NCBI RefSeq assembly: GCF_001463745.1
Contig: NZ_BBWJ01000004.1
Coordinates: forward strand, 124,001-188,000
Source: Aureimonas sp. AU22
GTDB taxonomy: Bacteria > Pseudomonadota > Alphaproteobacteria > Rhizobiales > Rhizobiaceae
DNA: 64,000 nucleotides
Reading direction: 5' to 3'
Positions within the stretch are counted from its first letter, which is position 1; every line of letters begins with the position of its first letter. A program made the translations under genes and the position numbers. The notes under the pieces are model-generated. The model did not search any database. It saw only the letters and a list, made by a program, of their open reading frames with translations, and was not told where the DNA came from. Below, one piece after another: positions 1 through 64,000 of this stretch.

Positions 1-888
1 CGGCAGGCGCGCGGCGCCGGCCTCGGCGACGACGTGCGGCATCCCCTCCCCGCGCGACAGCCAGACGAAGACGTCGAGCGCGGCGAGAAGCTCCGGGATA
101 TCGGCTCGGTCGCCGAGAAAGCGCAGGACCTTTCCGAGTCCGAGCGTCCGGGCGCGGTCGTGCAGCGCCCGCGCATAGTCCGGCAGAAAGGCGTCGGGCC
201 CGCCGATCACGAGGAAGCGCGCGTCGGGACGCATGCGCGACACGATGGCGGCGGCGTCGAGGAAGTCCTCGACGCGCTTCTTCGGGTCGAGCCGCCCGAC
301 CCAGCCGATCACGGGTGCCTCCGGCGGCAGGCCAAGGGCGAGGCGCGTCGGCCCTCGCGCAGCCGGGTCGAAGGCGTCGAGATCCACGGTGGACGGGATC
401 TCGACCGCATGGTGCTCGCGGCCCGGCATGCGCGAGGCAGCGGCATCCCGGATCGAGCGGCACACCCCGACATAGCGGTGGGTGAGGTGCTTCGGGCCGC
501 CGAGCGCTTCGGAGACCAGCCCGCCATGCTCGATCAGGGGCGGGCGCAGATGCAACCGCTCGAGCGCCGGATAGATGTCGGCGACGTTCTGGCAGGACAC
601 GACGACGTCGTAGCCGGCGAGCTTGCCGGCGAGGTAGCTGATCGTATCCTCGAAGGAGAGCGCGTAGGGCGTACGGTCGACAGGGATGCCAGCCGCCTCG
701 AGCTGCTCGTGCGTCTGCTCTGGCATCCCCTCCTTGCGGAAGCAGGCAACGACGTCGATCCGGTAGCGGCGGGGATCGAGATGGCGCGCGAGAAGCCGCA
801 CCTCGGTCTCCTCTCCGCCGACCACCAGCCAGGCGAAGACGAAGAGGATGCGGACGGGATCGTCCCCGCCTCCGAGCCGCTCCGCCAT
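1..888 (-). CDS. GT4-family glycosyltransferase, C-terminus cut by window edge
   Basis: Sugar transferase expected to act at the cytoplasmic membrane or in the cytosol during glycan assembly. The 296 visible codons start with Met-Ala-Glu-Arg and run open to position 1. Residues 1-170 are a Rossmann-like N-terminal half (ILFVFAWLVVGGEE near residue 14). The C-terminal half starts at WVGRLDPKKRVEDF (about residue 193), the usual entry to the GT4 donor-binding domain. SRGEGMPHVVAEAGA near residue 280 is the donor-binding EGxPxxxxEA motif. The ATG lies in a TGATG overlap with the stop of the upstream fusion gene, so it is translationally coupled and is the most distal visible gene of the cluster. 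Donor and acceptor cannot be read from sequence. Confidence 0.85.
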   Translation of the reverse strand, partial: MAERLGGGDDPVRILFVFAWLVVGGEETEVRLLARHLDPRRYRIDVVACFRKEGMPEQTHEQLEAAGIPVDRTPYALSFEDTISYLAGKLAGYDVVVSCQNVADIYPALERLHLRPPLIEHGGLVSEALGGPKHLTHRYVGVCRSIRDAAASRMPGREHHAVEIPSTVDLDAFDPAARGPTRLALGLPPEAPVIGWVGRLDPKKRVEDFLDAAAIVSRMRPDARFLVIGGPDAFLPDYARALHDRARTLGLGKVLRFLGDRADIPELLAALDVFVWLSRGEGMPHVVAEAGAARLP

Positions 889-3800
889 CACCCGCCGACC
901 TTGAACACGACCTGCAGGAAGTCCGGCCGCTCGTCCACGAGATGGCAGAGGAAGCGGGGCGCGTCCTCGAAGTCGACGACGTGGGTGATCATGTGCTCGG
1001 CGATGTCGGCCCCGCGCGCGGCGAGCAGCCCGACCGTCTCGGCTGCCAGTCGGCGACGGCTCCATGCGAAGCCGAGACCACGCGGCACGCGATTGATCTG
1101 CGCGCAGCGGATCGCCAGGCCGTTGTGGTGGAACTCCTCGCCGAGCCGCACGGCATCGGCGCCGCCCTGGTAGAAGGCGAGGTCTATCACCGTGCCCTGC
1201 GGGCGCAGCGCCCGCAGGGCCGCGTGGAGGCTGCGGGCATCCGCGCGAGTCTGGAACACGAAGTCCGCGCCCCGGTCCCCGCCGCCGTGGTGCCAGTTCG
1301 CCTTGGCGTAGGCCCAGGCCTCGTCCTCTTCCATCGCGGTAAAGCCAAGGGCTTCTATCCGCTGGCGCCGGAAGGGCGCGGGATCGGCGACGACGATCTC
1401 GGAAGCGCCTGCACGGGCGGCGAAGAGCGCGACCAGGAGGCCGACCACGCCGCCGCCGATCACCAGCACCGGGCGTCCGGCAACGCCCTGCCCGAGGCTC
1501 TCGACATGCGTCCCGGCGAGTTCGGCATCGGCATGAAGGAGGCCGTTGGCGGCGATTGGCCCCATCTGCGCGACGTAGATGCCGAGCATCGGATCGATGC
1601 CGGCGGGCAACTTGACGAGAAGGTCGTGGAACGGATCGGCCGTGTGGCCGCTCTTGTGCGCATAGGTCGACGCGACGACCTCGCCGGCCCGGAACCCCGG
1701 CGCGCGCGACTCGGCGACGCGCGCCACCTCCATGTAGCCGAGGAAGGGCACGGGATAGTGCTGGCCCGCCTCGCCCGGCACGAAGACGCCGCGCTCGCCG
1801 TCCCAGCGCGAATGGAGGTAGGGGTTGGTGTTCTTGAAGAAGGTGAGTTCCGTGCCAGCGGAGAAGCCGGTGAAGAGCGTGTCGAGGCGGACCTGGCCCT
1901 CGCCCGGCGGTCCTTCCTCGTACTGGAAATGGTAGGCTTCGCCCGGTCGCTCGATCCCGAGCGAGCGGACATGACGATGGCCCGGCGGCAGCGCGCCGGG
2001 CTCCGGACGGGGCGGAAACCGGAGCGGCGCGGGAGCAACGCGCGGGGTGGTGTCGGGCCGCAGGTGCACGACCTCGCCGGTGCGAGCCGATTCCACCACG
2101 GCGAGCGCCAGACGGTGGGTCGCCACGGCGTCGGCGTAGGGGCAGCGGATGCGGTTTTCCTCGCCGGCCACGGCGTCGATGAAGTCGCGATCCTCGCGCC
2201 AGACGGGATCGCCGTCGGCGCCCCGCACGGGGCGTCCCCGCCCGACATCCACCATGATGTCCCGATCGGTAAGCTCGATCGCCAGCTTGTCGGCGAAGAC
2301 GTGCAGCGCGACCCGGTGATTCCAGCCGAGGAGACAGGTTGAGGCGATGTTGGCGACGACGCCGCTCGCGAACGTCAGGCTGGCGGTCGAGGTGGTCGGC
2401 ACGTCGAGACCGGGGAAGTCCGCCCGGTCCTTGTGCGCCGCCCGGCCATAGACCTCGGTCACTTCGCCGACGAGGAAGCGCGCGAGATCGAGAAGATGCG
2501 TCGACTGCTCGACCATCTGGCCACCCGAACGATCCTCGTGCCACCACCATTGCGGCGGCGGCGTCGAATCCAGCCAGTAGCCGGACAGGAGCTGCGGCGG
2601 GTTCTCGGCGAGGAGTGCGCGGGCCTCGTCGACGGTGTCGAGATAGCGCCAGTGGTAGCCGACCGCGGTGACGAGGCCCTTCGCGGCGACCTCGGCGGCG
2701 ATCGCCTCCGCGGTGGCGAGGTCGAGCGAGACCGGCTTCTCGACGAAGAAGGGCAGCCCACGTTCGATCGCCGCACGCTCCGGCGCGCCGTGAGCGAAGG
2801 GCGGCACGCAGATGTAGACGGCGTCGGGCTTGCAGGCGTCCATCATGGCGACCGCGTCGGGGAAGGCGCGCGCCCCGAAACGCTGGGCGCACTCCTCGGC
2901 CCGTCCGAGATCGGTATCGGCGAAGCCGACGATCTCCACATCGGCGAAATGCTCGAGGATCCCGAGATGCCGCTGGGCGATGCCGCCGGCGCCCACGAAG
3001 CCGATCCGGATGGTCTTCATGCGTTGGTCCTCACTTGCTTCGTTCGAGGAGGCCGCGAGCCGACAGTAGAGTTCGGTGGTGGCGTTCGCCATGGCAGCGG
3101 CTTGGAATTGCGACACGAAGCGCTGACGGCCGGCCTGCGCCCTGTGATGGCGACCTTCGCCGTCGCCGATCGCATCGCACAGGGTCTCGGCCAGCGAGGC
3201 TGCATCGCCGGGCTCTGCAAGCCATCCGGTGCGCCCCGCTTCCACCGCTTCCGTCGTGCCGCCGATGCGGGTCGCCACCACCGGAAGCCCAGCGGCCATG
3301 GCCTCCAGCACCGCCAGCGGCAGGCCCTCGAAGAGCGAGGGAAGCACCAGGAGGTCGCAGGCCGCCATCAGGTCGGCGACGTCGTCGCGGTTGCCGAGGA
3401 AGCGCACCGTGTCTCCGAGACCGGCCGCCACGCTTCGCGTTTCCAGTGCGTGTCGAAGCGGGCCGTCGCCGACGACGAGGCAGACGAGGTTCGGGACCCC
3501 GCCACGCAGCTGCACCAGCGAATCGAGGAGAACGGTATGCCCCTTCTGTTCGGTCAGGCGCGCGACGACGAGCAGCGCGAACGCATCCGCGGGAAGATCG
3601 AGCGCACGGCGCGTCTCCTGTCGCGAGCGTTCAGGCGCACGGGGGTCGATGCCGTTGCGGATCGCATGAACCAGCGCTCGATCGACGCCCGCCGCGACGA
3701 CGCTTTCGGCGGCGGCTTCCGACACGCAGATCAGGGCGTCGAGGGTGCGTGTCGAAGCCAGATAGGTCTCGATCTGCGCTGCGTCGGTCAGCACGAAGGG

Positions 3801-4151
3801 CAGGTGTTCCGTGCGCAGCACGACCGGGACGCCCGCCTCGCGCCCCATAGTGGCGAGCGCCTGCCCCTCCCATCCGATCCCGGCATGGACATGGAGGATG
3901 TCGGGGCGCCAACGTTGGAGGGCTTCGCGCATTGATGCCGGGCTCGCCGCATCGAAACGGATCGCGGCCAGCCCTTGGCGCAGCGCGCGCTCGGTGAGTC
4001 CGCTCCGAGGGTCGGCGGCCACCGCCACGTCCATGCGGCTATCGAGGTGACGCGCCAGGGTCAGCATGTGTTCGCCGACACCCGAGGGGACCAGGCTGTC
4101 GGTCGCCAGGAGCAATCGCGAACGGCCCCGGTCGAAACCCGGTCGGCTCAA
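888..4151 (-). CDS. Three-domain fusion: GT4 glycosyltransferase, Gfo/Idh/MocA oxidoreductase, MDR zinc-type dehydrogenase
   Basis: A 1087-residue protein. Residues 1-375 are a complete GT4 glycosyltransferase (GVGEH near 26, VARLTEQKG near 197, FEGLPLAVLEAMAAGLP near 274). Residues 378-715 are a Gfo/Idh/MocA oxidoreductase opening with FVGAGGIAQRHLG and carrying the EKP catalytic motif near 473. Residues about 725-1087 are a medium-chain dehydrogenase with the nucleotide motif VIGGGVVGL near 897. Two-domain MDR-Gfo oxidoreductases are known from polysaccharide clusters; I recall them with MDR first, whereas here Gfo comes first and a transferase is attached. At the first junction, Met378 (3020) is preceded by GAGGA at 7-nt spacing, with a stop in another frame at 3033-3031, so this joint looks like a former gene boundary or an internal start. 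The second junction has no Met or Shine-Dalgarno nearby. The gene overlaps the upstream one by ATGA. A plausible role is transfer plus oxidation or epimerisation of the same sugar (inference). Confidence 0.85.
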   Translation of the reverse strand: MSRPGFDRGRSRLLLATDSLVPSGVGEHMLTLARHLDSRMDVAVAADPRSGLTERALRQGLAAIRFDAASPASMREALQRWRPDILHVHAGIGWEGQALATMGREAGVPVVLRTEHLPFVLTDAAQIETYLASTRTLDALICVSEAAAESVVAAGVDRALVHAIRNGIDPRAPERSRQETRRALDLPADAFALLVVARLTEQKGHTVLLDSLVQLRGGVPNLVCLVVGDGPLRHALETRSVAAGLGDTVRFLGNRDDVADLMAACDLLVLPSLFEGLPLAVLEAMAAGLPVVATRIGGTTEAVEAGRTGWLAEPGDAASLAETLCDAIGDGEGRHHRAQAGRQRFVSQFQAAAMANATTELYCRLAASSNEASEDQRMKTIRIGFVGAGGIAQRHLGILEHFADVEIVGFADTDLGRAEECAQRFGARAFPDAVAMMDACKPDAVYICVPPFAHGAPERAAIERGLPFFVEKPVSLDLATAEAIAAEVAAKGLVTAVGYHWRYLDTVDEARALLAENPPQLLSGYWLDSTPPPQWWWHEDRSGGQMVEQSTHLLDLARFLVGEVTEVYGRAAHKDRADFPGLDVPTTSTASLTFASGVVANIASTCLLGWNHRVALHVFADKLAIELTDRDIMVDVGRGRPVRGADGDPVWREDRDFIDAVAGEENRIRCPYADAVATHRLALAVVESARTGEVVHLRPDTTPRVAPAPLRFPPRPEPGALPPGHRHVRSLGIERPGEAYHFQYEEGPPGEGQVRLDTLFTGFSAGTELTFFKNTNPYLHSRWDGERGVFVPGEAGQHYPVPFLGYMEVARVAESRAPGFRAGEVVASTYAHKSGHTADPFHDLLVKLPAGIDPMLGIYVAQMGPIAANGLLHADAELAGTHVESLGQGVAGRPVLVIGGGVVGLLVALFAARAGASEIVVADPAPFRRQRIEALGFTAMEEDEAWAYAKANWHHGGGDRGADFVFQTRADARSLHAALRALRPQGTVIDLAFYQGGADAVRLGEEFHHNGLAIRCAQINRVPRGLGFAWSRRRLAAETVGLLAARGADIAEHMITHVVDFEDAPRFLCHLVDERPDFLQVVFKVGG

Positions 4152-6559
4152 ACCGCCGGCCCCGTCGTCGCGCTCGCAGCCGCCGTGCCGCCGCCCGCGC
4201 CGGTCCGCCGCGCCGTCAGGCGGGCGTAGGTCGCCAGCGCCTGCCCCACCACCTGATCCATGTTGTAGTAGCGATAGGTCGCCAGCCGCCCGACGAAGCT
4301 GACGTCAGGCGTGGCGTTGGCGAGCGCCTCGTAACGCCGGTAGAGCGCCTGGTTCTCCTCGCGCGGCACGGGATAGTAGGGATCGCCCTCGTCCGACGGA
4401 AACTCGTAGGAAATGCTGGTGCTCTCGTGCCGCTGGCCCGTCAGGTGCTTGTATTCGGTGATGCGCGTGTGGGCGACGTCGGCGGCGGGATAGTTCACCA
4501 CCGCCACCGGCTGGAACGTTTCGCGATCGTGCGTCTCGTGCCGGAAGGCGAGACTGCGATACGGCAGGCGACCGAAGCGATGATCGAAGAACTCGTCCAC
4601 CGGACCGGTGAAGACAGTGTGCGCGACATCGACGCGGTCGCGTAGCGAACGGTAGTCCGTCCCGGTGCGCACGGTGATGCGGGGATGGTCGAGCATGCGG
4701 CGGAACATTGCCGTGTAGCCGTCCGCCGGCATCGCCTGGAAGCGGTCGAGGAAGTAGCGGTCGTCGGTATCGGTACGGGTGGGCACGCGGGCGGTGACGG
4801 AGCGATCGAGCTCGGACGGGTCGAGGCCCCACTGCTTGCGGGTGTAGCCGCGAAAGAACGTCTCGTAGAGCTCGCGCCCGACCGCCGCGACCACGACATC
4901 CTCCGCCGTGCGGATCTCGGCCAGCGGCTCCGCTCGTGCCGCCAGGAACGCGGCGGCGTCCTCGTCGGTGCGCAGATCGAGGCCGTACAGCCCGTTGAGG
5001 GTGGTGCGGTTGATCGGCATCGGCAGATGATGGTCGCCGACGCGCGCCAGCACGCGGTGCTCGTAGGGGCGCCAGGCGGTAAAGCGGCCGAGGTAGTCCA
5101 CGACCTTCTGGCTGTTGGTGTGGAAGATATGCGGACCGTAGCGGTGCACGAGCACGCCGGCCGCGTCGTGGTGATCGAACGCGTTGCCGCCGATATGGTC
5201 GCGCCGGTCGATCACGAGGACGCGTTGCCCCGATCCTTCGGCGAGGCGTTCGGCCAGAACGGAGCCGGCGAACCCGGCGCCGACGACCAGCGCGTCGAAG
5301 CGCTCGCGCTTGCGCCCGACGTGCACCACGGGGCTCTGGGGAACCTCGTCGTTGGCCGCACGCGTGTTGGCCACCCGAGCCGCCACCACGGCGTCGGCCA
5401 GGATCGCGGACATCCGCCTTTGCGTCGCGTCCCACGAGATATCGGCGAGTGCCGCGTCGGCTTCCGCCAGCCACGGGCCGCTGCGGCCGAGCGCCAGTGC
5501 CACCTCGCAGGCCGCAATGAAACCGGCGGCGTCGGACGCGATCCGAACGCCCTCGAGTTCGCCGTAGTGCCGACCGACGTCGGCGATCGGCGTCGAAACG
5601 ACGGGGCGACCGCCCGCCAGATATTCCGGCGTCTTGGTCGGGCTGATGAAGCGCGTCGCCTCGTTGATGGCGAAGGGCATCAGGGCCACGTCCCAACCCG
5701 AGAGATAGGCGGGAAGCTCGCCGTAGCCCTTCGGCCCGAGCCAATGAATGTTGGGCAGGCGCGGCAGATCGGCGGGGTCGATCTTGGCGACGGGACCCAG
5801 CATCACCAGCGTCCAGTGCGGTCTTGCCGCCGCGACGTCGCGGACGAGATCGAGATCCAGCCGTTCGTCGATCACGCCGTAGAAGCCGAGGATCGGGCGC
5901 GCGAGACCCGCCTGATCGGCCGGTGCTTCGACGCTCTCGCTCCGTGCGCGGCCGAAGTGCTCGGCGTCGACGGCGGAGGGAAAGGGGTGGATGTTGGCGT
6001 GCCGGTGGCGCTTCGCCTCGTAGAGGCTCCAACCGCCGGTGAACACGGCGTCGGCCCGAGCCATCAGTTTCGTTTCGAGCTCGACGAGGCGCGGATCGGC
6101 GAAGCGGAAGGCGGACAGCTCGTCCATGCAGTCGTAGACGACCGCCGCGGCGTCCAGAGTTTGCGCGAAGGCGAACATCATCGGCGTGTAGAACCACAGC
6201 ACCGGCGCGGTGGTGGTCGCGGTCTCGACCAGCATGGCCAGGAGCCGCGAGAGACCCGCCTCACGCTCCTCGACGCTCCACCAGTGCGGCAGGCGGGGCC
6301 GCAGCGCGATCACCCCATCCTCCGGGAAGGGGTGGAATTCGAGATACGGCAGCGGATGATCGCAGGGGATGTGCTCTTCGAAGAAGAAGACCTTCTGGTC
6401 GCGCGCGAAGCGCCGCATGAGATGCTGCGGGCGCTGCGTCACGAAATCCCAGCGCAGGTGGGAGAAGCAGATGATGGGAACGTCGCCATGCGCAGGCTTG
6501 AATGCGTCGCCGAACCTTGCCCCCGGCGCACCGGAAGTCTCCGAGAATTCCGGCGTCAT
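4148..6559 (-). CDS. Fusion of a glycosyltransferase and UDP-galactopyranose mutase
   Basis: An 803-residue protein. Residues 1-400 form a glycosyltransferase of the type opening with FSHLRWDFVTQRPQHLM, with donor-site sequence FISPTKTPEYLAGGRPV near 310. From residue about 420 to the end is UDP-galactopyranose mutase: the FAD motif VGAGFAGS at 426-433, then RYGPHIFHT and YTRKQWG, and near the end YRYYNMDQ. The mutase converts UDP-galactopyranose to UDP-galactofuranose, using reduced FAD. Fusing it to a transferase suggests donor is made and used in place (inference). There is no Met near the junction, so the fusion looks genuine. I chose ATG 6559 because GAGGGG sits 5 nt upstream; GTG 6565 is also in frame. 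It follows the previous stop after 10 nt and overlaps the next gene by ATGA. Confidence 0.88.
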   Translation of the reverse strand: MTPEFSETSGAPGARFGDAFKPAHGDVPIICFSHLRWDFVTQRPQHLMRRFARDQKVFFFEEHIPCDHPLPYLEFHPFPEDGVIALRPRLPHWWSVEEREAGLSRLLAMLVETATTTAPVLWFYTPMMFAFAQTLDAAAVVYDCMDELSAFRFADPRLVELETKLMARADAVFTGGWSLYEAKRHRHANIHPFPSAVDAEHFGRARSESVEAPADQAGLARPILGFYGVIDERLDLDLVRDVAAARPHWTLVMLGPVAKIDPADLPRLPNIHWLGPKGYGELPAYLSGWDVALMPFAINEATRFISPTKTPEYLAGGRPVVSTPIADVGRHYGELEGVRIASDAAGFIAACEVALALGRSGPWLAEADAALADISWDATQRRMSAILADAVVAARVANTRAANDEVPQSPVVHVGRKRERFDALVVGAGFAGSVLAERLAEGSGQRVLVIDRRDHIGGNAFDHHDAAGVLVHRYGPHIFHTNSQKVVDYLGRFTAWRPYEHRVLARVGDHHLPMPINRTTLNGLYGLDLRTDEDAAAFLAARAEPLAEIRTAEDVVVAAVGRELYETFFRGYTRKQWGLDPSELDRSVTARVPTRTDTDDRYFLDRFQAMPADGYTAMFRRMLDHPRITVRTGTDYRSLRDRVDVAHTVFTGPVDEFFDHRFGRLPYRSLAFRHETHDRETFQPVAVVNYPAADVAHTRITEYKHLTGQRHESTSISYEFPSDEGDPYYPVPREENQALYRRYEALANATPDVSFVGRLATYRYYNMDQVVGQALATYARLTARRTGAGGGTAAASATTGPAV

Positions 6560-6569
6560 GGTCACCCCT

Positions 6570-7901
6570 CTATCGTGGCGTCCGAACTAACCGATCACGC
6601 GTTCGTTCCGCATGTGGCGGATGGAAGCGGCTGGATTGTTGTAGCAACGACTGGAACCGCTTGATCGTATGCGGCCACGTCCAGCGGTCCGCCGCCACTT
6701 GGCGCGGCCGAAAGTCCGGCAGCGTGTCCAGCATCTCGGCGATCGCCTGCCCGAAATTCTCGGCGGGCGCGGTTCGTCCGGTCTCGGCGGTGATGAACTG
6801 CAGTCCGCAGGCGAGGCGCTCGTTGGCGAGGACCGGCAGCCCCGCCAGCATGTATTCGGTGAGGATCGCCGGCGCGCCGTCGTCCACCCCGCAGACGACC
6901 CCGATCTTCGCAAGGTTCATCAGGCGATTGACCTCGGCGAACGGGACGCCCGGCGGACCGACGAAATCGACGTCGAGGCCCCGCTCGGCAGCATCCGAGC
7001 GCAGGACCTCGCCCATCTCGCCATAGCCGAAGACGCAGAGCGCCTTGAGGCGGCGCGGCGCCTGGGCTAACGCATCGAAGAGGATGTCGTGCCGCTTGTA
7101 GGGCTGCGCCGCCGCGACATAGACGACGTCGTAGGGCTTCTCGCCGCCGAGCGGCCGAAAGGTCTCCGCGTCGGCGAATTCCGGACCGATCGGCATGATC
7201 GCGGTGGCCATGCCGGGATGACGCGCCTCGACCTCGCTGGACTGCCACTGCGCTCCGGTGAGAACGAGATTGAAATGCCGGCTGACGGCAGGCGGCACAC
7301 GCAGCGCCGGCGCGTCGATCGAGTTGTAGACCTTGAAGCTGTCGCCGCAGGCGGCAAGGATCTCCTCGCTCACTCCGAGCCCCAAGACCACGAGGATGTG
7401 AGGCGCGCCGACGGCTTCGATGAAGCGCAGCATGTGCCGGGACCGGAAGGGAGCCTCGTCCGCATCCAGCCGGAACACCCGGCGCGCCAGATGGCGGCTG
7501 TCGCGCCGAAGCGCAGGCACGTCGCGGGAGCGGGCGTGGTGCCAGATCTCGGCATGATCGGCTAGGCCGGCGGCGACGCAGGCGAGCGGCAGTCGCTCGA
7601 GATAGCCACCGGCGACGCGCAGGCCATCCCGATGGCCGCCGTGGAGGCCAGGCGGCACGTACGGCTCATCGCGGAGCCGCTCCGGCCAGTCGTCGGCGCC
7701 CTCATCCAGCATCCGCGTGTCGCCGTCGTGGGGCGGCCATCCTTCGACGAGGTCTCCCACCACCACGATGGAGGGCCGTTCCGTCAGTTCCGCGCGCTCG
7801 ACCAACCCCAACCGAATGCCTCCGCGACCGTCTGTCGCCGACATCACATTGGACAAGCCGGGCCAGTGTCGAGGCAGCCCGACCGGGAACAGCCCCTCCA
7901 T
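6570..7901 (-). CDS. Glycosyltransferase (GT4-like)
   Basis: A 443-residue protein with the two-domain shape of GT-B transferases. Residues about 265-420 hold the recognisable donor domain: VYVAAAQPYKRHDILFDAL (near 271), then VGPPGVPFAEVNRLM, then GAPAILTEYMLAGLPVLAN near 358, which is the conserved acidic loop followed by a Gly-Leu-Pro-Val strand. The N-terminal half is poorly conserved. The start is uncertain: ATG 7901 has AAGGA directly against it with no spacing, and ATG 7844 has no Shine-Dalgarno. It sits 33 nt below the Gfo-type oxidoreductase and 10 nt above the mutase fusion, so it belongs to the same transcription unit. The stop is TAG. Confidence 0.75.
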   Translation of the reverse strand: MEGLFPVGLPRHWPGLSNVMSATDGRGGIRLGLVERAELTERPSIVVVGDLVEGWPPHDGDTRMLDEGADDWPERLRDEPYVPPGLHGGHRDGLRVAGGYLERLPLACVAAGLADHAEIWHHARSRDVPALRRDSRHLARRVFRLDADEAPFRSRHMLRFIEAVGAPHILVVLGLGVSEEILAACGDSFKVYNSIDAPALRVPPAVSRHFNLVLTGAQWQSSEVEARHPGMATAIMPIGPEFADAETFRPLGGEKPYDVVYVAAAQPYKRHDILFDALAQAPRRLKALCVFGYGEMGEVLRSDAAERGLDVDFVGPPGVPFAEVNRLMNLAKIGVVCGVDDGAPAILTEYMLAGLPVLANERLACGLQFITAETGRTAPAENFGQAIAEMLDTLPDFRPRQVAADRWTWPHTIKRFQSLLQQSSRFHPPHAERTRDRLVRTPR

Positions 7902-7934
7902 TCCTTAGCGAACCAAGCACCGAGGGAGACGACC

Positions 7935-8957
7935 TCAGCCGCGCACGCGCGTCGGCGCACCCGATGCTTCGGACGATGTCAGGATCGCGTCGATGAGGGC
8001 ATGGACCTTCAACGCCTCGCGTCCGGAAACGCGTGGGGATCGCGCCTCGGCGATGCTGTCCAGGAAGTCTGCGAGCAGGCGCTCGTGGTTCTGGCTCGAG
8101 AAGGCCATCGGGTCGGAACCCGTGCCGGTGCCCGTCGTCCCGTCCTCGGTCCGCCATTGACGACCGTCCGCGAGAAAGACGTCGACGCCCGACGAATCGA
8201 CGCGCAGGGAGCCGGACGTACCGAACAGGTCGATCGCATCGGGAAAGCCCGGAAAGGCCGCGGTGGTCACGCTGACGGCGCCGAGTGCGCCGCTCGCGAA
8301 CCGCATGGCGGCATGGGCGACATCCTCGGTTTCCATCCGGTGGGCGCGACTTGTCGCGGCAAAGCCCGCCACCTCCTCCGGCAGCCCGACAAGCGCGATC
8401 ATCGCGTCGAGCGTATGGATACCTTGCGTGAGGAGAACGCCGCCGCCGTCTCGTGCACGCGTCCCGCGCCCGGCCTCGTCGTAGTAGCCCTGCGGGCGCC
8501 AGTTGCTGAGGCGCACCGAGACGCTCACCACCTCGCCGAGCGCCCCGTCCATCAACAGGCGGGCCGCCTCCTCGATCGACGGGCGAAAGCGGTTCTGGAG
8601 GACGACGCCAAGCCGCACGTCGGCCCGCTCCGCCGCCTCCACGAGGTCGCGCGATCGTCCGCCGTCGATCTCCAGCGGCTTTTCGAGGAGAATGTGCTTG
8701 CCCGCGGCGCTGGCGCGACGGACGAGATCCAGATGCGTGGAAGGCGGCGTGAGGATCAGGACCGCGGGGATCGACGGATCATCGAGGATCGCCTCGAGGC
8801 TGGTCGCCATGGGGAGGCCATGCGCCCGCTCGAATGCCGCCCGCCGCTCCGGCGAGGGACTGAACGCCGCCGCCACCTCCACCCGGTTTCCCAGGACGCG
8901 GAGCGCCGCGACATGCGGCGCCGAGGCCATGCCGAGGCCGATGATCCCGATACGCAA
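7935..8957 (-). CDS. Gfo/Idh/MocA-family NAD(P)-dependent sugar oxidoreductase
   Basis: A 340-residue protein, typical length for the family. The Rossmann nucleotide-binding motif GIIGLGMAS is at residues 4-12 and the catalytic EKP (LLEKPLEIDGG) near residue 92. The C-terminal half is the alpha/beta substrate domain (GGVLLTQGIHTLDAM, near 173). Members oxidise or epimerise sugars or nucleotide sugars. It starts with TTG at 8957, supported by GGAGG 8 nt upstream. It is the first gene of the minus-strand glycan cluster and is divergent from uxaC across 160 bp. It could supply a modified sugar to the transferases downstream (inference); a catabolic role with the uronate operon is the alternative. 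Confidence 0.85.
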   Translation of the reverse strand: MRIGIIGLGMASAPHVAALRVLGNRVEVAAAFSPSPERRAAFERAHGLPMATSLEAILDDPSIPAVLILTPPSTHLDLVRRASAAGKHILLEKPLEIDGGRSRDLVEAAERADVRLGVVLQNRFRPSIEEAARLLMDGALGEVVSVSVRLSNWRPQGYYDEAGRGTRARDGGGVLLTQGIHTLDAMIALVGLPEEVAGFAATSRAHRMETEDVAHAAMRFASGALGAVSVTTAAFPGFPDAIDLFGTSGSLRVDSSGVDVFLADGRQWRTEDGTTGTGTGSDPMAFSSQNHERLLADFLDSIAEARSPRVSGREALKVHALIDAILTSSEASGAPTRVRG

Positions 8958-9117
8958 ACCCGTGCCTCCGCCGACCGACGACCTGTGCGGCTTCAGCGTT
9001 GCGATCGCCAGCCGCTGCCCCTCCCGAAAGTCGTCTTATGAATTTTCAAGTTGTATGTTGACATGATTTCGTAAGCAGCGCTACCGTTCGCTTGCCTTGG
9101 GAGGGGCTTGGGAGCGC
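8958..9117. promoter_or_regulatory. Divergent promoter region between glycan cluster and uronate operon
   Basis: This 160-bp gap separates two divergent operons. An AT-rich core at 9035-9070 contains the small inverted repeat ATGT-TG-ACAT (9055-9064), resembling the TGT-N2-ACA core bound by FCD-type GntR regulators. The same bases contain TTGACA (9058-9063), which with TACCGT at 9082-9087 (18-nt spacer) makes a possible plus-strand promoter. The symmetry is short, so this is a candidate operator for the GntR protein at 13551, not a demonstrated one. Confidence 0.35.
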
Positions 9118-10524
9118 ATGGCATTCGTCGACCCGAACTATCTGTTTCCGGCCGAACCCGGCGTTCGCTCCGTCGCCCGCAACCTCTACGACAGCGTGCG
9201 CGATCTTCCGATCGTCAGCCCGCATGGGCACACCGATCCGCGCTGGTATGCGGAAGATCAGCCGTTTCCCGATCCGGCGCAACTTCTGATCGTTCCCGAT
9301 CACTACATTTTCCGAATGCTCTTCAGTCAGGGGCACCGGCTCGAAGACTTCGGCGTGCCGACACTGGATGGCGGGCCCGTCGAGACCGACGGCCGCGAGA
9401 TCTGGCGACGTTTTGCAAAGTCGTATTATCTCTTTCGCGGCACGCCGACGCGTGCCTGGCTCGACTACACGTTCCAGACGCTGTTCGGGCTCAGCGAGCC
9501 GCTCTCGCCGGAGACCGCGGACCGGCAGTACGACACCATCGCCGAGTGCCTCGCAACCGATGCCTTCCGTCCGCGCGCCCTGTTCGAGCGCTTCGGCATC
9601 GAGGTCATCGCCACTACCGACGGCGCGCTGGACGATCTGTCCTCGCACAAGGCGATCACCGCGAGCGGCTGGAGCGGCCGGGTCCTGCCGACCTATCGGC
9701 CGGACGCCGTGGTGGATCCGGACTTCGAAGGGTTCTCCCGCAATCTCGACCGTCTCGGCGAGATGACCGGCGCCGATACGGGCGTCTGGAGCGGCTATCT
9801 CGACGCGCATCGGCAGCGGCGCGAGGCCTTCAAGGCGCTCGGCGCAACCGCCACCGATCACGGTCACCCGACGGCCGAGACCGCCAACCTCGATCCGGCG
9901 GAGGCGGCACGCCTGTTCGACAGGGTGAGGACGGGCGCGGCGGAGGCCGGAGATCGCGCCCTGTTTCGCGCCCAGATGCTGACCGAAATGGCACGCATGA
10001 GCGCCGAGGACGGCCTCGTGATGCAGATCCATCCGGGCTCCATGCGCAACCATTCGGCCGCGATGTTCGCACGCTTCGGTCGCGACAAGGGCTTCGATAT
10101 CCCGACCCGCACCGACTACGTCAGCGCCCTTCGGCCGCTCCTCGACGCGGTCGGAACCGACCCGCGCGCCTCGGTCATCCTCTTCACGCTCGACGAGACC
10201 GTTTACGCGCGCGAACTCGCGCCGCTGGCGGGCGTCTACCCCGCGCTGAAGCTCGGCCCCGCCTGGTGGTTCCACGACAGCCCTGAGGGCATGCGCCGCT
10301 TCCGCGAGAGCACGACCGAGACGGCGGGCTTCTACAACACGGTCGGCTTCAACGACGACACGCGCGCCTTTCCGTCGATCCCGGCGCGCCACGACGTCGC
10401 CCGGCGGGTGGACTGCACCTTCCTCGCGCGCCTCGTGACCGAACATCGCCTGCGCGAGGACGAGGCGTACGAGCTCGCGAGCGAGCTGGCCTACGGCCTC
10501 GCAAAGAAGGCCTACCGTCTTTGA
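9118..10524 (+). CDS. uxaC: Glucuronate isomerase
   Basis: A 468-residue uronate isomerase interconverting D-glucuronate with D-fructuronate and D-galacturonate with D-tagaturonate, the first step of hexuronate breakdown in the cytosol. The N-terminus has the metal-binding motif [11 protein letters not shown] (near residue 32) of the amidohydrolase-like fold. [20 protein letters not shown] (near 290) and [18 protein letters not shown] (near 381) are also typical of UxaC. ATG 9118 is chosen over an in-frame TTG at 9097 because UxaC proteins begin just before this segment and GGGAG lies upstream. It leads an operon with a TRAP importer, a GntR regulator, kduI, kduD and a cupin, which fits its role. 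Confidence 0.95.
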
Positions 10525-10571
10525 ATCCGCAGAACAGGGCGACAAGCCCGGAACCTTGGAGGAACACCCGC

Positions 10572-11546
10572 ATGCGCATGATGAGGCTTCTGGCGGGCGT
10601 TGCGCTCGCATCGCTCCTGGGCGTCGGCGCGGCCGGCGCGCAGACCGTGCTTCGCTCGTCCGACACCCATCCCGATGGGTATCCCACCGTCGAGGGCGTC
10701 AAGTATTTCGGCGAGCTCGTGAAGGAGCGCACCGGCGGTCGCTACGAGGTGGAGGTCTACCACTCCGCCCAGCTCGGCGAGGAAAAGGACACGATCGAGC
10801 AGGTCCGCTCCGGCGTGATCCAGCTGAACCGCGTCTCGATGGCGCCCTTCAACGGCACCGTGAAGGAAACCATCGTCCCCGCCCTTCCCTACGTGTTCCG
10901 AGACGAGGAGCACATGCACAAGGTCATGGACGGGCCGATCGGCGAGCAGATCAAGGCGGCCTTCGAGCCCGCGGGCCTCGTGGCCCTCGCCTTCTACGAC
11001 GCCGGCTCGCGCTCGTTCTACAATTCGAAGAAGCCGATCAAAACGGTTGCGGACCTCGCCGGCATGAAGTTCCGCGTCATCCAGTCCGACATCTTCGTCG
11101 ACATGACCTCGGCGCTCGGCGCGAACGCGACGCCCATGCCCTACGGCGAGGTGTACTCCTCGATCGAGACCGGCGTCATCGACGGGGCGGAGAACAACTT
11201 CCCGAGCTACGACACCGCCCGCCACGTCGAAGTGGCGAAATACTATTCGCTCGATCAGCACACGATCCTTCCCGAAGTCTTCGTGATGAACAAGATGGCC
11301 TTCGACGCGCTGACGCCGGAGGACCAGGAACTGTTCCGTACGGCCGCCAAGGACAGCGTCGGCCGCCAGCGCGAACTCTGGACGGCGATGACCGAGAACT
11401 CGCGGAAGAAGGTCGAGGAGGCCGGCGCCGAGATCAACGAGGTCGAGAAGCAGGGCTTCATCGATGCGATGAAGCCGGTCTACGACAAGCACGTGAAGGA
11501 CGACGTCCTGCGCAAGCTCGTAGAGGACGTGCGCGCGACGCAGTAA
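10572..11546 (+). CDS. TRAP transporter solute-binding protein (DctP family)
   Basis: A 324-residue periplasmic binding protein that captures an organic acid for the TRAP permease encoded just downstream. Residues 1-22 are a Sec signal peptide ending in the cleavage site GAAGA-Q. The body has the DctP-family features: [20 protein letters not shown] near residue 65, and a conserved Arg in GMKFRVIQS (near 167) that in this family binds the ligand carboxylate. Substrate is inferred as a hexuronate or unsaturated uronate because of neighbouring uxaC, kduI and kduD. GGAGG lies 12 nt before ATG 10572; ATG 10578 is also possible. It lies 47 nt after uxaC and is followed by a strong hairpin. Confidence 0.93.
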
Positions 11547-11556
11547 GCGCGTCGAG

Positions 11557-11581
11557 GGTCCCGGCGCGCGGCGCCGGGACC
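11557..11581 (+). promoter_or_regulatory. Strong intercistronic hairpin after the TRAP binding-protein gene
   Basis: A perfect 11-bp GC stem (11557-11567 pairing with 11571-11581) closes a three-base loop, 10 bases after the dctP stop codon, with no T tract. Such hairpins after binding-protein genes usually protect the upstream mRNA or partly block transcription, giving more binding protein than permease. That reading is inference. Confidence 0.6.
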
Positions 11582-11662
11582 GCTCCCCCGCCATGCCTCT
11601 CGACGGTCCGGGCGACGCGCCGGAGCGCGGCGCATGGCCCCTGCCCCGCAACGGATGGTCCG

Positions 11663-12253
11663 ATGTCCGCACAGCCGACGCTTGGCGTCCCGATCCTGTC
11701 CCGCTTCAATCTCGCCGCGCTGTACCTCGCGGGGATCGGGCTCATCCTGATGACGGTGATGGTCGGGTGGCAGGTCTTCTGCCGCTACGTCCTCAACGAT
11801 TCGCCGAGCTGGACCGAACCCGGCGCCGTGATGTTGATGAGCTGGTTCATCTTCCTCGGCGCGGCGGTGGGCGTGCGCGAGAACAACCATCTCGGCTTCG
11901 ACGTCCTTCTCTACGTCGTGCCGCCGGGCGGCAAGAAATGGCTCCGGATGATCTCCGACATCGCCATTCTCGTCTTCGGGATCGGCATGGTCTGGTACGG
12001 CATCGGCCTCGTGTCGCTGACCGCGAACACTACGTTGCCCGCCCTCGGCATCTCCGGTGCCTGGGACTACTACCCGATCGTCGGAGGCGGGGTGCTCGTG
12101 TCCCTCTTCGCGCTGGAGCGGATCATCCTGCGTGCGAGCGGCGCGCCGATCGACGCCGCCCTCGACGAAGTGGCCCCGGCCGAAATCGCGGTCGAACTCG
12201 AAAACATCTCCGACGTCCGCAAGGACGCGGCCGACCTCGCGCGGAAAGGCTGA
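11663..12253 (+). CDS. TRAP transporter small permease (DctQ family)
   Basis: A 196-residue inner-membrane protein with four hydrophobic segments (about residues 17-38, 52-70, 94-117 and 134-156), the DctQ pattern. Typical sequence is VGWQVFCRYVLNDSPSWTEP near residue 34. It pairs with the large permease encoded 5 bp downstream to form a sodium-driven importer. The start is the ATG at 11663, just ahead of the first membrane segment. The charged 40-residue tail after the last segment is longer than in many DctQ proteins and its role is unknown. It lies 116 bp after dctP, beyond the hairpin. Confidence 0.92.
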   Translation: MSAQPTLGVPILSRFNLAALYLAGIGLILMTVMVGWQVFCRYVLNDSPSWTEPGAVMLMSWFIFLGAAVGVRENNHLGFDVLLYVVPPGGKKWLRMISDIAILVFGIGMVWYGIGLVSLTANTTLPALGISGAWDYYPIVGGGVLVSLFALERIILRASGAPIDAALDEVAPAEIAVELENISDVRKDAADLARKG

Positions 12254-12258
12254 TCGCC

Positions 12259-13539
12259 ATGGAGCTCTGGATTCTCTTCGGCAGCTTCACGGCCCTGATG
12301 CTGATCGGCACGCCGATCGCCTTCTGCCTCGGCATTTCGAGCCTTGCGACCGTCGCCTACATGGGCCTACCGCCGCTCGTCGTGTTCCAGCGGCTGAACT
12401 CGGGGATGAGCGTCTTCTCGATGCTCGCGATCCCCTTCTTCATCTATGCCGGCGATCTGATGGTGCGCGGCGGCATCGCGGGCCGCATCGTCGCCTTCGC
12501 GGCCTCGGTCATCGGCCACGTGCGCGGCGGCCTTGGCCAGGTGAACATCCTCACCTCGACGCTCTTCGGCGGCATTTCCGGCTCCGCTGTGGCCGAGGCG
12601 GCGGCGGTCGGCGGCATCATGATCCCGCAGATGAAGGCGCGCGGCTACGGCGCCGATTACGCGGTGAACGTCACGTCGATGGCCGCGCTGATCGCGCTCC
12701 TGCTGCCGCCGTCCCATAACATGATCATCTATTCGATCTCGGCGGGCGGGCGCATCTCGATCGCCGACCTCTTCACCGCCGGCATCATTCCCGGCCTTCT
12801 TCTGGCCCTGTCGCTGATGGTGACGGCCTACATTGTGGCGCGAAAGCGCGGCTATCCGACCGAGCCGTTCCAGGGCTTCCTCGTCATCGGCCATCTGCTG
12901 GCGACGGCGATCCCCGGCCTTCTCCTCATCGCCATCATCTTCGGCGGCGTGCGCTCGGGCATCTTCACGGCGACCGAGAGTTCCTGCATCGCGGTGCTCT
13001 ACGCGCTTCTCGTGACGATCTTCATCTACCGCCAGCTTACCTGGGCCGACTTCGTGCATGCCACGATGGGCGCGGTGCGCACCACGGCCATGGTGCTCCT
13101 GATCATCGGAACCGCTGCTGCCTTCTCGTGGCTGATGGCGTTCCTGCGCGTGCCGGCCACGCTCGTGGACTGGATGCAGGGCCTGTCCGACAACCCGATC
13201 ATGATCCTCCTCCTTCTCAACGTCCTGATGCTGCTCCTCGGCACCTTCATGGACATGGGACCGACGATCATCATCACGACGCCGATCTTCCTGCCGATCG
13301 CCACCGCCTACGGCGTCGATCCCGTGCATTTCGGGGTCATCATGATCCTGAACTACGGGATCGGCCTCAACACGCCGCCTGTCGGCGGTGTGCAGTTCGT
13401 GGCCTGCGCCGTCGGCAAGATCACGGTATGGGAGGCGATGCGCTCCGTCTGGCCGTTCTACGGAGCGGGCGTCGTGGTCCTGCTTCTCGTGACATACATT
13501 CCCGCTTTGTCGCTGTGGCTGCCGGCCGCGTTCCGATAA
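12259..13539 (+). CDS. TRAP transporter large permease (DctM family)
   Basis: A 426-residue, very hydrophobic protein with about 11-12 membrane segments, the transport channel of the TRAP system. Signature stretches are AIPFFIYAGDLMVRGGIAGR (near residue 57), GGISGSAVAEAAAVG (near 105), LLLGTFMDMGPTIIITTPIF (near 318) and GIGLNTPPVGG (near 362), all typical of DctM. It moves the bound acid inward with sodium. It starts 5 bp after the dctQ stop. With dctP and dctQ it forms a complete three-component system. Substrate by context is a hexuronate or unsaturated uronate (inference). Confidence 0.95.
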   Translation: MELWILFGSFTALMLIGTPIAFCLGISSLATVAYMGLPPLVVFQRLNSGMSVFSMLAIPFFIYAGDLMVRGGIAGRIVAFAASVIGHVRGGLGQVNILTSTLFGGISGSAVAEAAAVGGIMIPQMKARGYGADYAVNVTSMAALIALLLPPSHNMIIYSISAGGRISIADLFTAGIIPGLLLALSLMVTAYIVARKRGYPTEPFQGFLVIGHLLATAIPGLLLIAIIFGGVRSGIFTATESSCIAVLYALLVTIFIYRQLTWADFVHATMGAVRTTAMVLLIIGTAAAFSWLMAFLRVPATLVDWMQGLSDNPIMILLLLNVLMLLLGTFMDMGPTIIITTPIFLPIATAYGVDPVHFGVIMILNYGIGLNTPPVGGVQFVACAVGKITVWEAMRSVWPFYGAGVVVLLLVTYIPALSLWLPAAFR

Positions 13540-13550
13540 GGGGTTTGTCG

Positions 13551-14345
13551 ATGTCCGAAACATCCGGGGAGTTGCGGGTCGAGCGCAAGGCCAAGCTGTC
13601 GGAGACCGTCGTGCAGGCGCTGCGGGCGCAGATCATCGCCGGCGACTTCTCCGTCGGCGAGAAGCTGCCGACCGAGACGCGCATGTCGGAGATCTTCGGC
13701 GTCAGCCGCACCGTGGTGCGCGAGGCGGTGGCGATCCTCTCGGCCGACGGGCTCGTCGAGCCGCGGCACGGAGCGGGCGTCTTCGTGCGGATCAACCCGC
13801 AGCGCCGGATCGCCGCGATCGCCGCGGATGTCGGCGACCGCATCAGTCAGGCGATCAACGTCCTCGAAGTGCGGATGGGTCTCGAGATCGAGAGCGCGGG
13901 TCTGGCCGCCGAGCGGCGCAACCCGTCGCAGGAGGCCCGGATCCAGGAGGCCTTCTTCGAGTTCGACCGGCTCCTCCATCGCGGCGAGCAGACGGGCAAG
14001 GCCGACTTCGCCTTTCATCGCGAGATCGCGGCCGCGACCAACAACCCGTTCTACGTCGACATCCTCGACGCGCTCGGCGACCGCACCATCCCCTGCGACC
14101 GCACGTCCCCCTGGTACTCGGTCGAGGCGCTCTCGCCCCAGTACCTGATGGGCCTGCAACGCGAGCACCTGGCCGTTCTCCAGGCGATCTCGGCGCGCGA
14201 TCCGGACGCGGCGCGCGACGCGATGCGCCGGCACCTCTTCGCCGCCCAGCAGCGCTACCGCCGCCGGCTGACCTACCAGCAGGAGTCCTACGCCGCGGCG
14301 GCCGTTCCACAGACCGTTTCCGAACCGAAATCAGGACCATCATGA
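13551..14345 (+). CDS. GntR-family regulator, FCD (FadR-like) subfamily
   Basis: A 264-residue DNA-binding regulator. Residues 15-80 are the winged helix: GDFSVGEKLPTETRMSEIFG and VSRTVVREAVAILSADGLVE, followed by the wing PRHGAGVFV. Residues 100-240 are the all-helical FCD effector domain with its metal-binding Asp-His pattern (FHREIAAATNNPFYVDILD near 160). It sits inside the uronate operon, so it most likely senses a uronate intermediate and represses the operon by binding in the 8958-9117 gap (inference). The stop overlaps kduI by ATGA, so regulator and enzyme are translated together. ATG 13551 lies 12 bp after dctM. Confidence 0.93.
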   Translation: MSETSGELRVERKAKLSETVVQALRAQIIAGDFSVGEKLPTETRMSEIFGVSRTVVREAVAILSADGLVEPRHGAGVFVRINPQRRIAAIAADVGDRISQAINVLEVRMGLEIESAGLAAERRNPSQEARIQEAFFEFDRLLHRGEQTGKADFAFHREIAAATNNPFYVDILDALGDRTIPCDRTSPWYSVEALSPQYLMGLQREHLAVLQAISARDPDAARDAMRRHLFAAQQRYRRRLTYQQESYAAAAVPQTVSEPKSGPS

Positions 14346-15178
14346 CGATCGATCACGAGACACGCTTCGCCGTCCACCCGGAAGCCGCGGCCGCGATGGG
14401 CACGGAGGAGCTTCGGCGCCACTTCCTGATCCAGGGCCTGTTCGAGACGGGTCGCATTCGCCTGTCCTATACGCACTACGACCGGATGATCGTCGGTGGC
14501 GCCGTCCCGACGACCGAGGAGATCGCGCTCGAGACGATCCGCCCGAACGGTACGGCACGGTTCCTGGAGCGTCGGGAACTCGTTCTCGTCCATGTCGGCG
14601 GTGGCGAGGGACATGTTCGCGTCGGCGAAGAGAGCCACGTGCTGAAAGTCCGCGACATGCTCTATGTCGGCCTCGGGCAGGAGGTCGCGCTTCGCTCGGC
14701 CGATGGTGCGAACCCCGCGCGCTTCTATCTCCTGTCGGCCCCGGCCCACAAAACCCTTCCGACGCGCCACCTCCCGCACGAGTCCGCCAAGCGCATCGAT
14801 CTCGGTGCCCGCGCGACCTCGAACGAGCGCTCGATCTTCCAGTACACGACGACGATCGAGACCTGCCAGATCGTCGTGGGCATGACCAAGCTCGCCGAGG
14901 GGTCGGTCTGGAACACGATGCCGGCCCACGTCCACGACCGCCGCATGGAAGCCTACCTGTATTTCGACCTCGCCGACGAGGCGCGTGTGTTCCACCTGAT
15001 GGGCGAGCCCACCGAGACGCGACACATCGTGATGGCGAACGAGGAGGCCGTCGTCTCGCCGCCCTGGTCGATCCATTCGGGCTGCGGAACCTCCTCGTAC
15101 TCGTTCGTCTGGGCGATGGCCGGCGACAACGTCGACTACACCGACATGGACCCCGCTCCCCTGAAGGACCTGCGCTGA
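14342..15178 (+). CDS. kduI: 5-dehydro-4-deoxy-D-glucuronate isomerase
   Basis: A 278-residue cupin-fold zinc isomerase converting 5-keto-4-deoxyuronate to 3-deoxy-D-glycero-2,5-hexodiulosonate, a step in pectin and other unsaturated uronate breakdown. The zinc-ligand region is PAHVHDRRMEAYLYFDL near residue 195, with the later histidine in PPWSIHSGCGTSSYSFVWAM near 240. Length and layout match KduI. It overlaps the GntR stop by ATGA and the kduD start by TGATG, so three products are coupled. Presence of KduI without any visible pectate or other polysaccharide lyase here implies that unsaturated uronates are imported ready-made or made elsewhere. Confidence 0.95.
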   Translation: MTIDHETRFAVHPEAAAAMGTEELRRHFLIQGLFETGRIRLSYTHYDRMIVGGAVPTTEEIALETIRPNGTARFLERRELVLVHVGGGEGHVRVGEESHVLKVRDMLYVGLGQEVALRSADGANPARFYLLSAPAHKTLPTRHLPHESAKRIDLGARATSNERSIFQYTTTIETCQIVVGMTKLAEGSVWNTMPAHVHDRRMEAYLYFDLADEARVFHLMGEPTETRHIVMANEEAVVSPPWSIHSGCGTSSYSFVWAMAGDNVDYTDMDPAPLKDLR

Positions 15179-15936
15179 TGGACCTCAACTCCTTCAGCCT
15201 TGCGGGCCGACGCTTCGCGGTGACGGGCGCAAACACCGGCATCGGCCAGGGGATCGCCGTCGCGATCGCGCGCAGCGGCGGGTCGGTGATCGGCTTCGGC
15301 CGCTCCGACATGAGCGAGACATCGGCGCTCGTAAGCGCGGCTGGCGGCACGTTCTCGCCCACGCTCGTCGATCTCTCGGACCTTCGGTCCGGCGTCGAGG
15401 CGCTGGAGGCCGCGATGGACGAGGCTCCGCTCGACGGGCTCGTGAACAATGCCGGCATCATCCGGCGTGCGGACTCGGTCGACCTTACCGAAGACGACTG
15501 GGACGCCGTGGTCGACCTCAACCTCAAGGCGACGTTCTTCCTGTCGCAGAGCTTCGGCCGGCGCTGCCTCCAGGCGGGACGGCCGGGGCGGATCGTCAAC
15601 ATCGCCTCGCTCCTGTCGTTTCAGGGGGGCATCCGCGTCCCCTCCTATACGGCCTCGAAGCACGGAGTCGCCGGGATCACGAAGATCCTCGCCAACGAAT
15701 GGGCCGCGCGCGGCGTCAACGTCAACGCCATCGCACCCGGCTATATCGAGACCAACAACACGGCGGCGCTGCGGGCCGACCCGGACCGGACGCGGGCGAT
15801 CCTCGAGCGCATACCGGCTGGCCGCTGGGGCGCCGCAGAGGATATCGGAGCCGCGGCGGCCTTTCTGCTCGCCGACGCCTCCCGCTACATCCACGGCGTC
15901 ATCCTGCCGGTGGACGGCGGCTGGCTTGCGAGGTGA
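15178..15936 (+). CDS. kduD: 2-dehydro-3-deoxy-D-gluconate 5-dehydrogenase (short-chain dehydrogenase)
   Basis: A 252-residue short-chain dehydrogenase. The nucleotide motif TGANTGIGQGI is at residues 17-27, NNAG at about 90, the catalytic Ser in IASLLS near 142, and the YxxxK pair in YTASKHG near 157. KduD reduces the KduI product to 2-keto-3-deoxygluconate, feeding the Entner-Doudoroff route. The assignment over a generic dehydrogenase rests on the adjacent, translationally coupled kduI. The kinase and aldolase that would finish the route are not in this window. The last residues, VDGGWLAR, match the usual KduD ending. Confidence 0.93.
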   Translation: MDLNSFSLAGRRFAVTGANTGIGQGIAVAIARSGGSVIGFGRSDMSETSALVSAAGGTFSPTLVDLSDLRSGVEALEAAMDEAPLDGLVNNAGIIRRADSVDLTEDDWDAVVDLNLKATFFLSQSFGRRCLQAGRPGRIVNIASLLSFQGGIRVPSYTASKHGVAGITKILANEWAARGVNVNAIAPGYIETNNTAALRADPDRTRAILERIPAGRWGAAEDIGAAAAFLLADASRYIHGVILPVDGGWLAR

Positions 15937-15941
15937 CGGGC

Positions 15942-16307
15942 ATGACCATGGGACCTGACATCTTCGCGCGCGCGAACGAGGGCGCCTGGGAGGCGACGCC
16001 GGATGGCAATCGGCGCCGCATCATCTGCTGGACGCCGGAGCTGATGATGGTGGAGTTCCGCTTCGAGGCCGGCGGCGTCGGCTGGCTGCACGAGCATCCG
16101 CATGTCCAGTCGAGCTATGTCGCGGAAGGCGCCTTCGAGGTGACGGTCGACGGACGCACCGAGACGCTGCGGGCGGGCGACAGCTTCATCGTACCGTCCG
16201 GGCTCCGGCATGGCGTGAAGGCGCTCGAAAAGGGGCGGCTGGTCGATACGTTCACGCCCTACCGGGCCGACTTCCTGCCCCAGCCGGACGCTCCGGCATC
16301 GAACTGA
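15942..16307 (+). CDS. kdgF: KdgF-like cupin protein
   Basis: A 121-residue single-domain cupin. The metal-binding histidines are in GWLHEHPHVQSSYVAEG (near residue 45) and the second cupin motif is PSGLRHGVKA (near 87). KdgF proteins accelerate ring opening of 4,5-unsaturated uronates to the linear ketouronate used by KduI. Size, motif spacing and position 5 bp after kduD support this reading. A generic cupin of unknown activity is the alternative. It is the last gene of the uronate operon; beyond it lies a 505-bp gap with hairpins. Confidence 0.8.
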   Translation: MTMGPDIFARANEGAWEATPDGNRRRIICWTPELMMVEFRFEAGGVGWLHEHPHVQSSYVAEGAFEVTVDGRTETLRAGDSFIVPSGLRHGVKALEKGRLVDTFTPYRADFLPQPDAPASN

Positions 16308-16452
16308 GCGCCGTGGCGCTTGCCGCGAAGCGGTCCCGATGGGTGCCGGGCGCGGCATGGCGCCCATCGCGGCGCCCGTCCACCCGTTCGTCGGGTACGT
16401 GGTTCGCGTCATGATCCCAGGGCGACCCCGCCCGAAGGTCGATCGCAGTATA

Positions 16453-16517
16453 GCTGGACGCCCGTGAAGGGCGCCCAGCCATAGGCACCTGCCTGTGAAG
16501 GGACGGGAACAGGCAGG
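16453..16517. ncRNA. Two tandem stem-loops, possible small RNA or operon 3' end
   Basis: Stem 1 pairs 16453-16463 with 16469-16479 (one mismatch) around the loop GTGAA. Stem 2 pairs 16488-16496 with 16509-16517 perfectly, and its loop also begins GAAGGG. The shared GTGAAGG in both loop regions is unusual. No T tract follows, so neither is a clear intrinsic terminator. The possibilities are a small RNA, a processed operon 3' end, or protein-binding hairpins. I do not recognise a known RNA family. Confidence 0.35.
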
Positions 16518-16635
16518 CGCTTCCCGAAAACTCACGAGCGCACCAGTATCGAACGCCACATGAACGCCAAGTGAACCCGGCGTTCATGTTCGCGACGGCC
16601 CCTCCGCATTCGGTTTGCTTTCCGCGCGTCCACCC

Positions 16636-16671
16636 CCGAAAATACATGACGTCCGACGTCATATATTTCGG
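16636..16671. repeat. Imperfect 17-bp inverted repeat
   Basis: Left arm 16636-16652 and right arm 16656-16671 are inverted copies around a 3-bp centre, with one mismatch and one missing base. The inner 7 bp (ATGACGT / ACGTCAT) are perfect. The outer part is AT-rich against a GC-rich background. It lies about 140 bp upstream of the small membrane-protein gene and could be an operator or a cruciform-forming site. Confidence 0.55.
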
Positions 16672-16812
16672 CCGTCTTGAGTCCTCCAAACCTTCGCAAG
16701 ATTCTTCCTGCCCGACTGAAACCCTGCGAGCCCTTGCGCATTCTGGTGCCGAAGGACACGGGTTTTCGGGTCACCCACCAGCGTCGGTCCCGATCCAATG
16801 GAGGATTGTAGT

Positions 16813-17100
16813 ATGTCGAGTTCCTACAGCCGTGATGAGCGTCCGGTCGAGCGCACCGTCGACCGCACCGTGGTCGTCAACGACGGCGGCCGCAGCGGCG
16901 GATCGGGCTGGTTCATCGCCGGCCTCCTCGTGGTCGCGCTTGTGATCGGCGGCTTCTTCGTCTTCGGCGGCAACCTGTTCGGCTCGGCCGGCGGTGGCGG
17001 CAGCACCAACGTCACCATCGATACGCCCGATATCAATGTCGGGTCCGCGGCGGCTCCGGCCGGCGGCGCCTCGTCCGGTTCGGCTGCGCCCGCCAACTGA
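16813..17100 (+). CDS. Small single-span membrane protein of unknown function
   Basis: A 95-residue protein. Residues 1-31 are polar and Arg-rich (RPVERTVDRTVVVNDGG), residues 33-56 form one hydrophobic membrane segment (FIAGLLVVALVIGGFFVFGG), and the rest is a Gly/Ser/Ala-rich tail containing TNVTIDTPDINVG. I do not recognise a characterised function. The start at 16813 is supported by GGAGGA upstream; an ATG at 16798 overlaps that site and is unlikely. It is monocistronic, with its own perfect terminator, and convergent with the CHASE2-GGDEF-EAL gene. A clean promoter-to-terminator unit suggests it is truly expressed. Confidence 0.8.
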   Translation: MSSSYSRDERPVERTVDRTVVVNDGGRSGGSGWFIAGLLVVALVIGGFFVFGGNLFGSAGGGGSTNVTIDTPDINVGSAAAPAGGASSGSAAPAN

Positions 17101-17117
17101 TCGGTTTCCACACCGCA

Positions 17118-17156
17118 AGGGGCTGCGGACCATTCGGTCCGCAGCCCCTTTTTTTT
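17118..17156 (+). terminator. Rho-independent terminator
   Basis: A perfect 14-bp stem (17118-17131 with 17136-17149) with the loop ATTC is followed by a run of eight T (17149-17156). It ends the small membrane-protein transcript. Only the opposite strand's A run would precede the stem, so it is a poorer terminator for the convergent gene. Confidence 0.95.
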
Positions 17157-17196
17157 CGTCAGCATGCCTCGCCACCATCGTGGACCCGCCCGGCCG

Positions 17197-20031
17197 TCAT
17201 CCCACGGCGCGCAACATGCGGCGATCCGCTTGGCTGCCGCGGGAACCGGTGCGGAAGAGGTCCGTCGCCCGGTCGATGTCGAGCGGCCTGGAGTAAAGGT
17301 AGCCCTGGACCTCACCGCAGCCGAGTTCGCGGAGCGTGCACGCCTGCGATGGCGTCTCCACGCCTTCGGCGATCGTTCGGATCCCGAGCCCGTCGGCGAG
17401 GACCACGACCGAGCGGAGCACGGCCATCGAATGCCGGCTTTCGGGAATGTCCGTCACGAAGCTGCGGTCGATCTTGATCTTCGCGATGGGAAAGCGATGG
17501 AGGTAGCCGAGCGAAGAATAGCCGGTGCCGAAGTCGTCGAGCGCGAAGGTGACGCCGAGCGCCAGCAGCTCGTCGAAGATACCGGCCAGGCGATGGTTCT
17601 CGCCGACAAAGGCGGACTCGGTGATTTCCAGCTCCAGCCGCTTCGGGTCGAGCCCCGACGAGGCCAGCGCGGCGCTCACGGCCCCGACGATGTCGCCGGC
17701 CAGGAACTGGAGCGGCGAGACGTTGACGGCGACCTTGATCGTCTCCGGCCAGAGCAGCGCGTCGCGGCAGGCCACCTGCAGAACCAACGCGCCGAGCTTG
17801 TGGATCAGCCCGGTTTCTTCGGCGATCGGAATGAACTCCGCCGGCGAGACGTAGCCGCGCTCGGGATGGCGCCAGCGAACGAGCGCTTCCGCGCCGGTCC
17901 AGGCGTCGTCGCGAAACCGCGCCTGCGGCTGATACGCCAGTTCGAAGGCTCCAGCCTCGATGGCCTGTGCCAGATCCCGCTCCAGCGCCAACCGTTCGAG
18001 GCGGAGCGTGTCCATGGAGAGGTCGAACAGGACGACGGGTCCGTCTGCCGTACGCTTCGCCTGATAAAGCGCGACGTCCGCACGACGGCGCAGAACGGAC
18101 GGGTCGCCGCAACCATCGACATCGGCGGCGACACCGACGCAGGCGCCGATGGACACGCGATGGCCGTTCACGACGTAGGGATGCGCGATCTCCCGCACGA
18201 TGCCTTCGGCGACCGCCCGACCGAGGTCGGTATCCGCGGATCGAACGAGGACCAGAAACTCGTCCCCTCCGATCCGGTACACCGACGCTCCGTCCGGCAG
18301 GACGCGGGCCGCACGACGGGCCGTTTCCACGAGGACGGCGTCGCCCGTCGCGTGCCCGAGCGCGTCGTTGACGCCCTTGAACCGATCGAGATCGAAGGCA
18401 AGCAGGGTGACCGGGGAGTTTTCCGCAAACAGGCCATCGAGGTCGGTTTCGAGGGCGCGGCGATTGGGAAGTGCGGTCAGGCTGTCGTGAAGCGCGGCGA
18501 AGCGGAGCCGCTCCTGCGACCGTTCGCGATCCGTCACGTCGTGAAGGATGAGGCTGACATAGCGCAACCGCTGGACCTTGCCGCGGCGGTTGCGCTTGCC
18601 TTCCAGCCAGAACGGGGCGACCGTGTACTCGAGGATCCCCGCCGCCTCGCCCTTCGCCACCGTCACGGTGCGCCGAGGCCGGGCGCCGGCTCCGGCCGCA
18701 TCGCCCTCGTCGGCCATCGCCGCGTCGACCGCCTCGACGAGGGCCGGCGGCAGATCGGAAAGCCGGGCCGGGCGCTCCGTCACGGCCAGGGCGAGCAGGA
18801 GGCGCGCAGCCTCGTTGATCCGCATGACCCGCCCGGCTCCGTCGATGATCACGATGGCGTCGAAGCCATCGTCCACGACGCGCTCCAGAAGCCGAGCCGT
18901 GTTGCGCGTTTCGATCCGGGCCACCCAGAGGCGGAACTGGCGAAGGTCGAATTCCCGAAGGAGGCTCCAGAGTGCGATCGCGGCGACCGACAGCTGAAGT
19001 TCGGCGGTCTGCAGCATCACGGCCCTTTCGAGATAGAACCAAGCCGCCGCCGCCTCGATGGCGAGGGCAACCCCCAGCGCGGTAGCGAGGCTGCGCCGAA
19101 GCGAGTTGCGCAGCACGAACCAGCAGCCCGATGCCAGCATTAGCGCGGCGACACCTAGCGGAGGCTGCCACGACGACAGGGCCCGGTCCTGGATCAGGGT
19201 TTCGGTTGCGAGCGCGATCACGGTGGACCCCGACACGATGCCCGCATCGGGCACCGAAAAGAGGTCGTGGAGTTCGATCGCCGTTGCACCGACGATCAGG
19301 GTCTTGCCCTTCAACGCGTCCCTCGCGACCCGGCCGTGAAGCGCATCGACGTAGGACACGCGCGGTATCGAGCTGGCCGCGATCGCGTGGTCGATACCGA
19401 AATCCGCCGCGGTCTCCTGGCGGTCCGCCAGAACCGCGGGCATCGAGGCCACCTGTTCGCCGGCCACATTCATCGACCAGGGAAAACGCCGGACCCGTCC
19501 GTCCTCGTCGAGCGGCACATTGATGGAGACGGGCCAGGAGGCGTCGAGCAACGGCTCGATCGGCATAGACGGCAGCGGTTTGCCCGACGCGGGATCCTGC
19601 TGCACGAAGGCGGCGAGGAACGCTTCCAGCCCGGTCGCGCCAAGGGCCTCGGCGAAGGCGGCATCGTCCTCGCCGCCGGAGCGGGTGGAAAAGTCGACGT
19701 CGAAGGCGATGCGGCTCGCGCCCGCGTCCGCGGCCGCCTTCAGGAGGTCGGCATGGAGACGACGCGGCCAAGGCCACACGCCGACCTCGGCCAGGCTTCT
19801 CGCGTCGATGTCGACCAGCACGATCTCGCCGGACGCCGGACGTTGGCCGAGGGAGAAGCGCGCATCGGACAGCGTCGTATCGAGAAGGCGCGTGAAGCCG
19901 GACAGGTGAGCCCCGCCGAGACAGGCCGCCACGATCAGGAGGGTGGCGAGCGGCCGGATCCACGCCGCCGCCATGCGCGTGGACCGGCCCTCTGCGTTCG
20001 GGTTCACCATCCCCGTCGTGTTCCCCATCAC
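17197..20031 (-). CDS. CHASE2-PAS-GGDEF-EAL cyclic di-GMP signalling protein
   Basis: A 944-residue inner-membrane protein. A first membrane segment (about 24-45) precedes a periplasmic CHASE2 sensor (about 45-280). Two or three membrane segments follow (about 290-360), then a PAS-like domain (about 385-510), GGDEF and EAL. GGDEF is intact (GGDEF at 588-592) but lacks the upstream RxxD inhibitory site. EAL is also intact: EAL at 715-717, NVSPLQF, LELEITE, DDFGTGYSS and IAEGVET. It can therefore in principle both make and degrade cyclic di-GMP. It is 26 bp below the FecR-domain gene and probably co-transcribed; a FecR-domain partner beside a CHASE2 sensor suggests the pair sense an envelope signal together (inference). 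GTG 20031 or ATG 20028 may be the start. Confidence 0.92.
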   Translation of the reverse strand: MMGNTTGMVNPNAEGRSTRMAAAWIRPLATLLIVAACLGGAHLSGFTRLLDTTLSDARFSLGQRPASGEIVLVDIDARSLAEVGVWPWPRRLHADLLKAAADAGASRIAFDVDFSTRSGGEDDAAFAEALGATGLEAFLAAFVQQDPASGKPLPSMPIEPLLDASWPVSINVPLDEDGRVRRFPWSMNVAGEQVASMPAVLADRQETAADFGIDHAIAASSIPRVSYVDALHGRVARDALKGKTLIVGATAIELHDLFSVPDAGIVSGSTVIALATETLIQDRALSSWQPPLGVAALMLASGCWFVLRNSLRRSLATALGVALAIEAAAAWFYLERAVMLQTAELQLSVAAIALWSLLREFDLRQFRLWVARIETRNTARLLERVVDDGFDAIVIIDGAGRVMRINEAARLLLALAVTERPARLSDLPPALVEAVDAAMADEGDAAGAGARPRRTVTVAKGEAAGILEYTVAPFWLEGKRNRRGKVQRLRYVSLILHDVTDRERSQERLRFAALHDSLTALPNRRALETDLDGLFAENSPVTLLAFDLDRFKGVNDALGHATGDAVLVETARRAARVLPDGASVYRIGGDEFLVLVRSADTDLGRAVAEGIVREIAHPYVVNGHRVSIGACVGVAADVDGCGDPSVLRRRADVALYQAKRTADGPVVLFDLSMDTLRLERLALERDLAQAIEAGAFELAYQPQARFRDDAWTGAEALVRWRHPERGYVSPAEFIPIAEETGLIHKLGALVLQVACRDALLWPETIKVAVNVSPLQFLAGDIVGAVSAALASSGLDPKRLELEITESAFVGENHRLAGIFDELLALGVTFALDDFGTGYSSLGYLHRFPIAKIKIDRSFVTDIPESRHSMAVLRSVVVLADGLGIRTIAEGVETPSQACTLRELGCGEVQGYLYSRPLDIDRATDLFRTGSRGSQADRRMLRAVG

Positions 20032-20057
20032 TGGCCGGTCCCCGCCGAGGTCATCGA

Positions 20058-21641
20058 CTACTTGTTGCTGCCGCCGTTTCCGTTGCCGTTGCCGTTGTTC
20101 CCCTTGCCGTTGCCGCCGCCGTTGGAGCCGTTGCCGCCTCCATTGCCGTTGCCGTTACCGTTGTTGCCCTTGCCGTTGCCACCTCCGCTGGAGCCGTCGC
20201 CGCCTCCATTGCCGTTGCCGTTACCGTTGTTGCCCTGGCCGTTGCCACCGCCATTGGAGCCGTCGCCGCCTCCATTGCCGTTACCGTTATTGCCATTGCC
20301 GTTGCCACCGCCGTTGGAGCCGTCGCCGCCTCCATTGCCATTGCCGTTACCGTTGTTGCCCGCGCCGTTGCCGCCGCCGTTGTTGCCGTTTCCGTTGCCG
20401 GGCCCACCGGGCCCACCCGCGCTCGGCCCTCCACTGCCGGGTCCACCATTTCCAGGCCCGCCAGCACCGTGTCCGCCGTTTCCGGGACCGCCCTTGCCAG
20501 GACCGCCGTTTCCACCCTTGCCAGGTCCACCAGGTCCATCCTTACCGGGTCCGCCGGGACCACCATTGCCCGCTTCACCCGGACCGCCTTTTCCGGGGCC
20601 GCCGGAGCCATTCTTGCCGGGTCCGCCAGCGCCGTCCTTGCCGGGACCACCATGTCCGCCCGGGCGACCGTTGGTGTTCCCCTTCCCGTCGCTTTCGGAG
20701 CGACCGGGACGGTTGCCGCCGTTGCCGCGAGGTCCGACACCCCCCTCGGACGCCGATGCTCCGCTGCCAGCCTGCGAATTACGCCCCATTCCCCGATCGC
20801 GCGCATCGGAGGCCGTTGCCTTGGTTTCGGCGACACTGCTGCCGAGAGACGGACGATCGCGCCCGTTGGAGTCCGCGCCACCGAAACCGCCCGCGCTTGT
20901 TGCGGTCGACGAGCGCGAGGATGCGGTGCTGGTGCTCTCGTGGGTCGAAGCGGCCGCTTCCGGACCTGCCGATGCCGCGGAGGAGCGTGCGGCGTCGGTC
21001 GCGGCGGCCTCGCGGAAGCTGCTGAGCGCCTGCCCGACCGGGGCGACGCTCGGAGCGGACGGCTTGCCCGGTGCCACGTCCGGCGCATTGACGCCTGCGG
21101 TGCGAAGGCCGGACGTCGTCGTCGACACGCTCGCACGCTGACCGGCGCCGACGCCGGCCGTCTCGCCGGTCTTCAGGTCGCGCACCTGAACGAGGCCGCG
21201 ATTGACGCCGATCTTCGTATCGGTCTTGGAGACGTCGATGGTGAAGGCCGTTCCCTTCACCACTGCCGCCATGAACGGGGTCTGGACGGTGAAGTGCGGC
21301 GACGCCCTCTTCTCGATGTCGAACTCGATACTGCCCACCTGCTGCAGCACTTCCGTCTTGGAACTGAACAAGCCCTTGGGCTGCACCAACGCGACGCTTC
21401 CGGGACCGAGCGTCATCACGTTGTTCTCGCTCGACAGGCGGACACGTCCGGACTTCGCGGTCGCGATCGTCAGGCCTTCGGGCACGCTCATGCCGACGGC
21501 CAGAACATTGCGCTTGTCGGCGCTCTCGATCGTCCAAGCCGTTCCGCTCACGCGGTCGACGCGCCATTCACGCGTCCACCCGACGTCCGCCTGGAACAAG
21601 GCCAAGAGCAAGAAAGCAAGAAATGGTAGACGAGCGCGCAT
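20058..21641 (-). CDS. Secreted FecR-domain protein with very long Gly/Asn-rich tail
   Basis: A 527-residue exported protein. Residues 1-23 are a Sec signal peptide. Residues about 25-170 are a FecR domain: VGMSVPEGLTIATAKSGRVR, then TPFMAAVVKGTAFTIDV, then VGAGQRASV. Residues 170-300 are Ala/Ser-rich, and the last 220 residues are almost only Gly, Asn, Pro and Lys (GGPGKGG-type, then GNGNGNNG-type repeats), predicted disordered or fibrous. In other systems, FecR domains face the periplasm. It lies upstream of the CHASE2-GGDEF-EAL gene in the same operon. Cell-envelope or matrix association is inferred, and no iron-signalling sigma factor is nearby. The stop is TAG. Confidence 0.85.
   Translation of the reverse strand: MRARLPFLAFLLLALFQADVGWTREWRVDRVSGTAWTIESADKRNVLAVGMSVPEGLTIATAKSGRVRLSSENNVMTLGPGSVALVQPKGLFSSKTEVLQQVGSIEFDIEKRASPHFTVQTPFMAAVVKGTAFTIDVSKTDTKIGVNRGLVQVRDLKTGETAGVGAGQRASVSTTTSGLRTAGVNAPDVAPGKPSAPSVAPVGQALSSFREAAATDAARSSAASAGPEAAASTHESTSTASSRSSTATSAGGFGGADSNGRDRPSLGSSVAETKATASDARDRGMGRNSQAGSGASASEGGVGPRGNGGNRPGRSESDGKGNTNGRPGGHGGPGKDGAGGPGKNGSGGPGKGGPGEAGNGGPGGPGKDGPGGPGKGGNGGPGKGGPGNGGHGAGGPGNGGPGSGGPSAGGPGGPGNGNGNNGGGNGAGNNGNGNGNGGGDGSNGGGNGNGNNGNGNGGGDGSNGGGNGQGNNGNGNGNGGGDGSSGGGNGKGNNGNGNGNGGGNGSNGGGNGKGNNGNGNGNGGSNK
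20066..20400 (-). repeat. Tandem coding repeats (Gly/Asn-rich)
   Basis: Within the FecR-domain gene, a DNA unit of about 60-75 bp, built of GGC and AAC codons with one GACGGCTCC-type or AACGGCTCC-type junction, recurs four to five times with small differences. The repeats keep the reading frame, so length changes by slippage would change only tail length. Confidence 0.8.
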
Positions 21642-22219
21642 CGGGATTCTGCCTCGGGTTCAATCTCCGAAGCATGACGCGCGATCGGTTACGGCCGCCT
21701 AATCGCGTCCTTCAAATTCGCTGCAATCGAGCCATAGGCGCAAAGATACTGTGTAAAATGTCTGGTCGCGCGCCCAAGTTCTTGGCACCTCCGCAGAAAA
21801 CTTCGGGCTCACGCTGTGAATCCCGCAGAAGACCGGACCGGATATGACTGCGCCGTCTTCGGCTCGTTCTTCGTCCGCGTTCGCCGAAGCGCGCCTGCAA
21901 GGTTCAAAAACTCACCGCCCAATCATGTTCGTTACTTTTGTATACATGAACTGGCGCTTCATGTTTGATGGTAGCAGCTTTCCACCGAGGGCAGATCGAG
22001 CAAGGGCGCTTCGCGGTTTCCCAAACCCATCACGCGGCGGGTCCCCCGCGTCTGTGCTCTCCCAATCGCCGTCCGGTGGATCATTCCCAGCGAGTTGAGG
22101 AGTTATCTATCGATTTCGTGTCGGACCTGCCCTCGACGGGCGGCGGATCGGCTCAATGTATGGTCCAGCTTTCCTGACCATGCAGGCGCCGCCCGTCGTT
22201 CGACCGCGTTGCCGATGGC
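21642..22219. other. 578-bp gap, promoter region of fecR-like and DUF2934 genes
   Basis: No credible gene seen. The part at 21900-21985 is clearly AT-richer than its surroundings and contains the perfect palindrome TGTATACA (21939-21946) inside TTGTATACAT, a form often bound by FCD-type GntR regulators. It probably carries promoters for the flanking divergent genes, but I cannot place them with confidence. Confidence 0.4.
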
Positions 22220-22459
22220 ATGACAGAGACCAGAACCATGACGATGATGACCCATCACCCGCTGACAGGCGCTGCCTGTTCGATCTCGACCGGATGCCTG
22301 GAAGACATGACGAAGCGCGTTCGCGACCGCGCCTACCAGCTCTGGGAACTGGAAGGTCGGCCTTGGGGCCGCGAGCACGAATTCTGGGCACGCGCTTCTT
22401 CCGAAATCGAAGGCGAGTGGCTGATGCAGGACAGGCCGCTCAGGATCGTGGCGCGCTGA
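22220..22459 (+). CDS. DUF2934-domain small protein
   Basis: A 79-residue protein. Its C-terminal half, RDRAYQLWELEGRPWGREHEFW, is the DUF2934 signature (an RAYxxWExxGxPxGxxxxxW pattern), common as tiny proteins in Alphaproteobacteria and of unknown function. Several Met codons cluster at the start (residues 1, 7, 9 and 10), so the exact start is uncertain. It is convergent with the DUF6894 gene, with only 16 bp between stops. A minimal GCGC hairpin in that gap is too weak to call a terminator. Confidence 0.8.
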   Translation: MTETRTMTMMTHHPLTGAACSISTGCLEDMTKRVRDRAYQLWELEGRPWGREHEFWARASSEIEGEWLMQDRPLRIVAR

Positions 22460-22475
22460 GCGGAGCGCGATGCGG

Positions 22476-22715
22476 TCAGTCCTTCGGTCGGCGCAACGCC
22501 ATCCTGAAGGGCACCCGCAGGAGCACCACCTGACGTTCGTCCACGACCTCGAAGGCCTCGTCCGAGATGTCCCGGCCGTCGCGCACCGCGCTCGCCATCA
22601 ACTCGCGCGCCGAGTAGATGGCCTCGTCGGTCGCAGCCGCCTCGTCGGGAAGCTCGCTGCCTTCGGGGTCGCGTACGAGACAGTCGTGCTTCCGATAGTT
22701 GAAGTAGAAGCGCAT
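22476..22715 (-). CDS. DUF6894-domain small protein
   Basis: A 79-residue protein opening MRFYFNYRKHDCLVRDPEG then SELPDEAAATDEAIYSAREL, the DUF6894 pattern (an aromatic strand, an Asp-Glu-Gly turn, LPD, then an acidic helix). Function is unknown. The frame extends open for another 106 codons upstream, but ATG 22715 is chosen because the family begins there and GGGAGAGG lies 5 nt upstream. It forms a convergent pair with the DUF2934 gene. Confidence 0.85.
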   Translation of the reverse strand: MRFYFNYRKHDCLVRDPEGSELPDEAAATDEAIYSARELMASAVRDGRDISDEAFEVVDERQVVLLRVPFRMALRRPKD

Positions 22716-23054
22716 AGAACCTCTCCCAACGTTCAGTGCGTCGAAGACCGAAGGCTGCCACGATGCGCAACAAAGCGCATCATCAAAGCCGTACCGGGGG
22801 GCGCGACCGATTGACCGGATCGTTGCGGATCCCGATCCGCCTAGGCGCCGGCCTCTCCTTCGAGTGGATGCCAGCGCCGGGCACCGGCCGCGCCGAACTG
22901 CCCGACACGATGCCGCGCACGCCTTCGGCGATCGGTCCGCGACCGCCTCGTCAGCCGCGTTTTCGGCGAGCTCGTGCCGTGCAAGGCGTGAAATCTCTCG
23001 TGACGGGATCGGAACAGCGGGTAGGCGCATCAAGTCCGCCCTTGTCGGGCGTCC
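22716..23054. other. 339-bp gap with nothing recognised
   Basis: Open frames here are Arg/Ala/Ser-rich by-products of high GC with no family features. Apart from the ribosome-binding site of the DUF6894 gene at 22721-22728, I see nothing in it. Confidence 0.5.
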
Positions 23055-23570
23055 TTAGACATCGGGTCGCTTCGTCCCGCGCCGGCGCGATGCCAGGATC
23101 TCGGCGAGCGTGACGGGACGAAATGGAAAGGCGTCGACCCCGACGTCGAACTGGCGCGCAATGGGCTTGAGTCTCGCATGGGAATGGCCGTGCAGGTTGA
23201 CCGCGCCCCGTCCCATCCCGTTCCAGGTTCGAAAGGCGTAGTGGCAGAGGACGAGCGGCGTACCGTCCACGGCGATCTCGGCATAGGACTGGACGCTTCG
23301 CCATCTCGGGTTTTCCAGCGTCGCCCGATCGTCGTTGTTGCCGGAAATGAGATGCTTGGTGCCGTCGAGGCGCGACAACAGTGCGTCCTTCAGATCGGGC
23401 GATCCGCGCGCGAAATCGCCGAGGTGCCAGACCTCGTCGCCCGGACCGACAACGGCGTTCCAGGCCGCCACCAGCGCTTCGTCGTGTGCGGCGAGATCGG
23501 CGAACGGCCTTCGATCGAGACGCAGGACGCGGGGATCATGGAAATGGGTGTCGCTGGTGAAGAAGATCAT
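23055..23570 (-). CDS. Metallophosphoesterase (calcineurin-like)
   Basis: A 171-residue minimal phosphoesterase. All metal-ligand motifs are present in order: SDTHFHD (near residue 6), GDFARG, GNND, LCHYA and HGHSH. It resembles small phosphoesterases of unknown substrate that occur alone, some of which have been linked to phage. ATG 23570 is chosen since the domain starts at once (IFFTSDTHF); ATG 23621 would add 17 Arg/Pro-rich residues. No partner gene is evident: the next gene on this strand is a glycosyltransferase whose stop lies 103 bp upstream. Confidence 0.9.
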   Translation of the reverse strand: MIFFTSDTHFHDPRVLRLDRRPFADLAAHDEALVAAWNAVVGPGDEVWHLGDFARGSPDLKDALLSRLDGTKHLISGNNDDRATLENPRWRSVQSYAEIAVDGTPLVLCHYAFRTWNGMGRGAVNLHGHSHARLKPIARQFDVGVDAFPFRPVTLAEILASRRRGTKRPDV

Positions 23571-23673
23571 CGCCTTGCCGGGCTGAGGGCGGCGGCGCGG
23601 CGGATGGATCGCAAGCACCATGGGCCGACCATCTAGGGCTCGCGGGCCGAGCGGACGAGAAGCCGGCGACCGG

Positions 23674-24882
23674 CTAACGCCGGCTCATCGCCAAGCTGAC
23701 GAGATGGTGAAAGCGATCGATGTGGGAGGCAGGCTGGGCCTGCCCGGCGGCCACCGCGCGCGCGCCCTTCTGGAAAGACGCGTAACTCTCGTCGGAGCCC
23801 GCAATGCGCAGCACGGCATCGGCCAGACGCGCGGGATCCGGCAGGGCCGGCGGCCCGACATCATCCGTCAGGGGACGGTACACGAGAGGATAGACGTCAC
23901 TCGGATCGCCCCCGAGGTCGCCAAAGGCGGCGAGCGGGAGATGAGGCTCGACGCGCAGGCCCGACACCCCGTGCATCATGGCTTCCGGCAGGCCGTCCAC
24001 CGACGTGACGACGCACGGCACCCCGAAGCTGGCGGCTTCCGGGCACACGGTGCCGAAGGGTTCGCGGAGCGCGGGATGGAGGAGGATGTCGATGCCCTCG
24101 TAGAAGCCGGCCATGTCGTGCACCTGACCCAGGAACCGCACGTGATCCGTAACCCCACGCCGCTTCGCCGCAGCCTCCATCCGTCCGCGATCGGGCCCCT
24201 CGCCGGCGACGACCAGTTCCGCCGGCCGGCCGGCCGCACGCAGTTCCGCCACGGTGTGGACCGCGAGAACGCCGCCCTTGAACGCCCGGAGGCGACCCGC
24301 GAAACCGAGCCGCAGGGGCCTATCGGAGGGAAGCACGCGTTCGCCGACGGCGGGCGGCGCGTTCCAGACGCAAGGAGACAGGATCTCGATCGGCGCCTCG
24401 ATCCGCCAGACCTCCTGCAGCATTCGCCGGCTGGCGGTCGAATTGGCGAGGAAGAGGTGATGACCCCCACGGAACTCGCTGGACAGGGGTTTTTCGCGCC
24501 CGAACCAGACGGCGCCGCGCTCCCAATAGAGAGCGGCGGCTCCCGCGCTCCGTGCCGTACGAACCGCCCGCAGATCGCCGGGCAGGTTGATGTTCACCGC
24601 CGCGTCGATGCGCCAACGGCGGGCCGCGCGCGTCTCGCGTCGCTGCCGAAGCCACTTCGGCAGGACGATCCCCCACCATTCCCTCGGATCGAAGGGAGGC
24701 GCGGCGAAGGCCCCGGCAAGGGCTTCGATCTCTGGCGAGAGGCTTCGCTTGTCTGTCGTGAGGTAGTGGCGGAAGCGCGGATCGCTGCGGGTGGCCTGCA
24801 AAAAGGCCGCGAACTGGACTTGGATGCCGCCCCAGTTGCGCGACGACACGGGCAGATGGTGGAGGATGCCGAGCGGCTGCAC
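23674..24882 (-). CDS. GT4-family glycosyltransferase
   Basis: A 402-residue GT-B transferase. The N-terminus has the acceptor-domain loop WGGIQVQF (near residue 17). The donor domain begins LRLGFAGRLRAFKGG (near 190), with the catalytic-loop sequence PALREPFGTVCPEAASFGVP (near 275), matching the GT4 EPFGxxxxEA motif. It is separated from the main glycan cluster by 15 kb and stands alone between a phosphoesterase and a GNAT fusion, so its glycan is unknown. It ends in TAG. Confidence 0.88.
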   Translation of the reverse strand: MQPLGILHHLPVSSRNWGGIQVQFAAFLQATRSDPRFRHYLTTDKRSLSPEIEALAGAFAAPPFDPREWWGIVLPKWLRQRRETRAARRWRIDAAVNINLPGDLRAVRTARSAGAAALYWERGAVWFGREKPLSSEFRGGHHLFLANSTASRRMLQEVWRIEAPIEILSPCVWNAPPAVGERVLPSDRPLRLGFAGRLRAFKGGVLAVHTVAELRAAGRPAELVVAGEGPDRGRMEAAAKRRGVTDHVRFLGQVHDMAGFYEGIDILLHPALREPFGTVCPEAASFGVPCVVTSVDGLPEAMMHGVSGLRVEPHLPLAAFGDLGGDPSDVYPLVYRPLTDDVGPPALPDPARLADAVLRIAGSDESYASFQKGARAVAAGQAQPASHIDRFHHLVSLAMSRR

Positions 24883-24996
24883 TGACTGTCCCCGGAAGGC
24901 CTATGGGCGGCTGGCGTCGCCATCGCACAAAGGCGGCGCGCCCGCAACGCAGATCGAGCGAGCGCAGCGCTCCCTCGCCTGTCCGCCCCTGGCGCA

Positions 24997-26247
24997 TCAC
25001 CGGCGCAAGACGTCCTGCCACTCCGGATGGCGGTCGATCTGCGCCTTCGCGAACGGGCAAAGCGGGATGATGAAGATGCCCTCCTTCCGGGCATCCTCGA
25101 CGGCCCGGCGCACCAGCCGCTCGCCGACCTTGCGCCCGCGCAGGGCCGCGGGAACCTCGGTATGGTCGATGATGATCAACCCCTGCCCCGCCCGGCTGTA
25201 CGTCATCTCGGCTTCCGCACCATCGAGGACGAGGCGGTAGCGGCCCTTGGCGGCGCCATCCTCGCGCTCGACGCCGGCCTCCTCGCTCACCACCGCGCTG
25301 CCCGGTCGGTCCGCGTCGGCGGTGCGCACCCGTCCCGGCTGTCCGGGCGTGCATTCCAGTAGTTCGCGATCCCATCCGCCGAGGTCGGCCGCCGCCTCGT
25401 AGGTCGAAACGAGGAAGGCCATGAGCGCTGCATCGGGATCGGGCGCGGAGCGAACGGCGTCGTAGGGAAGGACGAACTCCGACAGGCCCTCGTGCCAGAA
25501 GGCCGCCTCCGGCGCGATCGACGCAGCCCGAAAGCCGTTCGGGGCGGGATAGGCGTAGGCGTAGAAGGCGGGATAGTCGATGCCACCGCCGCCCGGCCAG
25601 AAGCCGGCCGAGGAGACCTCGCGGTCATAGGCTTCGCGCGCGACGTCGTCCGGCAGGGTCGGAATCCCGGCGGGATGAAGCGGCGCGCGCCGCCCCGAGA
25701 AGCGCGTCACCGCCAGATCGAGAGCGCCCCAGAAGAGATGGACCGGGCTCGCCTTGCCAAGGAACGAGGTCCGGAACGATCGGAACACGCGGTCGACGGC
25801 GACCAGCGCTCGATGGAAGCGCTGCACCGCGTCGCGATCATAGGGCCGGTCGCGATGATCCTCGGTGAAGGGGACCGGAAACGGCACCTCGTTCGGACTG
25901 CCGTTGAAGGTGGGCGTGCCGCCGAGATCGGTGATCATGCGCACAAAATCGGCGTGGAACACCGCGACCGTGGTGGCCTTGAGGGCGATGGACGCAGAGC
26001 GCCCGTCCCCGTTGGTTCCGCGGACCTCGTGATCGCGAAGATCGAACAGGATCTCGATGCCACTGCCGTCGGGGATCGGCGAGGTCGCAAGGCCGCGGGG
26101 CGTGACGTAGAATGTGGCGTTCCAGGAATGATTGAGCCACGGGCTATGCGCCAGCCGGTACTTGCCGACGATCTGCAGGTAGAGGTGCAGGGCGGAACAG
26201 GTCTCGCGCCAGCCGAGATAGTCGATTTCGGGCCAGTCGTTTCTCAT
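24997..26247 (-). CDS. DUF5996 protein fused to a GNAT-like (YjdJ-type) acetyltransferase domain
   Basis: A 416-residue protein of two parts. Residues 1-310 match the DUF5996 type: WPEIDYLGWRETCSALHLYL at the start, then HSWNATFYVTPRGLATSPIP, then FWHEGLSEFVLPYDAVR. Residues about 320-416 are a short acetyltransferase of the YjdJ kind, with the CoA-binding stretch VPAALRGRKVGERLVRRAVED and the ending IIPLCPFAKAQIDRHPEWQ. Each part is usually a separate protein, so the fusion suggests the DUF5996 part shares a substrate with the transferase (inference). ATG 26247 is chosen: GGGGGAAGG lies upstream and the first 25 codons of the longer frame are Arg-rich. Confidence 0.8.
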   Translation of the reverse strand: MRNDWPEIDYLGWRETCSALHLYLQIVGKYRLAHSPWLNHSWNATFYVTPRGLATSPIPDGSGIEILFDLRDHEVRGTNGDGRSASIALKATTVAVFHADFVRMITDLGGTPTFNGSPNEVPFPVPFTEDHRDRPYDRDAVQRFHRALVAVDRVFRSFRTSFLGKASPVHLFWGALDLAVTRFSGRRAPLHPAGIPTLPDDVAREAYDREVSSAGFWPGGGGIDYPAFYAYAYPAPNGFRAASIAPEAAFWHEGLSEFVLPYDAVRSAPDPDAALMAFLVSTYEAAADLGGWDRELLECTPGQPGRVRTADADRPGSAVVSEEAGVEREDGAAKGRYRLVLDGAEAEMTYSRAGQGLIIIDHTEVPAALRGRKVGERLVRRAVEDARKEGIFIIPLCPFAKAQIDRHPEWQDVLRR

Positions 26248-26339
26248 CGCTTGCCTTCCCCCATGCTCGCGGCGGCGAGCCGCGTCGTTTCCGTCGTTTC
26301 GAACCCGTCGCGCGCGGACCACAGTTGCACGCGTACCCG

Positions 26340-27275
26340 TCAGTCAGGCAAGGGAATGTGCTCGTCGCGGTCGTCGACCGGCAGATCGAAACGTCCCGTT
26401 CCCCATGCCTCCGCGCGCCATTCGGCCTTGGCTTCTTCGATACGCTCCCGGGAGGATGCGACGAAGTTCCACCAGATGTAGCGCGGGCCCTTCATGGTCG
26501 CGCCGCCCAGAATCATCAGCCGGGCGCCTGCCGGTCCTCCGGAGACGGTGATCCGGTCGCCGGGACGGAAGACCATCATCTGCCCCGCCTCGAACACCTG
26601 GCCCGCGACGGAGATCGAGCCCTCGACGATGTAGATGCCCCGATCCTCGTGATCGTCCGGCATCGGCAGCCGGCTTCCCGGATCGAGCCGCACGTCCGCA
26701 TAGAAGGTTTCGGAGAACATCGTGGCCGGCGCGGCTTCGCCATAGGCGGTTCCGAGAATCAGCCGAACCGACGCGCCATCGTCCTCGATGGTCGGCAGCA
26801 CATCCTTGCCGTGATGCTCGAACATCGGGATCATGTCTTCGTGGCTGTCGGGTAGAGCCAGCCAGGTCTGGATCCCCAAGAGGCTGCTCGGACCGCTGCG
26901 GCCTTCGGCGCTCGTGCGCTCCGAGTGCGAGACGCCGCGCCCGGCCACCATCCAGTTCAGCGCGCCCGGCCGGATGATCTGGTCCGAGCCGATGCTGTCG
27001 CGGTGGTGGAAGTCGCCGCGATAAAGGTACGTCACGGTCCCGAGGCCGATATGCGGATGAGGTCGGACGTCGACGCCGGTGCCCGTCAGGAACTCCGCCG
27101 GTCCCGCCTGATCGAAGAAGATGAACGGCCCGACCATCTGGCGCTTGGGCGCGGGAAGCGCGCGCCGCACCTCGAAGCCGCTGAGGTCGCGCGATCGCGG
27201 GATGATGAGCGTCTCGATGGCGTCGATGCCGACGTCGTCGGGGCAGCCCGGCTCGATCGCGGGGTTCCAGCTCAT
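26340..27275 (-). CDS. Pirin-family protein
   Basis: A 311-residue bicupin. The N-terminal metal site is DVRPHPHIGLGTVTYLYRG (near residue 67) with further ligands in RGVSHSERTS, and a pirin C-terminal domain follows. Some pirins are quercetinase-like dioxygenases, others regulators; this one's activity is unknown. ATG 27275 is chosen because CAGGAGGA precedes it, against an in-frame upstream Met at 27311. The LysR gene lies 162 bp upstream on the same strand, a common neighbour pair that suggests control by it (inference). Confidence 0.9.
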   Translation of the reverse strand: MSWNPAIEPGCPDDVGIDAIETLIIPRSRDLSGFEVRRALPAPKRQMVGPFIFFDQAGPAEFLTGTGVDVRPHPHIGLGTVTYLYRGDFHHRDSIGSDQIIRPGALNWMVAGRGVSHSERTSAEGRSGPSSLLGIQTWLALPDSHEDMIPMFEHHGKDVLPTIEDDGASVRLILGTAYGEAAPATMFSETFYADVRLDPGSRLPMPDDHEDRGIYIVEGSISVAGQVFEAGQMMVFRPGDRITVSGGPAGARLMILGGATMKGPRYIWWNFVASSRERIEEAKAEWRAEAWGTGRFDLPVDDRDEHIPLPD

Positions 27276-27437
27276 GCGGTCCTCCTCCTGCAAAACCATC
27301 GTCGCGCGCAACGAACGCGTCGTCGCCTCGATCCGGCCAGAGCTATCGGACGCCCCTACCCGCCGCTAGCCGCGCATCCCGGCACACTGTGTTGCGGAAA
27401 GCGGAACTGGCGTGGCGGCCCCCCCCTCTCGCGGAGG

Positions 27438-28331
27438 TCACGGCTCGGCGCTAGCGAAGCGCGGATCGTCGCCGAGCAGCTCGATCAGGAGCTCGGTGAA
27501 GATGCGGACCTTCCGCGCGGGATGCTGGCCGGGCGGTCGCACGACGTAGGCGCCTGCGGTCGGCGGCGGATAGCGCGTCATGATCGGAACCAGGGCTCCC
27601 GATGTGATGTATTCGTGCGTGACGCAGTCGGGGATCCAGGCGACGCCGAGGCCCGCGGCGGCGGCGGCGGCAAGCGCGTTGGCGTTGTCGGCCTTGAACC
27701 GCCCCTGCGGCTTCACGGTCATCACCTTGTCTCCATCCATGAACTGCCAGGCCTCCGTGCCCTGCATCAGCGCCTGATGGGCGGCGAGGTCCGAGGGGGT
27801 GTCCGGCGCGCCGTGCGCCTCGATGTAGCTCGGGCTTGCGACCAGTTTGCCGGAAATCGGACCGATGCGCCGGGCGATCAGGTTCGAGTCCTGGAGGTAG
27901 CCGACCCGGATGGCGCAATCGAAGCCTTCCGTGATGAGATCGACGAACCGATCGCCGTAGACCGAGTGGACGTGCAGTTGCGGGTGGCGCCGTGCCATTT
28001 CCGCGAGCATCGGGGCAAAGTGCGTCGGGCCGAAGGAAAGCGGAACGGCCACGCGCAACCGGCCGCGAAGCTCGCCGTTCGGTACCACGGCTTCCCGGGC
28101 CGCCTCGATCTCGGCGCCGACCCGCGCGGCATGGTCGCGGAAGGCGTTGCCGGCTTCGGTCAGGGCAGCGCCGCGCGTGTTTCGCGCGACGAGCTGCACG
28201 CCGAGTTCTTCCTCGAGCCGCATCAGGCGCCGGCTGACGATCGATTTCGAGACGCCGAGCCTGCGAGCAGCGGCCGAAACGCCTCCCGCGTCGGCGATTT
28301 CCACGAAGATCGAAAGGTCTTCGGTATCCAT
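27438..28331 (-). CDS. LysR-family transcriptional regulator
   Basis: A 297-residue regulator. The helix-turn-helix is at residues 1-60 (LSIFVEIADAGGVSAAARRL, VSKSIVSRRLMRLEEELGV), followed by a LysR substrate-binding domain from about 90. It is of the subgroup with RHPQLHVHSVYGDRFVDLI. ATG 28331 gives the standard start just before the DNA-binding helix; the upstream 26 codons are unlikely. The likely target is the pirin gene downstream. Effector unknown. Confidence 0.92.
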   Translation of the reverse strand: MDTEDLSIFVEIADAGGVSAAARRLGVSKSIVSRRLMRLEEELGVQLVARNTRGAALTEAGNAFRDHAARVGAEIEAAREAVVPNGELRGRLRVAVPLSFGPTHFAPMLAEMARRHPQLHVHSVYGDRFVDLITEGFDCAIRVGYLQDSNLIARRIGPISGKLVASPSYIEAHGAPDTPSDLAAHQALMQGTEAWQFMDGDKVMTVKPQGRFKADNANALAAAAAAGLGVAWIPDCVTHEYITSGALVPIMTRYPPPTAGAYVVRPPGQHPARKVRIFTELLIELLGDDPRFASAEP

Positions 28332-28512
28332 CCGGCGTTCCCCGTTTCGCGACACGATAGCCCTAGATGACGGCCACCGTAGCATGCGGGAGAATGGGAG
28401 GGTGGCCATGCCGGGATAACATCGGCGTCAGCGGTTCCCTTCACCATCGACGCGCAACGCCGGACCGGCTCCCTCCTCCATGCGCCGATGCAATCATTGA
28501 GAGTTGTTGCAG

Positions 28513-28543
28513 GTTGACGCAATCTAGGGTTGCTACGGTCAAC
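28513..28543. promoter_or_regulatory. Inverted repeats upstream of bcsN
   Basis: GTTGAC (28513-28518) and GTCAAC (28538-28543) are inverted copies, with GCAA (28519-28522) and TTGC (28530-28533) between them. They lie upstream of the cellulose operon. TTGACG could also be a -35 box, but I find no good -10 at normal spacing. Candidate operator only. Confidence 0.3.
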
Positions 28544-28671
28544 ATTCGGTGCCCCGCTTCGTGTGAAACCAGCAGACGATTGCCGCCATGTCCCACCCGC
28601 CCCTTACCGACGTCGATCGTCACCGAGTAACGGCACTCGAGCGCGTGTTGTCCGGTCGTGCTTCGGCACCC

Positions 28672-29688
28672 ATGCCGAGAATGGCGTGCCGGCTGCTGCT
28701 GGCGCTCTGCCTCGCATTGGCTGCCGGCTGTGCGTCGCGTGGCGAGATCGACCGCTTCTCCACCATCCGGGACGTATCTCCGCGCGAGGCCTTCGTCCTG
28801 CCGCAGTCGGGCGGACCGGCCGTGGTGGGCGTTCTGGAACAGCGCTACCGCAACGGCGTCGAACAGGAGATCGTCCTGGCGGGCGGCGGCGGTGTCGGGG
28901 CCCAGAACACGATCCGTGCCCACTTCATCGGTCCGGTCGACCGCTCGACCTCCGGTCGCACGGAACTCTCGGAACGCTCGCTGGCACGCGCCGACATCGC
29001 CGGTGAACTCCGACGGGAGTTTCCCGGCGTCGCGATGCGTCGCTCGCCCCTCTACGTACAGAACCGCTATGGCCCTTTCGGCTTCGCCACCGGACGGCTC
29101 GGCTCGACGAACTGCCTCTACGCGTGGCAACGGCTCAGCGGAACGGACCATGCGACGCTGCTTCTGCGGCCGCGGGGCATCATCAACCTGCGCCTGCGCC
29201 AGTGCGAGGCCGGCGCCACCGACGCGCAGCTTCTCGCGACGATGTACGGTCTCGGCGTCAACGCCTTCCTGAACCACTTCTCGTGGATGCCCTACGGCGA
29301 CCCGCCCGCGCCCTCGGCAACGCTGGGCGAAACCGGCGCGCCCCTCTATCCCGAGCCGCTGGTAGCGGCGGCGGACACCATCGCCCCGGCAGCGCCGGCC
29401 GAAGACCCAGCGCCACGGCCGCCCCCGCCCCGTCGCGCGGCCCGTGCGGTTGCGGCTACACCGCCGGACGCCCTGCGGCCCGAACCGCTCCCCCAACCCA
29501 CCGGCCCCGCCGTTCCTCCACCTCCCGGAGAGGCGCCCGCATACCCCGCCCCCGCACCCGCGGCGTCGCCGCCGGGACCGACGGGCGCGCGATCCGAGGG
29601 GGACGGAACGCAATCCGCAGCGCGACCGGTGGTTGCACCACCGATGATCTGTTCCGATGGCCGGCTGATGGGGACCGAAGGCTGCTGA
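28672..29688 (+). CDS. bcsN: Cellulose biosynthesis lipoprotein BcsN
   Basis: A 338-residue predicted lipoprotein, with a signal segment ending in the lipobox LAAG-C (Cys20 from ATG 28672). The body matches BcsN: residues about 30-215 are the folded part (PREAFVLPQSGGPAVVGVLE, ARADIAGELRREFPGV, ATMYGLGVNAFLNHFSWMPY). Residues 215-320 are Pro/Ala-rich, and the end carries a Cys pair (MICSDGRLMGTEGC). BcsN occurs in rhizobial cellulose operons, and its exact role is not established to my knowledge. An in-frame ATG at 28588 would put 28 extra residues before the signal, which would be odd for a lipoprotein. It leads the bcs operon, 171 bp before bcsA. Confidence 0.88.
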   Translation: MPRMACRLLLALCLALAAGCASRGEIDRFSTIRDVSPREAFVLPQSGGPAVVGVLEQRYRNGVEQEIVLAGGGGVGAQNTIRAHFIGPVDRSTSGRTELSERSLARADIAGELRREFPGVAMRRSPLYVQNRYGPFGFATGRLGSTNCLYAWQRLSGTDHATLLLRPRGIINLRLRQCEAGATDAQLLATMYGLGVNAFLNHFSWMPYGDPPAPSATLGETGAPLYPEPLVAAADTIAPAAPAEDPAPRPPPPRRAARAVAATPPDALRPEPLPQPTGPAVPPPPGEAPAYPAPAPAASPPGPTGARSEGDGTQSAARPVVAPPMICSDGRLMGTEGC

Positions 29689-29859
29689 ACCCAGTGCCGG
29701 GCCGATCACGACGGTTTCGAACGAGGCCAGGACCGCAATCATAGATTGCAAGTTCCCTTACCCTTTCGTAGCACTGAGAGGCGTTCGATCCCGATGCGGC
29801 ATCCGGCACTCGGCGAGCGAAGAGCCTCCGTATCCTGCCCCTGTCCACCGGGACTAGAC

Positions 29860-32055
29860 ATGCTGCGCATCGCAATGACCCTCCTGTGGATCCTGGCCTC
29901 GGCTCTGGCGATCGCCATGATCACGCTGCCCGTCAGCCTGCAGGCGCAGTTCTTCGCCGTGCTCTTCGTGCTCGGCGTCATGATGATCCTGAAGACGCTC
30001 GATCTCGGCGGCGTCTGGCGGCTCGTGGCGCTGGCGCTCGGAACCTCGATCGTGCTGCGATACGTCTACTGGCGCACGACCTCGACACTGCCGCCGGTGA
30101 ACCAGCTCGAGAACTTCATCCCGGGCTTCCTTCTGTATCTCGCCGAGATGTACAGCGTCTTCATGCTGGCGCTCAGCCTCTTCGTGGTGGCGGCGCCGGT
30201 GCCGCCCCGGCTATCCCGCTCGCTGGCGGCGGACCGGCGACCACCGACGGTCGACGTCTTCGTTCCCACCTACAACGAACCGATCAAGCTCCTCGCCAAC
30301 ACCCTGGCGTCCGCGCTCGCGATGAACTACCCGGCCGATCGGTTCACGGTCTGGCTTCTCGACGACGGCGGCTCGGAGCAGAAGCGCCAGTCCGACGACA
30401 TGGTGGCCGCCGAGGCGGCGCAGCGGCGCCACGTCGAGCTGCAGGCGCTCTGCGCGGCGCTCGGGGCACGGTATCTCACCCGGGCGCGCAACCTTGCCGC
30501 CAAGGCCGGCAACCTCAACAACGGCATGACGCAGTCCAGCGGCGAGCTGATCGCCGTCTTCGACGCCGACCATGCGCCCGCCCGCGACTTCCTGGCCGAA
30601 ACCGTGGGCTATTTCGAGGACGACCCGCGCCTGTTCCTGGTGCAGACGCCGCACTTCTTCCTCAATCCCGATCCGCTGGAGCGCAACCTGCGCACGTTCG
30701 CCAAGATGCCGTCCGAGAACGAGATGTTCTACGGCATCATCCAGCGCGGCCTCGACAAGTGGAACGCCGCCTTCTTCTGCGGCTCCGCGGCGCTTCTGCG
30801 GCGGGAGGCCCTTCTGGAGACGGGCGGCTTCTCCGGCGTCTCCATCACGGAGGACTGCGAGACGGCGGTGGAGCTTCATTCGCGGGGCTGGAACAGCCTC
30901 TACCTCGACAAGCCGCTGATCGCGGGCCTACAGCCGGCGACCTTCGCTTCGTTCATCGGCCAGCGCTCGCGCTGGGCGCAGGGGATGATGCAGATCCTTC
31001 TCCTGCGCGCGCCGCTGTTCAAGCGCGGCCTCTCCTTCCCCCAGCGCCTTTGCTACACGTCCTCCACGCTGTTCTGGCTGTTTCCCTTTCCGCGGCTGAT
31101 GTTTCTCGTCGCGCCGCTCTTCTACCTGTTCTTCGGCCTGCAGATCTTCAACGCGTCCTCGGGCGAGTTCGTGGCCTACACGCTCACCTACATGGCCGTG
31201 AACCTGATGATGCAGAACTACATGTACGGCTCGTTCCGCTGGCCATGGATCTCCGAGCTCTACGAGTACGTGCAGAGCGTTCACCTGCTGCCGGCCGTCG
31301 TCTCCACCATCCGCCACCCGAAGAAGCCGACCTTCAACGTCACGGCCAAGGACGAATCGATCGAAGTCAGCCGCGTGTCCGAGCTTGGCATGCCGTTCTA
31401 CGTGATCTTCGCGATCCTGCTTCTCGGACTGGTGGCCACCGTCTGGCGTGTGATCGACGAGCCCTATCGTGCCGACCTGACCATGGTGGTGGGCGCCTGG
31501 AACGTCCTCAATCTGGTGATTGCGGGCTGCGCGCTCGGCGTCGTATCGGAGCTCGGAACCCGGACCGTCAATCCGCGCATCCCCGTGAAGCGGCGATGCG
31601 AACTGCGGATCGGGGAGGCGGCGCTGGCCGGAACGATCGAGGACGTTTCCGTGTCCGGCGTCGCCGTTCGCGTGACGGGAGCGCTGCCGCACGAGGCCGA
31701 GCGCGGCACGGTGGCGACGCTGACGGTGCGGACCGACCGGGCGACGGACAACGACACGATCCCGGTGGCGTTCAAGCGCATGACGCGGGGCGAAGGCAGC
31801 ATGGTGCTGGGGTGCGCGTTCATCACCGAGGGGCCGCACCACAACCGCCTGATCGCCGACCTGATCTTCGCCGATTCCGCGCAGTGGGAAGCCTTCCAGC
31901 GCGCGCGCCGCCGCAATCCCGGCCTTCTCGGTGGCTCGGCCTGGTTCTTTGGCGTGTGCGTCTACCAGACCTTCCGCGGGCTCGGATACCTCCTGCGCTC
32001 GGTGGGCCGAAAGCCGACCGCCGAGGCGGCGACCGCAGTGGAGGCGCACGGATGA
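29860..32055 (+). CDS. bcsA: Cellulose synthase catalytic subunit (UDP-forming)
   Basis: A 731-residue inner-membrane GT2 polymerase that makes and exports beta-1,4-glucan from UDP-glucose. Four N-terminal membrane segments precede the GT2 domain, where all catalytic signatures are present: DDGGS at 168-172, DAD at 235-237, TED at 330-332, and QRSRW at 368-372. More membrane segments follow, then a C-terminal PilZ domain from about 565 with DVSVSG intact. The usual Arg-x-x-x-Arg lead of PilZ is not clear: the sequence is RTVNPR (568-573). ATG 29860 starts just before the first membrane segment, with a weak upstream Shine-Dalgarno. The stop overlaps bcsB by ATGA. Confidence 0.95.
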   Translation: MLRIAMTLLWILASALAIAMITLPVSLQAQFFAVLFVLGVMMILKTLDLGGVWRLVALALGTSIVLRYVYWRTTSTLPPVNQLENFIPGFLLYLAEMYSVFMLALSLFVVAAPVPPRLSRSLAADRRPPTVDVFVPTYNEPIKLLANTLASALAMNYPADRFTVWLLDDGGSEQKRQSDDMVAAEAAQRRHVELQALCAALGARYLTRARNLAAKAGNLNNGMTQSSGELIAVFDADHAPARDFLAETVGYFEDDPRLFLVQTPHFFLNPDPLERNLRTFAKMPSENEMFYGIIQRGLDKWNAAFFCGSAALLRREALLETGGFSGVSITEDCETAVELHSRGWNSLYLDKPLIAGLQPATFASFIGQRSRWAQGMMQILLLRAPLFKRGLSFPQRLCYTSSTLFWLFPFPRLMFLVAPLFYLFFGLQIFNASSGEFVAYTLTYMAVNLMMQNYMYGSFRWPWISELYEYVQSVHLLPAVVSTIRHPKKPTFNVTAKDESIEVSRVSELGMPFYVIFAILLLGLVATVWRVIDEPYRADLTMVVGAWNVLNLVIAGCALGVVSELGTRTVNPRIPVKRRCELRIGEAALAGTIEDVSVSGVAVRVTGALPHEAERGTVATLTVRTDRATDNDTIPVAFKRMTRGEGSMVLGCAFITEGPHHNRLIADLIFADSAQWEAFQRARRRNPGLLGGSAWFFGVCVYQTFRGLGYLLRSVGRKPTAEAATAVEAHG

Positions 32056-34439
32056 GCCGGCGCATCGCCCCAGCCCTCGCCTTCCTTGCCGCAGCTTTCT
32101 GCGGCCCCGCCGGCGCCCAGCCCGCGCCCTTCGACATGAGCGGCGAGCGCCCGCCGGCGACCGAGTCTCGCCCCGTACGGGAGGCCCCGCCAAGTTCTCC
32201 TGCGGCTGACGTGTCGTCGGGTGAGCCTGCATCCGACGCGCCGCCGGCCTCAGTGCCGCCCGCATCCCCTGCGCCCCAAGCGAACCGGGCGGCCATTCCC
32301 GCGCCGGGCGGCTGGCGTCGTCATCTCGTCGCCGGACCGGAACTGGCGCTTTCGGGCGAGACCGATCGCCGACGCTGGTCGGTCTACCTGACGCGCGAAG
32401 AAGCCGAGGCGTCCGCCCGGCTCGCCATCGCCTACCAGAACGCCATCCTGGTGGCGCCGGAAGCCTCGCGCCTGCGCGTCCTCGTCAACGACATGCCGCT
32501 CGTCGACGAGCCGGTCGCCTCGTCCGACGACATCGGCGACCTGTCCGCCCCGGTGCCGCCGGGCCTGCTGCACCCCGGCTTCAATACGATCAGCGTCGAG
32601 AGCACCCTGCGACACCGTACGGACTGCACGGTCTCCTCCACCTACGATCTCTGGACCCGTCTGAATTCCGCCGGCACCTTTCTCGAATTCACGGGCACGC
32701 CGGCCGATTTCGCGGCGCGCCGGCTGGAGGACATTCGCGCCACGGGGACCGACGCGGAAGGCCTGACGCATATCCGCATCACGCTGCCGGACGGTCAGCT
32801 CGGTGAAGCCGCAGAGACCGTGCTGCGGCTCTCGCAGGGTCTCGCGCTTCTCGCGGCCATGCCGAACCAGTCGGTCGAAATCGTACAGGGAAGCGTTCCG
32901 CCGGTCCGCTCCGGGACACTCGACGTCGTGGTCGCGCCGGCCGACGCCGTCGGCGCCCTGATGGGAACCGGAACGAGCGCACCGGCGGGCGGGACGAGCT
33001 TCCTGCAACGCACGGACGGCTCCAGCGTGCTCGTCGTCACCGGCACCGGGTGGGACGAGGTTCGAGCCGGCGCGGAGCGCATCGTCTCGTTCGTGGACCC
33101 CGAGGACCGCGCGCCGCGCCCGGCCTTCCTCAGCCCCGCGCTGCGAACGCCGGATGCCCCATTGATGCGCCAGGGCGGAGCGCTGCGCTTTCGCGATCTC
33201 GGCGTGGCCTCGCAGGAGTTCTCCGGCCGGCGCTTCCGCACCGAGTTCGCTGTGGCATTCCCCGGCGACTTCTTCGCCCGCGCCTATGGCGAGGCGGTGA
33301 TGCGGCTCGACGCCGCCTACAGCGGCGAAGTGCTGCCGGGCAGCCTCGTCAACGTCTATGTCAACGGCAACATCGCCACGACCCTGCCGATCGGCGGCGG
33401 TGGCAGCGGTGCGCTGAACGAGTTCCCGCTTCGGGTCACCATGCGCCACGTGCGGCCGGGGGCCAACACGATCGCCCTCGAGGCCAACCTCCTGACCGCT
33501 GCCGACGATAGCTGCGCGCCCGGCACCTCCACCGGCGGCACGCCACGCTTCGCCCTGTTCGACACGTCCCGGTTCGAGGTCCCGGACTTCGCGCGGATCG
33601 CTCGCGTACCCGACCTTTCGGCGTTCCAGGGCGTCGGTTTCCCCTACAACGTGGCGCAGAAGCCGGTGGACGTGGTTCTGCCGGACGACCGCCCCGATGG
33701 GCTCGACGCCGCTGCCGACCTGTTCGGGCGGGTCGCCTTTTCCGCCGGCCATGTGATTCCGCTACGTGTGGCACGGACGCCGGCTGCCCCGGCGTCGCAC
33801 GCGCTCTTCATTGGGTCGCCTCGCCAGCTTCCACCCACCGTGCTGTCGCAGGTCAACATCGACCCTAAGCGGGCCGCGGAATGGGGAGGCCAGACGCCCG
33901 GCCCCGCCGCACGTCCCGAGCTGACGCCGGACAGGTGGCAAGAGCAGTTCGGCGCCGCCTCCGGCTGGCGCGGCAGGCTGGCGGATCTGGGAGACTGGTT
34001 GCGCTCGACCCTCGACATCGAGGCCGGTGGGCTGCGGCTTCTGCCGGCACAGGAGCAGCCGTTCACGCCGGGCGACGACGACGGGCTGGTGATCGCCCAG
34101 GGCGCGGCTGCCGACGGAGCGGTCTGGACTGTGGTGACATCGCCCAGCACCGCCACGCTGAAGGACAGCGTCGGACTGATCGTGCGCGAAAGCAACTGGG
34201 TGCAGCTCGACGGCCGTGTGTCAGCATTCGACCCCGCGACGGGAACCGTCACCAGCCAATCGCTCGGCGCGGCAAGCCTCCTGCCGACGCAGCCCTTCTC
34301 GCTGGCGAACCTTCGCCTGATCGTCGCCAACTGGTTGTCGGAAAACGTCCTCGCCTATGCCTCGCTGATCGTGGCCGTGGCGCTGCTGCTCGGCGTCGCC
34401 ACCACCGCCTTCGTGAAGACCCTGGGGCAACGGCGATGA
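32052..34439 (+). CDS. bcsB: Cellulose synthase regulatory subunit BcsB
   Basis: A 795-residue periplasmic protein anchored by one C-terminal membrane helix (about 768-787, ENVLAYASLIVAVALLLGVA). Residues 1-22 are a signal peptide. A Pro/Ala-rich linker (about 30-85) precedes the folded carbohydrate-binding and flavodoxin-like modules (GGWRRHLVAGPELALSGETD, PPGLLHPGFNTISVES, VRPGANTIALEANLLTA). BcsB binds BcsA in the membrane and guides the emerging glucan through the periplasm. The start is ATG 32052, in an ATGA overlap with bcsA, and the end overlaps bcsZ in the same way. Confidence 0.95.
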   Translation: MSRRIAPALAFLAAAFCGPAGAQPAPFDMSGERPPATESRPVREAPPSSPAADVSSGEPASDAPPASVPPASPAPQANRAAIPAPGGWRRHLVAGPELALSGETDRRRWSVYLTREEAEASARLAIAYQNAILVAPEASRLRVLVNDMPLVDEPVASSDDIGDLSAPVPPGLLHPGFNTISVESTLRHRTDCTVSSTYDLWTRLNSAGTFLEFTGTPADFAARRLEDIRATGTDAEGLTHIRITLPDGQLGEAAETVLRLSQGLALLAAMPNQSVEIVQGSVPPVRSGTLDVVVAPADAVGALMGTGTSAPAGGTSFLQRTDGSSVLVVTGTGWDEVRAGAERIVSFVDPEDRAPRPAFLSPALRTPDAPLMRQGGALRFRDLGVASQEFSGRRFRTEFAVAFPGDFFARAYGEAVMRLDAAYSGEVLPGSLVNVYVNGNIATTLPIGGGGSGALNEFPLRVTMRHVRPGANTIALEANLLTAADDSCAPGTSTGGTPRFALFDTSRFEVPDFARIARVPDLSAFQGVGFPYNVAQKPVDVVLPDDRPDGLDAAADLFGRVAFSAGHVIPLRVARTPAAPASHALFIGSPRQLPPTVLSQVNIDPKRAAEWGGQTPGPAARPELTPDRWQEQFGAASGWRGRLADLGDWLRSTLDIEAGGLRLLPAQEQPFTPGDDDGLVIAQGAAADGAVWTVVTSPSTATLKDSVGLIVRESNWVQLDGRVSAFDPATGTVTSQSLGAASLLPTQPFSLANLRLIVANWLSENVLAYASLIVAVALLLGVATTAFVKTLGQRR

Positions 34440-35470
34440 GAGTGTGGAAGATTGTCCTCACCGCCCTGCTCCTCGCCTGCTCGCCGGCCCTGGCCGCATC
34501 GACGCTCTCGGCCGACAGCTGGGCCCGCTACCGCGCGAGCTTCCTCGACGACACCGGGCGGATCGTCGATACGGGCAACGACGGCATCAGCCACAGCGAG
34601 GGCCAGGGATACGGCCTGCTCCTCGCGGTGATGGCCGACGACCCCGCGAACTTCGACCGAATCTGGAGCTTCACGCGCACGCAACTCCTCGTGCGCGACG
34701 ACGGCTTAGCCGCTTGGCGCTGGACGCCCGGCGCGCAGCCGCCCGTCACCGACCTCAACGATGCCAGCGACGGCGACATTCTGATCGCCCTCGCGCTGGC
34801 GCGGGGCGCCGACCGATGGCAGCGACCCGACCTCCGACAAGCCGCGACGGCGCTCGCGGAAGCCATCGGCTCGCATCTCCTGTTCGAGCATGACGGGCAG
34901 GTTCTGCTGCGGCCGGGCGTCGCCGGTTTCGACCGGAGCGATCGAGCGGACGGTCCGGTGGTGAACCTTTCCTATTGGGTCTTCGAGGCGTTTGGGGAAC
35001 TCGCCGCGCTCGCGCCCGATCACGACTGGATCGGCGTGGCAAAGAGCGGGCGGCAGCTGTTGACGCAGGTGCTGTCCGACGCACCACTGCCGCCCGAATG
35101 GCTCTCCGTCGCCGACCGTCCGCGGCCGGCCGAGGGCTTCCCCGCGGAGTTCGGCTACAACGCGCTCCGCCTGCCGCTCTACCTGATGCGGGCGCAGGAG
35201 GGCGACGCGGATCTCATGCGCAAGCTCGCAAGCGCGATGACCGACGAAGACGGCAATCTGCGGATCGTCGACCTCGCGAGCGGCGCCACCACGCACACCT
35301 TGAGCGATTCGGGCTATCGCATCATCCCGGCCGCCATCGCCTGCGTGCTGGACGGGGCGCCGGTGCCGGAAGACCTGCGCCGCTTCGCACCGACCCTCTA
35401 CTATCCCTCCACCCTGCATCTCCTCACCCTCGGCACCCTTTCGGAGACGCATCCCGAATGTCTGCGATGA
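34436..35470 (+). CDS. bcsZ: Periplasmic endoglucanase BcsZ (GH8)
   Basis: A 344-residue secreted beta-1,4-glucanase of family GH8. Residues 1-20 are a signal peptide ending ALA-A. The general-acid Glu lies in ISHSEGQGYGLLLA (near residue 55) and the Asp of the active site in DLNDASDGDILIALALA (near 109). The end of the domain is typical (SGYRIIPAAIAC, YYPSTLHLLTL). BcsZ trims nascent cellulose and is required or enhancing for cellulose output in many species. Start and stop both overlap neighbours by ATGA. Confidence 0.95.
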   Translation: MRVWKIVLTALLLACSPALAASTLSADSWARYRASFLDDTGRIVDTGNDGISHSEGQGYGLLLAVMADDPANFDRIWSFTRTQLLVRDDGLAAWRWTPGAQPPVTDLNDASDGDILIALALARGADRWQRPDLRQAATALAEAIGSHLLFEHDGQVLLRPGVAGFDRSDRADGPVVNLSYWVFEAFGELAALAPDHDWIGVAKSGRQLLTQVLSDAPLPPEWLSVADRPRPAEGFPAEFGYNALRLPLYLMRAQEGDADLMRKLASAMTDEDGNLRIVDLASGATTHTLSDSGYRIIPAAIACVLDGAPVPEDLRRFAPTLYYPSTLHLLTLGTLSETHPECLR

Positions 35471-37794
35471 AGTCCGTCACCGCGCTTTCCGCGATCGCCG
35501 GCTTTGCCGTCCTGATGTACGGATGGCGGGACGGCGACCCCGCCTCGCGGCCTTCGGCGCCGAGCGTTCTCCGGCACTCCCTCGGCGGCAACGTCGCCGC
35601 TGCGGCCGAGCCGGATAGCGTATCCGCGGCCGCGGAGCCGACGCCATCATCGGCCGCGGCGTCGGTGCCATCGAGCGCGTTCCCTCGCCCGCCGGCGGCC
35701 GGTTCCAATGCCGCGACGCCGGCGTCCGGCACACCATTGCAGATCGACATCACGGCCCTGCGCTACTTCGCCCAGCAAGGCGACACGCGGCGGCTCGAGA
35801 TCGAGATCGCGCGGCTCAAGGCCCTCTATCCGAGCTGGCAACCTCCGGAAAATCCGCTGGATCTTCTCACCAACGCCCCGCAAGGCGATCCGGAACTCGA
35901 CCGCATCTGGGAGCTCTACGCCCAGGGCAAGTTCGCCGAAGTGCGCGAGGCCATCGGCGCGCGGCAGGCGAGCCAGCCCGGCTGGCAGCCCCCGGCCGAT
36001 CTTCTGGAGCGCGTCGGCGTCGCCGAGGCGCGCCTGCAGCTCGTCAACGCCTCGAACCTGCAGCAGAGCGAAAGCGTGATCCGCATCGCGGCCGCTACCC
36101 CGAGCCTTCTCACATGCTCGGAGGTCGACGTCCTGTGGCGCGTCGCGCGCGCCTTCGCCGAGACGAAGCGCCCCGATCGGGCGAAGGACGCCTATCTCTA
36201 CGTGCTCCGCAACTGCGACAACGCGGGGGAGCGTCTCGCCACGGTTCAGATGGCGGTCCAGCGCCTGTCCCGCGCCGACCTCGAGCCGCTGCTCGCGACG
36301 GAACGCACGGGGCCGGACGGGGTGGGCGAATTCGCGTCCGTGCGCACCGATCTCGCACGTGCAGACGTCGCCGAAGCGGCGGACGATGCCGCGTTGCAGG
36401 TTTCCGACGCCGATCTGTCGCTCCTGCGCCGGCTCACCGAAGCACCGGACGGCAAGGCGTCCGATTCCGAACTCCTCGGCTGGTACGCCCTGCGCCGCGG
36501 CGATCCCGCCGGGGCCCTGCCGGACTTCGAGCACGCCCGCACCAGGGAGGACAGCGCGACGATCTCGCAGGGATATGCCCTGTCCCTCATCCCGCTCGGC
36601 CGTTTCGCCGATGCCGAGGGGGCGATGACGCCATGGCGCTCGGCCTCCGACGGGGCACGAGCGGTCTATCTCGCCGCTGCCGCCAACCTTCTGGCCGCAA
36701 GCGCGGGCCAAGCCATCGCGCCCGAAACGCTGGCACGCATCGCGCAGGCAGTCGGCGAAGGCCAGGATGCGGCAAGCGCCCAGCAACTCGGCTGGTACGC
36801 CTTCCACTTGAACCAGTTTCCAACGGCCGCCCAGTGGTTCGCGGCGGCGCTCCGGTGGCAGAGCGACAACGAGCCCGCGGCCTACGGCCTCGCGCTCGTC
36901 GAGCAACGCCTCGGCGACCGCGCGAGCCTTGCAACGCTTCAGCGCACGTTCGGCGGGCGCTCGCCGCGCATCGCCGCGATCGGACGACCCGACCAGGCGC
37001 AGGTCGCGGCAGCGCAGGCCGCCCGCGAGGCCGGTGGAGCGCCCGCCGCCCTTGCGGCTCGCCCTCTCCCCGATGCGGTGGCGCCGCCGGTGGCATCGGG
37101 CGCCCTCGCACCCGCCCCGCTTGCCGCCAACCCGCTGCTGTCCGGGGCCCACTCCGCCGCGACGGCCTATGCCGAACCACCGATGCCCGCAGCCTCCCGC
37201 CGCCGGGTTGCCGAGGCGCCGCCACGGCCTGTTCCGTCAACCTCTCCCCGCCGCCAAACCGACACGCGCGGGTGCCGGGGAGCCGAGATCGACCCCTCGA
37301 CGCTCTCTCCGGAGGGGGCGATGGCGCGCGGCTGGTGCCTTCTCGGGCTCGACCGGTCGCTGGAGGCGGCCGCCGCCTTCGAGAGTGCGGCGCGGCGCGG
37401 CCAGGGGCGGACGCGTCAGGACGCGTCCTATGGCGAAAGCCTCGCCTATCTTCGCCTCGGGGTCGGCGACCGCGCGGCGATCGCCGCTGCCCGTTCGCCG
37501 CAACCGACCACCCGCCGTATCGAACTCGATACGGCGATCCTTTCGGCGCGCGCGACCGGCGCGTTCGAGCGCAAGCGGCCGGTGGAGACGCTGCAGGCCC
37601 TGGACGAGCGGGCGCGCATCGCGCCCGAACGGCTCGATCTCATGGTGCTGCGGGGCTACGCCTATCTCGAACTGCGCCGCTGGGCGGACGCGCGCCGGGT
37701 CTTCTCGGCCGTGGCGCGGACAGGCAACCGCGAGGGCGTTCGCGGTCTCGCCGCGCTCGATCAGGCGCAGGGTCGCTTCCCCACCGGCGGCTGA
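35467..37794 (+). CDS. TPR-rich protein of the cellulose operon (BcsK/BcsC-like)
   Basis: A 775-residue exported protein. It has an N-terminal hydrophobic segment (ALSAIAGFAVLMYGW) and an Ala/Pro/Ser-rich linker (to about 85). Long helical-repeat stretches of TPR type follow (RIWELYAQGKFAEVREAIG, LGWYALRRGDPAGALPDFEH, LGWYAFHLNQFPTAAQWFAA, LMVLRGYAYLELRRWADARR). A Pro/Ala-rich segment at about 515-600 divides the repeats. It lacks the outer-membrane beta-barrel that ends BcsC. In the type III layout I recall from the cellulose-operon literature, a TPR protein called BcsK takes this place, so the gene is probably that. ATG 35467 makes an ATGA overlap with bcsZ, as elsewhere in the operon; ATG 35458 is possible. 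Confidence 0.8.
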   Translation: MKSVTALSAIAGFAVLMYGWRDGDPASRPSAPSVLRHSLGGNVAAAAEPDSVSAAAEPTPSSAAASVPSSAFPRPPAAGSNAATPASGTPLQIDITALRYFAQQGDTRRLEIEIARLKALYPSWQPPENPLDLLTNAPQGDPELDRIWELYAQGKFAEVREAIGARQASQPGWQPPADLLERVGVAEARLQLVNASNLQQSESVIRIAAATPSLLTCSEVDVLWRVARAFAETKRPDRAKDAYLYVLRNCDNAGERLATVQMAVQRLSRADLEPLLATERTGPDGVGEFASVRTDLARADVAEAADDAALQVSDADLSLLRRLTEAPDGKASDSELLGWYALRRGDPAGALPDFEHARTREDSATISQGYALSLIPLGRFADAEGAMTPWRSASDGARAVYLAAAANLLAASAGQAIAPETLARIAQAVGEGQDAASAQQLGWYAFHLNQFPTAAQWFAAALRWQSDNEPAAYGLALVEQRLGDRASLATLQRTFGGRSPRIAAIGRPDQAQVAAAQAAREAGGAPAALAARPLPDAVAPPVASGALAPAPLAANPLLSGAHSAATAYAEPPMPAASRRRVAEAPPRPVPSTSPRRQTDTRGCRGAEIDPSTLSPEGAMARGWCLLGLDRSLEAAAAFESAARRGQGRTRQDASYGESLAYLRLGVGDRAAIAAARSPQPTTRRIELDTAILSARATGAFERKRPVETLQALDERARIAPERLDLMVLRGYAYLELRRWADARRVFSAVARTGNREGVRGLAALDQAQGRFPTGG

Positions 37795-37864
37795 CCGAAG
37801 GGGGGTTACCGAAAGCCGCAAACGGCTGTTCCGGGCTGCCTCGCTCCAGCGAAGCGCGCCGGCG

Positions 37865-39055
37865 TCAGGCCTTGCGCGCGAGGCTGATCATCTGCATCGC
37901 CGTCGCCAATGCCGCGAACGCACCGCCGAGAAGCGCCACCGCTCCCCAGCCACCGAGGTTCCAGGCCTGGGTCGCGCCCGCAGACCCGAGCGCTCCGCCA
38001 AGGAACATCGTGCACATGAAGATGGTGTTCAGGCGACCGCGGGCCTCCGGCCGCAGCGCGTAGACGACATGCTGGTTGGAGACCAGCGCGATCTGCATCC
38101 CGAAGTCGAGCAGGACGACGCCGACGACGAGACCGGGGATCGAGTTCCAGACACCGAAGACGATCCACGAGGCGAGCACCAGCGTCGCACCCAGCGCGAT
38201 GACCTTGTGCGGCCCCCGGCGATCGGCGATCCGCCCGGCGATCGGCGCCGCCAGCACGCCGACGGCCCCGATGACGCCAAACAGGCCGGCGACATCGGCG
38301 CCGAGGCCGAAAGCGGGCTCCTGCAGGCGAAGCGCGAGGATCGTCCAGAAGGTGCTGAAGCCGGCGAAGAGCAGCGCCTGCGTCGTCGCCGCGAGCCGCA
38401 GGGCGCCGAATTCGCCCCACAGCCCGCCGAGCGAGCGGATCAGGGCGGGGTAGCGAAGGGCCGTCGTCGGTTCGCTTCGCGGAAGCATGACGGCCATCAT
38501 GGCGGCGGCCGCAAGTGCCAGGGGAACGCCCAGCCAGAACATCGCGCGCCAGCCGGCGGCAGTGGCGACGAAGCCTGCCAGGGTGCGGCTGAGAAGGATG
38601 CCGCAGAGGAGACCGGACATCACTGTCCCAACGGTCGCCCCGCGCCGCTCCGGGGCCGACAGATGGGCCGCAAGGGGAACGATCTGCTGCGCGACGGTCG
38701 CCGCCGCGCCGACGAGGACGGAGGCAAGAACGACCATCGTCGCGCTCGGCGCCATGGCAGCCAAGGCCAGCGCGGCCGACAGGGCAAGGAACTGCACGAC
38801 GATCAGTCGCTTGCGTTCGACGAGGTCGCCGAGTGGCACCAGCAGGAAGAGGCCGAGCGCGTAGCCGAGCTGCGTTGCGGTCGGCACGAGGGTGGTCGTG
38901 GTCCCCGGGAGATCGCGCTCGATGATGCCGAGCATCGGCTGGTTGTAATAGATGTTCGCGATCGCGAGGCCCGTCGCCGCCGCCATGGCGAAGGTCAGCC
39001 CTCGCCCCATCGCCGCGACGGCGGATGGCCGCGCCCTGTCAGCTGACATCGTCAT
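37865..39055 (-). CDS. Major facilitator superfamily transporter
   Basis: A 396-residue membrane protein with 12 predicted spans. MFS loop motifs are seen as [15 protein letters not shown] (near residue 76, the DxxxRK loop between spans 2 and 3) and [17 protein letters not shown] (near 270, its repeat in the second half). It resembles drug or metabolite exporters related to the YnfM/arabinose-efflux type. ATG 39055 is chosen because CCGGAG lies about 8 nt upstream and the extra 30 codons of the longer frame are Arg-rich. It converges on the cellulose operon. Substrate unknown. Confidence 0.88.
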
Positions 39056-39226
39056 GGGATAACTCCGGTGGATCCGCCCGCTCGAACGAACGTCGAAGCG
39101 GGGTGCCGCGAGGCGGTGCGTACGCGGCCGAAGGCCGCGCGCCAAGGCCTAGATAAGCCGATGTCGCCTCCGGGCGGAGGTCCAATCTGTGGACGGACCT
39201 TCTCCCGAAGTCGAACGTCTCTCCGG

Positions 39227-39700
39227 TCAGAGTTGGCCGGCGGCGGCAAGCTCGCGGGTGCGCTTCAGCGTCGACAGGAGAGCGCTGCGGTAGCCCGTGT
39301 CGCCGTCGAACTGGGCCTGCTCGGCCTGTTCCTCCGGGCCGTTCGGCTCCTTTCCGCGCAGTCCGAGATAGCAGTAGAAGCGGAGCTGGAGCGCGCCGGC
39401 GTCGTCTTCGAAAAGTTCGTTGACGATGGCGCCCTCGCGCGGCCCCGATGCCTGGAAGAACGTGACCTTGGCCTAGCGCTCGAGCGTGATGATCTCGCTG
39501 AGGTCGATGCCGGCGATGGTAGCCTCGCGAACGAAGTGGGTCGCGCTCTCCTCGACGACCTCGCAGCGGGTGCAAAGGCCGGGCGGCAGGAACTCGCGGG
39601 CGTCGCGCGCCTTCAGCTCGAGGCCCGCCCAGACCTGCGCGCGGGTCAACTCGGCTTCACCCTCCGGGTTCACCGGAACGGTTGCGGTGGAGTAGATCAT
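39227..39700 (-). pseudogene. DUF1857/SRPBCC-like gene interrupted by an in-frame TAG
   Basis: Codons 1-75 (starting MIYSTATVPVNPEGEAELTR, ending IDLSEIITLER) are followed by TAG at 39475-39473. The same frame then continues, without any shift, for 81 sense codons to TGA at 39229-39227. The downstream part (AKVTFFQASGPREGAIVNEL, LRFYCYLGLRGKEP) reads as a normal end of the same domain. Both together give about 157 residues, the usual size for this family of small START-like ligand-binding proteins. A single base change (for example CAG or GAG to TAG) would explain it. TAG is the normal stop of several intact genes in this window, so recoding is unlikely. It lies 37 bp after the NmrA-like gene, presumably co-transcribed. 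Confidence 0.75.
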
Positions 39701-39737
39701 CGGAATGTTCCTTCTGCGCGATCGGTGCCGGCCGGGG

Positions 39738-40607
39738 TCAGGCGGCGGCGAGGGTTTCGAGGGCGAAGCGGCGATAGGATCTCAACGGGCGTCCGAGGAG
39801 AGCGGTGAGTCGGTCGCGGTCCCCGGTTTCGGGGAGCATGCCGTCGGTGAGGAACCGCTCGGCCATCAGGCGCATGTCGTAGGCCATCCAGCCCGGCATG
39901 AACTGGCGGGAGTTCCGCTCGAACGCAGCGGTGTCCTCGCCGCCATAGGCGACCGGGCGTCCCGACGCTTCGGTCCAGATCGCGGCGATATCCGCCCCGG
40001 TGAGCGTGTCCGGCCCGACGACGTTGATACGCTCCAGCGGGAGCACCGCCGGCGAGCTTTCGCGGCGAAGCAGATCGATGACCGCGATCTCGCCAATGTC
40101 GCGGGCGTCGACCATGGCCAGACCCTTGCCGCCGATCGGCATCGGGTAGACGCCGTGGCCCGTGACCACGTCCTTGATCGCGACGTCGTTGTTCATGAAG
40201 TAGGCCGGGCGCAGGATGGTGGCGCTGAACCCCATCGCTTCGATCATGCGTTCGACGCCGAACTTGCCGGCGAAGTGAGGCACGTTCACGTAGACGTCGC
40301 TATGGATCACCGAGAGATAGACGACACGCTCGATGCCGGCCTCGCGGGCAAGGTTGAGCGCGATCAGGGCCTGCGTGAATTCGTCGGCCACCACGGCGTT
40401 CAGGAGAAACAGCGTCGAGACGCCGGAAAGCGCCTGGCGCAGGGAATCGACGTCGAGGAAGTCGCCCCGCACGGTTGAAACCTCGGCTGGAATGTCGGCC
40501 TTGGCGGGGTCTCGCACGAGCGCGCGCACGTCGGCCCCGCGGGAGACGAGTTGCTCGACGACGTGGCGGCCGATCGTGCCTGTGGCACCGGTCACAAGGA
40601 TGGTCAT
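39738..40607 (-). CDS. NmrA-like NAD(P)-binding protein (atypical short-chain dehydrogenase)
   Basis: A 289-residue Rossmann protein opening ILVTGATGTIGRHVVEQLVS, the TGxTGxxG nucleotide site of the NmrA/quinone-reductase type atypical SDRs. There is no classical YxxxK pair. Later features are ILRPAYFMNND (near 150) and a C-terminal helix-rich cap. Members act as NAD(P)H-dependent quinone reductases or redox sensors. It is divergent from the LysR gene at 40710, a common arrangement in which the regulator controls it (inference). The broken DUF1857-like gene follows. Confidence 0.9.
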   Translation of the reverse strand: MTILVTGATGTIGRHVVEQLVSRGADVRALVRDPAKADIPAEVSTVRGDFLDVDSLRQALSGVSTLFLLNAVVADEFTQALIALNLAREAGIERVVYLSVIHSDVYVNVPHFAGKFGVERMIEAMGFSATILRPAYFMNNDVAIKDVVTGHGVYPMPIGGKGLAMVDARDIGEIAVIDLLRRESSPAVLPLERINVVGPDTLTGADIAAIWTEASGRPVAYGGEDTAAFERNSRQFMPGWMAYDMRLMAERFLTDGMLPETGDRDRLTALLGRPLRSYRRFALETLAAA

Positions 40608-40709
40608 GGGGATCGCTCCGTTCGGTGTGGGCTACGATTGCAAGATCGGTGATCCCCGTTCATTCCAATAGACGCCGATTTTGGACGCGCCGTCTCACAG
40701 GTGGAACAG

Positions 40710-41603
40710 ATGGACCTTCTCGCGCTCGCCGACTTCAACCTCGTCGCCCGCCACGAGGGGTTCGGCCGGGCCGCCCGTGCTTCGGGACGTCCGAAGGCGA
40801 CGCTGTCTCGCCGCGTCGGCGACCTGGAGGCCAGTCTCGACCTCCGCCTGTTCGAGCGTGGCGGCCGCATCCTCAAACTCACGGAGGAAGGACGCGCCCT
40901 CTTCGAACGGACCGCTGCGCTGCTGACCGACCTCGAGGAAACCACGACCGCCATCGCATCCGGCGGACGGCGGCCGTGTGGACGCCTGCGGATCAGCGTG
41001 CCGCTCCTGTTTTCGCAGACCGCCATGGGCAGGCTCGCGGCGGGCTTCGCGCTCCGGCATCCGGACGTTCGTCTCGAGGTGACCACGGAGGACCGTGCCG
41101 TCGACATGATCGAGGAAGCCTACGATCTCGTGATCCGGGTGAACCCGAAGGCAGACGAGAGCCTCGTCGGGCGCGTGTTCCTCCGCGATCGACTGGTGGT
41201 CGTCGCGGGAGCGCAAGTGAAACGGCCGACGGGCGCCTCGCCCATCGACGCGGTGGTTCGGGGACCGACCGCCGCGGACGAGACGTGGAACATCGTCACC
41301 GCGAACGGGCGATCCGACATCGTGGTGCGTCCGGTCCTCAGCCTGTCGTCGATGATCATGGTCCGCGACGCCGCGCGGACGGGGGTCGGGGTCGCGCGGC
41401 TTCCCATCTCGCTCGTCGGCCATGATCTGGCGGACGGCACCTTGGTGCACTGGGGCGACGTCGACGGGTCGGAGATCGCCCTCTGGACGCTCTATCCGAC
41501 CCGGAGACTGCTGAGCGCGCGGGTTTCGGCCTTCCTCGACTTCCTGAAGGAAGCCTTTCCGAACGGCACGCCGGACGAACTGGCGAACTACGTCGGACGG
41601 TGA
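40710..41603 (+). CDS. LysR-family transcriptional regulator
   Basis: A 297-residue regulator. The winged helix lies at residues 1-60 (LADFNLVARHEGFGRAARAS, PKATLSRRVGDLEASLDLRL), and the effector domain from about 90 (GRLRISVPLLFSQTAMGRLA). ATG 40710 has AGGTGG 6 nt upstream; GTG 40701 is also in frame. It is divergent from the NmrA-like gene across about 100 bp and probably controls it. The effector is unknown. Confidence 0.92.
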   Translation: MDLLALADFNLVARHEGFGRAARASGRPKATLSRRVGDLEASLDLRLFERGGRILKLTEEGRALFERTAALLTDLEETTTAIASGGRRPCGRLRISVPLLFSQTAMGRLAAGFALRHPDVRLEVTTEDRAVDMIEEAYDLVIRVNPKADESLVGRVFLRDRLVVVAGAQVKRPTGASPIDAVVRGPTAADETWNIVTANGRSDIVVRPVLSLSSMIMVRDAARTGVGVARLPISLVGHDLADGTLVHWGDVDGSEIALWTLYPTRRLLSARVSAFLDFLKEAFPNGTPDELANYVGR

Positions 41604-41664
41604 CGGCGCGATCCCGACTGCGAACGTCGCGCCGAGGCCTTGAGGCGCTCCGCCCGCCGTCGCC

Positions 41665-43119
41665 TCATCCGGCAAGCTCGAAGGTGGAAGCGTCGCCCCG
41701 GTAGGTCTGTGCGGTGCCTTTCCGCGTCCGCTTGGCCGCATACAGGGCGGCGTCGGCTTGGCGCAGCAGAGCCTCCCCGTCACCGTCCGCGTCGCTCGAC
41801 CAAGCGATACCCACAGTCCCGGTCACGTGGACGATGTGGCCCGACCCGCTCGCCACGATGTCGAAGTCGCGCAGGAGGCGGTCGACCAGCGGCGCGAGGT
41901 CCGATCGACCAACCTCGGCGGGCATCACGATGGCGAACTCGTCGCCGCCCAGCCGCGCTGCGAAGCAGGCGTCGTGACACGGTTGGCGAAGGCGTTCGGC
42001 GACGCGGCGCAGGACATCGTCGCCCGCCGCATGGCCCAGCACGTCGTTGACGCTCTTGAAGCCATCGAGATCGATCAGGAGCACGGCCAACTCGCGCCCG
42101 ATGGCTTTCGCGTCGCGCAGGTTCTTGGCGAGGACGCGGTTGAACTCCGCGCGGTTGGGCAGTTGCGTCAGGTCGTCGGTCCGGGCCTGACGGCGCAGGC
42201 GCTCCTCGAGATCGTGGCGCTCGGTGATGTCCTGGATCAGCCCGATGAGAGCGACGGGACTGCCCTTGGACAATTCGATCTCGCACGAGCAGCGCACGCG
42301 TCGCGCGTTGCCCTTCGCCGTCACGAGGTCGGCGTCTATCTCGAAGGGTTCGCCCGTATCCAGCGTGCGCATGACGGCATCCAGAAAGGCCGTGCGGTCG
42401 GGCTCTGGGAAGAAGCTCATGATCTCGCCGTTCGGCACGCCGCCGCCTATGGGCAGTTCGTGGATGGCAAAGACTCCGTCCGTCCAAGACGTCGCATTCG
42501 TGCCGATGTCGTAGCGCCAGGATCCCATGTCGGCCATGCGTTCGGCCTGCTTGAACTGCCGGCGTTCGCGCTCCAGCCGCTCCATCGCGAGGCGACGCTG
42601 CTCGGCCGCCTCGGCCGCCCGCAAGGCCACGGCCCGCGCATCCACCAATGCCTCGGCAAGGCAGGCGAGTTCGGTCAGGGTCTCCATGTCGACCGCCGTC
42701 GCCTCGCGCGGCTCGTCGTCGAGGACGCACAGCGTCCCGATCGTCACCTGCTCGCCATCCAGTTGGCGCACCCGCACCGGAACGCCCGCGTAGAAGCGGA
42801 CATGGGGCGCGCCCGTGACGAAGGGACTATCGGCGAAGCGTGGATCGAGCCGGGCATCGGCGACCGTCATGGAGGCTTCGCTCTCGAACACGGCGGTACA
42901 CAGCGCCGGCCCGCGAGCGGTCGAAGGCGCCAGGGGCCCGCAGCGTGCCTTGAACCACTGGCGCTCGGGGTCGATCAACGTGATCGACGACATGCTGGTG
43001 CCCAGCATGCGCCTCGCGAGCCTGGCGAGCGCATCGAACTCGCGCTCGGGTGGGGTGTCGAGGAGGGCGATCTCGGCCAAGGCCTTCTGGCGGATCGCTT
43101 CGCGTTGACTGTCTCGCAT
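41665..43119 (-). CDS. GAF-PAS-GGDEF diguanylate cyclase
   Basis: A 484-residue soluble signalling protein. Residues 20-165 are a GAF domain of the type found at the N-terminus of such cyclases (LDTPPEREFDALARLARRML, PERQWFKARCG). A helical linker (165-195) precedes a PAS domain (about 195-310), then GGDEF with GGDEF intact at 391-395. No RxxD inhibitory site stands five residues before it, so product feedback through that site is not expected. It should make cyclic di-GMP from two GTP. It stands alone between the LysR gene and the CUT2 operon. Confidence 0.93.
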   Translation of the reverse strand: MRDSQREAIRQKALAEIALLDTPPEREFDALARLARRMLGTSMSSITLIDPERQWFKARCGPLAPSTARGPALCTAVFESEASMTVADARLDPRFADSPFVTGAPHVRFYAGVPVRVRQLDGEQVTIGTLCVLDDEPREATAVDMETLTELACLAEALVDARAVALRAAEAAEQRRLAMERLERERRQFKQAERMADMGSWRYDIGTNATSWTDGVFAIHELPIGGGVPNGEIMSFFPEPDRTAFLDAVMRTLDTGEPFEIDADLVTAKGNARRVRCSCEIELSKGSPVALIGLIQDITERHDLEERLRRQARTDDLTQLPNRAEFNRVLAKNLRDAKAIGRELAVLLIDLDGFKSVNDVLGHAAGDDVLRRVAERLRQPCHDACFAARLGGDEFAIVMPAEVGRSDLAPLVDRLLRDFDIVASGSGHIVHVTGTVGIAWSSDADGDGEALLRQADAALYAAKRTRKGTAQTYRGDASTFELAG

Positions 43120-43245
43120 GCGAGGCCCCCCGAACTGGCGACGGCGGCTCGCGAATCGTCGCCGCCCTTTCGTGCCTTCTACATCGCGATCGCTTAAGGT
43201 CTCCTGATCGAGGTCCGTCGCGGTCGCTGCCCAGCGGATCGGCCG

Positions 43246-44313
43246 TCAGCGGCCGAGGGCCGCCTGACGCTGGAGGGCAATGCGCTGCTGCAGGCGCTGC
43301 TGGAACTGGTCCACAACCACGGCCGCGATGATCACGAGCCCCTTGATGACGGTCTGCCAGAAGGAGGACACGCCCATCATCACAAGGCCGTCGGACAGGA
43401 TGCCGATCACGAAGGCACCCACGATCGTACCGCCGATCCGCCCGCGCCCGCCCGACATGGAGGTGCCGCCGAGCACCGCCGCGGCGATGGCGTTCAGCTC
43501 GAAGGTCTCGCCGGTGGCCGGGTGCGAGGCGACGAGCTGCGAGGACACGATGAGCCCGACGATCGCCGCGCAGAAGCCGGAGAACATGTAGACGAACATC
43601 TTCGTCCGGTTGACCCGGAGCCCGGACAAGGCGGCCGCGCGCTCGTTGCCGCCGACCGCGTAGATGGAGCGGCCGAGCGGGGTGCGGGCTGCGAGATAGG
43701 CAGCCCCGCAGCCGACCGCGACCAGCGTCCAGATCGAGACGGGCACGCCGAGGAAGGAACCCGACCCGATCAGCGGGAAACTCGACGTGCCCCATTCGGC
43801 CGAGCCGCGCAGGTTCGGAAAGGTGGCTCCCCCGGAGGACAGAAGCGCGAGACCGCGCGCGACGTAGAGCGTGCCGAGCGTCGCGATGAAGGGCGCGACG
43901 TTGAGCCGGGTGATGAGGAGCCCGTTGACTACGCCGACCAGCACCCCCACGCCGAGCGTGATCAGCACGATCTCGAACGTGTTGAAGAAGACGGTGTAGC
44001 CGATGAGATCGATCGCGACCCCGTTGAGGACGAGATAGCCGGCCACCATCCCACACAGGCCGACGATCGATCCGACCGACAGGTCGATACCGCCGGTGAT
44101 GATGACGAACGTCATGCCGATCGCCAGGAACGCGTTCAGCGCCACGTGTTCCGACATGATGATGAGGTTCGCCGTCGACAGGAAGTTCGGGGCGGCGAAG
44201 GAGAAGAACAGCACCACCGCGATCAGCGCGATGAAGGTGCGCGCCTTGAGGAGGAGGAGCGCGACGGACATGTCGCTGCCGGAGGCGGCGGCCGCGGGAT
44301 GGGTGGCGGTCAT
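43246..44313 (-). CDS. CUT2 sugar ABC transporter permease (RbsC-like)
   Basis: A 355-residue inner-membrane permease with 8-10 hydrophobic segments. Family hallmarks are GGIDLSVGSIVGL (near residue 74), VAPFIATLGTLYVARGLAL (near 130) and LGGTSMSGGRGRIGGTIVGA (near 268). It forms the channel for the ATPase encoded just upstream, whose stop it overlaps by ATGA. Substrate is a pentose, hexose or sugar alcohol and cannot be resolved by sequence alone. Confidence 0.93.
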   Translation of the reverse strand: MTATHPAAAASGSDMSVALLLLKARTFIALIAVVLFFSFAAPNFLSTANLIIMSEHVALNAFLAIGMTFVIITGGIDLSVGSIVGLCGMVAGYLVLNGVAIDLIGYTVFFNTFEIVLITLGVGVLVGVVNGLLITRLNVAPFIATLGTLYVARGLALLSSGGATFPNLRGSAEWGTSSFPLIGSGSFLGVPVSIWTLVAVGCGAAYLAARTPLGRSIYAVGGNERAAALSGLRVNRTKMFVYMFSGFCAAIVGLIVSSQLVASHPATGETFELNAIAAAVLGGTSMSGGRGRIGGTIVGAFVIGILSDGLVMMGVSSFWQTVIKGLVIIAAVVVDQFQQRLQQRIALQRQAALGR

Positions 44314-45863
44314 CGGCGGAGCTCCGACTGGGACGGGATGGGGCCGGGCGCACGTCCGTGGCCGGCAGCGGACAGGGCGACGATCTCGGGCTCGTCGGTC
44401 CGGGAGCGCTCGCGCTCGCCGGTCACGCGTCCGTTCGACATGACGATGATGCGGTCCGACAATTCCATCACCTCCTCGAGGTCGGAGGTGACGAAGAGGA
44501 TGCCGAGCCCCTGGGCGGCGAGGTCGCGCATCACGCGGAAGACCTCGGCCTTGGCGCCGATGTCGATGCCGCGGCTCGGCTCGTCCATGAGGAGGACCTT
44601 CGGGCCCGTCATCAGCGCCTTGCCGATCACGATCTTCTGCTGGTTCCCGCCAGAGAGCGACGACACCGGGTTGTCGATGCTCGATACCTTCACCGCGAGG
44701 CGCTTGACGAAATCACGTACGCTCGACCGCTCGCGCTTCACGTCGAGGTGGAAAAGCCGCGTGAAGGACGACAGGCTCGACATCGACATGTTCTCGGACA
44801 CCGACAGAATCTGCACGAGGCCTTCCGCCTTGCGATCCTCGGGGATCAACGCGATGCCGCGCTTGATGCGGCCGTGGATCGAGCGGTCGGAGAGTTCCTG
44901 TCCGGCGAGCGTCACGCGGCCGGATGCCAGCGGCTCGCGGCCCATGATGCAGTCGAAGAGCTCGGTCCTCCCTGCCCCCATCAACCCGTAGATGCCGACG
45001 ATCTCGCCGGCCCGCAGCGACAGGGAAACGTGGTCGACCGCGAAGCCGCCGCCCTTTCTCGGCAGCGTCATGTCGTCGACGCGCAGGATCTCCGGCCCGT
45101 AGTCGTGCTGGACCGTCTTGGCGAAGTCCTTCGACGAGGAGCCGATCATCGCCCGGACGATCCAGGGTACGTCCACGTCGGTCATCGGCTGCGCGCCGGT
45201 AATGCGCCCGTCGCGCAGGACCGTGATGTAGTCGCCGATGCGCACCAGCTCCTCGAGCCGGTGGGAGATGTAGACGATGGCGACCCCTTGGGCCTTCAGC
45301 TCGCGGATCACGCCGAACAGGATCTCGACTTCGGTCGCCGAGAGAGCCGAGGTGGGCTCGTCGAGGATCAGGATGCGCGCGTCCTGGCTGATCGCCTTGG
45401 CGATCTCGACGATCTGCTGCTCGCCGATGCGCAGGTCGCCGACCGGCATATCCGGCGGATTGGAGTGTTCGAGGCGGGCGAGGAGCGCGCGCGCCATCTC
45501 GTTCTGCGCGCCGCCGTCGATGTCGATCCCCAAACGCGTCTTCTCGCGGCCGATGAAGATGTTGTCGGCGATCGTCATGTTCGGGAAGAGATTGAGTTCC
45601 TGAAACACGATGCCGATACCGAGCCGTGAGGCGGCTGCCGTGTCGGGCAGCGAGACCGGCTTGCCGTCGAGGAGGATCTCGCCATCCGTCGGCTGCTCGA
45701 CGCCCGCGATGATCTTCATCAGCGTCGACTTGCCGGCGCCGTTCTCGCCGACGAGCACGTTGACCGCGCCGCGCCGGACGTCGAAGTCGACCCCCTTGAG
45801 GGCCTGCGTTCCGGGATAGACCTTGGTCGCCGCCCGGACGGACAGAACGATCTCGTGGCTCAC
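44310..45863 (-). CDS. CUT2 sugar ABC transporter ATPase (RbsA-like)
   Basis: A 517-residue protein with two ABC domains in one chain. The first has Walker A GENGAGKST, signature LRIGEQQ and Walker B ILILDEPTSAL. The second has a degenerate Walker A (GLMGAGRTEL), signature SLSGGNQQK and Walker B VLLMDEPSRGID. This asymmetry is normal for the sugar importer class CUT2. It starts with GTG at 45863, within a GTGA overlap with the DUF2291 gene, and the end overlaps the permease gene by ATGA. Confidence 0.93.
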   Translation of the reverse strand: MSHEIVLSVRAATKVYPGTQALKGVDFDVRRGAVNVLVGENGAGKSTLMKIIAGVEQPTDGEILLDGKPVSLPDTAAASRLGIGIVFQELNLFPNMTIADNIFIGREKTRLGIDIDGGAQNEMARALLARLEHSNPPDMPVGDLRIGEQQIVEIAKAISQDARILILDEPTSALSATEVEILFGVIRELKAQGVAIVYISHRLEELVRIGDYITVLRDGRITGAQPMTDVDVPWIVRAMIGSSSKDFAKTVQHDYGPEILRVDDMTLPRKGGGFAVDHVSLSLRAGEIVGIYGLMGAGRTELFDCIMGREPLASGRVTLAGQELSDRSIHGRIKRGIALIPEDRKAEGLVQILSVSENMSMSSLSSFTRLFHLDVKRERSSVRDFVKRLAVKVSSIDNPVSSLSGGNQQKIVIGKALMTGPKVLLMDEPSRGIDIGAKAEVFRVMRDLAAQGLGILFVTSDLEEVMELSDRIIVMSNGRVTGERERSRTDEPEIVALSAAGHGRAPGPIPSQSELRR

Positions 45864-46501
45864 GCGCCCGCCCCGAGCTTCACGAGGACCGGGGTGACGA
45901 GAACCTTGTCGGCGGCCGTGCGCAGGGTGAAGACGCCGGTCGCCTCGACGCGCGATCCGATCAGCGCATCGCGCGGCAAGTCCTTCAGGACGCGCTCGAA
46001 GGCCTGCGTGTTGAAGGCCTTGGCGACGTCGGCATATTCGATCTGGTTGGAGTAGCTCGTGAAGGAAACGAAGGGCAGGACGTCGCGGATCGACGTGCCC
46101 TTGATCACCGGTCCGAGCTGCAGCGTGACGTCCGCCTTGCCGTCGCCGTCCGTGTCGACGTCGGCGGTGGCGGCACGCGACTTGGTGTTGGCTTCGACGA
46201 TCGTGCCCGTGATGGCGACGGGGAAGTTCCACGGCGCGCCTTCGGGCACTTCGCGGTAGCCGAACGTCTTGCCCGTGGCATCGAGCCCGCCGCCGAGCGC
46301 TGCGCGGATTTCGGCCAACGGCTTCGCCTTCTCGACGATGTAGGGCACGATCTCCGCGTCCCAGCGGCCCGCGACGTCCGACCCGGCGGCCGGCTTGGCT
46401 GACGCCTCGGCCCGCGCGGCCAGCTCGGCCGTTTCGACGAACTTGCACCCCGGCAGAGCCAGAAGCAGCGCGACGGCAGTCAAAAGGGACAGGCGGTTCA
46501 T
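45860..46501 (-). CDS. DUF2291 lipoprotein of sugar ABC operon
   Basis: A 213-residue predicted periplasmic lipoprotein. The signal peptide ends with the lipobox LPG-C at Cys19. The body matches DUF2291 (WDAEIVPYIVEKAKPLAEIR near residue 47, VLPFVSFTSYSNQIEYADVA near 139). DUF2291 proteins recur in CUT2 transporter operons of rhizobia and relatives; their function is not established to my knowledge. It lies between the binding-protein and ATPase genes and is coupled to the latter, so a role in the transporter is likely (inference). Confidence 0.88.
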   Translation of the reverse strand: MNRLSLLTAVALLLALPGCKFVETAELAARAEASAKPAAGSDVAGRWDAEIVPYIVEKAKPLAEIRAALGGGLDATGKTFGYREVPEGAPWNFPVAITGTIVEANTKSRAATADVDTDGDGKADVTLQLGPVIKGTSIRDVLPFVSFTSYSNQIEYADVAKAFNTQAFERVLKDLPRDALIGSRVEATGVFTLRTAADKVLVTPVLVKLGAGA

Positions 46502-46534
46502 CGGCAGCCTCGACGCGGAAGGGCGAACGGGAAC

Positions 46535-46590
46535 GGGGCCGGCGAACCGGCCCCCGAACGGCGACGGGCGACGGCCATCGCCGTCGCCCG
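46535..46590 (-). promoter_or_regulatory. Two strong hairpins between binding-protein and DUF2291 genes
   Basis: Read on the minus strand, an 11-bp perfect stem (46590-46580 with 46575-46565) comes first. It is followed by an 8-bp perfect GC stem (46554-46547 with 46542-46535) closed by the stable TTCG tetraloop. There is no T tract. Their place just after the binding-protein stop fits a role in stabilising that part of the mRNA or reducing downstream expression (inference). Confidence 0.65.
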
Positions 46591-46598
46591 GTTTCCGT

Positions 46599-47650
<1,052 letters not shown>

Positions 47651-47950
47651 AATGACGTGCGAACTTTCGTTAGCGCTGCATTCCGCATCGGGAAGGCCGG
47701 GCGCCGGCATCGGATCGCTCCACTCCGGCATCGGGCCTGTCGAGACGACGGTCCGGCGTTTGCGCGTTTTCGACCCGCCGGACCTCTTCAAGTCGTGGCC
47801 ATCAAGCATGACGGAATGTTAAATGACGTAGCGTTAAGGTTCGCCCCCATACAGGGTGGCGCGTCCCGTCATGCGATGAAGCACCTCTCCTGCTCCGACG
47901 CCGGCCGAAGCCGCCAGCGATTGTGGACCGGCGCGACAGGAGGTGCGACC

Positions 47951-50900
47951 ATGCTTCAGCAGGTGACGGATGGATCGGCTACGATCGGGGACCTGGAGGC
48001 GCTGGATCTGTTCCTGGCCCGCATCGCCGTATCGCCCGACGGAACCATCCTGCGCACCAACGCCCGGTTCCTCGAGATGTTCGACTACCGCGCCTGGGAC
48101 CTCGCCGGGCGCAACCGAGCCATTCTGCTGCCCGACGACCTCGACGCCACCGAGGAAGAAGGCGTTCGCCTTGCCCTCCAGGACGGGACGCCCTTCCGGG
48201 GCGAGGTCCGCCGGCTGAGACGTGACGGCACGGTGATCTGGGTCGAGGCGAGCTATGCTCCGCTTCGCGACGCCAGCGGTCGCGTCAGCGAGATCGTCGT
48301 CCTGATGTGCGACGTGACCGAGCGCCGGATCCGGACCGCCGATGAAGGCGGGCAGATCGCCGCGCTCAACACGTCCCATCCCGTGGTCCATTTCGCTCTG
48401 GACGGCACGATCCTAGACGCCAACACGCTCTTTCTGGAGGCGATGGGCTACACCCGTGCGGAGATCGCCGGCCGACACCACCGGATCTTCGTGGATGCCG
48501 CGGAAGCGGCGGCCCCGGAATACCAGACCTTCTGGGCCGACCTGGCGAAGGGTGCGCATCGGTCCGGCGAATATCGACGCCACGGCCGGAACGGCCGCGT
48601 CGTCTGGCTCCGCGCCACCTACAACGCCATCCTCGACACCAACGGTCGCCCCTTCAAGATCGTCGAATACGCGGTGGACGTCACGGCCGAAAAGTTGCGG
48701 CAAGCCGATCACGAAGGGCAGATCGAGGCGATCCACAAGTCGCAATGCGTCGTCTCGTTCGCGCTCGACGGCACGATCCTGGATGCCAACGCCAACTTCC
48801 TCGGCGCTGTCGGCTACCGGCTGGAAGAGATCGCCGGGCGCCATCACCGCATGTTCGTCGATCCATCCCACGCGCACTCGCTGGAATACGAGATCTTCTG
48901 GAGCGACCTTGCCGAGGGACGTCACCGCAGCGGCGAGTTCAAGCGCCGGGGGAAGAGCGGAAGCGAGCTGTGGCTCCAGGCAACCTACAATCCGGTGTTC
49001 GATCACGAAGGAAAACCCTTCAAGGTCGTCAAATACGCAACCGCGATCACCCGGGAGAAGCTTCGGCAGGCCGATCACCAGGGGCAGATCGCGGCCATCC
49101 ACAAGTCGCAGGCGGTCGTCTCCTTCGCGCTCGACGGCACGATCCTCGACGCCAACGACAACTTCCTGGAGATCACCGGATACCGCCTGTCCGAGGTGCG
49201 CGGCCAGCATCACCGCATGTTCGTCTCCGCGGAAGAGCGCGAGAGCCAGGGTTATCGCACCTTCTGGCAGGAGCTGGCCGGGGGCGAGCTGCGCGGCGGC
49301 GAGTTCAAGCGCATCTGCCGGGACGGACGCGAAGTCTGGCTGCAGGCGTCCTACAATCCGATCTTCGACATGAACGGGCGCCCCTTCAAGGTCGTCAACA
49401 ATGCGGTGGACGTGACGGCCGAGAAGCTGCGGCAGGGCGACTACGAAGGTCAGATCCGGGCCATCCGGAAGTCGCAGTGCGTCGTCGCCTTCGACATGGA
49501 CGGCATCATCCTCGAGGCCAACCGGAACTTCCTCGACGCGATGGGCTACGAGGCCTGCGAGTTGGTCGGCCGTCACCATCGCATGCTGCTCGAGCCGAGT
49601 TTCGCGCAGAGCGACCAGTATCGTCAGTTCTGGCAGCAACTGCGCGACGGCCAGTTCCTGTCCGCCAAGTTCCGAAGGGTCGGCAAGGACGGGCGCGAGG
49701 TCTGGATCCAGGCATCCTACAACCCGATCCTGGATCTCAACGGACAGCCGTTCAAGGTCGTCAAGATCGCAACGGACATCACGGCCGACGTCGCGCTGGC
49801 GGCGGACCTCACCAGAGCGCGGCGCGAGGTCCTTCACGACGGGCTGACCGGACTGCCCAACCGGACCGGCCTGGCGAACTTCATGCGCGACGCTCTGGAA
49901 GCCCCCGACGCGAAACTCTCGGTTCTCTATCTCGATCTCGACCACTTCAAACCGATCAACGACACGTTCGGGCACCATGTCGGTGACCATGTCCTGCGCG
50001 AGCTGGCCGCGCGGCTGCGCCTCGCGGTCGAGGACGACCAGATCGTCGCGCGGGTCGGCGGCGACGAGTTCGTCGTGGCCGCGCCCGATCTCACGCGCGA
50101 GGGCGCCGCGGCGTTGGCGGATTACCTGATCTCGGTCGTGAAGGATCCGATCCGCTACGAGAAGAACAGCCTGACGGTGGGCCTGTCGATCGGCATCGCC
50201 CAATCTCCGGGCGATTCCCGCAGCGAGAGCGAGCTTCTGCGCCATGCCGACGTGGCGCTCTACCGGTCCAAGGGCGGACAACGCGGCATCTACAGTTTCT
50301 TCTCCGATGGGACGGAAGCGCAATCGGAAGCGGGACGCCATCTGGCGCACGAGATGCAGTTCGGCATCAAAGCCGATCAGTTCGAACTGATCTACCGGCC
50401 GAGATTCACGGCCGAACACAGGGTCCTCGAGGCGGTCGAGACGCAGATCGAGTGGAACCATCCCGAACGCGGTCGCCTCACGGCGGACGCCTTCCTGTCG
50501 CTCGCCGAGGAAAGCGGCCTGATCGTGCCCCTCGGCGACTGGGCCCTGCGGGCGGCCTGCCGGGCCGGAGCCGGTTGGCCGATGCTGGTGGTCTCGGTCG
50601 CCATCTCGCCCGTGCAGTTCCTCAGCGGCGATGTTCCCGGCGCCGTCAAGCTCGCCCTGCGCGAGACCGGACTGCAGCCCGAGCGCCTGGAACTGCGCGT
50701 CCTGGAGGGTCTCGTGCCGGTGGATGCCGAGCGCATACGCGACGACCTCGCCGGTCTTTGCATGCTGGGTGTCAAGGTCGTGGTGGAAGGCCGCGTCGTT
50801 GGCGAAGACATGACGGGGGGCCGGCATGGCTGGCCCGTGGATCACATCCTGATCGACCCGAAGACGCGGTCCGATCTCGAACGACAGGGGCATGCCAGCG

Positions 50901-51097
50901 TCGCCGATATCCAGATGCTGGAGGAGAGCCTCGGAATCTCAGGCGACGATGCCCCCGCGCGCCATGCCGTCGCCGACATCCTGACCTTGAGGCTCGACCG
51001 GAACGCGCGGCTCGAAGCGTATCTTTCGGCGGAGCCGCGCGATGCGAACGCGATCGGCAGCCTGGTCGTGGGTCTCGGTCGCCCGGGCTCGCGATAG
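47951..51097 (+). CDS. Five-PAS GGDEF protein with degenerate EAL domain
   Basis: A 1048-residue soluble signalling protein. Five PAS domains follow one another at about 18-130, 140-250, 262-372, 384-494 and 506-620. PAS 2-5 are close copies (KSQxVVSFALDGTILDANxNF and GRHHRMFVD recur). GGDEF is intact (703-707) and lacks an RxxD inhibitory site. The C-terminal EAL-type domain is eroded: EAV-ETQIEW (827 onward) replaces EALVRW, AISPVQF replaces NVSPxQF, and DDFGTGYS is replaced by VEGRVVGED. Phosphodiesterase activity is therefore not expected. It probably makes cyclic di-GMP under control of bound flavin, haem or other ligands. ATG 47951 has GGAGGTG upstream. Confidence 0.92.
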   Translation: MLQQVTDGSATIGDLEALDLFLARIAVSPDGTILRTNARFLEMFDYRAWDLAGRNRAILLPDDLDATEEEGVRLALQDGTPFRGEVRRLRRDGTVIWVEASYAPLRDASGRVSEIVVLMCDVTERRIRTADEGGQIAALNTSHPVVHFALDGTILDANTLFLEAMGYTRAEIAGRHHRIFVDAAEAAAPEYQTFWADLAKGAHRSGEYRRHGRNGRVVWLRATYNAILDTNGRPFKIVEYAVDVTAEKLRQADHEGQIEAIHKSQCVVSFALDGTILDANANFLGAVGYRLEEIAGRHHRMFVDPSHAHSLEYEIFWSDLAEGRHRSGEFKRRGKSGSELWLQATYNPVFDHEGKPFKVVKYATAITREKLRQADHQGQIAAIHKSQAVVSFALDGTILDANDNFLEITGYRLSEVRGQHHRMFVSAEERESQGYRTFWQELAGGELRGGEFKRICRDGREVWLQASYNPIFDMNGRPFKVVNNAVDVTAEKLRQGDYEGQIRAIRKSQCVVAFDMDGIILEANRNFLDAMGYEACELVGRHHRMLLEPSFAQSDQYRQFWQQLRDGQFLSAKFRRVGKDGREVWIQASYNPILDLNGQPFKVVKIATDITADVALAADLTRARREVLHDGLTGLPNRTGLANFMRDALEAPDAKLSVLYLDLDHFKPINDTFGHHVGDHVLRELAARLRLAVEDDQIVARVGGDEFVVAAPDLTREGAAALADYLISVVKDPIRYEKNSLTVGLSIGIAQSPGDSRSESELLRHADVALYRSKGGQRGIYSFFSDGTEAQSEAGRHLAHEMQFGIKADQFELIYRPRFTAEHRVLEAVETQIEWNHPERGRLTADAFLSLAEESGLIVPLGDWALRAACRAGAGWPMLVVSVAISPVQFLSGDVPGAVKLALRETGLQPERLELRVLEGLVPVDAERIRDDLAGLCMLGVKVVVEGRVVGEDMTGGRHGWPVDHILIDPKTRSDLERQGHASVADIQMLEESLGISGDDAPARHAVADILTLRLDRNARLEAYLSAEPRDANAIGSLVVGLGRPGSR

Positions 51098-51215
51098 GCA
51101 CCGGGCCTCGGCGCGGCCCGAACGGCCCGTCCCGCAAACGAAGCCGCGCAACGAAGTTGGCGGGAACATCGGTACGAGCCCGGCGTCTTCGTCTACGACG
51201 AGAAGGACTGCGGCG

Positions 51216-51410
51216 ATGTCGAAGACGAACGATCAGCGCGACCCGGAAACGGCCACCACGAAGCCGCCCACCCTGCTGAAGGACGGCGGCCTCGGAGGCG
51301 AGGTTCCGCCCCATGGCGGAGCGCGCGTGCCCGAGGAGACGCGGGGCAGAACCGATCTCAAGAACGACGGAAATCCGAATGTGACCGGCGACGTGCGGAG
51401 CGAAGGATGA
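51216..51410 (+). CDS. Small hydrophilic protein of unknown function
   Basis: A 64-residue polar protein rich in Gly, Pro, Thr and Asp (KPPTLLKDGGLGGEVPPHGG, TDLKNDGNPNVTGDVRSEG), probably disordered, with no membrane segment or signal. I do not recognise a family. ATG 51216 follows GAGAAGGA with suitable spacing. The frame is open upstream, but that part is Arg-rich and shadow-like. Its stop overlaps the histidine phosphatase start by ATGA, evidence that it is translated. Confidence 0.65.
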   Translation: MSKTNDQRDPETATTKPPTLLKDGGLGGEVPPHGGARVPEETRGRTDLKNDGNPNVTGDVRSEG

Positions 51411-52171
51411 CGGGCGAGCCGACCTGGCCCTCTCGGCTCCTTATCGTCCGTCATGGTCAGAGCCTCGGCAACGTGGCGCGCGACGCGGCGATGGCGGAAA
51501 ACCGGAAGCGGATCGACATCGCGGACCGCGACATGGACGTGCCCCTGAGCCCGCTCGGCGAGCGACAGGCCTGGAGCGTCGGCCAGTGGCTCGGTCGACT
51601 GCCCGAGGACGAGCAGCCCCAGGTGATCCTGGCTTCGCCCTATGTGCGTGCGAGCCAGACGGCCGAGATCATCCGCAACGCGGCGGGGCTCGATGTCCGC
51701 AAGATCGTCCTCGACGAGCGCTTGCGCGAAAAGGAGTTCGGCATCCTCGATCGCCTGACGACCGAAGGCATTGCCGAAAGCTTTCCAGATCAGGCCGAGT
51801 TCCGGCGGCTGTTGGGCAAGTTCTATCACCGGCCGCCCGGGGGCGAGAGCTGGAGCGACGTCATCCTGCGGCTGCGCAGCGCCCTCGACACGATCGCGCT
51901 CCACCATCGCGGGCAGCGGGTCATGATCGTGTGCCATCAGGTGGCGGTCCTGTGCCTGCGCTACATCATCGAGGAGATGGACGAGGCGATGATCCTCGCG
52001 ATCGACAGGGAGAGTGACGTGGCCAACTGCTCGCTCACCGAATACACGATGGATGCCGGCGCGCCAGCCGGGACCTCCCCCGTCCTCGCGCGATACAACT
52101 TCGTCGCGCCGCTCGTGGAGGAAGGCGCCGCGGTGACGAGGTCGCCCGACGCGAACGTGGCCTCGCGATGA
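51407..52171 (+). CDS. Histidine phosphatase (phosphoglycerate mutase-like)
   Basis: A 254-residue histidine phosphatase. The catalytic motif is LLIVRHGQSLGN (RHG near residue 16), with the second catalytic His in MIVCHQVAVLC (near 176) and the expected Arg in ASPYVRASQTAE. It dephosphorylates a small phosphate ester; the substrate is unknown. It is coupled by ATGA overlaps to the small protein before it and to the NAD(P)HX dehydratase after it. This hints at a metabolite-repair role together with that enzyme (inference). Confidence 0.9.
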   Translation: MTGEPTWPSRLLIVRHGQSLGNVARDAAMAENRKRIDIADRDMDVPLSPLGERQAWSVGQWLGRLPEDEQPQVILASPYVRASQTAEIIRNAAGLDVRKIVLDERLREKEFGILDRLTTEGIAESFPDQAEFRRLLGKFYHRPPGGESWSDVILRLRSALDTIALHHRGQRVMIVCHQVAVLCLRYIIEEMDEAMILAIDRESDVANCSLTEYTMDAGAPAGTSPVLARYNFVAPLVEEGAAVTRSPDANVASR

Positions 52172-53058
52172 CGATCGAAGTTCCTTTCGAGCCGCCCATC
52201 GCGGTGACCGCCTCGTTCCTGCGCGGCCATCCGCTTCCCGATCCCGGCGAGGCGACCGACAAGGGCGAGCGCGGCACGATCCTGATCGTTGCCGGCAATG
52301 CGCGCACGCCCGGCACGGCGCTCCTGGCGGGCACGGCGGCGCTGCGGGTCGGCGCGGGAAAGCTGCAGATCGCAACGGCGCGCTCCACGGCGCCCCATGT
52401 TGCCACAGCCATGCCCGAGGCGCTCGTCGTCGGGCTGGCCGAAACAGCGGACGGCGAGATCGACCCCGGCGACGCCGCGCAACTGACGTCGCTTGCCGCA
52501 TCCGCTCATGCGATCGTGGTGGGTCCCGGTTTCCTCGACGAAGACGGGGCCGCCAAGCTCGCCTGCGCCCTGTTCGACGCGGCCCCGGACGCCCGTTTCC
52601 TCGTCGATGCCGGAGCGCTCACCGGGTTGCGGAACCAGCGGGAGGCCTTGCAGGCGCTGCGCGGACGGCTCGTGATCACCCCGCATGCCGGCGAAATGGC
52701 GACGTTTCTCGGCATCTCGAAGGATGAGGTCACCGCCGATCCGCGAGCGGCGGGCCATCGAGCGGCCTCGACATGCGACGCCGTCGTGGTGATGAAGGGG
52801 GGCGACACGCATATCTGCCTGGCCGACGGAACGGCCTCGCAATGCGAAGGCGGCGGCGTCGGATTGGCGACGTCGGGCTCCGGCGATGTCCTGGCAGGCG
52901 TCATCGGAGGCCTTCTGGCCCGCGGCGCGCCTCCGCTCATGGCGGCGCGGTGGGGCACGCACCTCCACGCCGAAGCCGGACGCCAGCTCGCTCGCACGCG
53001 AGGGCGCTTGGGCTTCCTCGCCCGCGAACTCACCGACGTCCTGCCGACCCTTCTATGA
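52168..53058 (+). CDS. nnrD: ADP-dependent NAD(P)H-hydrate dehydratase (single-domain)
   Basis: A 296-residue ribokinase-like enzyme that restores damaged NADH and NADPH hydrates. Family motifs are GTILIVAGNARTPGTALLAG (near residue 36), VVGPGFLDEDG (near 116), TPHAGEMATFLG (near 171) and ATSGSGDVLAGVIGGLLARG (near 232), which holds the catalytic Asp. In many bacteria this domain is fused to the epimerase NnrE; here the epimerase domain is absent and none lies nearby. It overlaps the phosphatase gene by ATGA. Confidence 0.92.
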   Translation: MTIEVPFEPPIAVTASFLRGHPLPDPGEATDKGERGTILIVAGNARTPGTALLAGTAALRVGAGKLQIATARSTAPHVATAMPEALVVGLAETADGEIDPGDAAQLTSLAASAHAIVVGPGFLDEDGAAKLACALFDAAPDARFLVDAGALTGLRNQREALQALRGRLVITPHAGEMATFLGISKDEVTADPRAAGHRAASTCDAVVVMKGGDTHICLADGTASQCEGGGVGLATSGSGDVLAGVIGGLLARGAPPLMAARWGTHLHAEAGRQLARTRGRLGFLARELTDVLPTLL

Positions 53059-53331
53059 CGTAGCGGCGGCAACGCCGTTCGGCAGCCGGGACGGACCGTG
53101 TCGCAGCGCCGGTGACATGCCCTCCGAAACCGATGCGCAGTGGTGGCGCATGCCGGCCTGCGCGGCGACATCGCCGTTGCGGACCGGAGCGAAGAGGACC
53201 GCCACTGGCCTCGCAGCAGTCGTCGCACGGGCGATACGAACAGCGCCCGACGTCGGCTCCGGCATGTCGTGAAGCCAATATGGATCAAGGATGACGTTCC
53301 CATGATCCCGTAGCCATTCGGGGACTTGACC

Positions 53332-53705
53332 ATGGCCGACATCACCTCCGCCGATGTTCAGCCGCGACACCCCGATCATCCGCTCGGACGTCCCAGCACG
53401 ACGGGGCGATGGCTCCTCCCCGTCTTCGGTCTCGTTCTCGCTGCCGGTCTGATCTACATCATCCATTCGCTCGGCTAGGATCTTAAGGGAGCGCGTGCCG
53501 TGCCCTGGGTGCTGCTCGGGAGCACGCTGGTGATCGCCCTCGACTCCGAGTTCGTCAACGGGTTCCACGATACGTGGCAACGCGGTAGCGGCCGTCATCC
53601 GCACCCGTTCCATGCCTGCCGAGTTGGCGGTCCTGTGGTCGGGCTTCTTCAACTTCCTCGGCGCGCTCCAGTCGAGCGGCGCCGTCGCCTTCGGCATCAT
53701 CGCAT
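53332..53705 (+). pseudogene. Decayed, truncated PiT-family phosphate transporter
   Basis: Three lesions are seen. Codons 1-48 (MADITSADVQPRHPDHPLGR to LAAGLIYIIHSLG) match the N-terminal leader and first membrane span of PiT transporters and end in TAG at 53476-53478. The same frame then resumes (DLKGARAVPWVLLGSTLVIA, then EFVNGFHDT), the FVNGFHDT being the PiT signature. One extra base near 53575 shifts the frame, after which NAVAAVIRTRSMPAELAVLW and SGFFNFLGALQSSGAVAFGI follow, still PiT-like. Similarity stops at about 53705, so more than two thirds of the transporter is missing. The first 48 codons could still be translated as a small membrane protein. Confidence 0.8.
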
Positions 53706-53815
53706 CCATGTGTGAACGCCAGCCGTTCTGGCGCGACCGGACAACCGAAGGGGCGCAAACCAGGTCCCGAACTGGTAGAGGTGGCGGCGACCGAACGCCA
53801 CGGCAGGAGAACGAG

Positions 53816-54061
53816 ATGCCCGAGAAGACGCTGTTCGTGGTCCAGCAGTTCGAGCGGATGGGCAAGCGCCTGGTCGCCGGGCGACTGATGGAGTTCAAGA
53901 CCGCGGCGGAAGCTCAGGGTCGCGCCGACCGGGATGCCACGCGCACCGCCGGGGTCGTGGCTCTCAAGCAGACGATCGACACCGACACCGGAGAAGTCGT
54001 CGAGGATCCCGTAGTCCTGGCACGGCACGGTGAACTGCCTGCCGAGTTCGATCCCGGCTAG
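53816..54061 (+). CDS. Small conserved-looking protein of unknown function
   Basis: An 81-residue protein (PEKTLFVVQQFERMGKRLVA, AAEAQGRADRDATRTAGVVA, TIDTDTGEVVEDPVVLARHG). It has mixed beta-alpha character with no signal peptide or membrane span. ATG 53816 has AGGAGA upstream at good spacing; the longer open frame upstream is the tail of the PiT remnant. I do not recognise its function, but codon choice and composition look like a real gene. The stop is TAG. Confidence 0.7.
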   Translation: MPEKTLFVVQQFERMGKRLVAGRLMEFKTAAEAQGRADRDATRTAGVVALKQTIDTDTGEVVEDPVVLARHGELPAEFDPG

Positions 54062-54487
54062 CGGCGGCGTTCGGCTCCGAGGGGATCATCGAAGGAAAGG
54101 CCCACCGGCTCCGTCGTCATCCCGCTTCGCCGGATGTCGACATGCCCAAGCGCAGGCCTTTACCCGTTGCCGAAGGCCCGTGAGGCCCGCGAAGTCGCCG
54201 GCCGCACCGCCATGGGGTCGACCGTTCCCCGACAAGTTCAATGGCTTGGCGAGGTCCGCCAGCGTCAGCACGGCGGCGACCCGTTCTCGGTTGGCTCGCT
54301 CGCCGGCAGGCCCGCGATCGTCCGACGGGGCTTGCGCGAGCGTGTGAAGGTCCCTTGATGCCTGCCGACCGATGTCGGCGATGATCTTCGAGTGACGGGG
54401 TCAGGCCGGCGGCTCATGCATGGCGTCCAAGGCTCGGCAGACGTGTCGCTTTCCGGCGCCTTCGCCCCTCCAAGCCGCCTGTCGCCG
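54062..54487. other. 426-bp gap with nothing recognised
   Basis: Several open frames on both strands cross it (for example 54086-54271 minus and 54134-54358 plus) but none has a good start signal or family features. It might hold further debris of the neighbouring degraded transporter region; I cannot show that. Confidence 0.4.
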
Positions 54488-55648
54488 TCAAGCGCGGAAC
54501 CGCGCCAGCGCGAACGGCGTGAGGTCGATGTCTTGCGTCTCGCCGCAAAGCCTCCTTGCCAGCGCTTCGCCAAGACCCGCCGAATGCTTGAACCCGTGAC
54601 CGGAGCAGGCGGAGACGACCGTGACGCGGTCCATGTCGGGTTGGCGGTCGACGATGAACCCGCCATCTGGCGTCACGGTGTAGAGGCAGACGGCGGTCTC
54701 GACGGCGTCCTTCCGCACCCCTGCAAGGCGTCCCCGCAGATGGTCCTTGAACAGCGCATCGGACTCGGCGGGATCCACGTCGCGGCGCACCGCGTCGGGA
54801 TCGGTCGATGTCGCGAACTGCTCGGTCGCGACCTTCACCCGCCGTTCGCCCGGCAGCGGTGGAAAGCCGTAGAAGTGTTGGATCGCCTCGGGCCCATGCA
54901 TCCGGATGTAAACGGGGGATGCCTCGGTGAACGGTGCGCGCTCCTCCAGCGCGAACCAGTGCAGCACCTGCCTGTCGACCATCAGCAGCCGATCGAACGA
55001 CGCTCCCAGAATCCGTGCGTTCCAAGCCCCGGCGGTCATCACGATGCGATCGGCGCGCCACGTCTGCTTGTCGGTTTCGACCAGCACTCCGGCCGCCTCC
55101 TGGCGGATGCCGACGACGGCCTCTCCCGTGCAGAGGGTTGCGCCCGAGGCCCGAGCGCGCGTCAGTTGGGCGTCGATGCAATGCTCCGGCCGGACATAGC
55201 CGCCGCCCGGCTCGAAGCAGGCCAGCGCGCCGTCGAGACCCGTCATGAAGGGGAACCGCGAGGCGATCCCCGCCCCGTCCAGGCGCTCGTGCGGAATGCC
55301 GAACTGTTCGGCGACGGCCAGGGTCCTTTGAACGAAGCCGCTCTCGATCGACGCAGGCCCGACGACGAGCGTGCCGCATTCGGTGAACAGCGGGCGGCCC
55401 GTTTCCGCTTCGATCTCGCGCCAGATCCGGTGGGAGGCCGTCACCAGCGGGACATAGGCCTCGCCCTCTCCCACCGCGCGACGCGTGATGCGCGTCTCGC
55501 CGTGGCTCGACCCCAACGAATGAGGCGGCACGAAGCGATCGAGCCCGAGGACCTTGCAACCGCGTCGCGCGAGTTGATCGGCGACGGCGCTTCCCATGGC
55601 TCCGAGCCCGACGACCGCGACATCGAACGTCCCGTCCATGCGTTCCAT
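54488..55648 (-). CDS. SolA-like FAD-dependent amino-acid oxidase
   Basis: A 386-residue flavoprotein of the monomeric sarcosine oxidase / N-methyltryptophan oxidase family. FAD-binding VVGLGAMGSAVADQLARRG is at residues 12-30, ETRITR near 52, and the Cys that carries covalent FAD in SACSGHGFKHSAGLGEAL (near 350). It oxidises a secondary or N-methyl amino acid with oxygen, giving hydrogen peroxide; the substrate is not certain. It lies alone on the minus strand, 169 bp from the ABC-F gene. Confidence 0.88.
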   Translation of the reverse strand: MERMDGTFDVAVVGLGAMGSAVADQLARRGCKVLGLDRFVPPHSLGSSHGETRITRRAVGEGEAYVPLVTASHRIWREIEAETGRPLFTECGTLVVGPASIESGFVQRTLAVAEQFGIPHERLDGAGIASRFPFMTGLDGALACFEPGGGYVRPEHCIDAQLTRARASGATLCTGEAVVGIRQEAAGVLVETDKQTWRADRIVMTAGAWNARILGASFDRLLMVDRQVLHWFALEERAPFTEASPVYIRMHGPEAIQHFYGFPPLPGERRVKVATEQFATSTDPDAVRRDVDPAESDALFKDHLRGRLAGVRKDAVETAVCLYTVTPDGGFIVDRQPDMDRVTVVSACSGHGFKHSAGLGEALARRLCGETQDIDLTPFALARFRA

Positions 55649-55817
55649 CCCGCGTTCTCTCCGGGCAGCGAAGCCGACCGGCTCGTTCCGTCATAATCGA
55701 GCAGACCAACCGCAACCGAAGCCTGCTTTGGCGCCGTTCCTACGTAGCCTTTCGGCTGTCACCTGCGGCATGGCGGAGGACGTCCTCCGGCCGAGCCATG
55801 CTTGGTGCGCGAAGCGC

Positions 55818-57440
55818 CTAGTTCCGCAGTCCCGGCGCTTCCTGGCCGGTGCGCTCGACATATTCGGTGTATCCGCCGCCGTAGAGATGCGGGCCTTCCG
55901 GCGTCAGCTCCAGCACGCGATTGGACAGCGCCGCCAGGAAATGGCGATCGTGGCTGACGAACAGCATGGCGCCTTCGAAGCGCGACAGCGCCTCGACCAG
56001 CATCTGTTTGGTGGCGATGTCGAGGTGGTTGGTCGGCTCGTCGAGCACGAGGAAGTTCGGTGGATCGAACAGCATCCGGGCCATGACGAGGCGTGCCTTC
56101 TCGCCGCCCGACAGGACGCGGCACTTCTTCTCCACCTCGTCGCCGTGGAAGCCGAAGCAGCCGGCGAGCGCGCGCAGGGGTGCCTGGCCGGCCTGGGGAA
56201 AGCTGTCTTCCAGCGACTGCAGCACCGTGCGCTCGCCGTCGAGCAACTCCATCGCGTGCTGGGCGAAGTAGCCCATCTTGACGCTCGGCCCCCGGGTCAC
56301 CGTCCCGGAATCGGGCTCGGACGCGCCGGCGATCAGCTTGAGCAAGGTCGACTTGCCCGCGCCGTTGACGCCCATCACGCACCAGCGTTCGCGCCGGCGC
56401 ACCTGGAAGTCGAGCGCGTCGTAGATGGTGCGGGTCCCGTAGCGCTTGTGCACGCCCTTGATCGTGGCGACGTCCTCGCCCGAGCGCGGCGCCGGCTGGA
56501 ACTCGAAGCGCACCGTCTGCTGGCGCTTGGGCGGCTCGACGCGCTCGATCTTGTCGAGCTTCTTCACGCGGCTCTGCACCTGCGCGGCATGGCTGGCGCG
56601 CGCCTTGAAGCGCTCGATGAAGGCGACTTCCTTGGCCAGCATCGCCTGCTGGCGCTCGAACTGCGCCTGCTGCTGCACCTCGGCGATGGCGCGCTGCTGC
56701 CGGTAGAACTCGTAATCGCCGGAATAGGACGTGAGCGCGCCGCCATCGATCTCGATGATCTTGCCGACGATGCGGTTCATGAACTCGCGATCGTGCGACG
56801 TCATCAGGACGGCGCCGTCGAAGCCCTTGAGAAATCCTTCGAGCCAGATCAGGCTTTCGATGTCGAGATGGTTCGACGGCTCGTCGAGGAGCATGATGTC
56901 GGGGCGCATCAGGAGGATCTTCGCTAGCGCCACGCGCATCTTCCAGCCGCCCGAGAGCTTGGCCACGTCGCCGTCCATCATCGACTGGCTGAAGCCGAGG
57001 CCGTCCAGGACTTCGCGGGCTCGCCCGTCCAGCGCATAGCCGTCGAGCTCGTCGTAGCGACCCTGAACCTCGCCGTAGCGGGCGATGATCTCGTCCATCT
57101 CGTCGGCCCGGTCCGGATCGGCCATCGCCGCTTCCAGTTCCGCCATCTCGGCCGCCAGCGCACTGACCGGCCCGACGCCGTCCATCACCTCGACCACCGC
57201 GCTGCGGCCTGCCATGTCGCCGACATCCTGGCTGAAATAGCCGATCCTGACGCCACGATCGACCGAGACCTGCCCCTCGTCCGGCAGTTCGGCGCCGGTG
57301 ATCATCCGGAACAGCGTCGTCTTGCCCGCACCGTTCGGACCGACAAGGCCGATCTTCTCGCCACGCTGAAGCGCCGCCGACGCCTCGATGAAGACGATCT
57401 GCTTGCCGTTCTGCTTGCCGATGCTCTCGAAGCGGATCAT
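55818..57440 (-). CDS. ABC-F family ATPase (ribosome-associated type)
   Basis: A 540-residue soluble protein with two ABC domains and no membrane spans. Walker A sites are GPNGAGKTT and GVNGAGKST; signatures are LSGGWKMR and LSGGEKAR; Walker B sites are IMLLDEPSNHLD and FLVLDEPTNHLD. An Arg/Lys/Gln-rich linker (about 240-310) separates them. ABC-F proteins act on the ribosome as translation factors or in antibiotic protection. It resembles housekeeping ABC-F factors more than resistance proteins, but the subgroup cannot be fixed. It ends in TAG. Confidence 0.92.
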   Translation of the reverse strand: MIRFESIGKQNGKQIVFIEASAALQRGEKIGLVGPNGAGKTTLFRMITGAELPDEGQVSVDRGVRIGYFSQDVGDMAGRSAVVEVMDGVGPVSALAAEMAELEAAMADPDRADEMDEIIARYGEVQGRYDELDGYALDGRAREVLDGLGFSQSMMDGDVAKLSGGWKMRVALAKILLMRPDIMLLDEPSNHLDIESLIWLEGFLKGFDGAVLMTSHDREFMNRIVGKIIEIDGGALTSYSGDYEFYRQQRAIAEVQQQAQFERQQAMLAKEVAFIERFKARASHAAQVQSRVKKLDKIERVEPPKRQQTVRFEFQPAPRSGEDVATIKGVHKRYGTRTIYDALDFQVRRRERWCVMGVNGAGKSTLLKLIAGASEPDSGTVTRGPSVKMGYFAQHAMELLDGERTVLQSLEDSFPQAGQAPLRALAGCFGFHGDEVEKKCRVLSGGEKARLVMARMLFDPPNFLVLDEPTNHLDIATKQMLVEALSRFEGAMLFVSHDRHFLAALSNRVLELTPEGPHLYGGGYTEYVERTGQEAPGLRN

Positions 57441-57660
57441 GGGAATTCCAGATGGGATGGGCTTGAGGAGGAGGCCGCCTCAAATCATCCCGCTTCTCCT
57501 CGCGCAAGGGGCTGCGGTGTCGGACCTTCGGTTTTGCCGTCGCCGTTTCGCCATCCCCTGGTCTTCGCCCCCCTCGATTGCGCACGGTTCGCTGCAGGGC
57601 GACGGGACCGATGCCAACCGGCGCGGAGGACCCGCACATGAAGAAGCGTCGGACGCCGGC

Positions 57661-57798
57661 ATGACACGCGAGCGTTGAAACGGCATCATCACGCGGCGCG
57701 AGCCCCTGACCGGCAGCGCCGCCCTCGTCGCGGCAACGATGGTGCCCGACTTCACCAAGGCCGCCGCATCCGCAACCGAACCCTTGATCTCTGGAGAC
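57661..57798 (+). other. Relic Tat-type leader in frame with the downstream hydrolase
   Basis: ATG 57661 is followed by ACA CGC GAG CGT and then TGA (57676-57678). The same frame then reads NGIITRREPLTGSAALVAAT, a twin-arginine-like sequence plus hydrophobic stretch, and runs unbroken into the hydrolase. Related haloperoxidases often carry such a Tat leader. It looks as if a sense codon (for example CGA) became TGA, cutting off the leader. Confidence 0.55.
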
Positions 57799-58641
57799 AT
57801 GACCATGCCCTTCGTCACGACCTCAGACGACGTCGAGATCTTCTACAAGGACTGGGGGCCGAAGGACGCCCAGCCGATCATGTTCCACCACGGCTGGCCG
57901 CTGTCGTCGGACGACTGGGACGCGCAGATGCTGTTCTTCCTGCAGCACGGCTTCCGCGTGGTCGCCCACGACCGCCGCGGTCATGGCCGTTCGACACAGG
58001 TGAGCGAGGGTCACGACATGGACCACTACGCCGCCGACGCCTTCGCGGTGGCGGAGGCGCTCGACCTGCGCAATGCGATCCATATCGGCCATTCGACGGG
58101 CGGCGGCGAAGTCGCGCGCTATGTCGCCCGGCACGGCCAGCCGAGCGGGCGCACGGCCAAGGCGGTGCTCGTCAGCGCCGTGCCGCCGATCATGCTGAAG
58201 ACCGAGGCCTATCCCGGCGGTCTTCCGATCGAGGTGTTCGATGGTCTGCGCAGCGCTCTGGCGGCCAACCGCGCGCAGTTCTTCCTCGATCTGCCGACAG
58301 GGCCGTTCTACGGCTTCAACCGGGACGGCGCGACCGTCCATCAGGGCGTCATCACCAACTGGTGGCGTCAAGGCATGATGGGCAGCGCCAAGGCGCATCA
58401 CGACGGCATCAAGGCGTTCTCGGAGACCGACCAGACGGAGGACCTGAAGGCGATCTCGGTGCCCACCCTCGTGCTTCACGGCGAGGACGACCAGATCGTG
58501 CCCATCGACAACGCGGGTCGGCTCAGCGCCGAACTCGTTCAGAACGGCACGCTGAAGACCTATCCCGGCTTCAGCCACGGCATGCTGACCGTGAACGCCG
58601 AGACGCTCAACGCCGACATCCTCGCCTTCGTGAAAGGCTGA
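57799..58641 (+). CDS. Alpha/beta hydrolase, non-haem haloperoxidase type
   Basis: A 280-residue hydrolase. The oxyanion region is HHGWPLSSDDWD (near residue 30), the nucleophile elbow HIGHSTGGGE (near 99), the Asp in LVLHGEDDQIVP (near 230), and the catalytic His in YPGFSHGMLT (near 257). Proteins of this group have perhydrolase or esterase activity in the test tube and unknown natural substrates. ATG 57799 is chosen (CTGGAGAC upstream); ATG 57739 would add 20 residues that belong to the remnant leader. Without that leader the product should stay in the cytosol. Confidence 0.9.
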   Translation: MTMPFVTTSDDVEIFYKDWGPKDAQPIMFHHGWPLSSDDWDAQMLFFLQHGFRVVAHDRRGHGRSTQVSEGHDMDHYAADAFAVAEALDLRNAIHIGHSTGGGEVARYVARHGQPSGRTAKAVLVSAVPPIMLKTEAYPGGLPIEVFDGLRSALAANRAQFFLDLPTGPFYGFNRDGATVHQGVITNWWRQGMMGSAKAHHDGIKAFSETDQTEDLKAISVPTLVLHGEDDQIVPIDNAGRLSAELVQNGTLKTYPGFSHGMLTVNAETLNADILAFVKG

Positions 58642-59030
58642 CGCGTCCTTCGGGCCGCGACGGCCTTCGGCGCCGGAGGCGTCGCCGGCTCCCGGCTCGT
58701 CGCTGACCCATCCGCCTCGCCCGTCGCCGACGCCATGATTCCGGCGGCGGGCACTGTCCAACGTCTTCCTGGGCATCCCCTTCGTGCGTTCCAACGGTCC
58801 CGCCGCAGCGGGATCGGACCTCCTCGGGCCCGATACAAGTCGGCAGGCCGGGGCGGTACAAGCGTTCGAACGCCGCACGTCAGGCCGATACGGAAGGCGG
58901 GTAATCCGCCACGATCGCCGTTCCTCTCGCAAGCACAAGGACGACGATGTCGCTGGTCTTGGGGAGCCGTGCGGGTCGAGGCCGAGACGGAACTGTAAGG
59001 AGCCGCGCCTTCGGCTCCGTCGGAGAGAGG
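58642..59030. other. Gap between convergent genes, nothing recognised
   Basis: No credible gene on either strand. A short GGAGCCG / CGGCTCC hairpin lies near 59009-59028. The segment to 59030 otherwise has the base composition of its surroundings and no evident motif. Confidence 0.4.
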
Positions 59031-59058
59031 AAGGCTGCGGACGGTCTCCGCAGGCCTT
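59031..59058 (-). terminator. Hairpin after the sugar-acid dehydratase gene
   Basis: AAGGCTGCGGA (59031-59041) pairs with TCCGCAGGCCTT (59047-59058) around a 5-base loop, with one bulge. On the minus strand it begins 8 bases after the dehydratase stop. It lacks a clear T tract, so it may be a transcript 3'-end stabiliser rather than a strong terminator. Confidence 0.5.
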
Positions 59059-59065
59059 CGAGAGA

Positions 59066-60223
59066 CTACTGGTCGACGACCGAGCCGTCCTTGTGGAGGC
59101 GGGTATGGATGGTGCGTGGCCGGTAGGGGAACTTCTGTGCCGCGTCGGGACGCAGCGCGATGCCGATGCCCGGTTCGTCGCTGATGGTCAGGAAGCCTTC
59201 TCCGTCATGACGTGCCGCACCGATCAGGAAGCCATCCGAATCCGGTCTCTTGTCCGTGACGTCCCACGTGTCGTTCGGAAATTCCTGCAGCACGAAGTTC
59301 GGCGCCGTCGCGGCGATCTGGAGGCAAGCCGCCGTCGAGACGGCGCTCAGGGGGTTATGGGGAACCACGCCGGCATGCGACGCCTCCGCAAGGGCGGCCA
59401 CCTTGCGGGCTCCGGAAATGCCGCCCACGATGCAGACGTCCGGCCTGAAGAGCTGGACAGCATTTCTAGCCAACAGCATCTGGAACTCCCAGAGCGTCGT
59501 CATCCGCTCTCCCGTGGCGATGGGGATCGAGATTTTGTCGGCGACGTAGGCCATCTCGTCGAAATTGTCGGGGGTGACCGGGTCTTCGATGAAGAGCGGG
59601 TAGAAGGGCTCGATCGCCCGGCCGAGCTGGACCGCTTCGTACGGGGTCATCTGCCTATGGATCTCGATGCAGAGATCCATCCCGCGCCCGGCGATGTCGC
59701 GGTACTGTCGCACCGTCTCCACCGCGTCGCCGACCTTCTGGGCGTGCGTCTGGAAGTACGGGACCTCACGACGCTCGTCGAGGAAGGGCGTGAGATGCCC
59801 GACCGCCGTGAAGCCCTGCCGCTTGGCGTCCTCGATGCCGGCGCACAGCTCTTCCTTAGTCTCGCCGAAGACGTGGTAGTAGGCGCGCGCTTTTTCTCGG
59901 ACCTTGCCGCCGAGCAGCTGGTGGACGGGCGCATCGTAACGCTTGCCCATGATGTCCCACAGCGCGATGTCGATGGCGCTGATCGCGGCCATGACCGCCG
60001 AACCGCGGAAATGAGCCCAGCGGTACATATATTGCCAGTGATGTTCGATCCGCAGCGGATCCTGCCCGATGAGATAGTCCTTGAACCTCAGGACCGCGCC
60101 GGCGGTCGCCTCGTGGAAGCCCCACGCGCCCCCTTCCCCGAGCCCGACAAGGCCGCATTCGGTCCGGACCTCCACGAAGAAGTACTTGTCGACGAAGATG
60201 CTTTCGACGCTTTCGATGCGCAT
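59066..60223 (-). CDS. Enolase-superfamily sugar-acid dehydratase (mandelate racemase/galactonate dehydratase type)
   Basis: A 385-residue protein. The N-terminal capping domain (about 1-120) is followed by the barrel with metal-ligand motifs in order: LCIEIHRQMTP (near 200), LFIEDPVTPDN (near 225) and IPIATGERM (near 253), and a catalytic His in VVPHNPLSAVST (near 303). This is the mandelate racemase fold, most often a dehydratase of gluconate- or galactonate-like acids. Exact substrate cannot be read. ATG 60223 is chosen over 60232 because AGGA is 9 nt upstream of it. It is the last gene of the ABC operon, 38 bp after the ATPase gene. It ends in TAG. Confidence 0.85.
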   Translation of the reverse strand: MRIESVESIFVDKYFFVEVRTECGLVGLGEGGAWGFHEATAGAVLRFKDYLIGQDPLRIEHHWQYMYRWAHFRGSAVMAAISAIDIALWDIMGKRYDAPVHQLLGGKVREKARAYYHVFGETKEELCAGIEDAKRQGFTAVGHLTPFLDERREVPYFQTHAQKVGDAVETVRQYRDIAGRGMDLCIEIHRQMTPYEAVQLGRAIEPFYPLFIEDPVTPDNFDEMAYVADKISIPIATGERMTTLWEFQMLLARNAVQLFRPDVCIVGGISGARKVAALAEASHAGVVPHNPLSAVSTAACLQIAATAPNFVLQEFPNDTWDVTDKRPDSDGFLIGAARHDGEGFLTISDEPGIGIALRPDAAQKFPYRPRTIHTRLHKDGSVVDQ

Positions 60224-60261
60224 GGTGTCCATTCCTGTGAGATCGTTTGGCTGCGGCGCGT

Positions 60262-61347
60262 TCAATGGTCCGCGACAAGGACGACGGCGTCCGGCTCGAT
60301 GCGGATGCGGATGCGCTCACCGACGGACGGGGGCCGCCTGGCCGGCAGTTCGGCGCGAAGGGTCGTGACGCCCACCCGCAGCTGGCACGTCACGGTCGAG
60401 CCTAGGAAGGCGACCGACATCACCTCCGCGTCGAACACGTTGTTGGTGCCGTCGTCTGCCGACACCTGCTCGATGTTTTCCGCCCGGATACATGCCGACA
60501 CGGGCCCCGACGTCCGCCGGCGATCGGGCCATGGGAACCGCGCCTCGATCGTCGTACCGTCCGCCAGGGCCACGAGCGCACCGCCGTCGTCGGAGGCGCG
60601 GACGACGACGGTGTCGAGAATGTTGGCGTTGCCGATGAACTCTGCTGCGAAGCGGCTCATGGGACGATCGTAGAGGTCGCGAGGACTGCCTGCCTGGACC
60701 ATCTCGCCGTTGCGCATGAGGATGATGCGGTCGCTCATCAGCATGGCTTCGGACTGGTCGTGCGTGACGTAGAGCGAGGTCTGGCCGAGCCGCCGCTGGA
60801 GATCCACCAGTTCGAAACGCATCCGATCCCGCAGGCCCGCGTCGAGATTGGAGAGAGGTTCGTCGAACAGGAGGAGACGCGGAGAGGTGACCACCGCCCT
60901 GGCGAGCGCGACGCGCTGCTGCTGTCCGCCGCTGAGCTCCGTGCCGTATCGGTCCGCATATCCGCCGAGCCCGACGATCGCGAGCGCTTCGTCAGCCTTG
61001 CGTTTGATATCGGCGGCCGGTTCGCGCCGCGTCCGAAGACCGTAGGCGACGTTCTCGAAGACCGTCATGTGAGGCCAGACCGCGTAGGACTGGAAGACCA
61101 TGTTGATGCCGCGCTTTTCCGGCGGCACGTCGCGTCCGTCGGCGGCCACGACCTCGCCGCCGATCCGGATCGTTCCGCCCGACGAGCCTTCGAGACCGGC
61201 GATGCAGCGCAACGTCGTGGTCTTGCCGCAGCCGCTCGGACCGAGCAGCGAGACGAATTCGCCGTCCTCGACCTCGAACGACACGTTGCGGACGGCGACG
61301 ACGGAACCATAGGCGACGACGAGATCCTCGACGCTCAGCTTGGCCAT
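60262..61347 (-). CDS. ABC transporter ATPase (ferric/spermidine importer type)
   Basis: A 361-residue ATPase. Walker A GPSGCGKTT is near residue 36, Q-loop NMVFQSYAVWPHMTVFENVA, signature LSGGQQQRVALARA near 136, and Walker B LLLFDEPLSNLD near 156. A C-terminal TOBE regulatory domain (about 285-361) follows. By sequence it belongs with FbpC/PotA ATPases, but its operon carries a sugar-acid dehydratase, so the cargo is probably organic (inference). It starts 30 bp after the permease gene. Confidence 0.92.
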   Translation of the reverse strand: MAKLSVEDLVVAYGSVVAVRNVSFEVEDGEFVSLLGPSGCGKTTTLRCIAGLEGSSGGTIRIGGEVVAADGRDVPPEKRGINMVFQSYAVWPHMTVFENVAYGLRTRREPAADIKRKADEALAIVGLGGYADRYGTELSGGQQQRVALARAVVTSPRLLLFDEPLSNLDAGLRDRMRFELVDLQRRLGQTSLYVTHDQSEAMLMSDRIILMRNGEMVQAGSPRDLYDRPMSRFAAEFIGNANILDTVVVRASDDGGALVALADGTTIEARFPWPDRRRTSGPVSACIRAENIEQVSADDGTNNVFDAEVMSVAFLGSTVTCQLRVGVTTLRAELPARRPPSVGERIRIRIEPDAVVLVADH

Positions 61348-61377
61348 GATGCACTCCGATGGCGGGATGGATGCAGC

Positions 61378-63114
61378 TTACGCCTGGGAAAGGCGCACGC
61401 GCAGGACGTATCGGCCGACGAGGATGCCGAGGATCAGGATGATCGTCTGGAGAATGCCGATGATTGCCGCGTTCTGGACGTTCCCGAATTCGAGATAGTC
61501 CCACGACATCACGGACAGCACCTTGTTGCTCGGCGAGGCCAGGAGGATGGCGGCGCTGATCTCGCGGATCGAGAAGATGAAGACGAGGATCCAGGCGGAC
61601 AGGATGCCCGGCCGAATGAGCTTGAAGGTGATCTGTCCGGCGGTGCGCCAGTGCGATGCGCCGCAGACGGACGACGCTTCCTCGAGAGACTTGTCGATCT
61701 GGATGATCGAGGTGTCGATCATCCGATAGGCAAAGGGAATGTAGGAGGCGACGAAGGCGATCACGAGGATCCAGATGGTCCCGTAGGCGGGGGTCATCAG
61801 GTAGGTCCAGAAGATGCCCGTGCCGAAGACGATGCCGGGCACCGCGATCGGGAACATCGCGACATAGTCGAGGAATCCACTGCCACGAACCCGAAGACGT
61901 CGAATGGCGTATGCGATCGCCACGCCGAGAGCGACGCACAGCGTCGGCGCAATGGCTCCGATCAGGAGCGTGTTGACGATCGACTGGCGCACGGCGAGCG
62001 ATCCGGCGACCGCGCGGATGTTGTCCAGCGTGAAGGTGGCATCGAGGATCGTGGACGATGTGAAGCTGGTGAAGGCGACGTAGAAGAGCGCGAGGTACGG
62101 CAGCACGATCGCCAGCACGACATAGACGCCGATCAGCGCGATCGCCGGGAACCGCAAGCCTCGCAGCTTGACCATGCGCATCCGATAGCCGCGGGCCGTC
62201 ACGGTGACGAACCGCGACGCGACGCGGGACGCGAAACGGTAGAAGGCGACACCGATCAGGGAGATCCAGAACAAGAGCGTGCCGATGGCCGCGGCGCGGG
62301 CGTAGTCGAGCGGAAAGGTGGCGACGGCCCGGTAGATATCGACGGCAAGGAAGGGCATCGACTGCGTGCCGCCGAGCGCGGCAGGGATCGAGAACGTTCC
62401 GCAGGTCAGGACGAAGACGAAGAAGAAAGCCGAAACGATGGACGGCCGCACCACGGGGAACGTGACCTTCACGGCCGTCGCGAACGTGCCCGCCCCGTTC
62501 AGATAGGACGCCTCCTCCATGGACGGGTCCATGCCCTTCAGCGCCGAGGACACCGTCATGTACGCGTAGGGCACGTTGTAGAGCGCCATGACGAGGATCA
62601 CGCCCGTGGATGTCATGACGTTGATCACCGGCCCCGTCGCGCCGAAGAGGTCCCGGGCAAGGACGTTGAGAAGACCCGCATTGGGCGAGGCGAGGATCAG
62701 CCACGCCAGCGCCCCGACGAAGGGCGACAGGTACAGGGGCGCGATGACCGCGTTCTCCATCATGCCCTTGGCCGGGAGATCCGTGCGGGCGAGCAGCCAC
62801 GCGAGCGCGATGCCGAGGAAGCAGGCGACGAACGAGACGACGAGCGAGGCTCCGACGGTGATGCCGAGTGTCCGGATGAAGGGCCACGTCGTGTAGACCG
62901 TCGCGAGGCTGCGCAGCGAGAAGGTCGCACGAGGGTCGACGAATGTCCCGGTTCGGATCGATCCGACGAACATCAGGACGATCGGGACGAGCACCAGGAC
63001 GAACAAAATCGCCCCGAGCGCGAGCGGCAGTACGTAGCCCTTGCGCTGTCTTCTCAACGCCTCGTAGGCGATCGGCTTCGCTGCGCTGCCGGGGGCGTCG
63101 ACGGAGATCGTCAT
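61378..63114 (-). CDS. ABC transporter permease, two fused membrane domains (FbpB/ThiP type)
   Basis: A 578-residue inner-membrane permease with about 12 spans, made of two homologous halves. The coupling loops are EEASYLNGAGTFATAVKVTF (near residue 200) and EEASSVCGASHWRTAGQITF (near 480), each with the EAA-type motif that contacts the ATPase. A single chain with both halves is typical of ferric-type importers. It lies 10 bp after the binding-protein gene. Confidence 0.92.
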   Translation of the reverse strand: MTISVDAPGSAAKPIAYEALRRQRKGYVLPLALGAILFVLVLVPIVLMFVGSIRTGTFVDPRATFSLRSLATVYTTWPFIRTLGITVGASLVVSFVACFLGIALAWLLARTDLPAKGMMENAVIAPLYLSPFVGALAWLILASPNAGLLNVLARDLFGATGPVINVMTSTGVILVMALYNVPYAYMTVSSALKGMDPSMEEASYLNGAGTFATAVKVTFPVVRPSIVSAFFFVFVLTCGTFSIPAALGGTQSMPFLAVDIYRAVATFPLDYARAAAIGTLLFWISLIGVAFYRFASRVASRFVTVTARGYRMRMVKLRGLRFPAIALIGVYVVLAIVLPYLALFYVAFTSFTSSTILDATFTLDNIRAVAGSLAVRQSIVNTLLIGAIAPTLCVALGVAIAYAIRRLRVRGSGFLDYVAMFPIAVPGIVFGTGIFWTYLMTPAYGTIWILVIAFVASYIPFAYRMIDTSIIQIDKSLEEASSVCGASHWRTAGQITFKLIRPGILSAWILVFIFSIREISAAILLASPSNKVLSVMSWDYLEFGNVQNAAIIGILQTIILILGILVGRYVLRVRLSQA

Positions 63115-63124
63115 CGGACCGCCC

Positions 63125-64000
63125 TCACCGTCCGAAGATCTGGTTCCACTCGGCGATGATGGGTTTCGACGGGTCGACGTAGCCGGGATCGCTGAGGTAG
63201 TCGATGTAGAGATCGGTGGGATCGGCGTACCAGGCTTCCTTGTACCAGTCGGCCTTGGCGGCCTTGCGCGGGTCGACCGTATCGTCGCGAGCGGATGCGA
63301 CCCCGGCCACCTTGAACCATGCGGCCTGCCCTTCGGCGCTTGCGGCCCATTCCTGGAACAATCGGGCGGCGTTGGGGTGGGGCGCGCCCGCCGAAATTGC
63401 CTGGACGGTCAGATTGGCGGGCGTCGGGCTGGGAAAGATCCAGCGGATCGGCGCACCCTTCAGATAGAGCCCGCCCATATCGCTTTGCGACGCCTGATCG
63501 ACGATCGCATGCTCGCCGGCCGCCATGCGGTCGTACATCGGCGACTTGCTCTCGTAGACCTGCGGTTTGAGCGCCGCCATCTTCTCCTCGAAGGCCGGCC
63601 CGAACTGATCGCGCTTGCCGCCGAGGAACATGTAGACATAGGAATAGCTCGAGCCGCCCGAGGCTGGCGTGCCGGTCGCGATACGGCCCGCCCACCGCGG
63701 ATCCGTGAGGGCGTTCCAGCCCTGCTCGCGGATCGAAGCCTCTTCTTCGGGCGTGACCTTGGTCGAATTCCAGGCGATGCCCATGGCGTTGACGAAGACG
63801 GTGTACCAGACCCCGTCCTTCTTCATCGACGGACGGATCCCCGAGCCGGACGGAGGGGCATAGTCCGCGATGAGACCCTCGTCATCAGCCGATTCGATGA
63901 GAACGGTATCGGTGATCTGCACGACGTCGGCGATGTGCTGTCCGACGCGCTCCTCGGTCAGCCAACGTTCGAACAACGGATAGCTGGGCCCGCGCACATT
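63125..64000 (-). CDS. ABC substrate-binding protein, N-terminus cut by window edge
   Basis: The C-terminal 290-odd residues of a periplasmic binding protein of the iron(III)/AfuA-like type (WYTVFVNAMGIAWNSTKVTP, LTDPRWAGRIATGTPASGG, GAPIRWIFPSPTPANLTVQA). The frame stays open to position 64000. A GTG codon at 63997 sits inside the domain and is not a start, since the signal peptide and first lobe must lie outside the window. It is the first visible gene of the operon with permease, ATPase and dehydratase. The acidic/aromatic iron-binding Tyr pair is not evident in the visible part, which favours an organic ligand. Confidence 0.85.
   Translation of the reverse strand, partial: NVRGPSYPLFERWLTEERVGQHIADVVQITDTVLIESADDEGLIADYAPPSGSGIRPSMKKDGVWYTVFVNAMGIAWNSTKVTPEEEASIREQGWNALTDPRWAGRIATGTPASGGSSYSYVYMFLGGKRDQFGPAFEEKMAALKPQVYESKSPMYDRMAAGEHAIVDQASQSDMGGLYLKGAPIRWIFPSPTPANLTVQAISAGAPHPNAARLFQEWAASAEGQAAWFKVAGVASARDDTVDPRKAAKADWYKEAWYADPTDLYIDYLSDPGYVDPSKPIIAEWNQIFGR

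Follow-up and report, generated by a model that had tools for sequence, protein, structure and literature searches.

The analysed window is a 64,000-nt stretch of a contig from Aureimonas sp. AU22. One open frame on its reverse strand encodes, in a single chain, a GT4-type glycosyltransferase, a Gfo/Idh/MocA sugar dehydrogenase and a medium-chain (MDR) dehydrogenase (GTc-Gfo-MDR, Table 1). This order, read from the frame by the initial annotation, agrees with the open reading frame and with the Pfam matches, which comprise Glyco_transf_4 (aa 23–170) and Glycos_transf_1 (aa 177–344, E = 1.2e-39) in the first part, GFO_IDH_MocA (aa 381–499, E = 6.7e-25) and a C3 domain (aa 525–622) in the second, and ADH_zinc_N (aa 903–998, E = 1.7e-9) in the third. 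No searched family model spans the whole chain. The TTG start of the gene shares four nucleotides (TTGA) with the stop of the upstream gene, and its stop shares four (GTGA) with the GTG start of the downstream gene. A fold model of the fusion protein reaches a pTM of 0.62 and drops under 50 at residues 370–376, and the domain arrangement it shows is not trustworthy.

Table 1 Operon genes, domains of the fusion protein and elements of the putative nested start (positions in the window)
Feature	Position	Strand	Details
GTa, GT4-type glycosyltransferase	6570..7901	(-)	443 aa as called; true start uncertain
GTb (weakly TuaH-like) fused to UDP-galactopyranose mutase (GLF)	4148..6565	(-)	805 aa
Fusion gene GTc-Gfo-MDR	888..4151	(-)	1087 aa, 116.8 kDa, one open frame
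GT4 domain	3120..4085	(-)	aa 23–344; Pfam, motifs, fold match to HepE 4xsu
Nested Shine–Dalgarno GAGGA	3028..3032	(-)	7 nt ahead of the nested ATG
Nested start codon ATG (Met378)	3018..3020	(-)	would give a 710-aa, 76.8-kDa Gfo-MDR form (residues 378–1087)
Gfo/Idh/MocA domain	2052..3011	(-)	about aa 381–700
MDR domain	891..1976	(-)	about aa 726–1087; without zinc-ligand Cys
GTd fused to GH1-like glycosidase	1..891	(-)	cut by the window edge; whole gene L101:16639-18891(-), 750 aa

All three parts keep the motifs of their families. We compared the window protein with 48 of the 54 triple fusions described below, a 49-row alignment (A3) from which L050, L058, L071, L102, L103 and L104 were left out. 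GT4 enzymes have a GT-B fold, an E-x7-E motif and an Arg/Lys pair that binds the donor; E275-x7-E283, R198 and K203 are invariant in all 49 rows, and the fold search matches the GT4 part to HepE 4xsu (TM 0.84 by target length). The Rossmann domain of the Gfo part scores 88.6 bits against a Pfam cut-off of 24, and the Lys of its EKP motif (Lys472), Glu548 and the catalytic His552 are again invariant (49/49). Searched alone, the MDR part reaches 39.6 bits for ADH_zinc_N against a cut-off of 31.8, which places it in the MDR superfamily; S764-A-G-T-E768 is present in all 49 rows and Asp923 in 48. A zinc-dependent alcohol dehydrogenase was rejected as its identity, because no catalytic Cys zinc ligand is found in its N-terminal half: residues 725–1087 hold two Cys in all, at 1016 and 1069, and none in 725–1015. 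Gly-Tyr-Met at 805–807, placed by eye, presumably stands where zinc enzymes have Gly-His-Glu. Both Rossmann parts carry an acidic residue after β2 (Asp412/Asp414, 49/49; Asp923 as above). Such a residue favours NAD, so that on general knowledge NAD is the suggested cofactor of both.

GTc-Gfo-MDR occupies third place in a conserved operon, GTa / GTb-GLF / GTc-Gfo-MDR / GTd-GH1-like, which has eight catalytic parts: four GT4-type glycosyltransferases, a UDP-galactopyranose mutase, the Gfo dehydrogenase, the zinc-less MDR and a GH1-like glycosidase. The second part of the 750-aa GTd protein has no Pfam match at E 0.001, and a model of the homologue in locus L021 (pLDDT 90.3) matches many glycosyltransferases first and, further down the list, GH1 glycosidases. 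Asn519-Glu520 and Glu669, which we take to be the catalytic residues, are invariant (40/40). For comparison we used 83 loci, namely the best 80 of 131 relatives plus three plasmid records, a choice that makes the set lean to close relatives; several same-genus loci also seem to recur among the 80. Within 40 kb around the fusion, only the operon genes had relatives in the 80 loci (35% identity over half the length), in a comparison for which the gene caller took an antisense frame at GTd-GH. The gene order is kept in most of the 83 loci; besides contig ends, the exceptions are L068, with a different order, and L075, L084, L097 and L098, in which GTa was not found. Ten further loci place GTa at the far end in four cases and gave no GTa in three.

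Fusion extends to the other operon genes, with GTd-GH joined in 77 of the 83 loci and GTb-GLF in 58. A match to GLF or GTb is missing in 24 of the 83, two of them (L058 and L097) at contig ends, with the other genes kept, so the product may vary, with or without galactofuranose. In one genome, a single 1223-aa frame (L115 3078-6749) joins GTa, GTb and the mutase, a further fusion in the operon.

Elsewhere in the window, a second Gfo/Idh/MocA gene (7935-8957, (-)) is separated from the upstream end of the operon by 33 nt; none of the 80 loci gave a relative of it (35% identity, half the length), and the gene therefore seems peculiar to this strain. A sugar-acid-use cluster follows at 9097-15936 (+), with UxaC, a TRAP transporter (DctP and a 648-aa DctM-domain protein), KduI/IolB and a short-chain dehydrogenase. 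One protein encoded at 24997-26322 (-) consists of a DUF5996 domain and then a GCN5-related acetyltransferase domain.

The same architecture recurs in related genomes, as the initial annotation had proposed to check. Among the 83 loci, all alphaproteobacterial, 54 carry the triple fusion, 27 have GT and Gfo fused with MDR as the next gene, and two have all three genes split; the ten further loci comprise seven all-split and three GT-Gfo arrangements, one of the latter (L116) probably being the same record as L075. The annotation had also worried that a one-base indel or base-calling error might have joined two genes at the first joint, where Met378 follows a GAGGA at 7-nt spacing and a stop in another frame, a TGA, lies at 3033-3031. 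These signals are all present. The joint, however, is unbroken in 81 of the 83 loci and in seven of 21 same-genus genomes, our own included, where the fusion runs without an internal stop, and this conserved frame refutes a sequencing artefact for the gene family; we consider a one-base error or a recent indel vanishingly improbable. Five of the six other same-genus carriers match over the full length at 76–82%, and the sixth (genome G012) matches in two pieces, at 80% and 63%, within one open frame. The seven best full-length relatives, among the best 80 of 131, are all Aureimonas.

Split homologues, which the annotation had named as a sign against a genuine fusion if they showed an extra or missing base near 3031-3080, do exist (L066, L081 and L108–L114), but as other arrangements rather than corrected reads: the Gfo ATG overlaps the GT stop (ATGA-type) in seven of the nine and follows it after 7 nt in two, and the proteins are only about 60–70% identical. 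The three-enzyme chain is thus genuine and the fear of an indel falls away, and the Met378 and Shine–Dalgarno that had raised it are better read as a putative conserved nested start. A joint that resembles an artefact of frame fusion can prove to be conserved.

Parts that one genome fuses and another keeps as neighbours point to one pathway. A 21-kb stretch of Nonomuraea has adjoining relatives of Gfo (49%) and MDR (54%); the remaining operon parts match nothing there strongly, GTc giving one weak 74-aa match, and the two dehydrogenases thus resemble a pair. We also considered, and dropped, the idea that some genomes fuse MDR to the following gene, since MDR has its own open reading frame of 368–399 aa in the ten further loci. 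A rapidly built tree of Gfo and MDR together places Aureimonas triple fusions beside Sphingomonas double fusions, and those of Rhizobiaceae next to two double fusions and the split genes of Devosia. This mixed placement suggests that the joint between Gfo and MDR probably formed or broke at least twice; the tree, with long branches for L068, L094, L075, L060, L088, L081 and the outgroup, serves only for placing the triple fusions. The distribution is uneven, with 15 positive genomes among 199 of the family and one (our own) among 385 of the class; MDR is found in two of 398 genomes of the phylum, our own included. At least 80% of the protein is covered in 56 plasmid records, mostly from Sinorhizobium and Rhizobium. 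The graded series from all-split through GT-Gfo to GT-Gfo-MDR identifies the eight enzyme parts as belonging to a single pathway of plant and soil bacteria.

The first joint is the most unusual part of the gene, and its candidate nested start is widely, although not universally, conserved. The position of Met378 is M in 48 of the 49 aligned rows. Counting a Shine–Dalgarno of four or more bases at 4–11 nt from an ATG, the GT-Gfo joint has an ATG in 68 of the 81 fused loci and an ATG with such a Shine–Dalgarno in 55; elsewhere in these genes, 36 of 929 in-frame ATGs have one. When the 21 bases upstream were shuffled 1,000 times, 6.0 loci qualified on average and 14 at most, against the 55 observed, the loci being related so that such counts are not independent trials. 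The other joints, searched over wider stretches, stay at background (Gfo-MDR 1/54, GTb-GLF 2/58, GTd-GH 1/77), and a nested start was rejected for each; when GTG and TTG are also allowed, the Gfo-MDR joint reaches 6/54 versus 104/1784 elsewhere. Without the ATG condition, Shine–Dalgarno-like 4-mers at upstream shifts occur in 26 of 81 loci at 300 nt, 10 of 81 at 150 nt and 0–3 of 81 at six other shifts. An internal start codon with its Shine–Dalgarno is therefore conserved above background, and absent in part of the loci. Triple fusions have both in 46 of 54, an ATG without such a Shine–Dalgarno in seven and no ATG in one; of 27 double fusions, 12, mostly Sphingomonas, lack an ATG at the joint, and six have one without a 4-base Shine–Dalgarno. 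In two of the three further fused loci (L115 and L116), the ATG is present and such a Shine–Dalgarno absent.

The conservation reaches beyond the encoded peptide. Linker residues 370–377 share 20% pairwise identity versus 79% over residues 378–396, and the 48 rows hold 43 different 7-residue stretches. Even so, 41 of 48 triple fusions retain the Shine–Dalgarno, where 2,000 synonymous recodings gave 20.8 ± 2.5 (maximum 29). Across the fused loci its codon phase differs (34, 17 and 4 loci), so that it is written, for example, in Lys-Asp or in Gln-Gly-His codons. Since the Shine–Dalgarno persists despite varied peptide and codon phase, selection seems to hold the nucleotides themselves.

These counts bear on a different explanation, that only the long protein is made and the ATG and Shine–Dalgarno are the remnant of a once separate Gfo gene. 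Split genes do exist, with the Gfo ATG at the same place in five of nine and 5–8 codons earlier in four, and many Sphingomonas loci have lost the site without the gene splitting, as a remnant would allow. A remnant would have to account for a Shine–Dalgarno retained at twice the synonymous-recoding value ahead of Met378, and in differing codon phases and spacings; such a Shine–Dalgarno is, moreover, rarer in split genes (4/9) than in triple fusions. We consider the remnant explanation unlikely.

The reading that we hold to be somewhat probable, from the sequence comparisons, is one gene with two starts in a glycoside pathway with redox editing. Translation from the TTG at 4151 would yield the 117-kDa three-enzyme protein, and translation from Met378, with its own Shine–Dalgarno, the 77-kDa Gfo-MDR protein. 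The long (116.8 kDa) and short (76.8 kDa) forms would share the Gfo-MDR core, and the short form may let an oligomeric redox core assemble with fewer glycosyltransferase arms. The operon would make a glycoside or small oligosaccharide. Gfo would oxidise one sugar hydroxyl to a keto group with NAD+, probably after transfer, and MDR would reduce the keto sugar using the NADH formed by Gfo; such a cycle could give an inverted or moved configuration with no net cofactor use. A small cytosolic glycoside is favoured as the product, because no flippase, polymerase or exporter is found among the four conserved operon genes; an ABC-transporter ATPase family occurs in the flanks of 12 of the 83 loci, at varying positions and on either strand. 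The suggestion of the initial annotation that a single protein might install and then modify a sugar is compatible with these findings.

The order of steps could also be the reverse, with the dehydrogenases acting before transfer on a nucleotide sugar or a free cyclitol and the fusion channelling the donor to the glycosyltransferase. This alternative competes with the step order and not with the dual start. The highest-ranking NCBIfam models are inositol 2-dehydrogenase and UDP-GlcNAc 3-dehydrogenase for the Gfo part, and the MDR list includes scyllo-inosose 3-dehydrogenase, all far under their cut-offs; no NCBIfam model exceeds its cut-off for the Gfo, MDR or glycosidase part. Scyllo-inositol dehydrogenases are among the fold neighbours and agree with action before transfer, but the same list holds DgpA1 and NAD-dependent glycoside hydrolases, which act on glycosides, and GenD2. 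GenD2 oxidises a sugar already within a glycoside, gentamicin A2 (PMC4340712). We regard action before transfer as possible, if short of probable.

The genomic surroundings suggest that the pathway is possibly stress-linked. Flanks averaged 11.1 kb per locus, with open reading frames from 81 of the 83 loci grouped by single linkage, and the 30 largest families were considered. Among these, DUF892 occurs in 14 of 83 loci, (long) catalase in nine, and Ku and Pyrid_ox_like in four each, across several genera (L021–L104), with one representative of each of the four families checked. For the family to which the window belongs, 132 DUF892 matches are listed in 101 genomes, which sets the chance expectation at about 0.3% per locus, a rough control, as the loci also include other families; the recurrence of DUF892 above this expectation hints at stress islands. 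The EcfG-type promoter motif (GGAAC-N16/17-NGTT) of the general stress response gave a weak signal upstream of the operon in a subset, 17 of 80 loci, versus 8 of 80 on the reverse strand and a shuffled mean of 1.4 (maximum 6). The strict form occurs in 5 of 80 loci, with three on the reverse strand, and a first scan had given 13 of 83 loci, with 5 of 83 in reverse. None was found upstream of the operon in the window, where the scans did not uphold such a promoter. A paper on EcfG in S. melonis lists glycosyltransferases and a Zn-alcohol dehydrogenase, and no tie between these and the operon genes was established (PMC6599016).

With these elements added, the two starts would supply both the full GT-dehydrogenase-dehydrogenase and a free double dehydrogenase; an oligomeric redox core with glycosyltransferase arms on some of its subunits would then edit the freshly added sugar in a closed NAD cycle to give an undescribed stress-linked glycoside. 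As a whole, this fuller picture is doubtful.

Each part has known relatives. HepE 4xsu, a retaining GT-B enzyme of glycosyltransferase family 4, resembles the GT4 part in both Pfam halves, the E-x7-E motif and the R198/K203 pair, whereas the window protein adds two dehydrogenases at the C-terminal side. The Gfo part shares the Rossmann domain, the EKP Lys, His552 and the C-terminal domain with Gfo/Idh/MocA sugar dehydrogenases such as the inositol dehydrogenases and GenD2; many members of this family have Asp where the window protein has Glu548. Identity with inositol 2-dehydrogenase (IolG) was rejected (TIGR04380, 116.2 bits against a cut-off of 355). The MDR part is like the zinc-free members of its superfamily in its ADH_zinc_N domain, with BchC and threonine dehydrogenase among weak matches, and we take its S-x-GTE type to be BchC-like; it departs from the superfamily in lacking the zinc-ligand Cys and in an N-terminal half that stays under every Pfam cut-off.

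'Bi-domain oxidoreductases', in which an MDR domain comes first and a Gfo domain second, combine the same two enzyme kinds in a single chain. In the window protein the order is reversed, Gfo then MDR by Pfam, which excludes it from this class, and a glycosyltransferase stands ahead of both. Open-licence papers yielded none on these oxidoreductases under three spellings, and no description of a GT-Gfo-MDR fusion or of the operon was found in that literature. For the nested start, a paper on Xanthomonas provides a precedent in HrcQ/HrcQC, where an in-frame internal translation start yields the C-terminal part as a separate protein (PMC8553256). HrcQ is a secretion-system protein whose short product has been shown, whereas the gene described here encodes a multi-enzyme and its nested start is read from nucleotide conservation. 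If that start is used, bacteria may adjust, from a single gene, how much of an enzyme is fused and how much is free. The parts of the operon are of known kinds; their combination, and a putative nested start within a multi-enzyme, are new.
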